Assembly: GCA_028275505.1 (NCBI GenBank)
Contig: JAPWUP010000022.1
Span: 1-32,369, forward strand
DNA length: 32,369 bases
Direction: 5' to 3'
From: Bryobacteraceae bacterium
Lineage (GTDB): Bacteria; Acidobacteriota; Terriglobia; Bryobacterales; Bryobacteraceae
The position numbers and the translations under genes were made by a program. The notes beneath the pieces were generated by a model. The model saw only the letters and a list, made by a program, of their open reading frames with translations, did no database searches and had not been told where the DNA came from. Below, one piece after another: positions 1 to 32,369 of this stretch (positions are counted from its first letter, which is position 1; every line of letters starts with the position of its first letter).

Positions 1-193
1 CGGGCAGATCCGAGAGGTCTTTGACGTCGACTTGGAGCAGGCCGAAGGCCGGCCAGCTGAGTTTCTCAGCGGCCAGGCTTCGGGCTGGGGGACGTGGCTT
101 TTTGCGGCGCTGGCTGCGTCCGGACTCCTTGAGGATGCGGGCGATGGTGCCGGTCGAGCAAGACAGGTCACGCGAATTCAGGGTCCTGGCTGC
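1..193 (-). pseudogene. Transposase/integrase fragment (IS481- or IS3-like), cut by the window edge
   Basis: The minus strand is open for 64 codons from a stop at 194-196 to the left edge, with no ATG in the frame. The translation holds a helix-turn-helix-like stretch (STGTIARILKESGRSQRRKK), a basic proline-rich linker and then QVDVKDL. That last motif resembles the first catalytic aspartate region of DDE transposases (WQ-x-D-x-K-Y/D-L). The in-frame stop just upstream and the missing start suggest a decayed or frameshifted copy, although the rest lies outside the window. The family assignment rests on these short motifs only. It could also be a non-IS integrase-like protein. Confidence 0.5.
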
Positions 194-220
194 TCATGAT
201 TTCCCGCTAGGATAGGTCAA

Positions 221-287
221 GGCACAAGGCGTTCCTCCCGATTGGGTGGTAATCCGAAAGGATAGCGGAAAAGAACGTTCTTGTGCC
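221..287. repeat. Imperfect inverted repeat beside the transposase fragment
   Basis: GGCACAAG at 221-228 is the exact reverse complement of CTTGTGCC at 280-287, and the inner flanks (GCGTTC versus GAACGTT) continue the pairing imperfectly. It lies directly upstream of the minus-strand transposase fragment, so it may be an element end or a transcript hairpin. No target-site duplication is identifiable. Confidence 0.35.
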
Positions 288-358
288 GACATGTTTTTAA
301 GCCTCGGCGGCGCCAGGCCAGCTCCCAGCTGAGGGCGCTGGGGGTCCGGGCGGGCCGT

Positions 359-411
359 TTGGGTTTGTCCCCTTCGCCTTAGCTACGCTTCGGCTTCGGG
401 GACAAACCCAA
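359..411. repeat. 14-bp perfect inverted repeat with 25-base loop
   Basis: TTGGGTTTGTCCCC (359-372) is the exact reverse complement of GGGGACAAACCCAA (398-411). The loop is pyrimidine-rich, with CTTCGG-like pieces. There is no T-tract, so it is not a classical terminator. It may be a REP/MITE-like mobile hairpin or an element end, lying between the transposase fragment and receptor 1. The stretch 288-516 otherwise shows no gene. Confidence 0.6.
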
Positions 412-516
412 GCTTTGTAGCATGCGTTGGAATTGCTTCCACATTTGCTCGGTGAACAACCTCAGCCGAGGTGGGTCAGCATGTGCCTGGGCAGGAAAGA
501 TGACCCAATTCGCGGG

Positions 517-545
517 TTGACCGGGGGACTGCGGGGTAGTATAAT
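517..545 (+). promoter_or_regulatory. Sigma70-type promoter of receptor 1
   Basis: TTGACC (517-522), a 17-base spacer and a perfect TATAAT (540-545). The predicted transcript start near 552 leaves a leader of about 19 bases before the ATG at 571. The ribosome binding site GGGAGGT (560-566) falls inside that leader. The -35 sits in GGGTTGAC (514-521), a context shared with two other promoters in this window. Confidence 0.7.
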
Positions 546-570
546 CGGGCGAACCAAACGGGAGGTTTTC

Positions 571-3500
571 ATGGGTTGGGTAAACAAGGCATGCGTGGCA
601 ATTGCACTGGCGCTGGCGGCTGAGTACGTTTGCGCCCAGGCAGGTTTGGGCAGCATTACCGGGACGGTGGCGGACTCGAGCGGCTCGGTGGTCGTGGGCG
701 CCGAGGTGAGGCTGCTGGAGATCAACACGAGGCAGGTCCGAACCACCGTCAGCAACGAGGCCGGCCTGTTCACGTTCCCCTCCTTGGTAGCGGGTTCGTA
801 CCAGCTCACCATCACGGCCAAGGGGTTCAAAGAGAAGACGCTTTCCAACCTCACTCTCAATGCATTCCAGCAGCTCGGCCTTGGGACCATCATGCTCGAG
901 ATCGGCGAAGGTCCTTCGACGCTGGTGACGGTGACGGCTGAGCAGCAGCTCGTCAAGGATTCAGCCGTGCGTTACGACACCATCCAGGCGCGGGCGGTAG
1001 CGGACATGCCCCTGAACGGGCGGAACTGGGCGACCCTGCTGAAGGCTTTGCCCGGGGCCAATCCTCTCAATCGCAACGCCTACGCCGGGCGGGAATATTC
1101 CTATGACGGCTTCGGGGATTTCCGCATCAACGGCAAGGCTCCGAACCAGACCCAGGTGAATCTGGACGGCGGCGACGTGGTGGATCATGGCAACGACACC
1201 AAGACCACCGTGGCCCCCAGCCTGGAGTCCATCCAGGAAATTTCCGTGCTCACGAACAACTTCCAGGCGGAGTACGGTAACAAAGGCGGGGTGGTGATCA
1301 ACATCGTGACCAAGTCGGGCACGAATGAGTTCCGCGGTACGCTCTGGAATCACTTCCGCCACGAGAAACTCAACGCCAACGACTGGGATCGCAACTATAA
1401 CGGCCAGCCGCGGCGGAAGTACCGCTATAACTACTTCGGCGGCAACCTGGGCGGTCCCATCCGCAAGAACAAACTCTTTTTCTTTTACAACTACGAGAAC
1501 TACAAGCAATCCACCCCGCCGGGCATCATCAACAGCCGGGTGCCCACACTGCTGGAAAGAGAGGGGGACTTCTCGCAGACCATCAACCCGGACGGCTCGC
1601 GGCCCATCATTTATTATCCGGGGACGCGCACGGCCGGCAACCCGCAGCCCTTCCCGAATAACATCGTGCCCAAGTCGCTCTTCGATCCTCTAGGCTACAG
1701 GCTCATGAAACTGTATCCGGAGCCCAACTTCGCGGGAAACATAAGCTACAACCACGTTTTCGAGTACCAGCGCAAGTTCCCGCGCTTTTCCAATGTAGGG
1801 AAGGTGGACTGGAACATAAACGACCGCTGGCGCGCCTACGGCCGTTACTCGGAGGACGGCGGCACCATGACGGAGCGTCTGACCTGGGTGGCGAATTGCG
1901 TGACACCGGCCTGCGTCGTCCTGTGGCACCGGCCCGATCGCTCGGCCGTGGGAACGGTGACCGGCATGCTGTCGCCCACCTTCGTCAACGAGAGCATGGT
2001 GAACTGGACTTTCGATTATCCGCTGACCGGCCTGGAGGACTCGCTGGATCCGGCGGGCACCACCAAGAAGGGTAACGGGCTGTCGGACCTGCCCTTGGCT
2101 TTTCCCTCGTGGAACGACGTGCTCCCCAATATCAGCGTTTCAGGGTATCCCACCATTGACTTCCGGCGTTTTCCATGGTATGCGCGGCTGAATGTCTACC
2201 AGGTGACGAACAATTCGACCTGGACGCGGGGTTCACACATCGTGAAGTTCGGCTTTCAATTCATTCACAACTACAAGGACGAAATTGACGGCTCGAACTA
2301 CAAGGGCCAGTTCGATTTCGGCGTGAGCGCCAGCGAGTTCGACACCGGCTACAGCCCGGCGAACTTGCTGGTCGGCGCCGTGGCCCGCTTCCAGCAGACC
2401 TCCAACATGCACCGGAAGTACTCGCTTTACCGGGACTATCACGCTTTTATCCAGGACACGTGGAAAGTGCGCCCCGACCTGACGCTGGATTTCGGCGTGC
2501 GTTTCTATCACGTTCCCACCGAATTCAATACGCGGCCCGAAAAGACGCTGGATGCTGCCTTTTTCCCGGACCGCTGGGACCCGGCCAAGGCGCCGCGCAT
2601 TTATGTGCCCGATCCCAAGAATCCGAGCCGGGTCATTGATCCGGCTTATCCCGACGCGCCGCTGTCGGCAGTTCTGAGCACGCCGCTGCGCTATTCGCTG
2701 GTGCCCGGCTCGGGCGATCCTTTCAATGGCGTGGTAGCCTTGGGCCGAAACGGCATCGGGAAGAACGGCATCGCGAACCCGGGTTGGTTGTTGGTGGCCC
2801 CGAGGGCGGGCGTCGCGTGGTCGCCTTTCGGACCAAAAACCGTGATCCGGCTCGGTTTTGGCTGGGCTTACAACCGGAACAGCATTGTGGACGCCATCAA
2901 TAATTTCGAGAATGCCCTGGCGGACGTGGCCGACTACCGCCTGACCAGCCTGCGCACCCTGGGCGCGCCGACAACCGTCCGAGTCATCTCGCCCCGGAGT
3001 TTCGGCGCGCAGGATTCCAGCAACTTCCATCTGCCTGTGGTTTACGACTACAGCGTGACGTTGCAGAGGGAACTGATCTGGAACATGGTGCTCGATATCG
3101 GCTACGTGGGCAACATTCAGCGCCACCAACCGATCAACTTCAACATCAACAGCATTCCGCCTGGGACAGCCTGGGATCCGAAATATGTGGATCCGGCCAA
3201 CCGTGGTTACAACTTTGCCGGCCCCGTCTCCACCGCCAACCCCAACCCGCTGCCGGGCAGCAATGTGATGGACGCCATCGTGATGCGCCCCTACCGGGGC
3301 ATGAACACCCTCACGTTGACCAGCAACGCGGGTAACAACCGGTACCACTCGCTGCAAACTTCACTGAACAAGCGCTACGGGCACGGCCTGACGCTCATGC
3401 TCAACTGGACCTGGGCGCACACTTTCTCAGGACAGGAGAATGTCGGGCTATACAATTACAACTGGCGCAAATACACTGGCTTCACACTGGGCGCGGACCG

Positions 3501-4200
3501 ACGCCACGTGGTCAACGTGAACTACATCTATGAAATTCCCAAGCTCGCGCAGAAAGCCGGCCTCGGCCATTCTTTCTGGAAGGCGCTGCTGGATGACTGG
3601 CAGGTGGCTCACATGCTAACCTTTTTCACCGGGCAGAACTTTTCCCCCAGTTACGGCATTCAGCAGGCGAACACAACCAGCGGCATAGGTCTCAGCCTGA
3701 TCTTCCTGGGTACGCCGGATCTGGCGCCGCGGCCTCTCATTTTGGGCAACCCGAACGAACTCCCGGCCAAGGATTTCGCTCATCGCTGGGATCCTGGCAA
3801 GATCGCGCCGTCCGGTTTCTTCCCCGAGTTTGACGGCACCGGCAGCCGGAACTTTTTGGCAGGCTATGGCACGTTCAACAACGACGTCACGCTGACCAAG
3901 CAGGTGCCCGTGACCGAGCGTGTCAAACTGGAGATCCGGGCCAGTTTCTACAACCCGTTCAACCAGGTCCGGCGGACGAGTTACAACGCCTCGGTCACGT
4001 TCAAGGCCCGAGGTGCGCGTTTTGAGGATGGCTTTTACGTCTACAACACACCCGAGCAGCTAGAGGCGCGACTGCGCGCCACCGGCCAGAGTGATCCGCG
4101 CGTGCTTTATAACACCTATCGCGGCGGCGTTGGGCACATGAACGTGACCGCAGTCGAACCCATGCGGATCATCGAGATCGGCATGCGGTTGCGTTTTTAG
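571..4200 (+). CDS. Oar-like TonB-dependent receptor with carboxypeptidase-regulatory-like domain (receptor 1)
   Basis: Predicted outer-membrane receptor/porin of 1,209 residues. The frame is open back to a TTG at 427. I place the start at ATG 571, because a promoter (517-545) and a ribosome binding site (560-566) lie inside the longer version and a signal peptide follows directly (MGWVNKACVAIALALAAEYV, cleavage near AQA). Residues about 27-107 form a beta-sandwich regulatory-like domain (GSITGTVADSSGSVVVGAEV). Residues about 115-260 are the plug, with LNGRNW and the IVTKSGTNEFRGTLW motif. The rest is the barrel, with an aromatic C-terminus (MRLRF) typical of Bam-inserted proteins. No clear TonB box is seen. 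The ligand is unknown; a polysaccharide fragment is the usual guess for this family. It ends 45 bases from the convergent GntR gene. Confidence 0.9.
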   Translation: MGWVNKACVAIALALAAEYVCAQAGLGSITGTVADSSGSVVVGAEVRLLEINTRQVRTTVSNEAGLFTFPSLVAGSYQLTITAKGFKEKTLSNLTLNAFQQLGLGTIMLEIGEGPSTLVTVTAEQQLVKDSAVRYDTIQARAVADMPLNGRNWATLLKALPGANPLNRNAYAGREYSYDGFGDFRINGKAPNQTQVNLDGGDVVDHGNDTKTTVAPSLESIQEISVLTNNFQAEYGNKGGVVINIVTKSGTNEFRGTLWNHFRHEKLNANDWDRNYNGQPRRKYRYNYFGGNLGGPIRKNKLFFFYNYENYKQSTPPGIINSRVPTLLEREGDFSQTINPDGSRPIIYYPGTRTAGNPQPFPNNIVPKSLFDPLGYRLMKLYPEPNFAGNISYNHVFEYQRKFPRFSNVGKVDWNINDRWRAYGRYSEDGGTMTERLTWVANCVTPACVVLWHRPDRSAVGTVTGMLSPTFVNESMVNWTFDYPLTGLEDSLDPAGTTKKGNGLSDLPLAFPSWNDVLPNISVSGYPTIDFRRFPWYARLNVYQVTNNSTWTRGSHIVKFGFQFIHNYKDEIDGSNYKGQFDFGVSASEFDTGYSPANLLVGAVARFQQTSNMHRKYSLYRDYHAFIQDTWKVRPDLTLDFGVRFYHVPTEFNTRPEKTLDAAFFPDRWDPAKAPRIYVPDPKNPSRVIDPAYPDAPLSAVLSTPLRYSLVPGSGDPFNGVVALGRNGIGKNGIANPGWLLVAPRAGVAWSPFGPKTVIRLGFGWAYNRNSIVDAINNFENALADVADYRLTSLRTLGAPTTVRVISPRSFGAQDSSNFHLPVVYDYSVTLQRELIWNMVLDIGYVGNIQRHQPINFNINSIPPGTAWDPKYVDPANRGYNFAGPVSTANPNPLPGSNVMDAIVMRPYRGMNTLTLTSNAGNNRYHSLQTSLNKRYGHGLTLMLNWTWAHTFSGQENVGLYNYNWRKYTGFTLGADRRHVVNVNYIYEIPKLAQKAGLGHSFWKALLDDWQVAHMLTFFTGQNFSPSYGIQQANTTSGIGLSLIFLGTPDLAPRPLILGNPNELPAKDFAHRWDPGKIAPSGFFPEFDGTGSRNFLAGYGTFNNDVTLTKQVPVTERVKLEIRASFYNPFNQVRRTSYNASVTFKARGARFEDGFYVYNTPEQLEARLRATGQSDPRVLYNTYRGGVGHMNVTAVEPMRIIEIGMRLRF

Positions 4201-4209
4201 CCGCGTCGA

Positions 4210-4228
4210 GCAACCTGGGCGCGGTTGC
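4210..4228. terminator. Candidate bidirectional hairpin between convergent genes
   Basis: GCAACC (4210-4215) and GGTTGC (4223-4228) form a 6-bp stem with a 7-base loop in the 45-base gap between receptor 1 and the convergent GntR gene. There is no T-tract on either side, so any terminator function is inferred from position only. Confidence 0.35.
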
Positions 4229-4245
4229 CGGGCGACGGGCCGCGC

Positions 4246-5064
4246 TCAAGGCTGGTCCGAGCTGGCGACCGGGGCGCCGGCCTCCGCGGGCCGCTGCACG
4301 GGGAACAGTGTGAACACGTAATCCGCGGTGGACTGATCGTAGCCGATCACGCGGAACAGGCGCTCGGCTGCGCGGGCCAGGTGCTCATCCATCAGTTGAC
4401 CGGCCTGCTCGGCATCCCGGCGAAACACGGCTTCCAGCACGGCATTGTGCTCGCCCACGATACTGGCGACGACATCGGAACGATTCACGGCGCGGCTGAT
4501 CCAGACCTCGAGCAGAAGGCGCATGCCATGCAACAGATGCTCGAGCACCGCGTTGTGGCTGGCCCGCGCCAGCCGTATGTGGTACTCGACGTCGTACCTG
4601 GCGGCTTCGGCGGGGTCGGCCACTGCATCGGCCATGCGCCGCATGACGGCCTCGAGCTCTTGCCGGTCCGAGTCGTCATGGCGCAAAGCGGCCAGACGCA
4701 CAGCGCCCACCTCGAGGACGCGCCGGGCTTCGATTACCTCGTGCACCTTGCAGCGATGAATCATCATGGCCAGCCCGATCAGCTTGCCGAGCACGGCGCT
4801 GCCTGGCTGGGCCACATAGGTTCCCGAGCCCTGGCGGACTTCCACGGCGCCAATGAAGGCGAGTGAGCGAATCGCTTCACGCACGGTGGAGCGGCCGACG
4901 CCCAAGCGCTCGCATAGCACCTGCTCGGTAGGAAGACGGGAACCGGGTTCCGAAGTGGCAATCAACTGGGCCAGGCGGGAGGTGACCTCGAGGTGCAGAT
5001 CGGGCTTGTACAGGGGGGTGTCCAAAATGCCGCGGAACTGTGCTGGGTTGGCGGTGGGCGGCAT
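4246..5064 (-). CDS. GntR-family transcriptional regulator, FadR/FCD subfamily
   Basis: DNA-binding regulator, 272 residues from the chosen ATG at 5064. An AGAGG lies about 10 bases upstream. In-frame alternatives are ATG 5094/5091 and TTG 5115. Residues about 22-85 are the GntR winged helix (LPTEQVLCERLGVGRSTVRE, followed by the wing VRQGSGTYV). Residues about 105-235 are the all-helical FCD ligand domain, with its metal-site pattern visible: D-x3-H in DVEYHIRLA, then H in GEHNAVLE and H in MDEHLARA. FCD regulators usually sense a small organic acid or sugar acid bound at that metal. The gene is divergent from the acid-sugar kinase operon across a 274-base gap carrying that operon's promoter, so it is the likely repressor of the operon. 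Confidence 0.9.
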   Translation of the reverse strand: MPPTANPAQFRGILDTPLYKPDLHLEVTSRLAQLIATSEPGSRLPTEQVLCERLGVGRSTVREAIRSLAFIGAVEVRQGSGTYVAQPGSAVLGKLIGLAMMIHRCKVHEVIEARRVLEVGAVRLAALRHDDSDRQELEAVMRRMADAVADPAEAARYDVEYHIRLARASHNAVLEHLLHGMRLLLEVWISRAVNRSDVVASIVGEHNAVLEAVFRRDAEQAGQLMDEHLARAAERLFRVIGYDQSTADYVFTLFPVQRPAEAGAPVASSDQP

Positions 5065-5201
5065 GGATATCTGACCTCTTTTCTCTTTCATCATCGTACC
5101 GTTGCGTTCACCCAAGGAGCAAACGTAGAGTTGCGAGTCCGGTTCCAGTGGAGGGGAAGGCGGGAGCGCGAGATAGGGCTAACCGGCAGCAAGATTCTGG
5201 C

Positions 5202-5230
5202 TTGACAAGATAAGACGTCAGACGTAGAAT
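5202..5230 (+). promoter_or_regulatory. Strong promoter of the kinase operon with overlapping operator candidate
   Basis: Perfect TTGACA (5202-5207), a spacer of exactly 17 bases, and TAGAAT (5225-5230, five of six consensus). The spacer carries AGACGTC followed by AGACGTA (a GACGT direct repeat, the first copy a GACGTC palindrome). That is a plausible site for the divergent GntR protein to block RNA polymerase. The predicted transcript start is near 5237. Confidence 0.75.
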
Positions 5231-5243
5231 AACCGCAGAAGCG

Positions 5244-5342
5244 ATGGTCCTTCACCTCGGGCATTGCTCGGCTTGCTTCTATGACCTCCAACCGGGCCGG
5301 GAAGACCGCGGATCGGCGCAGACGCATAGGAGCCTGCGATGA
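5244..5342 (+). CDS. Possible 32-residue leader ORF overlapping the kinase start
   Basis: ATG at 5244, only about 7 bases after the predicted transcript start, opens a 32-codon frame. Its TGA (5340-5342) overlaps the kinase ATG (5339-5341) as ATGA. It has only a weak ribosome-binding sequence (GCAGAAG). The peptide (MVLHLGHCSACF...) matches nothing I recognise. It could serve translational coupling of the kinase or be a chance frame. Confidence 0.3.
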   Translation: MVLHLGHCSACFYDLQPGREDRGSAQTHRSLR

Positions 5343-6790
5343 CCAGAGCGCTGCACCGTCCGACGACTCCGATTTCCGCCGCCGACGTGCTGCGCCGCTT
5401 GCCTGCCGAGTGGCCCGAAGACCTGTTGCCGGCAATTCGCGCCGAAATCGAGGCTTCGGGCAGCAAGCTGATCGTGCTGGACGATGATCCCACCGGCACG
5501 CAAACTGTTCGGAATGTCCCCGTGTTGACCCGGTGGGACGTGGAGCTCCTGACCGCAGAGCTGAACCAGCCCGGGAGCACCTGCTACATTCTGACCAACT
5601 CGCGGAGCCTCGGCGGCGAGGAGGCCCGAAGGCTCGCCTCATGCATCGTGCGCAATCTGATGGCGGCTTCGGCACGGGCGGGGCGCCCGGTCCGGGTGCT
5701 CAGCCGCAGCGACTCGACGCTTCGCGGTCATTTCCCCCACGAAACCGAGGGCATCGTAGAGGCCTTGGGGTTCGAACCGGATGCCTTGGTGTTGGCGCCG
5801 TTTTTCCTGGAGGGCGGGCGGCTGACGGTCGGCGACGTCCACTACGTGCGAGAGGGAGAAGATCTGGTCCCCGCGGGGATGACGGAGTTCGCGCGCGATC
5901 CGGCCTTCGGGTATCGGAGCTCGAATCTGCGCGAGTGGGTCGTGGAGAAGACCGGGGGACGAATTCGGCCGGAGCAGGTGGATTCGCTGTCTCTGGAAGA
6001 AATCCGGCAAGGAGGACCGGACCGCGTGTTGGAGCGCCTGCTGGCCGCACCGCGGGGCAAGGTCTGGATCGTGAATGCGGCGGCGATGTCCGACGTGCAA
6101 GTCGTGGCGTTGGCGCTGCTTCGCGCGGAACGTTACGGCCTCAAGGTATTGTGTCGCACAGCGGCGTCGTTCGTGCCTGCCTACGGCGGCCTGGAACCAG
6201 CCGCTTTGCTCGACGGCCACGACTTCTCTCCGTGCGGAGGCGGAGGGTTGATCCTCGTGGGTTCCTTCGTGCCGCGCACGACACGGCAGCTTGCCGAACT
6301 GCTCGCACACGGCGGCTGCGTGTCGCTCGAGCTGGAGGCGGCCGCGCTGCTGGATCCTGAAAAGCGACCGCACGAGGTTGAGAAGGCCGGCGAGTTCGCT
6401 TCGAGGACGATGGCTGAGGGGCGACACGCCGTGATTTACACCAGTCGCCAGGTGATCCATGGTCGCACGCGTGAGGAAAGCCTGGTGATTCAGCGCACAA
6501 TCTCGCAAGCGTTAATCGAGGTGGTGCGCCGACTCGAGGTGCGGCCGCGGTTCCTGGTGGCCAAGGGCGGCATTACGGCCAGCGACGTCGCGACGGAGGG
6601 GCTGGGAGTGGTCCGGGCCGACGTTCTCGGTCCAATCGTGCCCGGGGTTCCGGTTTGGAAGCTGGGGCCGGAAAGCCGGTTTCCCGGGATGCCGCTCGTG
6701 GTTTTCCCGGGCAACGTCGGGGGCCCCGAGTCCCTGGTCGAAACTTTGCGGCGCTTGGATGGACAGCGCAAGGAGGACGCGCCATGTTGA
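5339..6790 (+). CDS. Four-carbon acid-sugar kinase family protein (DUF1537)
   Basis: ATP-dependent cytosolic kinase, 483 residues. AGGAG at 5328-5332 sets the ATG at 5339. The N-terminal substrate-binding domain has the family signature DDDPTGTQT (residues 48-56) and SRSDSTLRGHFP. The C-terminal nucleotide-binding domain has KGGITASDV (from residue 409) and FPGNVGG (456-462), all intact. Characterised members phosphorylate the terminal hydroxyl of D-threonate, L-threonate, 3-oxo-tetronates or 3-oxo-isoapionate. The sequence alone does not tell which. It is the first full-length gene of the run, with transketolase halves and an ExuT-like carrier downstream. Its usual partners (PdxA2-type dehydrogenase, OtnC aldolase, OtnI isomerase) are absent, so a non-canonical pathway is likely. 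Confidence in the family is high, in the substrate low. Confidence 0.9.
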   Translation: MTRALHRPTTPISAADVLRRLPAEWPEDLLPAIRAEIEASGSKLIVLDDDPTGTQTVRNVPVLTRWDVELLTAELNQPGSTCYILTNSRSLGGEEARRLASCIVRNLMAASARAGRPVRVLSRSDSTLRGHFPHETEGIVEALGFEPDALVLAPFFLEGGRLTVGDVHYVREGEDLVPAGMTEFARDPAFGYRSSNLREWVVEKTGGRIRPEQVDSLSLEEIRQGGPDRVLERLLAAPRGKVWIVNAAAMSDVQVVALALLRAERYGLKVLCRTAASFVPAYGGLEPAALLDGHDFSPCGGGGLILVGSFVPRTTRQLAELLAHGGCVSLELEAAALLDPEKRPHEVEKAGEFASRTMAEGRHAVIYTSRQVIHGRTREESLVIQRTISQALIEVVRRLEVRPRFLVAKGGITASDVATEGLGVVRADVLGPIVPGVPVWKLGPESRFPGMPLVVFPGNVGGPESLVETLRRLDGQRKEDAPC

Positions 6791-6838
6791 GCCCCGGCGC
6801 CGGGTCCGTCCAGCTTCCGCAGGCAATTGGCATAACGG

Positions 6839-6858
6839 CGAGGATGGAACCATCCTCG
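6839..6858 (+). promoter_or_regulatory. Perfect 9-bp stem-loop just upstream of receptor 2
   Basis: CGAGGATGG (6839-6847) and CCATCCTCG (6850-6858) pair perfectly. Ten bases later the ribosome binding site AGGAGGT (6869-6875) leads to ATG 6881. In the 90-base gap between kinase and receptor, this hairpin could be an mRNA processing or stability element, or a partial transcription stop. A second palindrome, CCCGGCGCCGGG, lies at 6793-6804. Confidence 0.5.
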
Positions 6859-6880
6859 ATCCATTCCCAGGAGGTTTGAA

Positions 6881-9800
6881 ATGCTGCTGCGCATGATGAT
6901 ACTGGCGCTCATCCCGGTCGCCGTCTGGGCCCAAGGCTCAGGAGCGACAGTGACGGGTCTGGTGACCGATGCTTCGGGCGCAGTGGTGCCCGGGGCCACC
7001 GTGATTGTGACCAATCGCGGTACCGGCATTGCGAGCCGGACGGAGACCAACGAGGCCGGGCTTTACATTCTCCCCACGCTCATTCCCGGCTCATATTCTC
7101 TCGAGGTGCAAAAGCCCGGTTTCAAGACCTACCGCGTGGATAACTTCACTCTGGAAACAGGGCAGAAGCTTCGCCTGGACGTGGTCATGCAGGTGGGCGA
7201 GGTGCGCGAACAAGTGGAGGTCCAGGCGGCCGTCACGCCTTTGCAACAGGAGACAGCGGAAATCAGCAAGACGATCACGTCCACGGAAGTGCGGAACATC
7301 CCGCTAGCTTTTCGCACGGCGTACAGCCTTCTGATGCTTGTCCCAGGCATCACCAGCACCGGGAATGATCCGACCGACATCGGCTCCAGCATCGGTAACG
7401 TGAGCATCAATGGCAGTCGCCGAGGCGGGAATGCCTTTTATATTGACGGCGCTCCCACCACCCACATTGGCGGCATTCCGGAGCGCTTGGGCTCGATTGA
7501 GGCGGTGCACGAGGTGAAGATTTTGACCAACACCTACTCCGCCGAGTATGGCCGGACTTCGGGAGGCTTCGTGCTGGTTCAGGTGAAATCAGGGACCCAG
7601 CAGTATCACGGGTCCTTGTACGAATTTCACCGCAACAGCGCCCTGGATGCGGCCCAGTGGGAGAATAACGCGCGAGGCATCCGGCAGACCCCGCTGCGCC
7701 GTAACGAGTTCGGGGGGACGCTGGGCGGGCCATTCCCGTGGATGCGCGACCGACTGTTCTTCTTCGCCAGTTATGAAGGCCTGAGGGATAACATCCCCAG
7801 CACCAGCACGCGGACGATTCCCGATCCCGCCATGCGCACGGGGAACTTCTCCGTCTCCCCCGTGGTGGTCAACGATCCTTTGGCAGGGGCGCCTTTTCCC
7901 GGCAATGTCATCCCGCCCAGCCGACAGGATGCGGCGGCCGTGAAGTTCCTGAGCTTATTCCCTCAGCCCAATGCAGCGGGAGTCTTCGATGCGCGGTACG
8001 GCATTCGAAGCTTGAACTGGGTGGTCGCCCGCTCCCTCAGCGACAACAAGAATTACGGTATCACACGATGGGACTATAACTTGACGGACCGCCAGAAACT
8101 GTATGTCAGTTTTTCGCATGTCAATGAAGGACCGCGAATACTCGCGCGGGACTTCGATAACGTGCTCACAACCACGACCGGACCGCGCTACCGTGATATC
8201 CGCCGGGCGACCATCGGCTACACCCGCTTTCTGCGCACTAACCTGATCAACGAGTTCATTGCCGCCGGGCAGCGCGACGTCCGGGTCATCGAGCCTTGGT
8301 TTCCCAATTTCGACGTGACCAAGGAACTGGGCATCGCCCGAAAAGTCGGAACCACCCTCCCGGTGATTACGATCTCCGGCTTCGGCAGTTTCGGTAACAG
8401 CGGCAGACAACGCTGGATTCATCAACCCTCGAACATGCAGAACATCGTCACCTGGGCTCGCGGCACCCACAGCGTGCGGGCGGGAGCTCAGCTTTTCCAG
8501 AATCAATTCTGGTACATAGCAGCGGGTAATACCACCGGGAGTTATACGTTCAACGGCGACATCACCGGGCTGGGGTCGCCGGGCCTCAACAACCCGGTCA
8601 ACGCACTGGCCGACCTGCTGCTGGGTGCGGTGAAGACCTCCAGCATCAACGTGCCGCAGATTCCCGTGTGCCGGGTCAATTACAATTTCGCCGCGTTTTT
8701 TCAGGACGACTGGAAGGTCACGCGCCGGCTGACACTGAATCTGGGCTTCCGGTATGAGTTCGAGACCAAGCAGATTGTCAAGAACAACGTCTATTCCCGA
8801 GTGGATCTGGACAGCGGGGAGCTACTGGTGGCAGGACGGAACGCCTCGCGCAATCTCAACTTGCAGAATCATTACCTGAACTTCTCGCCCCGCCTGGGCG
8901 TTGCCTTCGCGCTGACGCCCAAGACCGTCCTCCACACCGGCGCGGGCGTGTTCCGCTCGAATTTCTGGGTGGATAACGGGGAAATGGTCAGCTATCCGGG
9001 CTGGACGGGCACGGTGGTCCAGGTGAGCCGCGGGCTCGGCGTGGCCCAACCGTTCCGATTCTCGGACGGTTTCCCCGTAGAGGACGTGCCGGCTGTGGTG
9101 GATCCGTTGCGGCTGGCTGCCCAGGCCACCGTGAGCCAACCGCTGTCCGTGGGAGCCGTGACGTATAGTCCCGGGGATCGTTTGCCGCTCATCTATCAGT
9201 GGAATTTTGGCGTGCAGCGGGATATCGGCCGGGGCACGGTCGCCGACCTCTCCTATGTCGCGAGCCGGAGTCTCTATTTGTCCAGGACCGTCGCGGCCAA
9301 CGCGCCCAGACTGGAGCGCGCCGCCGAGGTCGTTTTGCAGCGCGTTCCCACGCAACAGGTGCGCCCGTTCCCGCGCTATTCCTCGTTCAATGCCGTCTAT
9401 TACGACGCCCGGGGCTCGTATCACTCGTTGCAAGCGCGCCTCATGCGCCGGTTCAGCGGCGGCCTGGCCCTGGATGCCAACTACACCTTTTCGAAGAACC
9501 TGGATACCAGCTCCGGCGTGGAGGATTCCTTCCAGATCCCGTGGCAGTTCCATCACGAAGTCGAAAAAGCGGTGTCCTCGCTTGACCGCACTCACGTTCT
9601 GACTTTGGGCTGGGTTTATGAGTTGCCGTTCGGGAGGAAGAAGCGATTTTTCTCCGACCGGAAGTTGCTCGCGGCTCTGCTCGGCGGCTTCGAATTCAAC
9701 GGAATCTTCAATGCCTCGACGGGACGGCCGTTGAACATTCGACAGAACAACACGAACTTGATCCTGGCGGCCCAGCGGCCGGACGTGAGCGATCCGAAGC

Positions 9801-10156
9801 GGCTGGATGGGCGGCTGAGCCGGTCCGAGGAGGCGGGGCCAGGGACGCGGCGGTGGTTGATTTCGCCTACCGGCCCTGACTTTCCATTCCGGCCTTCCAA
9901 CCCGCTCGGCTTTGGCAACCTGGGCCGCAATACGAGCCGCGAACCAGGCTTCTGGACCTTCAATTTGTCCCTTTTCCGCTCCTTCCCGGTGACCGAGTCC
10001 GTCAAGCTCGAGGTGCGCTTCGAGGCCTTCAATGCCTTGAACCATGTCAACTATCTCGAGCCGTCCAGCACGAATATAGATACCGCCACCTATGGGCTCA
10101 TTATGGCCTCGGCGCCGGCGCGCCAGATTCAGGTGGGCGCGCGCATTTCTTTCTGA
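6881..10156 (+). CDS. Oar-like TonB-dependent receptor (receptor 2)
   Basis: Outer-membrane receptor of 1,091 residues with an ideal ribosome binding site (AGGAGGT, 6869-6875). The signal peptide covers residues 1-18 (MLLRMMILALIPVAVWAQ). The carboxypeptidase-regulatory-like domain is at about 22-100 (VTGLVTDASGAVVPGATV). The plug follows, with VLVQVKSGTQQYHGSLYEF near residues 230-250, and the barrel ends in QIQVGARISF. It sits between the acid-sugar kinase and a secreted glycosidase-like gene that starts 11 bases after its stop. This suggests it imports or binds the oligosaccharide from which the kinase substrate comes. The ligand is unknown, and no TonB box is evident. Confidence 0.9.
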   Translation: MLLRMMILALIPVAVWAQGSGATVTGLVTDASGAVVPGATVIVTNRGTGIASRTETNEAGLYILPTLIPGSYSLEVQKPGFKTYRVDNFTLETGQKLRLDVVMQVGEVREQVEVQAAVTPLQQETAEISKTITSTEVRNIPLAFRTAYSLLMLVPGITSTGNDPTDIGSSIGNVSINGSRRGGNAFYIDGAPTTHIGGIPERLGSIEAVHEVKILTNTYSAEYGRTSGGFVLVQVKSGTQQYHGSLYEFHRNSALDAAQWENNARGIRQTPLRRNEFGGTLGGPFPWMRDRLFFFASYEGLRDNIPSTSTRTIPDPAMRTGNFSVSPVVVNDPLAGAPFPGNVIPPSRQDAAAVKFLSLFPQPNAAGVFDARYGIRSLNWVVARSLSDNKNYGITRWDYNLTDRQKLYVSFSHVNEGPRILARDFDNVLTTTTGPRYRDIRRATIGYTRFLRTNLINEFIAAGQRDVRVIEPWFPNFDVTKELGIARKVGTTLPVITISGFGSFGNSGRQRWIHQPSNMQNIVTWARGTHSVRAGAQLFQNQFWYIAAGNTTGSYTFNGDITGLGSPGLNNPVNALADLLLGAVKTSSINVPQIPVCRVNYNFAAFFQDDWKVTRRLTLNLGFRYEFETKQIVKNNVYSRVDLDSGELLVAGRNASRNLNLQNHYLNFSPRLGVAFALTPKTVLHTGAGVFRSNFWVDNGEMVSYPGWTGTVVQVSRGLGVAQPFRFSDGFPVEDVPAVVDPLRLAAQATVSQPLSVGAVTYSPGDRLPLIYQWNFGVQRDIGRGTVADLSYVASRSLYLSRTVAANAPRLERAAEVVLQRVPTQQVRPFPRYSSFNAVYYDARGSYHSLQARLMRRFSGGLALDANYTFSKNLDTSSGVEDSFQIPWQFHHEVEKAVSSLDRTHVLTLGWVYELPFGRKKRFFSDRKLLAALLGGFEFNGIFNASTGRPLNIRQNNTNLILAAQRPDVSDPKRLDGRLSRSEEAGPGTRRWLISPTGPDFPFRPSNPLGFGNLGRNTSREPGFWTFNLSLFRSFPVTESVKLEVRFEAFNALNHVNYLEPSSTNIDTATYGLIMASAPARQIQVGARISF

Positions 10157-10167
10157 AGGAGGAGCAG

Positions 10168-11151
10168 ATGAAAACCTGGCCGGTGCTGCTGTTGGCAGCC
10201 GTGACGTCGGCGGGCCAGGAGATCACGGTATCCGGAACGCGCTTTTTCCTGGACGGCAAGCCGTTTCCCTTCACGGGCGTTAGCTTTTTCAACGCCATTT
10301 ACAACCGTCCGTTCAATGAATCGGAGGAGGCTCGCCGTCAGTGGCTGCGTAAGTTCGCCCGCTACGGCATCAACGTGTTACGGGTCTGGGCCCAGTGGGA
10401 TAACCCGCGCGGGTTTGTTGACTCCTGTCCCACCTGCACGCTGTATCATTCCGACGGCTCACTCCGGCAGGAGCACCTGGCGACGCTCAAGGCATTGCTA
10501 GGCACGGCAGCGGCCGAATCGTTTGTCATCGAGCTGACGCTGTTCTCGCAGGAAAGCTGGCGGGCCGGCATCCGCTTGCAAGAAGCCGCTATGGAGCGAG
10601 CCGTGGAACAATTGGCGCGGGAGTTGATGCCCTATCGCAACGTGACCTTTCAGATTTGGAACGAATTCTCGCACCACACCGTGCCGCTGATCAAGATCAT
10701 CAAAGCGGTGGATGCCCGGCGCCTGGTGACGAATTCTCCCGGGGTGGCGGGAGTCTTGACCGCCGGCCCGGACGAAATGGCCTTGCTGGACTATCTGACC
10801 CCGCACACCAGCCGGCAGCGAGCCGGGCGGCCATGGGAAATTGCGCCGGCCGAGATCCGTTACCTGCTCGCGCGTTACCGCAAGCCGGTGGTGGATGACG
10901 AGCCTGCGCGCACCGGAACGCCCCAATTTGGCGGGCCGCCCGAACCTACTTTTCCCGAGGACCACATTCTTCAGATCTATCGCGTCTGGCAGGAAGGCGG
11001 CTACGTGATCTACCATCACGATATGTTCCAGGTTCCGGGCTCCGGCGCCGTGCCGCCCTCGGGGATTCCGGATCCCGAATTCAGCGCCTATCACCGCCGT
11101 GTCTTCGAATTTCTCTCGCGGAGGGACCGCTATGCGCCGTGGCGCCCGTAG
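10168..11151 (+). CDS. Secreted GH5-like (clan GH-A) TIM-barrel glycosidase
   Basis: 327 residues with a signal peptide (MKTWPVLLLAAVTSAGQ) and a strong ribosome binding site (GGAGGAG) before ATG 10168. A glycosidase opening motif (FFLDGKPFPFTGVSFFN) is followed by a TIM barrel. The two candidate catalytic carboxylates are E166 in IWNEF (acid/base, end of strand 4) and E245 in VVDDEPA (nucleophile, end of strand 7), the clan GH-A arrangement. It is short for a GH5 enzyme and lacks binding modules. It follows receptor 2 by 11 bases, so it likely acts on the same glycan in the periplasm or at the cell surface. Exact family and substrate are unknown. Confidence 0.8.
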   Translation: MKTWPVLLLAAVTSAGQEITVSGTRFFLDGKPFPFTGVSFFNAIYNRPFNESEEARRQWLRKFARYGINVLRVWAQWDNPRGFVDSCPTCTLYHSDGSLRQEHLATLKALLGTAAAESFVIELTLFSQESWRAGIRLQEAAMERAVEQLARELMPYRNVTFQIWNEFSHHTVPLIKIIKAVDARRLVTNSPGVAGVLTAGPDEMALLDYLTPHTSRQRAGRPWEIAPAEIRYLLARYRKPVVDDEPARTGTPQFGGPPEPTFPEDHILQIYRVWQEGGYVIYHHDMFQVPGSGAVPPSGIPDPEFSAYHRRVFEFLSRRDRYAPWRP

Positions 11152-11216
11152 TTGCCTGCTGCCGACGCGCAAGCAGCGAAGCGACCCGAAGCGGCGCGAT
11201 TGAAGGAGGTGTTGCC

Positions 11217-12290
11217 ATGTCCGTCGCCCAAGCCGGAGTAACCCCGACACACGTGGATCCGATGCGTTTCCAGCTTTTCTGGCGTCCTTTCCGCAGCGAT
11301 TCGAGTTCGGTGGTGGACGTCCTGCCGTTTCACCGGGAGTATCCGGCCCTGTTGGAAAGCTGCGAGAAGATGGCCTACCTGATCCGCAGTTACTCGGTTT
11401 TCAGCATGACGTGCGCGAGCCTGGGCCACCCGGGCGGCAGTTTCTCGGAAGCGGAATTCCTGGCCGTACTTTATAACTACGTCTTGCGCTATCGTCCCGA
11501 GGATCCGTCCTGGCCCATGCGGGATGTGTTTTATCTTTCGAAGTGCCATGCCTGTCCGGCTTACTATGCGGCTTTGGCCCTGGTAGGTTACTTTCCGGTT
11601 GAGCGATTGAAGTTCTATGGGCAGTGGGGATCGGGCCTCGAGTCCCATCCCGATGCGCTGGTGACTCCAGGGGTCGAGATCAGCGGGGGTTCCTTGGGCC
11701 AGATTCCCGGCGTGGCCGTGGGCCGGGCCCTGGGGATCCGCCGGAACGGTCCGGACCATAACGACCGGATGGTGTATGTGCTGCTGGGGGACGGCGAATG
11801 CAACGAGGGCGCAGTGTGGGAAGCCTTCATGGCGGCTGCCCACTACGCGCTGGACAATCTGACGTTCGTGATTGACTACAACAAGGTTCAGGCCAAGGGC
11901 TTTGTCCACCAGGACATGAACATCGAACCGCTGGCCGATAAGTTACGCGCTTTTGGTCTGGATGTTTACGAGGTTTCCAACGGTCACAACGTGGCCGAGT
12001 TGGTGGACCTGTTCACCACGCTGCGGCAACACCGCCGCGGCAAGCCGGTCGCCGTGGTTTTGCACACCATCAAGGGCAAGAAGGTTCGGCAGTGCCAGTA
12101 CAACCCGAACTGGCATACCTCGGCGCCGCGCACGATCGAAGCCGCGCGGGCCTGGTTGCGCGAGCTCTGGGAGCAGGACGGCAAGCGCCTGGGGGTGCCG
12201 GAAGCCTTCGTCGAGTCGCTGGGCAGCGCGATGGAGATCGTTCCTCCGCTGCACCCGGACGTGGAGCAGGTGGTGGACCGGCAGGCCTGA
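11217..12290 (+). CDS. Transketolase-like protein, N-terminal (thiamine diphosphate-binding) subunit
   Basis: 357 residues from ATG 11217, chosen for the ribosome binding site AAGGAGGTG at 11203-11211. The frame is open upstream to 11139 without one. Cofactor and active-site signatures are intact: GHPGGS (H71), SKCHACPAYY, the thiamine diphosphate/metal motif from GDG (191-193) to N222 in DYNKVQ, and KGKKVRQCQYNPNWH. A tail of about 45 residues precedes the conserved region. It pairs with the C-terminal subunit 12 bases downstream; together they match one split transketolase. Split pairs are known in pentose-phosphate, ribulose-monophosphate and D-apulose-4-phosphate (AptA/AptB) pathways. Location beside an acid-sugar kinase points to a dedicated catabolic role rather than housekeeping. 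Confidence 0.9.
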   Translation: MSVAQAGVTPTHVDPMRFQLFWRPFRSDSSSVVDVLPFHREYPALLESCEKMAYLIRSYSVFSMTCASLGHPGGSFSEAEFLAVLYNYVLRYRPEDPSWPMRDVFYLSKCHACPAYYAALALVGYFPVERLKFYGQWGSGLESHPDALVTPGVEISGGSLGQIPGVAVGRALGIRRNGPDHNDRMVYVLLGDGECNEGAVWEAFMAAAHYALDNLTFVIDYNKVQAKGFVHQDMNIEPLADKLRAFGLDVYEVSNGHNVAELVDLFTTLRQHRRGKPVAVVLHTIKGKKVRQCQYNPNWHTSAPRTIEAARAWLRELWEQDGKRLGVPEAFVESLGSAMEIVPPLHPDVEQVVDRQA

Positions 12291-12302
12291 GGAGGACCCG
12301 CT

Positions 12303-13277
12303 ATGGCGCAATTCACGATTCCCGCACGCGAAGCGACCAAGGAAATGCGCTATCAGATGGGCTATGCCTTGAGCGACCTGGCCCGGGAGAATCCTCGCAT
12401 CGTCGCGGTGGATGCCGACCTGCGCAGCTCGTCCGGTCTTCACATCTTCGAGTATTTCCATCCCGACAAGCTGATCAAGGTGGGCATTGCCGAACAGAAT
12501 CTGATCGCTGTGTCCGCAGGTTTGTCGCAGGAGGGATACATCCCGTTCCCTTGCACTTTCGATGCCTTCTGCCGCCGTTTCATGGACCAGCTTTACGTGA
12601 CCGTGGCATACACAAACCTCAACGTGAAGGTTCTGGGAGCTTATGCCGGACTGTTCACAGGCAAGGCGGGCGCCACACACCAAAGCGACAAAGAACTGTC
12701 GTTACTGTTGCGCATTCCCAACCTGCGCGTGATCGAGCCCGGCTGCAACCTCGAGATGGCTCAGGCATTGCGCTGCGCGGCGGAGACGCCCGGGCCTTTC
12801 TATCTGCGCATCGTGCGCTGCGAAGTCGAATACAACGAACTTTTCGATGGTTATCAGTTTCGGTTAGGCAAAGGGGTGCGAGTTATTGACGAAGGCGACG
12901 ACGTCGGGCTGGTGACTACCGGCTATATGATCCGCACCGGGAAGGCGGCGGCACGCAAGTTGCTGGCACGGGGGGTCGGAGTTCGGCTGGACCATCATCC
13001 CACGCTGAAGCCGTTCGATCGCGAATTGCTGTACGACATGGCGCGCCGCGTGAAGGTGATCCTTACCCTGGAGAATCACTGCACGAGCGGAGGCCTGTAC
13101 TCGCTGGTGGCGGAGGCCTTGGCGACGGAAGGAATGGCGGTCCGCGTGGGGGCGATCGGCACGGATCCCGAAGACTTCATCCACACGGGACACGTCAACG
13201 ATTTGTTGTACCGGTATGGCATGACTTCGGACCACGTCGTCGAGAAAGCACTGGCGTTACGGAAAAGGAGTTCCTGA
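12303..13277 (+). CDS. Transketolase-like protein, C-terminal (pyrimidine-binding) subunit
   Basis: 324 residues with a ribosome binding site (GAGGA) before ATG 12303. It contains the transketolase central and C-terminal regions: VDADLRSSSGLHIF, the catalytic GIAEQN (61-66, E64 activates thiamine diphosphate), the GATHQSDKE segment, and a C-terminal domain with LENHCTSGGLYSLVAEAL. It forms the heteromeric partner of the N-terminal subunit immediately upstream. Its stop overlaps the start of the racemase-like gene by one base (TGATG), so the two are translationally coupled. The donor sugar is unknown. Confidence 0.9.
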   Translation: MAQFTIPAREATKEMRYQMGYALSDLARENPRIVAVDADLRSSSGLHIFEYFHPDKLIKVGIAEQNLIAVSAGLSQEGYIPFPCTFDAFCRRFMDQLYVTVAYTNLNVKVLGAYAGLFTGKAGATHQSDKELSLLLRIPNLRVIEPGCNLEMAQALRCAAETPGPFYLRIVRCEVEYNELFDGYQFRLGKGVRVIDEGDDVGLVTTGYMIRTGKAAARKLLARGVGVRLDHHPTLKPFDRELLYDMARRVKVILTLENHCTSGGLYSLVAEALATEGMAVRVGAIGTDPEDFIHTGHVNDLLYRYGMTSDHVVEKALALRKRSS

Positions 13278-14071
13278 TGGACGATCTGGCTTTCTTCAGC
13301 CGTTACATGGCCATGACGGGTACGCCGAGTCTGGAGCCAGAGCCGGCGGGCGAACCCGGTTTGGTGGGCAAGACATTGGGTATGGTCCACGGCTCGATGT
13401 GGATCGCGCCGTTTGCCACCTTTTTCGCACGCCGCTTGTTGCCGGGCGTCAAGCTGGTCAGCGTGGGCAATGATGCTGTGCAGTTGAATTTCATGCAGGC
13501 CCACCGGCAGGGTCTTCCGTGCCCGCCGCAGGTGAACATTGATTTGTTCGTGTCCTATGCGCGGCAGCTTTGCGACCTCTACCGCCCGGATGCGATCCTG
13601 ATCACCTGCTCGACCATGAACCGCGCCTTCCGGGCGGTACGCGAGGCCATGCAGCCCTTGGGGGTGCCGGTCGTCCAGATTGACGAGGCCATGATGGAAA
13701 TCGCGGTCCAATGCGGCGGGCCGGTACTGGTCGTCGCCACGCATGGTCCCACGGTGGCTAGCACACAGGCCCTGCTCCGCGAGACAGCTCATCGGCTCGG
13801 CCGCGAGGTCAGCTTCGAGGGGGCGACGGTCGAGGAAGCGTTCCACCGGCTCGGTCGCGGTGACATCCAGGGTCACAACGAGCTGATCGCCGATGCGATT
13901 CGCCGAGCGCAGGCCGGGCGCCGCATCGCAGCCGTGGTTCTGGCGCAGCTTTCCATGGCCGTGTTCAAGCTTTCCTACCCGGACGCGGAGAAAGTGTTCG
14001 GCGTGCCGGTGCTCACGAGCGCCGAGACGGGCTTCGCGCGGGTGCGGGAAATCCTGCTGGCTCGATCCTGA
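13277..14071 (+). CDS. Asp/Glu-racemase-superfamily protein with one catalytic-type cysteine
   Basis: 264 residues, cytosolic, start fixed by the one-base overlap with the transketolase gene. The two-lobed racemase fold is indicated by LITCSTMN (C111, first catalytic position) and, where the second cysteine normally sits, VLAQLSM (221-227) with serine instead, followed by PVLTSAETG. Classical glutamate or aspartate racemases need both cysteines. A single-cysteine relative could instead be an isomerase or decarboxylase, as in maleate isomerase and arylmalonate decarboxylase; the latter keeps the other cysteine. The same C.../LAQxSM pattern recurs in the gene at 21101, also in an operon with an ExuT-like carrier. 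Function unassigned. Confidence 0.75.
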   Translation: MDDLAFFSRYMAMTGTPSLEPEPAGEPGLVGKTLGMVHGSMWIAPFATFFARRLLPGVKLVSVGNDAVQLNFMQAHRQGLPCPPQVNIDLFVSYARQLCDLYRPDAILITCSTMNRAFRAVREAMQPLGVPVVQIDEAMMEIAVQCGGPVLVVATHGPTVASTQALLRETAHRLGREVSFEGATVEEAFHRLGRGDIQGHNELIADAIRRAQAGRRIAAVVLAQLSMAVFKLSYPDAEKVFGVPVLTSAETGFARVREILLARS

Positions 14072-14203
14072 CCGGGGACGCGTGGCCACGGAAAAGGGTA
14101 TCGCCAGTTCACAGAGCGTGCCTTGCAGGCTAGCTGCGGTTGGAGCTTCGGCGGGATCTGCTTCTGGTGCCGTATCGTGTCGTCCGTTTGGCAGGTGGAG
14201 GTC

Positions 14204-15427
14204 ATGAAAAACCAAATCAGGAAGTGGGGCCTGTGTTTGATGATGATGCTGGCTACCACGCTCATTTATCTCGATCGCCAGGCGGTCGGCTTGGTGGCCA
14301 CCGACATCAAGCGAGAGCTGGGCATTGATAACGCGGGGCTGGGGTGGGTGTTTGCGGCCTTTTATTATTCCTACACGCTGGGACAGTTCGGCGTAGGGCT
14401 TCTGCTCGATCGCTACTCCTTGCGTTGGTTGTACGGCGGCGCCATTCTGGCATGGGCGGGCGCTTCCGCTCTCACGGGCCGGGCGCGCAGTTTCGCCAGC
14501 CTGGTGGGCTTTCGCATTCTGCTGGGCATCGTGGAATCGGGCAACTGGCCCGGCGCCATGCGGATCGTCTCCCGGTACTTGCCGCCCCGCGAGAGGGCGC
14601 TGGGCAACGGCATCTTCACCAGCGGCACGAGCGTGGGCGCGCTGATTGCGCCGGCCTTGATTCTCGGTCTGTCCGGATGGGTTGGCTGGCGTCATTGTTT
14701 CACCGCTCTGGGGCTCATGGGATCGGTCTGGTTCCTGGGCTGGATTCTGGCGACGCGCAGCGCAGAACTGGCGCAGGTCTGGCGCGCCCAGCCCGGCGAG
14801 AAAAAACAGACCAGTAACTGGCTCATCTATCGTTCCGTAGTTTCGCTAGGTCAATTCTGGCGCGTTTTTGTGATCACTATTTCGGTGAATCCGACGCTTT
14901 ATTTCTTTTTGAACTGGCTGCCTGTCTATTACCGCCAGGAGCGTGGCTTGACGGCGAGCACGCAGTTAGCCGGCATCCTTACACTGACGTATCTGGCGCT
15001 GGACATCGGGTACTTGAGCTGTGGACTGGTAGTGCTCCTGTTGACCCGCCGCGGTCTCTCATTGCGCGCGGCGCGGAGGATCGTGCTGCTGAGTGCCTCG
15101 TCAAGCATCGCCTGCGCCGGATTGGTGGGGCTGGCAGAGGCTCCGCAAATTGCTTCCGTGTTGTTGATTGTGGCGGTATTCGGGACAGGCCTCTGGATCT
15201 CCATGTACCTTACTCTCGCGCAGGAAGTCAGTCCCGCCTATGTATCTACCGCGGCGGGATTGCTGGGCGGCAGCGGTTCGCTGGCTGGCGCGCTTTACAT
15301 GCAGATCGTCGGTCGCGTGAGCCAAACGACGGGTTCCTTTGTTCTGCCTTTTTCCATTACCTCGCTCATGGCGGCCACTGCGGCCGCCGCCGGCTGGCTC
15401 GCCACGCGACGGGAACCTCATGCCTGA
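14204..15427 (+). CDS. MFS transporter, anion:cation symporter family (ExuT/hexuronate-like)
   Basis: 407 residues from ATG 14204, preceded by AGGTGGAGGT; the frame is open upstream to a TTG at 14123. About twelve hydrophobic segments. The first bears the family motif IYLDRQAV. Segment 4-5 has ESGNWPGAMRIVSRYLPPRERALGNGIFTSGTSVGA (residues about 106-140), close to the ExuT pattern for uronate and aldonate carriers. It therefore probably imports a sugar acid by proton symport. It is the last gene of the run, 132 bases after the racemase-like gene, and ends 73 bases from the convergent amidohydrolase gene. A paralogue sits at 18832. Confidence 0.85.
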   Translation: MKNQIRKWGLCLMMMLATTLIYLDRQAVGLVATDIKRELGIDNAGLGWVFAAFYYSYTLGQFGVGLLLDRYSLRWLYGGAILAWAGASALTGRARSFASLVGFRILLGIVESGNWPGAMRIVSRYLPPRERALGNGIFTSGTSVGALIAPALILGLSGWVGWRHCFTALGLMGSVWFLGWILATRSAELAQVWRAQPGEKKQTSNWLIYRSVVSLGQFWRVFVITISVNPTLYFFLNWLPVYYRQERGLTASTQLAGILTLTYLALDIGYLSCGLVVLLLTRRGLSLRAARRIVLLSASSSIACAGLVGLAEAPQIASVLLIVAVFGTGLWISMYLTLAQEVSPAYVSTAAGLLGGSGSLAGALYMQIVGRVSQTTGSFVLPFSITSLMAATAAAAGWLATRREPHA

Positions 15428-15500
15428 GAAGCCGGGCTTTCCTCGTACGGGTAAGCTGCTTGGCGACGCCCCGAGGGACGGAGCCTGAAGAAACGTGTGA

Positions 15501-16331
15501 TTACGCCGCCAGGAGTCTCTGAGGATTGAGACACATCATCTGGCGTAACTGATCCCGGTCAAAACCGAGCGCTCGCAGGCCCTCCGCAAAAAGCTTCAGG
15601 CATTCCGGGGGCGGAGGATTATCCGGCTGGCCGGAATCCGTGGCGAGAACTGTGGTTTCCACGCCCACCTGGGCGATGGCGTCGGCGATTGCCTCCAAGG
15701 GCACGTGTCCGCCCCGATGGGTCGTCGAGTTATAACAACGCTCAAACATCACGCCGCGTGCGGCCAGCTCTTTCTGGAGGCTGAGCGGATACTCGGTGAC
15801 GGGCCATTCCGGATGAGTGACCACGATCCTTTCGATGCCCAGCTCGGACGCGCGCACGATCAAGGGCACGGCCTCTTCGGGGCTCAAATGCCCCGTGCAC
15901 AGTATGGCCGGCGCAGTCGCCATCAGCCTGAGAATCTCCTCCACTTCAGGCCGCAGGCGCCCGTCCCCGTCCAAAACCGTGATGCCACCTTGCTCGCCGC
16001 GCCGCCGCCGATGATTGAGCGCCGAGCGGGTGGGCATCCAGATCATCCGGGCGCCCATGGTAAGAGCTGCGCGAACCGCCGCGGGATTCAGGCCACCCAC
16101 CGTCTCGTTGAGGACCAAGCCACCGAACAGGCGCAATCCGGGGACAGTCTTGCTAACCAGCGAGGCCCGTTCTGCCGTCGAAAAGTGGTGGTTCTTGAGG
16201 ACGATCCCGCCCAGAGCGGCGGCAGCGGCCTCGCGGGCGAGATCGAGGTCGTCAAAGCGGCGCGGATCCAGGTCCGGCGCACTGTGCACGTGCATGTCAA
16301 TGGCGCCATGCAACCACTCAGGGAGTCTCAT
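15501..16331 (-). CDS. Metal-dependent amidohydrolase-like TIM barrel (DUF6282 type)
   Basis: 276 residues from ATG 16331 (AGGGGC upstream; TTG 16355 is the in-frame alternative). The metal-ligand set of the amidohydrolase superfamily is readable: DMHVHSAPD (H14, H16), LKNHH (K46, H48, H49), CTGH (H148), VTHPEWP (H173) and ATDSG (D232). The APD after HVH and the KNHH motif match the DUF6282 group. Enzymes of this superfamily hydrolyse amides, lactones or phosphoesters. In this setting a sugar-acid lactonase is one possibility, but nothing in the sequence proves it. It is probably co-transcribed with the GntR gene 153 bases upstream. It has no signal peptide, so it acts in the cytosol. Confidence 0.75.
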   Translation of the reverse strand: MRLPEWLHGAIDMHVHSAPDLDPRRFDDLDLAREAAAAALGGIVLKNHHFSTAERASLVSKTVPGLRLFGGLVLNETVGGLNPAAVRAALTMGARMIWMPTRSALNHRRRRGEQGGITVLDGDGRLRPEVEEILRLMATAPAILCTGHLSPEEAVPLIVRASELGIERIVVTHPEWPVTEYPLSLQKELAARGVMFERCYNSTTHRGGHVPLEAIADAIAQVGVETTVLATDSGQPDNPPPPECLKLFAEGLRALGFDRDQLRQMMCLNPQRLLAA

Positions 16332-16484
16332 CGGGCTGCCCCTACGGAGCCACAACGGTTATTGCGAGCCGTTGGCGCTCTACCCTTTGCGGCTTGCAAA
16401 CTCGCGCAAATATGCGGTGCGTCGCGATGCGCTGGCTGGCCGGCGGCGGTGTCTAAGACACAGGTCCTGTGCATGGGCGAGCGG

Positions 16485-17186
16485 TCAAATGACTAGCGGT
16501 ACATCCACTCGGCCGCCGGAAATCACCGAGTCGAGCAAAAATCGGACTGCGCGTTCGAAGTGCGTGTGGATCAGGCGCTCGGCCGCCTCGCCGTCGCCTC
16601 GCTTGAGCGCGTCGAGAATCGCCAGGTGGTCCTGGTGCGATGAAAGCACCTTGGCCGGAATCTCCAGTGAGAGGGAGCGAAACCGGCGGAAGTGCTCGTG
16701 AAGGGATTCGATCATTCCGGCGAGCACGCGATTCTCGCAGGATTCGACGATGAGACGATGTACTTTGACGCCCGATTGCGAAATGGCTTTCAGATCCGCA
16801 TTTTCGCCCAGCGTGTAGCTTCGCAATTCCTCCTCGAGCGCGGCGATCCGAGCGGCCGGGATCGTGCCCGCGACTTGGCGAGCCGCAGCCCCCTCGAGCA
16901 GGCTTCGCACCTGATACATCTCGCGGATCTGCCGCAAATCCAGCCGAGACACCAGAGTCCCGAGACGGGGGTGAACTTCCACGAAACCCTCTTTCTCGAG
17001 TCGAAGGATAGCTTCCCGAACCGGCGTCCGACTCAGGCCGAGCTTGCGCGTGTAAGGCTCGATGCGAATGACCTCGCCCGGGCGGAGACGACAGCTCAGG
17101 ATCTCCTCTTTGATGACGCGGTAGGCAGCATCCGCTCCCGATTCTTCGTGGGCAGTACTTTTCGATTTCACGCTGATCCGAGGCAT
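16485..17186 (-). CDS. GntR-family transcriptional regulator, FadR/FCD subfamily (second)
   Basis: 233 residues from ATG 17186. ATG 17231 is an equally open alternative adding 15 residues, and neither start has a clear ribosome binding site. Winged helix: LRPGEVIRIEPYTRKLGLSR, TPVREAILRLEKEGFVEV, then the wing HPRLGTLVSRL. The FCD domain (about 95-215) keeps histidines in KVHRLIVES, QDHLAILDAL and HTHFERAV. It is divergent from the operon starting at 17582 and upstream of the amidohydrolase gene, so it likely controls both directions. It is distinct in sequence from the regulator at 4246. Confidence 0.88.
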   Translation of the reverse strand: MPRISVKSKSTAHEESGADAAYRVIKEEILSCRLRPGEVIRIEPYTRKLGLSRTPVREAILRLEKEGFVEVHPRLGTLVSRLDLRQIREMYQVRSLLEGAAARQVAGTIPAARIAALEEELRSYTLGENADLKAISQSGVKVHRLIVESCENRVLAGMIESLHEHFRRFRSLSLEIPAKVLSSHQDHLAILDALKRGDGEAAERLIHTHFERAVRFLLDSVISGGRVDVPLVI

Positions 17187-17471
17187 GGTCACTGGTACGC
17201 TATAGGTATTTCGGCATGCGTCGGCACACATAATGATAGCGCATAACCGGGATGAGCGTTCCCGGCAAATGCGCGCCCGTTCGCCAGGCAGAGCAGGGGA
17301 CCGGCGCCGTGCGGGCTTCCCGGTCGGCAGGCGCCCCGGGGCGGAAAAGGCCTTATGGCTCGCCGTGGGTTGCGCCGCGGCGAGACCGCTGCTCGCCAGA
17401 ATGAATCCGCCGGGACGAAGGAAAGGCTTGGGGCGGGGTGCGGGAAGAAGACGATGGCTTCGACGTCAGGG

Positions 17472-17500
17472 TTGACGCGCTGTTGATATTCTGCTAGCAT
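17472..17500 (+). promoter_or_regulatory. Promoter/operator of the second sugar-acid operon
   Basis: TTGACG (17472-17477), a 17-base spacer and TAGCAT (17495-17500). It sits in a 33-base block (17468-17500) that matches the receptor 3 promoter (28342-28374, minus strand) at 26 of 33 positions, including AGGGTTGACGCG and TTGATATT. TTGA recurs 11 bases apart inside the block, suggesting a direct-repeat binding site. The rest of 17232-17467 shows no gene. Confidence 0.65.
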
Positions 17501-17505
17501 ACCTT

Positions 17506-17571
17506 TTGGCGAGCAGGCTTCTCCCGGGAGGCTCGAACGTGCCCGGTTCGTAATTCAGCCACGCTCGCCAA
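17506..17571 (+). promoter_or_regulatory. Structured 5' leader of the second operon
   Basis: TTGGCGAGC (17506-17514) pairs perfectly with GCTCGCCAA (17563-17571), enclosing a TCTCCCGGGAGG hairpin and CGAAC/GTTCG (17534-17550). Together they could form a three-way junction in the 75-base leader. Inside lies GGGAGG (17526-17531), seven bases before a GTG that opens a four-codon frame (stop TAA 17551-17553). The real gene at 17582 has no ribosome binding site. No known riboswitch class is recognised. Confidence 0.45.
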
Positions 17572-17581
17572 GCGAACGATC

Positions 17582-18835
17582 ATGCCTCGCAGATCTTGCT
17601 TGTGGCTCACCGGTTCGTTGCGTCCATCCAAAAGGTGGCTTCTCCTCTTGCATAGTCTCGTGCTTGTTCCGTTGGCTGCGGCGATCGAGATCGCTACCGG
17701 CAAGATGCTGGGACCGGGCTACGACCCGCGTTGCTTCTATGTGCGCGAAGGGGGCGGACCCTGGCGAAAAACTTACACCGGCAAACAGTATCGGCCAGAA
17801 GCCGCCGGACGTCTGATGAACCTCCGCATCGCCCAAGGTATCTTCGACGATGAATGGCTGACGGAGGCGCCTTTCGATCCGGAGCGGAACACCGAGCGTC
17901 TGATCGAAGCCCTGGATATTTACAAGGACCACGGCATTCTGGCCATCAACGTCTCCTTGCAGGCCGGCAACGCGGGCTATGGCCGGGAGTGCGAGCTGGT
18001 CAAACGGCTGCCCCACGCGAAACTCGGTCCCGGCAAGGGTTGCCTGACCAGCGCCTTCCGACCGGATGGCAGCCTGAAGGAGGCGTGGATGAGGCGACTG
18101 CTGCGCTTGCAGCGCGAGCTGGATCGCCGGGGCATGATCCTCAACCTCATCTACTTCTACCAGGGCCAGGACGAGGTTCTGGAGGGTCCGGAAGCGATCC
18201 GGCGGGCCGTGGTCAACGCCACCGACTGGCTGATCGAGCACAATTGCCGCAACGTGATCATCGAAATCGCCAACGAGCACGATGTGAACACTTACGATCA
18301 TGATGGCTACATTCACCGCGAGATGGGAAGCCTGATCCAGCTCGCCCGCGAGCGTTTCCTGGTAAAGAAAGCCCCCTTCCGCCTGCCCGTTTCGGCCTCC
18401 ACCGACGGGCGCATGCGTGTCTACGACAGCGAGCGACAGCATGCCGACCTGATCATCATCCACGGTAACCGCCGTACACCCGAGGACAAGGGCAGACGGG
18501 TTGCCGAGTTAGTGGCCGATCCGGCGATGCCCGGGCCGATTTATATGAACGAGGATGACAACGGCCGCGACACGACGCCGGAGAACCTCGTCCGCGAGCT
18601 GGCCAGTTTCGACGCCGTCTTCCGGAGCGGCGGCAGTTGGGGATACATGCCTTGGCGTCAGGTGCAAATGTTTCCCTTCCGTTATTACCGGCCCGCTCGC
18701 AGCACGCAGGTGCTGGCCGAAATGCCGGTCGAAGAGCGCGATCCGGCATATTTTCACGCGGTCCTCGAGCACATACGGAAAACCCTCTACACGCCTGAAG
18801 CGGCGGCGCAACCTTGCAAGTTAGCGAGCGAATGA
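17582..18835 (+). CDS. Secreted glycosidase-like TIM-barrel protein (clan GH-A type)
   Basis: 417 residues. A basic start followed by a hydrophobic stretch (KRWLLLLHSLVLVPLAAAIE, about 17-36) forms a signal peptide. The barrel carries E232 in IEIANEHD (acid/base candidate) and E324 in YMNEDDNG (nucleophile candidate), separated as in clan GH-A glycosidases. YFYQGQ and SASTDGRM segments line the likely cleft. It is not the same family as the genes at 10168 or 23162, judging by motif context. The ATG at 17582 lacks a ribosome binding site and follows a folded leader. Its stop overlaps the carrier start as ATGA, so a secreted enzyme and an inner-membrane importer are translated together. Substrate unknown. 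Confidence 0.75.
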   Translation: MPRRSCLWLTGSLRPSKRWLLLLHSLVLVPLAAAIEIATGKMLGPGYDPRCFYVREGGGPWRKTYTGKQYRPEAAGRLMNLRIAQGIFDDEWLTEAPFDPERNTERLIEALDIYKDHGILAINVSLQAGNAGYGRECELVKRLPHAKLGPGKGCLTSAFRPDGSLKEAWMRRLLRLQRELDRRGMILNLIYFYQGQDEVLEGPEAIRRAVVNATDWLIEHNCRNVIIEIANEHDVNTYDHDGYIHREMGSLIQLARERFLVKKAPFRLPVSASTDGRMRVYDSERQHADLIIIHGNRRTPEDKGRRVAELVADPAMPGPIYMNEDDNGRDTTPENLVRELASFDAVFRSGGSWGYMPWRQVQMFPFRYYRPARSTQVLAEMPVEERDPAYFHAVLEHIRKTLYTPEAAAQPCKLASE

Positions 18836-20076
18836 CAACGGTGACCCCTTGGCGGCCGTGGCTGGTCTGCGCGGTCCTGTTGACGGCGACCGCCCTGAGC
18901 TATCTGGATCGCCAGGCGCTCAGCGTGGTCGCCCCGCTGGTGCGCGAGGAGCTCGAGCTCGATAACGCGCAACTGGGCCTGCTGCTTTCCGCCTTCTTTT
19001 ACTCCTACGCGGCGATGCACCTTTTCGTGGGCGCCATCCTGGATCGCTTCAACATCCGCTACGTGTATGGGGCGTTCGTGGCGTGCTGGTCGCTGGCGCA
19101 GGCGGCTGCGGGCCTGGCCAGAACGTTCGCGGCCCTTTTTGCCAGCCGGATGGCGCTCGGGATTTTCGAGGCAGCGGCGCAGCCTGGCGCCGCCCGCATC
19201 ATCGCCCGACTCGTGCCTGCCAAGGACAGAACGCTGGCGAACGGCATCATGATGAGCGGCGGGAGCATTGGCGCCATGGTGGCGCCGCTCGTAATGATCT
19301 CGCTAGCAAGCGCCGTCGGCTGGCGGGCAGGATTCCTGCTGTTGGGAGGCATCGGGCTGCTTTGGGCGTTTTTTTGGGTTCTATGGTTCCGGCCTCCGGC
19401 CGAAGTGTTGAAGGGCCATCCCACGGGAATTACCCAGGCGGAAGGCGACCGCTGGGGCGCGATCTTGAGAGACCCGAGGTTCTGGGCGTGCGTGGCCGGC
19501 GCCACGTTCGGGATTCCGATTCTCCACATTTCTTCGTCTTGGGTCCCGACATTCTTTGTCCAGGAATGGAAGCTGCCGCTAACTGCGGGTCTCGGCGTTT
19601 ACCTTTTTCTGGTGTATCTGGGCCTCGATCTGGGATTCGTGGGCGGCGGAGCGGCGGTCAGCCTTTTGGCGCGTCGCGGTTGGCGCGTGGGACGGGCTCG
19701 CAAGGCGGTGCTGGTGGTCTCGACCGCGTGCATGCTGTGTGCCTGCGCGGTTCCCTGGGCTCCGAGCGTCCCCTCGGCGGTGGTCCTGGTCTTCCTGTTG
19801 AACCTGGGGCGAGCTTCCTACGGGGCGAACTTTCTGGCCTTCAACCAGGATCTTGCGCCGGGCCGGGTGGGAACGATCGCGGGGTTGATGGGCGCCATTG
19901 GAGCCTTTTCCGGCGCGCTTTTGGTCTGGGCGGTGGGAGTACTTTCCAAGGCCAGTGGTTTCAAGTTTCCGTTTCTCATTGTGGGATTGTTGGCAGTGCT
20001 CGGAGTAATCCCGTTGCTTGCGGTGGACTGGGACAGGCCTTTGTCAGAGAAACGAGGAATCTCATGCGCGAAGTAG
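18832..20076 (+). CDS. MFS transporter, anion:cation symporter family (ExuT-like), second copy
   Basis: 414 residues. The start at ATG 18832 overlaps the previous stop (ATGA); a TTG at 18814 is a weaker alternative. About twelve membrane segments. It shares with the carrier at 14204 the motif SYLDRQAL, FFYSYA, the loop RMALGIFEAAAQPGAARIIA and NGIMMSGGSIGAMVAPL. It is likely a sugar-acid/proton symporter. Its last 13 bases overlap the dehydrogenase gene, and the pair lies in a tightly coupled operon. Presence of two related carriers with separate GntR regulators suggests two related but different substrates. Confidence 0.85.
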   Translation: MTTVTPWRPWLVCAVLLTATALSYLDRQALSVVAPLVREELELDNAQLGLLLSAFFYSYAAMHLFVGAILDRFNIRYVYGAFVACWSLAQAAAGLARTFAALFASRMALGIFEAAAQPGAARIIARLVPAKDRTLANGIMMSGGSIGAMVAPLVMISLASAVGWRAGFLLLGGIGLLWAFFWVLWFRPPAEVLKGHPTGITQAEGDRWGAILRDPRFWACVAGATFGIPILHISSSWVPTFFVQEWKLPLTAGLGVYLFLVYLGLDLGFVGGGAAVSLLARRGWRVGRARKAVLVVSTACMLCACAVPWAPSVPSAVVLVFLLNLGRASYGANFLAFNQDLAPGRVGTIAGLMGAIGAFSGALLVWAVGVLSKASGFKFPFLIVGLLAVLGVIPLLAVDWDRPLSEKRGISCAK

Positions 20077-21104
20077 CAATCATACGTGGCGATGGCATCG
20101 GTCCCGAAATTTCCGAAGCCACCCAGCAAGTGCTGGAAACCGCCGGCGCCGCACTCCGCTGGCAGGAAGTCATTTTGGGACAGGAGGCCAAGCGGCGTTG
20201 GGGCAGCGAGCTTCCCGCCGAATCGGTGGAGAGAATCCGTCGGATCGGCGTGGCGCTCAAGGCGCCTCTCATTGCGGAGCCGCGAAGCGGCGGGCTTTGG
20301 ATCGAAGGACATGGCGAGCGCCGTCGCTACCCTTCGGTCAACAACGGGCTGCGGCGCGAACTGGGCGCCTATGCCAATCTGCGTCCGGTGCTGGGCTTTC
20401 CGGGCGTCTCGGGCCGGTACCAGAATCTGGACATCATCCTCGTGCGCGAGCTCACGGAGGACACCTACGCCGGCATCGAGCGTCAACCGGAAGAAGGTCG
20501 TGCCGAAGCGGTCAAGCTCGTCACCCGCGAGGCCAGCGAACGCATCGCACGCTTTGCCTGCGATTACGCTCTGCGTCACGGCCGCAGAAAGATCACGGCC
20601 GTGCACAAGGCCAACGTATTGCATCTCACCGACGGCTTGTTTCTCGAAAGCGTCCGTAGCGTGGTCGCCCAGTACCCGGAGCTGTGCTTCGATGATCGCA
20701 TGGTGGACGCGGCCTGTTACTTGATGGTGAAAGAGCCCTGTGTGTTCGATGTGCTGGTGCTCCCCAACCAATACGGGGACATACTTTCGGACTTGGCCGC
20801 CGGGCTGGTCGGGAGCCTGGGTCTGGTGCCGGGAGTGAACATCGGGCCGGGTGTGGCTGTGTTCGAGGCGGCGCACGGCGCTGCTCCGGATATCGCGGGG
20901 AAAGGAATCGCCAACCCGATCGGTCTCATCCTCTCAGGCGCCATGCTCCTGGATCACCTCGGTCAGCGGGAAGCCGCCGAGCGCGTCCGCCGCGCCGTGG
21001 CGAGGGTTCTCGCAGCGGGACGCTGCCAGACGCCCGATCTCGGCGGCCATTCGTCCACACGCGAGCTGACTCGCGCCATCTGTGCGGAGATCGAGTGCAC
21101 ATGA
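20064..21104 (+). CDS. NAD-type isocitrate/isopropylmalate dehydrogenase-family enzyme, substrate unknown
   Basis: 346 residues; ATG 20064 follows GAGGAA and overlaps the carrier gene by 13 bases. Beta-decarboxylating dehydrogenase fold: RGDGIGPEI at the start, catalytic Y135 and K182, metal aspartates D215, D239 and D243, and substrate arginines R97, R107 and R128. HGAAPDIAG (D276) indicates NAD rather than NADP. The substrate loop keeps an isocitrate-type S91-x-N93, but between KAP (66-68) and S91 there are about 12 extra residues, and the usual KGP is KAP. The motif around R128 is RELTEDTYAGIE, intermediate between isopropylmalate (RELTGG) and isocitrate (RENTEG) types. Its operon context (glycosidase, carrier, racemase-like protein) argues against the TCA enzyme. 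A 2-hydroxy-3-carboxy acid or tartrate-like substrate is possible. Confidence 0.85.
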   Translation: MREVAIIRGDGIGPEISEATQQVLETAGAALRWQEVILGQEAKRRWGSELPAESVERIRRIGVALKAPLIAEPRSGGLWIEGHGERRRYPSVNNGLRRELGAYANLRPVLGFPGVSGRYQNLDIILVRELTEDTYAGIERQPEEGRAEAVKLVTREASERIARFACDYALRHGRRKITAVHKANVLHLTDGLFLESVRSVVAQYPELCFDDRMVDAACYLMVKEPCVFDVLVLPNQYGDILSDLAAGLVGSLGLVPGVNIGPGVAVFEAAHGAAPDIAGKGIANPIGLILSGAMLLDHLGQREAAERVRRAVARVLAAGRCQTPDLGGHSSTRELTRAICAEIECT

Positions 21105-21790
21105 AAATCCGACGAGTCGCGTTCATCCACGCTTCTCCGGCGGCTCTGCCACCGGTGCTCGGTTACTACGGGGAGGCGGCGCCGGATCTCGAAATTACCA
21201 ATCTCCTGGACGACGGCTTGCTGCGGTTGTTCGCGAAGCCGGATTGGGCCACTGCGGAGCGTCGGCTGGGGGACATGCTGGACGTCGTGCGCGAGATTTA
21301 TTGCGTGGAAGCGGCGTTGCTCACTTGCTCAGCCGTCCCCCGCGAGATGCTGGAGCGCTTGCGGCGGAAGGCAGGCTTTCCTGTCCTGAAGATTGACGAG
21401 ACCCTGGCGCGCGCTGCGGTACGCGCGGGACAGCGCATCGGCTTGCTGGTCACGTTCCCTCCCACTCTCGAAGTGAGCCGGGCGCAGCTTGACGAGGCAG
21501 CTCGCGAGGTGGGCAGAAGCGTCGAGGTCGTGCCGCGCGTGGTGCCCGACGCTCATCAGGCATTGCTGGCGCAGGACGCCGCGACCCATGACCGGCTGGT
21601 GATGGCGGCGGCTCGGGAGCTGGCGTCGGAGGGCATTGACGTTCTAGTCCTGGCCCAAGTTTCGATGGTCCGGGTGCTGTCCGAGCTCCAGGCCAGCGTG
21701 AAGGTTCCCGTGTTGACGAGCTTGCAAACGTCTCTGGAGGCCCTGCGCAAGCTGCAACTCCCCCTGCCGCGGGGTGAATTCAGTGCCTAG
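21101..21790 (+). CDS. Asp/Glu-racemase-superfamily protein with one catalytic-type cysteine (paralogue)
   Basis: 229 residues, start ATG 21101 overlapping the dehydrogenase stop (ATGA). It has LTCSAVP (C76) at the first catalytic position and VLAQVSM (183-189) where the second cysteine would be, then PVLTSLQTS. This is the same substitution as in the protein at 13277, although the two differ in length and most of their sequence. A two-base racemase mechanism is therefore unlikely. A one-cysteine isomerase, decarboxylase or lyase reaction on the dehydrogenase product or substrate is a reasonable inference. It is the last gene of the overlapping operon. Confidence 0.75.
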   Translation: MKIRRVAFIHASPAALPPVLGYYGEAAPDLEITNLLDDGLLRLFAKPDWATAERRLGDMLDVVREIYCVEAALLTCSAVPREMLERLRRKAGFPVLKIDETLARAAVRAGQRIGLLVTFPPTLEVSRAQLDEAAREVGRSVEVVPRVVPDAHQALLAQDAATHDRLVMAAARELASEGIDVLVLAQVSMVRVLSELQASVKVPVLTSLQTSLEALRKLQLPLPRGEFSA

Positions 21791-21815
21791 GCCGGGGCTG
21801 TCACCTTTGTGGGCC

Positions 21816-21844
21816 TTGGCGCGGAAGTCGTATATCAGTAGAAT
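21816..21844 (+). promoter_or_regulatory. Candidate promoter placing transcription start at the phosphatase ATG
   Basis: TTGGCG (21816-21821), a 17-base spacer and TAGAAT (21839-21844). The expected start, about 7 bases downstream, coincides with the ATG at 21851. No ribosome binding site is visible, so the mRNA may be leaderless. AATATCAGT is partly repeated nearby (ATATCAGT at 21832-21839 and 21843-21850). Confidence 0.4.
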
Positions 21845-21850
21845 ATCAGT

Positions 21851-23137
21851 ATGCTGCCCTTCAGTGCGGTGGCCCTTGCCCTGTTGACTGCATTTTCCCT
21901 GCTCGCCCAGACCGGCTCTACGCCCGATCAGATCCACCTGGCCTGGACGCGCGATCCCTCCACAACGGTTACGGTTGTGTGGAGAACCCTCGACACGTCC
22001 GTGCCGTCGGTCGTCGAGTACCGCAGGCAGGGAGAAAGCAGGTGGCGACGCGCCAGCGGCGGTCCGCGCCCGAGCGGAACCGAGGGCCGGCTGCACGAGG
22101 TCCTGGTGCAGGGCTTGGTGCCTGCCTCCCGATACGAGTACCGCGTGGCGGGGCCGCAGGGATCCTGGAGCGAAGTTCACTCCTTTCTTAGCGCGCCGCG
22201 ACCGGGCGGTTCCTTCGAAGCGGTCTTCCTCGCCGACACGGGGCTGGACGGGAGACCGGACGGTCTTTCCACCGGCACCCGTGAGGTGATCGAGGAGGTG
22301 GCACGACTGAACCCCACGCTCATTCTTTGGGGCGGTGAAGGCGCCTACTACAACACCGACAAGCGTTTCGGCACGTTGGACAGGACCATTGACTATTGGT
22401 TCAACATGGTGATGCCCTTCGCGGCGAAGGCGCCGATCATGCCCACTTACGGCAATCACGAGATCTTTCTCAATGAGGGTTACCTGTTCTGGGCTGACCG
22501 TTTCCCGACGCCCGAGGGCTTCGATAACCGGCGTTACTACTCGTTCGACCTCTCCGACGTCCACTTCGTTTCGATTCTGGCCGCCGATTCGGAGCGTGGT
22601 GAGCTGCCCGTGACCGTCTTGCGCTGGATTGATGCTGACTTAGAAAAGGCCCGGAGAGCGGGCAGGAAGTGGCTCGTGCCCTATCTCCATGTCGCGCTGT
22701 TCTCCGACGGCTCCAATCATCCGTCGAATCTCGACTACCGCAGGCAGCTCGCTCCCATCTTTGAAAAACACGGTGTGCGCCTCGTGCTCACCGCCCACGA
22801 CCAGTCCTACGAGCGGACCTTTCCCTTGCGTGGCGTACCGGACAACGTCGAAATCACGAGCAAGTCCCGAGACTGCTACGGGGCAACTGACGGGACTGTT
22901 TACCTGAAAGTTGGGCCGGGCGGCAAGTTGAGTAACATCAACCGCGGCTTCTCCGAGTTCAAGACGAATCCGCCGCCCCCGTACACTGCCTTCCGCGACA
23001 ACACCGCTCATCATTTTGCGAGACTGTTTTTCCATCCGGATAGGGTCCGCGTGCAGATCATCGCCGTGCTGCCCGGCAAGCCGGCATGGGTACAGGACGA
23101 ATTCCTGTACACCCTGGCAGGCTGCGATGCCCGCTGA
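21851..23137 (+). CDS. Secreted purple-acid-phosphatase-like metallophosphoesterase with altered metal ligands
   Basis: 428 residues with signal peptide (MLPFSAVALALLTAFSLLAQ). Residues about 25-115 form a fibronectin-like N-terminal domain (QIHLAWTRDPSTTVTVVW) as in plant-type purple acid phosphatases. The catalytic domain follows, with the five motifs recognisable but modified: LADTG (D129), GEGAYY (G162-E163-x-x-Y166, where GDxxY is expected), GNHE (201-204), PYLH (H280) and AHDQSYER (H316, Q318, where GHxH is expected). Two metal ligands are thus replaced (Asp to Glu, His to Gln). It may be a variant or weakly active phosphatase. It lies 60 bases after the racemase-like gene but probably has its own promoter. 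Its stop is 24 bases from the convergent glycosidase gene. Confidence 0.8.
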   Translation: MLPFSAVALALLTAFSLLAQTGSTPDQIHLAWTRDPSTTVTVVWRTLDTSVPSVVEYRRQGESRWRRASGGPRPSGTEGRLHEVLVQGLVPASRYEYRVAGPQGSWSEVHSFLSAPRPGGSFEAVFLADTGLDGRPDGLSTGTREVIEEVARLNPTLILWGGEGAYYNTDKRFGTLDRTIDYWFNMVMPFAAKAPIMPTYGNHEIFLNEGYLFWADRFPTPEGFDNRRYYSFDLSDVHFVSILAADSERGELPVTVLRWIDADLEKARRAGRKWLVPYLHVALFSDGSNHPSNLDYRRQLAPIFEKHGVRLVLTAHDQSYERTFPLRGVPDNVEITSKSRDCYGATDGTVYLKVGPGGKLSNINRGFSEFKTNPPPPYTAFRDNTAHHFARLFFHPDRVRVQIIAVLPGKPAWVQDEFLYTLAGCDAR

Positions 23138-23161
23138 CCTGAACGGCGCAGAGCCGAGGCC

Positions 23162-24562
23162 TCAACGTTTCGCTATGGCGCCGGGCGGAGGATATCCTTT
23201 GTTGGCGTCATCCAGGACGAGGATCCAGTCGTTATCGCGCCCTGGTGTGCCCGGAGGCGTGAAGGTCCTTACTCCGGCGTTGGGATATTCGCCGATGTGC
23301 GTAGCTTGTCCGGTGCGCGGGTCGAACCACCACGCGACCACGCGATCCCCGGAAATCTTCCCGAGGGCAACCGTCAGGGGTTTGCCGAACGACGAGTAAA
23401 TGAAAGCATAACTATTCCCTCGCGTGGCGACCGAGTAATCCGGCCCGGGGAGATTTTCCGAGACGATAAGGCTCTGGTCGGGCACCCGCTCCAACATGGG
23501 CCGCGACTCGATCAAGTTGCGAACGTGCATCATGTGCCAGGCCCCGGGCAGATCCAGGAGCTCGTACCAATAGGGCGTGGCTCGCCCGCGGGCCGGCCGC
23601 CCGGGCGCATGCATGTTCCATACTCCCTGCGCACCGTAAGTCGTGCCGTGAGCGCCTGCGAACAGGCCCCAGTAGGCCGCCTGTCTGACGTCGAACGCCT
23701 CGATAAGACGGTCGCCCTGGTATCCGGACGAGGGTGCGGTTTCGTAACGGGGCTCGGCGTCCATGGTGGGTTTGATCGGGTGCAGAGCGTAATCTGCGGC
23801 GATAGCCTCGTAGTTCGCACGATACCGCACATGCCCGGACTGGTGCATGTTGAAGTCCAGCCAAGGCTCGTTGTGGAACCATTCCGAGGACCGGCGCCCG
23901 CCGCGAGGGTGGAAGCTGATCAGATGACGCCAGTCACCCTGCCGCAGGCCGCGCCCCAGCGCACACCAGATGGCATGGCTCCAAGGGCTGTCCGCGGTCC
24001 AGTCTCCGCCGACGATCCATATGACGTTCGGGCGGTTGCGGTAGCGCTCCCCAAGCCAGCGCCCGTAAGCCTCGGCATTGGCGGGCGTAAAAATCTGCGG
24101 TCCCGCCCCGGGGTGCTCGTCGGAGACCTTGTCGCCCCACGTGGGCAACAGGCCGATGAAGAGTCCTTTCTCAGCCGCCTTGTCAATCACCCAATCCACG
24201 TGTTCGAAGTATTTTTCGTTGGGGCGGCAGGGATCGTTTCCGATCAGCGGCGTTTCACCATAAGGATTAGGCGTGCGCAATCCGTCCAGCTCCGCCAGTA
24301 TCACCGCCTGGATCACCGTAAAACCTTTGGCGCGGCGGTTCTCCAAGTAACGTTCAACCTCCTCGCGGTTCAGGCGATGAAACAGTTCCCAGGCGGTATC
24401 GCCCAGGTAGAAAAAAGGCGTACCGTCCTTGTGGATCAGAAAGCGACGATTATCCGAAATGCGAAGATCTCCATGCGAAAAATCCACCGACGGGCCGGTA
24501 CGGGGCGTCTGGGCGGCCATCGCCGGCACCAGCAGCGACAGGATCGCCAGGACTCGTTTCAT
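23162..24562 (-). CDS. Secreted apiosidase-like glycosidase (DUF4038, GH140-like) with C-terminal DUF5060/collagen-binding-2-type domain
   Basis: 466 residues from ATG 24562 (GAGG six bases upstream; the preceding GTG at 24565 is possible). Signal peptide MKRVLAILSLLVPAMAAQ. The catalytic barrel begins with the family motif FLIHKDGTPFFYLGDTAWEL (41-60). It carries D187 in IVGGDW and E270 in MDAEPRYE, which fit the Asp/Glu pair of GH140 apiosidases. The domain at about 375-455 (VVAWWFDPRTGQ...DWILVLDD) is the beta-sandwich usually following it. DUF4038 proteins are common in Acidobacteria and few are characterised, so true apiosidase activity is not proven. It lies 223 bases downstream of receptor 3 on the same strand, a likely receptor-enzyme pair. 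Confidence 0.85.
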   Translation of the reverse strand: MKRVLAILSLLVPAMAAQTPRTGPSVDFSHGDLRISDNRRFLIHKDGTPFFYLGDTAWELFHRLNREEVERYLENRRAKGFTVIQAVILAELDGLRTPNPYGETPLIGNDPCRPNEKYFEHVDWVIDKAAEKGLFIGLLPTWGDKVSDEHPGAGPQIFTPANAEAYGRWLGERYRNRPNVIWIVGGDWTADSPWSHAIWCALGRGLRQGDWRHLISFHPRGGRRSSEWFHNEPWLDFNMHQSGHVRYRANYEAIAADYALHPIKPTMDAEPRYETAPSSGYQGDRLIEAFDVRQAAYWGLFAGAHGTTYGAQGVWNMHAPGRPARGRATPYWYELLDLPGAWHMMHVRNLIESRPMLERVPDQSLIVSENLPGPDYSVATRGNSYAFIYSSFGKPLTVALGKISGDRVVAWWFDPRTGQATHIGEYPNAGVRTFTPPGTPGRDNDWILVLDDANKGYPPPGAIAKR

Positions 24563-24669
24563 CACGCACCTCTGCTGAGAAGATACAGGCCAATTTCCGC
24601 GGGTCTGGCGGAAAGCAGCGCTTGGACTCGCGCATCCGGTTTTCTTTCACCCGACAGCATACCGTCGCC

Positions 24670-24743
24670 GGGGACGGCAGGGTGCTTTCGGCAGCGGCGG
24701 CCAGTGGGTCGCTTCTGAGCTTTGCCAAGGACCCGCCGTCCCC
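24670..24743. repeat. Inverted repeat between receptor 3 and the apiosidase-like gene
   Basis: GGGGACGGC (24670-24678) is the reverse complement of GCCGTCCCC (24735-24743). The inner flanks (AGGGT and ACCC) extend the stem with one bulge, giving about 13 pairs around an internal region of about 50 bases. It sits in the 223-base gap on the minus-strand transcript and may protect the upstream receptor mRNA or attenuate the glycosidase gene. There is no T-tract. Confidence 0.35.
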
Positions 24744-24785
24744 AGATCACCTGTGCAGTATGTGCCGTCAGGGGCTAGCAGGCGG

Positions 24786-27700
24786 CTACCAGATGAGTTT
24801 TGCGGCGATCTGAATCTGGCGAGTGCCGCTGCCGCTGTTGATCCGGCCCACGTTGCCGCTCTGAAGGCTGGTATCCGGCGATCCCAGGTTGAAATGATTG
24901 AATGCGCTGAAAGCCTCTGCCCGCAACTGGAAGTTGTAACGCTGCTCTGGTCCAAAATAAGTGTTCTTCATCAGCGCCAGGTCCGTCATGTTGGTGCCAG
25001 GAGCCCGGACGTCCGGCAAGGTTCGGGAGACATTCCCGAGGGTAAAGGCCGGCGGCTGCGAGAAGACTGTGTAGTCGAACCATCTGGCCATGCGTTGATC
25101 CTTGTTATGGCCGCGGTGATCAATGTAGGCGCTCTTTCCGTTATTGTTCGCCCTTTGGCTGGTGGTGAAGATGTTAGTGTTATTGGTAATGCCGCCGATG
25201 ATGAGGGGAAGGCCACGCTGGAGCGTGGTTATGCCGCTGACCTGCCAGCCTTTGACAATTCGATCGAGCCAGCCGGGGAGGCTGCGCAGCAGCGCCCGGT
25301 TCCGGCCGAAAGGCAGCTCATAGATATAGCTGATGACGGCGCGCTGGGAGATGTCAAAGGAGGACAGCGAACGCTCGAGCTTCCAGTTGTAGATGTCCAG
25401 GTGGGTGCCGGCGATGGGCCCAAGGAAGTTCACGGCCGAAGAGCAGTCGTCAATCAGCTTGCTGTTGGTGTAGGAGAACAGTACCGTAAGGCCGTTGCCG
25501 AAGCGCTTGTCCACGCGGATGGTCATAGCGTGGTAGATCGAGTAGCCATTCGGTTTGCGGAAGGAACCCACGCTGGTATAGTGCGGATACGGCCGGAGCA
25601 ACTGGCCGCGCGAGACCGTCCGCTGGGCCAGCGGGCCCACATTGTAAGGGATCTTGCCGAAGAAGGGATTCTCCACCTGTTCCTGCAAAGCCACGCCAAA
25701 AGCCTGGAACGATGCCGGGAGCTGGTTGTACTGTCGCGTGGCTTCACCGTCTACCAGGCCGATGCTGTGACTGCCGAGATAGGCGACTTCCACCACTGTG
25801 TCGCCCGGGAGGGCACGCTGGATACTCAGGTTCCACTGCTGAACGTACGGGTTCTTGTAAGCATCGAAGAAGGAGTCCCCGATGTCGAGTCCCAGGTTGG
25901 TGCGCTCACCGAGGGCACGCCCGGTGGGCAAATTATAGCCGCTGGGAAACGGGTTGCGCAGATAGGTGTAAATCGTTCGCATGTTATCGAACGTGAAATA
26001 GGCATCCGACCGGCTGTTGAAGCCATCCATGCCCGAGGCGCCCGTGGTTCCGGCCGCCTGGAGGGCCGACGGGGCGAAGGCAATGCCATAGGCGCCGCGC
26101 AGCACCATTTTAGGCGCAAAATTATAGGCGAACCCGAAGCGGGGTCCCCAGTTGTTGGCGTCCGTGGGGGTCTGGCGGCGATGCTCAGGAGTAGTGAACC
26201 GCATCTGGCCTCGCAAATCGCCACAATTCAGGCAGGCAGAGGCCGGGATGATGCCTTGAAGCGGCGAAGGCGCATTGATATCGAAATAGGAGTGCTGGTT
26301 GTACCTTTCGGTTCGCGGCAGGTCCAGGTCGTAGCGAATCCCGAGGTTCAGAGTGAGTTTCGATGTCACCTTCCACTCATCCTGGAAATACCCTGCGAAA
26401 TAGAGACTCGTGGAGGCTGCGGAAGGCTCATGGGTCAAGTAGCCGCTGGCCGGGAGCCCGAGCAGGAAGGAGGCCAGTCCCACGCCCTGAAGGCTGCTGG
26501 ACGTATTGATTTCGCGCTGAGTCCAACCCCGGCTGAAGTTGAAGATCCCGGAGGGCCTTCCGTACTGGGAATAGTTCAACTGGAGCACGCGGTATTCGCC
26601 GCCCCACTTGAAGCTGTGCCGGCTGGTGACCTTGCTCATGCTGCCGGTAAGGGAGTGATTCATCGGGTAATTGAACATGCGGGTGTAGCCGGGCTGACCG
26701 AGGCGCGTGATGGAAAGGTTGCTGCTGACCTCAACACCGGGGAACTCGAGCCCTCGCATGGCGGCGATCTGCGCATAGTCGCGACTGAAGCCAAGCTGGG
26801 TCAGATCAATGCCATCGGAGAACGGCACGCGCTTATAAGCGGTGCGGCTGAAGGCGTAGCGCAGGTTCGCGATGAGCCGGGGATTCAGGATATAGGTGTG
26901 GTCCATGGAGACCTGCACCTTGCGTTCGTTCCACGGGCCGTCCCCGATGGAAGTCCCCAGGGTTCCGAACCCGTTGAACGGGGTGCCCTTGCCGCCGGCA
27001 AACGAGACCCGGAGCCACATGCGCCAGTTCTCGGTCCAGTTGTGGTCCCAGCGCGTGCTCTGCCGCCAGTAGTTGTTCCGGGAGGGGCCGCTGTTGATGA
27101 AGTTGTCCTGTTGCGTATAAAGGTTGAGCGGCGTGGTGTTCGGCCTGGGCCAACAGGCAGCCAGTTTCCTGGCCACAGGATCAATCCGATGCTCTGGGAT
27201 GCGATTGCCCGGGAAAGGATCGCGAATCCATAGCGACGGGTTATTGGGATCCTGCCTCACGGTGGTGGGGTCGTAAATGGTGATCAGTGAGGTTCCCGAG
27301 CTGTTGCGGAGGTTCGAAAAGTCGCCGGCCAGCCATTCGGGCAGCGGGACCGTGGCGGTCGCGTTCGAGGTGGCGCGGTTCTCGGTGCCTTCGTAATCCG
27401 TAAAGAAGAAAGACTTGTTGCGACCGTCAATCAGCTTGGGGATGAATACAGGGCCGCCCAGGGTGTAGCCGAACTGGTGGATCTTGGCGCCGCTGCGCTT
27501 GCGCCCCTGCCGGTTGTTGATGAAACCGTTTGCGTTGAGCACCGGGTTGCGCAGAAACTCGTAGACCGTTCCGTGGAGCTCATTGGTGCCGGACTTGGTC
27601 ACCACGTTGATCACGCCACCCGAGAAACGCCCGTACTCGGCTTGGAGGGCGTTGACCTGGACGCTGAATTCCTGCACCGCGTCCACCTGCGGATCGTAAA

Positions 27701-28301
27701 TTCGGCTGTTGATGCCGACGTTGTTTTCGGGGGCGATATTGGTAGCGCCATCTATCTGGATCTCACTGGTGGCGTTCCGGCCGCCGCCCATGCCCGGCGT
27801 GGCGCCGCCTCCCGTGGGGTTCACCCCCGGCGTCAGGTTGGCGAGTGCAATCACGCTCCGGCCAAGCAGAGGCAGGTCCAGGATCCGCTTGGAGTCCACG
27901 ACCTGTCCGATGGAAGAGGTGTTGACGTCCACCACCGGCGGTGCGGCTTCCACCTGGATCTGCTCGGTGATGGCGCCCACCGCGAGGGTCAGATCCACCG
28001 ACCGGTTCTGGCCCACCTCCAAGCGCACGTTTTCCTGTCTGAGCGTCTGGAAACCGGCTTTTTCGACCGTGATCCGGTAGTTTCCCGGAAGCAGCAACAT
28101 CTGCACGTACCGGCCCGATTCATCGGTCATGATCACACGCGACTCGCCGGTTTGGACGTTGGTGATCGTGACCTTGGCTCCGGGGACGACCGCCCCAGTG
28201 GGGTCTTTAACGATTCCCTGAAGCGTGCCCGTCGGTGTCTGGGCCCTAAGGCCGCCGAACGACAATGCGAGTGTGAACAACAGAACGAAGAGCTTACGCA
28301 T
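24786..28301 (-). CDS. Oar-like TonB-dependent receptor (receptor 3)
   Basis: 1,171 residues from ATG 28301, where a clean signal peptide begins (MRKLFVLLFTLALSFGGLRA) after GAAGG; the frame is open 14 codons further upstream, where the promoter lies. Carboxypeptidase-regulatory-like domain at about 23-105 (GTLQGIVKDPTGAVVPGAKV). The plug has LPLLGRSVIALANLTPGVNP and VINVVTKSGTNELHGTVYEF. A glycine-rich insert (GGGATPGMGGG) lies near residue 165. The barrel ends in QIAAKLIW. Its promoter shares a 33-base block with that of the operon at 17582, hinting that both respond to the same signal. The apiosidase-like gene follows downstream. Confidence 0.9.
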   Translation of the reverse strand: MRKLFVLLFTLALSFGGLRAQTPTGTLQGIVKDPTGAVVPGAKVTITNVQTGESRVIMTDESGRYVQMLLLPGNYRITVEKAGFQTLRQENVRLEVGQNRSVDLTLAVGAITEQIQVEAAPPVVDVNTSSIGQVVDSKRILDLPLLGRSVIALANLTPGVNPTGGGATPGMGGGRNATSEIQIDGATNIAPENNVGINSRIYDPQVDAVQEFSVQVNALQAEYGRFSGGVINVVTKSGTNELHGTVYEFLRNPVLNANGFINNRQGRKRSGAKIHQFGYTLGGPVFIPKLIDGRNKSFFFTDYEGTENRATSNATATVPLPEWLAGDFSNLRNSSGTSLITIYDPTTVRQDPNNPSLWIRDPFPGNRIPEHRIDPVARKLAACWPRPNTTPLNLYTQQDNFINSGPSRNNYWRQSTRWDHNWTENWRMWLRVSFAGGKGTPFNGFGTLGTSIGDGPWNERKVQVSMDHTYILNPRLIANLRYAFSRTAYKRVPFSDGIDLTQLGFSRDYAQIAAMRGLEFPGVEVSSNLSITRLGQPGYTRMFNYPMNHSLTGSMSKVTSRHSFKWGGEYRVLQLNYSQYGRPSGIFNFSRGWTQREINTSSSLQGVGLASFLLGLPASGYLTHEPSAASTSLYFAGYFQDEWKVTSKLTLNLGIRYDLDLPRTERYNQHSYFDINAPSPLQGIIPASACLNCGDLRGQMRFTTPEHRRQTPTDANNWGPRFGFAYNFAPKMVLRGAYGIAFAPSALQAAGTTGASGMDGFNSRSDAYFTFDNMRTIYTYLRNPFPSGYNLPTGRALGERTNLGLDIGDSFFDAYKNPYVQQWNLSIQRALPGDTVVEVAYLGSHSIGLVDGEATRQYNQLPASFQAFGVALQEQVENPFFGKIPYNVGPLAQRTVSRGQLLRPYPHYTSVGSFRKPNGYSIYHAMTIRVDKRFGNGLTVLFSYTNSKLIDDCSSAVNFLGPIAGTHLDIYNWKLERSLSSFDISQRAVISYIYELPFGRNRALLRSLPGWLDRIVKGWQVSGITTLQRGLPLIIGGITNNTNIFTTSQRANNNGKSAYIDHRGHNKDQRMARWFDYTVFSQPPAFTLGNVSRTLPDVRAPGTNMTDLALMKNTYFGPEQRYNFQLRAEAFSAFNHFNLGSPDTSLQSGNVGRINSGSGTRQIQIAAKLIW

Positions 28302-28341
28302 ATTGAACGCCTTCAGAATGCATTCCTGCCGCACTGATCGC

Positions 28342-28370
28342 ATTTTAGTAAAATATCAAGTTCGCGTCAA
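28342..28370 (-). promoter_or_regulatory. Promoter/operator of receptor 3
   Basis: Reading the minus strand: TTGACG (28370-28365), a 17-base spacer, TAAAAT (28347-28342). The predicted start near 28335 gives a leader of about 34 bases. The block 28342-28374 matches 17468-17500 at 26 of 33 positions. Confidence 0.75.
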
Positions 28371-28374
28371 CCCT

Positions 28375-28791
28375 TTTTTGCGACCGGCTTGCCCCCTGTG
28401 TGGCCCTACGCGTCCGTAGACCCGCAAGGCCTCCGGGGCCATCCCGCCAGCCGCCGCCCGCTCCTGTTGCCCTTCGGATTTCGCGGCCGGGCAGTGCAGC
28501 GCCGGCGGTGGTTGCGGCAACGCGGGCCCGACCATGTGAGGACTAGCGAGCGCTGAGGCCGCCGGACCCGGGCAAAGACCCTGCCGATTGGCGGAACGGC
28601 GGGGTACCGCGCTGGACTTCACGGCAGTCGTCCACTGCCGTGCGGCGTCTCCCCACGCAGGGGCACGTTCTTCCGGGTCTCTGGGATTTCACGGGCAAAA
28701 AATGTTCTGGTGCGTAGGGCACCCGGGGTGCCAGGGGCGAGCTGTTTCCGGTTGATAACGAGTCGTTAACTGGTAATTAACCGTAAAGTGC
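28375..28791. other. Long intergenic region between divergent receptors 3 and 4
   Basis: No convincing gene. Short frames on both strands lack codon structure and homology. It contains a perfect 8-bp hairpin, CACGGCAG (28620-28627) with CTGCCGTG (28635-28642), and a smaller one, GGCACC (28718-28723) with GGTGCC (28727-28732). An AT-rich island at 28751-28785 has GTTAA-N7-TTAAC, standing out from the GC-rich surroundings as a possible operator. No tRNA or recognised RNA family is seen. Confidence 0.5.
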
Positions 28792-28821
28792 TGGACGGGG
28801 GTGCAGCTTTGCTCCTAAAAT
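28792..28821 (+). promoter_or_regulatory. Weak candidate promoter of receptor 4
   Basis: TGGACG (28792-28797), an 18-base spacer and TAAAAT (28816-28821). The -10 context CTAAAAT equals that of receptor 3. The leader would be about 118 bases. The -35 is poor, so an activator or another start is possible. Confidence 0.35.
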
Positions 28822-28945
28822 ACAAGCGGACGCAAGGGGTGACCCTCCGCAGCCCGGCCTCTGGCGGTCGCGCCGGTCGCCGGGCAGCGTGCACGGGTAC
28901 CCATTGCACCGGGGTCGAACGCCACGGAGTACCAAGGAGGGAATC

Positions 28946-31900
28946 ATGTGGGGTCGCGTGGTTGTGTTGGGTTTTGCGTTGACGACCGTCCTGGCTGCTC
29001 AGGACTACCGTGGGTCCCTGCTGGGGCGCGTCACTGATCCCAGCGGGGCCGTAATTCCGGGAGCGAGCGTCACCGCCGTCCAGGAAGGCAGCGGGTACAA
29101 AACCACTACCGTCTCGAATGCCGAGGGCAACTACATTCTCCCGCTGCTCGAACCCGGGGCCTATACGGTCACGGTCGAGGCTCCCGGCTTCAAGAAGCTG
29201 GTGCGTCCCCAGGTCACTATCCGCACTGGCGAAAAACTGGAACTGAACTTCCAGCTCGAAGTGGGCACGCCCACCGAAACCGTCACCGTCACCGCCGAGC
29301 TGCCGTTGTTGCAGACTGCTTCCGCAGACCTCGCCCAGGTCGTGGATCGGCGGTTCGTGGATCTGCTTTTTATCCCGAATCGGAACCCGCTCAACCTGAT
29401 CACCCTCACGCCCGGCGTCAGGAGCGAGTCTCAGTGGTTCGGCGGACCCTTCGCCGACTCCCAGCAGCACTTCTTCAGCGTCCACGGCGGGGGCGCCACG
29501 ATGGGGCGTAACGAGATTCTGGTGGATGGAGCTTCGGTCGTGATGCCCCGTCAGGGCGGCGCCATGGGTACCTCCCCCTCGGGCGACGCCGTCGAGGAAC
29601 TGCGGGTGCAAACAACCATGTTCGACGCCGCCTATGGTCACACCAACGGCGGGGTGGTCAGTTACGCCACGCGTTCAGGCACCAACGAGTTGCACGGTTC
29701 CTTCGAGGGCTTCATCCGGAACGAGATTTTCAATGCCAACTCCTGGACCAACAACAAGCGTGGCGTGCCGCGTCCCCCGGACAACCGCCAGTTCTACTCT
29801 GCTACGCTGGGCGGCCCCGTGGTCTTCCCCAAACTCTATAACGGAAAGGACCGGACCTTCTTTTTCACGTCATTCCAGTGGCAAGGCAACAAAGGCGGCA
29901 CGACTTACTCCGCGCGCGTTCCGACCGAGGCAGAGCGGCGCGGTGATTTCTCCCGCACGCTCAACCCGCAGGGCGGCCCGCTGATGATCTACGACCCCTA
30001 CACCAGCGTCGTGGATGGAACGCGGGTCGTGCGTCAGCCCTTCCCCGGAAACGTCATACCGCTCGCCAGGCAAAACGAAACCGGCCAGGCAATCATGTCG
30101 GTTTACCCGGCGCCGAATTTGAATGTACCCACGCAAATCGGCGTTTACAACTGGGTCGCGCAGTCCAGCTACACCCTTCCCTCCCGGCAGATCAGCCAGC
30201 GCGTGGATCACCTGCTCAGCCCGCGCCAGAGGCTGTTCGGACGCTTCGCGTTCATGGACTACGGGCAGCATTTCAAAGCGGTTCCTCCGGGGTTGCGCGA
30301 CTCGCCGATCGGCGGCACGCCCAATGCGGACTTCCGGCACTTCTACAACGCCAGCATCAACGACGACTACACCTTCTCGCCGACGACGGTGGCCTCGTTC
30401 CGGCTCGCTTTCAGCCGTTACTGGAGCGATACGGTTTTCTCGGGTAACAAGCTCGATCCCAAAGTCCTCAAGCTCCACCCCGACATCCTCGCCAACCAGA
30501 TGCGGCCTGCCTGGCCCGGCATTGACATGGCCGAGGGCATCTACATGATCGGCCACCGGTTCAAGATCCGCGCCAACGACTCTTATGTCGCCCGGCCCAC
30601 CCTGACCAGGCTGGCCGGCTCCCACAACTTGCGCATCGGGGGTGACTTCCGCGTCGTCAACTGGAACGAGATCAGCCCCGATTCGCAGGCGGCGGGCTAT
30701 TTCACCTTCCGGCCGACCTTCCACGTCTCGGATCCCTTCGATCCCATGAGCGCGCGGGTCAGCGGCACCGCCATGGCCGGCCTCCTCATGGGAATCCCGG
30801 TCTCCGGGTCCATCTCGGGCCCGGCCCCCTACGCCCTGCGCAGCTACTACACGGCTGCGTACGTGCAGGATGACTGGAAAGTAACACGCAAGTTGACCCT
30901 CAACATCGGACTGCGTTGGGAGGTCGAGACTCCGTACACCGAGCGCTTCAATCAGCTCAGTTGGGGCTTCGATTACTATGCGCCCAGTCCCGTGAAAATC
31001 CCCGGCATGGATTTGCGCGGCGGCCTCATTTTCGCCGGGGTTAACAATGTCTCCCGCCGGCAGGGTAAGACCGACCTGAACAACTTCGGGCCGCGCTTCG
31101 GCGTCGCGTGGCAAGTGCTGCCCTCTACCGTGATCCGGGCGGGTTACGGCTTGTTCTACGCCAGCGGGGTGGAGAACCAGGATATCAGCATCGCCATCCC
31201 GCCCACCTTCTCCACTTCGATTACTTACGTGGGTACGGTGGACCGCGGCGTCACCCCATACACCACGCTCGCCAACCCCTTCCCGCAGGGTGTCACCAAG
31301 CCGCGCGGTGCGGCCGACGGGCTGGCAGCCAGAGTCGGCGACTCGATCTCCTTTGTCGCGCAAGACCGGGTTCTGCCTTACTCCCAGCAGTGGCAGTTCA
31401 GCATCCAGCAGGCCTTGCCCGCACAGACGCGGCTCGAGCTGGCCTTTGTGCGCATGCTGAGCGTGAAAGGATTCGGGAACTTCAACCTGAACGAGAAGCC
31501 CGACAAATATCTGGAGTTGGGGCCGGCGGAGAACATCCGCGTGCCCAACCCCTTCTACGGCATCCTCCCGCCCACCTCGCCCCTGGGCAGCTCCAGCACG
31601 ATCCCTCAGCGCCAGTTCTGGCTTGCGTATCCCCAGTTCACATCGGTGACGCAGATGCTCACCAACTCAGCCACCACGGTCTATCATTCGGTGTACCTCA
31701 ACGTCGAGAAGCGCCTCACCCATGGGCTCACGCTGATCTTCAATCACACCATTTCCAAAATGATCGAAAACAACCTCACCAGCCTGGTTAACAAACGCTA
31801 CTACCGCTGCATTTCCGACATGGATCGGCCGCACGTGATGAATCTGGCGTTCGTTTACGATCTGCCCTTCGGCAAGGGCAGGCCCTGGGTCACCAGCGGC

Positions 31901-32369
31901 TTCTGGTCTCGCATCATTGGCGGATGGAGCGTGAGCGGGCGCGCCTTCTACTCCTCGGGAACCCCGCTTTCCATAAGCGACAGCAACGGCAGGCCCATCC
32001 GGCTCTGGAATGCGGCCAAGAAAGGGCCGATCCGCGATCGCATCGGCGACCGCGTGGATCCTGTCACCCGCGAGGTGCTCAATCCGTATTTCGACACCAA
32101 GGCCTTCGCCTCGTTACCTACCCCTTACATGGTGCCGCCCGAGCCGCCCCACTTCGCCGAGCTGCGCGCGCCGCACCGCAAGACGCTGGACGCCTCGATC
32201 ATCAAGCGCGTTCAGCTCTATGAGCGCATCAATCTGGACATTCGGGCCGACGCCAACAACGTGACCAACAGCCCGCAGTGGGATGCGCCTGGCACCAACA
32301 TGGCCAACAAGGCAACATTCGGCGTCATCCAGACGGCCGGGGGCAACCGGCTCGTGCAGTTGTCCGTGC
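28946..32369 (+). CDS. Oar-like TonB-dependent receptor (receptor 4), 3' end cut by window edge
   Basis: Open from ATG 28946 to the right edge (1,141 full codons), with ribosome binding site AAGGAGG at 28934-28940. Signal peptide MWGRVVVLGFALTTVLAAQ. Carboxypeptidase-regulatory-like domain at about 22-105 (GSLLGRVTDPSGAVIPGASV). The plug has VVDRRFVDLLFIPNRNPLNL and VVSYATRSGTNELHGSFEGF. Barrel segments follow. The last residues, GGNRLVQLSV, resemble the closing strand of its relatives, so only a few residues are missing. It is divergent from receptor 3 across about 640 bases. The ligand is unknown. Confidence 0.9.
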   Translation, partial: MWGRVVVLGFALTTVLAAQDYRGSLLGRVTDPSGAVIPGASVTAVQEGSGYKTTTVSNAEGNYILPLLEPGAYTVTVEAPGFKKLVRPQVTIRTGEKLELNFQLEVGTPTETVTVTAELPLLQTASADLAQVVDRRFVDLLFIPNRNPLNLITLTPGVRSESQWFGGPFADSQQHFFSVHGGGATMGRNEILVDGASVVMPRQGGAMGTSPSGDAVEELRVQTTMFDAAYGHTNGGVVSYATRSGTNELHGSFEGFIRNEIFNANSWTNNKRGVPRPPDNRQFYSATLGGPVVFPKLYNGKDRTFFFTSFQWQGNKGGTTYSARVPTEAERRGDFSRTLNPQGGPLMIYDPYTSVVDGTRVVRQPFPGNVIPLARQNETGQAIMSVYPAPNLNVPTQIGVYNWVAQSSYTLPSRQISQRVDHLLSPRQRLFGRFAFMDYGQHFKAVPPGLRDSPIGGTPNADFRHFYNASINDDYTFSPTTVASFRLAFSRYWSDTVFSGNKLDPKVLKLHPDILANQMRPAWPGIDMAEGIYMIGHRFKIRANDSYVARPTLTRLAGSHNLRIGGDFRVVNWNEISPDSQAAGYFTFRPTFHVSDPFDPMSARVSGTAMAGLLMGIPVSGSISGPAPYALRSYYTAAYVQDDWKVTRKLTLNIGLRWEVETPYTERFNQLSWGFDYYAPSPVKIPGMDLRGGLIFAGVNNVSRRQGKTDLNNFGPRFGVAWQVLPSTVIRAGYGLFYASGVENQDISIAIPPTFSTSITYVGTVDRGVTPYTTLANPFPQGVTKPRGAADGLAARVGDSISFVAQDRVLPYSQQWQFSIQQALPAQTRLELAFVRMLSVKGFGNFNLNEKPDKYLELGPAENIRVPNPFYGILPPTSPLGSSSTIPQRQFWLAYPQFTSVTQMLTNSATTVYHSVYLNVEKRLTHGLTLIFNHTISKMIENNLTSLVNKRYYRCISDMDRPHVMNLAFVYDLPFGKGRPWVTSGFWSRIIGGWSVSGRAFYSSGTPLSISDSNGRPIRLWNAAKKGPIRDRIGDRVDPVTREVLNPYFDTKAFASLPTPYMVPPEPPHFAELRAPHRKTLDASIIKRVQLYERINLDIRADANNVTNSPQWDAPGTNMANKATFGVIQTAGGNRLVQLSV

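Follow-up and report, generated by a model that had tools for sequence, protein, structure and literature searches.

A putative mosaic sugar-acid operon in a Bryobacteraceae bacterium pairs a DUF1537 kinase with a split transketolase

Gene content and layout of the locus

We analyzed a 32,369-nucleotide stretch of DNA from a Bryobacteraceae bacterium (contig JAPWUP010000022.1, referred to as the window), in which seven tightly packed genes on one strand lie next to a divergent gene for an FCD-GntR regulator (Table 1). An earlier first-pass annotation had described this arrangement and an excellent promoter ahead of it; the coordinates check, all of the genes were confirmed, and the promoter matches 11 of 12 consensus bases. 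Counting both strands, the window has two strings of this kind, compared with a mean of 0.1 per window in 20 shuffles, and the chance expectation of finding one in the 223-nt intergenic gap is ∼0.0007. From the kinase to the MFS gene, consecutive listed frames are separated by 90, 11, −13, 12, −1, and 51 nt; all seven frames are intact, and purine-rich ribosome-binding stretches precede the likely starts. We also considered GACGTCAG as an operator shared by both promoters, but it occurs three times in the window, where 1.22 occurrences are expected; because 14 of 100 shuffles also reach three, we make no operator claim for it.

Table 1. Features of the operon and of the neighboring genes in the window.
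Feature	Position	Strand	Evidence
GntR-FCD, FadR/GntR-type regulator, divergent	4246..5115	-	Pfam FCD 4.2e-24, GntR 2e-16
Sigma70-like promoter, TTGACA-17-TAGAAT	5202..5230	+	11/12 consensus bases
DUF1537 kinase, SBD_N + NBD_C	5339..6790	+	Pfam 2.7e-49 and 1.4e-36; tree 100/100
TonB-dependent receptor, CarboxypepD_reg + plug + OMP_b-brl_4	6881..10156	+	Pfam 1.3e-199
Putative secreted GH5-like glycosidase, E166 and E245	10168..11151	+	Pfam GH5 just under cut-off; ortholog over
Split transketolase, N-terminal ThDP-binding half	11139..12290 (likely start ATG 11217)	+	Pfam 1.7e-40; PDB 6yak 9e-67
Split transketolase, C-terminal half	12303..13277	+	Pfam 1.9e-29 and 8.9e-16; PDB 6yaj 2.7e-54
Asp/Glu/hydantoin racemase superfamily protein, one catalytic Cys (C111)	13277..14071	+	Pfam 4.3e-13
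MFS transporter	14123..15427 (likely start ATG 14204)	+	Pfam 2e-43
Second FCD-GntR regulator, neighboring gene group	16485..17231	-	Pfam FCD 4.5e-26
Second MFS transporter	18814..20076	+	Pfam 9.4e-52
Isocitrate/isopropylmalate dehydrogenase family, 346 aa	20064..21104	+	Pfam 3.8e-90; no NCBIfam cut-off reached
Second racemase-family protein (RAC2), single catalytic Cys	21095..21790	+	Pfam 6.4e-15; alignment
Apiosidase-like glycosidase, PF13204 + PF12904	23162..24565	-	403 bits, 1.4e-120

The kinase, the transketolase pair, and the racemase-family protein

The kinase is a genuine DUF1537 protein, as first called, with its two Pfam domains scoring 168.4 and 126.9 bits against cut-offs of 25 and 28.3. 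Identity as OtnK, DtnK, or OiaK was rejected, since it scores 37, 68.5, and 27.4 bits against NCBIfam cut-offs of 350, 450, and 700, respectively, and is placed elsewhere in the tree. In that tree of 17 rows, the window kinase sits on the same side of a 100/100 branch as seven FBA/LtnD-type-linked kinases and one row of unknown context, and the neighbors of this clade elsewhere are FBA-type aldolases and/or LtnD/GarR-type (NAD_binding_2/11) dehydrogenases. By clade, the predicted kinase thus falls in the 2-oxo-tetronate kinase type and not with OtnK, OiaK, or DtnK. Pfam and NCBIfam recognized no PdxA-, LtnD-, OtnC-, or OtnI-type protein among the operon genes, in agreement with the first-pass annotation, and the Pfam scan of these genes gave no match to an LtnD-type dehydrogenase or F_bP_aldolase. 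That annotation's list of usual DUF1537 partners was nevertheless incomplete, omitting the FBA-type 2-OtnC and the RuBisCO-like OiaX. A DUF1537-PdxA pair does lie elsewhere in the genome and might have suggested a canonical pathway drawing on the operon genes, but because it has its own kinase (itself short of the DtnK cut-off, at 148 versus 450) it does not account for them. The genome further carries one FBA-family and two Aldolase_II genes, which could act in trans, and gave no match to a RuBisCO-like protein.

Several known pathways share parts of this gene set. A three-step L-threonate pathway, LtnD/2-OtnK/2-OtnC, is described in Arthrobacter ZBG10 (Guo 2024, as excerpted in PMC12540250); compared by gene context, the clade of the window kinase likewise adjoins NAD_binding_2/11 dehydrogenases and F_bP_aldolase elsewhere, whereas the window operon has neither and carries a split transketolase. 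The OtnK/OtnC/OtnI and DtnK/PdxA2 tetronate pathways (Zhang 2016, as cited in the same excerpts) resemble it in that a DUF1537 kinase and an acid carrier share a regulated catabolic operon, but differ in the kinase, as scored above, and in their usual partners, which are absent here. The D-apionate pathway (OiaK/OiaX) is approached by three loci, in the genomes G060, G074, and G133, which combine DUF1537, a RuBisCO-like protein, MFS, and the racemase subfamily found in the window; OiaK and OiaX are the best matches of the G060 proteins (426 and 440, below the cut-off of 700; of the three genomes, G060 was scored). The window kinase, however, belongs to another clade, and no RuBisCO-like protein was matched in its genome. 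Another member of the window kinase's clade, in Ligilactobacillus salivarius, has a full-length transketolase gene 1.8 kb away, but this gene is the last of a neighboring glucitol-PTS/fsa gene group. The portions searched of open-access papers containing both words draw no link between DUF1537 and transketolase, and the term "split transketolase" gave no match in the open-access literature search.

The two transketolase halves find their best PDB matches in the split transketolase of Carboxydothermus (6yak for the N half, 6yaj for the C half), and the ThDP motifs are kept: GDGECNEG and DYN in the N half, and IAEQN, with the catalytic Glu, in the C half. Human R318, S345, E366, F392, and R474 are all conserved in the aligned positions of the pair. 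The equivalents of human H416 and D424 are Tyr and Ala both in the window and in G070, a genome of another genus of the family, so that the standard substrate-site His and Asp are both replaced. Tyr at the H416 position occurs in 3 of 11 split C halves, all racemase-linked (the window, G070, and G223), and in none of the other eight. Loss of Asp424 was dropped as a mark of a special substrate; it is undistinctive because 9 of the 11 compared C halves share it. A housekeeping role for the pair was also set aside, since the genome holds two further transketolase-type frames (599 and 756 aa) and the pair need not serve that function.

The D-apulose-4-phosphate transketolase AptA/AptB is thought to split apulose 4-phosphate into xylulose 5-phosphate and dihydroxyacetone phosphate. 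In the excerpted text of PMC13001218, AptA/AptB are ECSF_RS02710/02715 of E. coli SE15. Both systems place a two-gene transketolase and a sugar kinase in a catabolic cluster; the sequences are 38% identical in the N half and 28% in the C half, and the AptAB cluster has an FGGY kinase and an ABC importer, where the window has DUF1537 and MFS. In an 11-row tree, the window and G070 pairs form a 100/100 group whose stem is long (1.16, where the median end branch is 0.46), and E. coli AptAB falls in a different group, the FGGY-linked one (100/98). Straight membership of AptAB was rejected on these identities and this placement; by the tree, the window transketolase is a separate lineage. The "different exit route" of the first-pass annotation has its precedent in AptAB, where a kinase is likewise followed by a split transketolase.

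The racemase-family protein scores 50 bits against PF01177 (cut-off 31), and its AlphaFold model (pLDDT 84.3) is closest in Foldseek to the hydantoin racemase 2eq5 (E 2e-7, TM 0.58/0.69). Described initially as "single-Cys", it has four Cys (82, 99, 111, and 146), and the description stands for the catalytic positions: C111 is invariant in 14/14 aligned relatives, while the second catalytic racemase Cys is replaced by Gln (LAQLSM versus LGCGGM in 3qvj), so that the protein falls short of a two-Cys racemase. From this alignment, a single catalytic Cys is a trait of the subfamily and not peculiar to the window protein. Apart from the three RuBisCO-like loci, the subfamily lies beside DUF1537 and an FBA-type aldolase in Deinococcus and Rhodococcus operons, also with a GntR/FCD regulator, and beside DUF1537 and OtnC in Ancylobacter. 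In Pantoea, an isopropylmalate-type dehydrogenase and a racemase adjoin OtnK and an aldolase. The split transketolase of the window thus seems to fill the carbon-carbon-cleaving slot held elsewhere by an FBA-type aldolase, OtnC, or a RuBisCO-like protein. The reaction of the single-Cys subfamily is named nowhere in the portions searched of the open-access literature.

Recurrence of the gene order

Recurrence of the kinase-transketolase-racemase order had been put forward as a check on the first reading, and we ran this check on 257 genomes from the order and 396 from the phylum, counting close relatives only (E≤1e-60). Relatives of the kinase appeared in 2/257 and 1/396 genomes and those of the transketolase C half in 3/257 and 1/396; both together, and the full order, were found in the window only. 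Part of the order does recur: G070 carries the two transketolase genes, the racemase gene, and the MFS gene in the same sequence, at 72, 79, 66, and 56% identity, with no kinase adjacent, on a contig of 4.8 kb that ends inside the MFS gene. G223 has an MFS-racemase-receptor-GH31-transketolase-transketolase locus and no DUF1537 match in a genome that is 90% complete, G221 has MFS-racemase-transketolase, and Klebsiella and Acinetobacter plasmid records hold kinase-free cassettes of SDR, MFS, and two transketolase genes. Judged by gene order, the operon is a mosaic, in which the transketolase-racemase-MFS block recurs with no adjacent kinase and the receptor-glycosidase pair recurs separately.

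The glycosidase call is weak in the window protein, whose Pfam GH5 score of 22.3 bits misses the cut-off of 23.5, but holds up better in its G056 ortholog, which passes at 25.3; E166 and E245 are invariant in 10/10 aligned orthologs, and the profile match to GH5 1uuq is 1.6e-5. The single-sequence fold model (pLDDT 39) is too poor for use. Among 11 fetched loci of glycosidase orthologs, the receptor adjoins in one (G056; receptor relative 59%), and kinase, transketolase, and racemase queries matched in none, which leaves the proposal that the same system releases the acid sugar from a glycan weak. With no telling neighbors and a useless model, the glycosidase was discarded as a guide to the substrate. 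The "ExuT-like" label of the carrier had only an MFS match as its basis; its best NCBIfam subfamily, the D-galactonate transporter TIGR00893, scores 188 against a cut-off of 395 bits.

A possible pathway and its alternatives

We propose, at a probability of about 0.5, that the locus is a rare mosaic operon for the use of a sugar acid or branched sugar, in which a transketolase replaces the usual carbon-carbon-cleaving partner. By its position, the divergent FCD-GntR protein would control the operon; the receptor and secreted glycosidase would bring in substrate from a glycoside, and the MFS carrier would move it into the cell. Family and context suggest that the single-Cys enzyme shifts one proton beside a carboxyl or keto group, epimerizing or isomerizing its substrate. 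The split transketolase would use ThDP to cleave a carbon-carbon bond by a ketone, the C2 unit being passed to a triose phosphate to form xylulose 5-phosphate, and the kinase may phosphorylate a short oxo acid of the pathway, the remainder leaving as triose phosphate. The transketolase would thereby substitute for the FBA-type aldolase, OtnC, or RuBisCO-like decarboxylase of other loci. In the 6-deoxy-6-sulfofructose pathway, the SqwG/SqwH transketolase pair acts on an unphosphorylated modified ketose; that pathway differs in gene content, as no GH31 sulfoquinovosidase-type match was present among the window genes scanned.

The C2-transfer step of the first-pass annotation is plausible, and its substitution of a transketolase for the aldolase agrees with the slot that the pair occupies; its placement of phosphorylation first fits less well, because the G070 cassette has no adjacent kinase. 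We tentatively give a slight preference to an order in which the ketose undergoes transfer while still unphosphorylated and the kinase then acts on what is left; the kinase-first order appears unlikely and ThDP decarboxylation of a phosphorylated 2-oxo acid quite improbable. As a speculative scheme, a ketose acid (a keto-uronate or branched oxo acid) could give up its C2 unit to glyceraldehyde 3-phosphate through the divergent ThDP pair. The single-Cys enzyme would then isomerize the C3-C4 oxo or aldehyde acid left behind, and the 2-OtnK-type kinase would phosphorylate it to yield triose phosphate.

The G070 cassette, with no adjacent kinase, and the G223 genome, with no DUF1537 match, suggest that the transketolase could work in one pathway and the kinase in another. 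Rearrangement could have brought two of them into one operon, which we regard as a substantial minority possibility: a kinase-free transketolase-racemase-MFS route, turning an unphosphorylated ketose or sugar acid and glyceraldehyde 3-phosphate into xylulose 5-phosphate, and a separate tetronate kinase served by dehydrogenase and aldolase genes elsewhere, perhaps the neighboring isopropylmalate-type dehydrogenase and RAC2. The G221 locus and the plasmid cassettes are consistent with such a split, as are the kinase clade's own dehydrogenase and/or FBA-type aldolase elsewhere and the Pantoea arrangement. The single gene run with short gaps behind one strong promoter argues for one pathway, and so does the recurrence of the racemase subfamily itself as a DUF1537 neighbor. 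An accidental arrangement with no joint function would account for finding the full order in one genome only, but seven intact frames with ribosome-binding stretches, the strong promoter, and conserved catalytic residues make it very unlikely.

The apiosidase-like gene in the window raises a further route, in which its enzyme would free D-apiose for conversion to apulose, a DUF1537 kinase would stand in for the FGGY kinase, and the pair would yield dihydroxyacetone phosphate along with xylulose 5-phosphate. The combination of a kinase with a split transketolase follows the AptAB pattern of the PMC13001218 excerpts, and G060 has apiosidase, DUF1537, RuBisCO-like, and racemase-family genes within 10 kb. 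The window pair, however, stands outside the AptAB/FGGY-linked group at the identities given above, Pfam recognized no FGGY kinase or apiose isomerase in the operon, the apiosidase gene lies on the opposite strand at a distance of 7.7 kb, and context (the tree and the PMC12540250 excerpts) ties the kinase clade to tetronates, all of which render this route improbable.

If the transketolase exit for acid sugars proposed above is correct, DUF1537 kinases would gain a ThDP transketolase as a further carbon-carbon-cleaving partner beside the oxidative PdxA, the class II aldolase OtnC, and the FBA-type and RuBisCO-like proteins. Such a system would provide acid sugars with a redox-neutral exit directly into the pentose phosphate pathway, an equivalent for carboxylates of the routes that run through the sulfo-transketolase and the apulose transketolase. 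The racemase subfamily with one catalytic Cys accompanies DUF1537 kinases, RuBisCO-like proteins, split transketolases, and MFS carriers, and assigning its reaction would close a gap in several sugar-acid loci together.

Operon layout and gene families

The window is a complete contig (C43) of a 4.66-Mb genome in 392 contigs. A frame check confirmed that the seven plus-strand genes claimed in the first-pass annotation (5339-15427) are all intact, on one strand and tightly spaced, with a divergent FCD-GntR gene 5' of them. The promoter, described as excellent, indeed matches 11 of 12 consensus bases with a 17-nt spacer. A second 11/12 sigma70-like site (517-545) precedes an ATG that lies inside the receptor frame at 427-4200, upstream of the operon; this gene probably starts further in than its longest frame implies. 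GACGTCAG is present in two promoter regions (5214-5221 and 17462-17469); it occurs three times in the window versus 1.22 expected, and three or more occurrences were reached in 14 of 100 shuffles.

The gene families assigned earlier hold in general, with three reservations. The carrier called ExuT-like fits the broad D-galactonate/hexuronate MFS type but no narrower assignment; the GH5 match of the glycosidase falls slightly under the cut-off but is backed by orthologs and two invariant Glu residues; and the "single-Cys" racemase-like protein contains four Cys in all, one being catalytic by position. This residue (C111) is kept in 14/14 aligned members, while the second Cys is replaced by Gln in nearly all and by His in Pantoea; the single catalytic Cys is therefore a mark of the subfamily and not specific to the operon. 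The racemase model (pLDDT 84) best matches hydantoin and glutamate racemases.

Distribution of the transketolase, racemase and kinase genes

The nearest solved structures of the split transketolase are the two chains of the Carboxydothermus enzyme. ThDP motifs are intact in the window pair, and alignment to human transketolase places Tyr at H416 and Lys-Ala at E423-D424. Tyr at position 416 occurs in all three racemase-linked C halves and in none of eight others, whereas 9 of the 11 split C halves compared have lost D424, so that this change says little. In the tree, the window pair groups with that of G070, a genome from another genus of the family, outside the group of E. coli AptAB (apulose-4-phosphate transketolase) and two FGGY-linked pairs. 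A search for the C half (E<=1e-60) hit 3 of 257 genomes from the order and 1 of 396 from the phylum, own genome included.

G070 carries the same order of N half, C half, racemase and MFS gene (72%, 79%, 66% and 56% identity, respectively). Its contig ends within the MFS gene, and the frame 5' of the N half encodes a membrane-type protein and no kinase; a 3-oxo-tetronate-kinase-type protein above the NCBIfam cut-off is present, but on a different contig. Genomes G221 and G223 have more distant pairs (N half 37–40%), again close to an MFS gene and a racemase of this subfamily. The G223 run (L033 407-13801) comprises, in order, GH31, MFS, racemase, TonB receptor, GH31, both transketolase halves and a LarA-type racemase, and no DUF1537 match was found anywhere in that genome. 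Sulfoquinovosidases belong to GH31. Kinase-free loci with MFS, SDR and split transketolase genes were seen in Klebsiella (L041 3948-7930) and Acinetobacter (L042 2934-6942), possibly a transketolase route for an unphosphorylated ketose, and in Agrobacterium (L044 2663-8087) mtnK, mtnA and a DXS-like split transketolase share a single run with a RuBisCO-like protein.

Racemase relatives (E<=1e-20) occur in 12 of 257 order genomes. DNA was fetched around all 12, some stretches being just 3.2–4.0 kb. Among the frames scanned, four stretches contain transketolase genes (own, G070, G221 and G223), at least four contain DUF1537 (own, G060, G074 and G133), at least three a RuBisCO-like gene (G060, G074 and G133) and at least nine an MFS gene; only the window has both transketolase and DUF1537. 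Among nine annotated plasmid records with a racemase of this type, some of them selected for promising annotation, DUF1537 lies near the racemase in four (Deinococcus, Rhodococcus, Ancylobacter and Pantoea) and transketolase in none; in Pantoea, OtnK is adjoined by an isopropylmalate-type dehydrogenase and the racemase. The single-Cys racemase is a partner in apionate-like loci, where it adjoins DUF1537, a RuBisCO-like protein and MFS (L030 7386-17598 in G060; L061 3106-9872 in G074; L063 1476-6018 in G133). DUF5060/Collagen_bind_2 proteins are also present in the G060 and G074 loci.

In NCBIfam the window kinase scores highest as a D-threonate kinase, with 68.5 bits where the cut-off is 450. 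A tree was built from 17 DUF1537 proteins, with groups picked by neighbor genes (four of eight plasmid records found were opened); in it the window kinase falls in a nine-row group behind a 100/100 branch, separate from OtnK, the RuBisCO-like-linked kinases and two PdxA-linked kinases. Neighbors within this group include FBA-type class II aldolases (Ardenticatenia, G239, Deinococcus and Rhodococcus) and 3-hydroxyisobutyrate-dehydrogenase/GarR-type proteins (Mycolicibacterium, Ligilactobacillus, Priestia and G239); one Verrucomicrobiota contig row is without known context. The three-step L-threonate pathway, given in PMC12540250 as LtnD, 2-OtnK and F_bP_aldolase 2-OtnC, has a gene set that fits this context. 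Close relatives of the kinase (E<=1e-60) turned up in only 2 of 257 genomes of the order and 1 of 396 in the phylum sample, own included; given this rarity, the kinase was probably acquired. A separate DUF1537-PdxA pair lies elsewhere in the genome.

Surroundings of the operon

A second, parallel gene group lies downstream of the operon (15501-23137), and four large TonB-receptor-type frames fall within 32 kb.

Features of the window outside and within the operon
Feature	Position	Strand	Remarks
TonB-receptor-type frame	427-4200		Pfam
TonB-receptor-type frame	6881-10156		Pfam
DUF6282 protein and FCD-GntR	within 15501-23137	-	
Protein without Pfam match	17582-18835		glycosidase-like NE motif by eye
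MFS, isopropylmalate-type dehydrogenase, second single-Cys racemase, in that order	3' of 17582-18835 protein		
Purple-acid-phosphatase-type gene	after second racemase, within 15501-23137		
Apiosidase-like gene	23162-24565	-	PF13204 403 bits, PF12904 110 bits
TonB-receptor-type frame	24786-28343	-	only tblastn matches, to same places as other receptors
TonB-receptor-type frame	28889-32368		only tblastn matches, to same places as other receptors

In G060, apiosidase, DUF1537, RuBisCO-like, KARI-like and racemase genes are clustered; its kinase and RuBisCO-like protein best match OiaK and OiaX (426 and 440 bits, under curated cut-offs of 700). Given this cluster and the apiosidase-like gene of the island, branched plant sugars are a fair guess for the island, though no more than that.

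Proposed transketolase step in place of an aldolase

Three modules recur: transketolase halves with racemase and MFS; receptor with glycosidase (G056); and kinase with dehydrogenase or aldolase. The window combines the first two with the kinase and leaves out the dehydrogenase and aldolase. Because the racemase subfamily also accompanies DUF1537 together with a partner of the FBA, OtnC or RuBisCO-like type, the most economical interpretation is that transketolase takes the position of the enzyme responsible for cleaving the carbon backbone. These contexts support the core of the earlier proposal, that transketolase replaces an aldolase; the proposed order, kinase then transketolase, is not established, since the cassette occurs without an adjacent kinase. 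Enzymes that could serve in trans are one FBA-family gene of the genome, 34–37% identical to four FBA-type partner proteins (41–49% among themselves), and a pair of Aldolase_II proteins, of which one shares 34% identity with an OtnC. No RuBisCO-like protein was found in the genome. The operon is real, rare and mosaic, a new combination of known parts in one genome.
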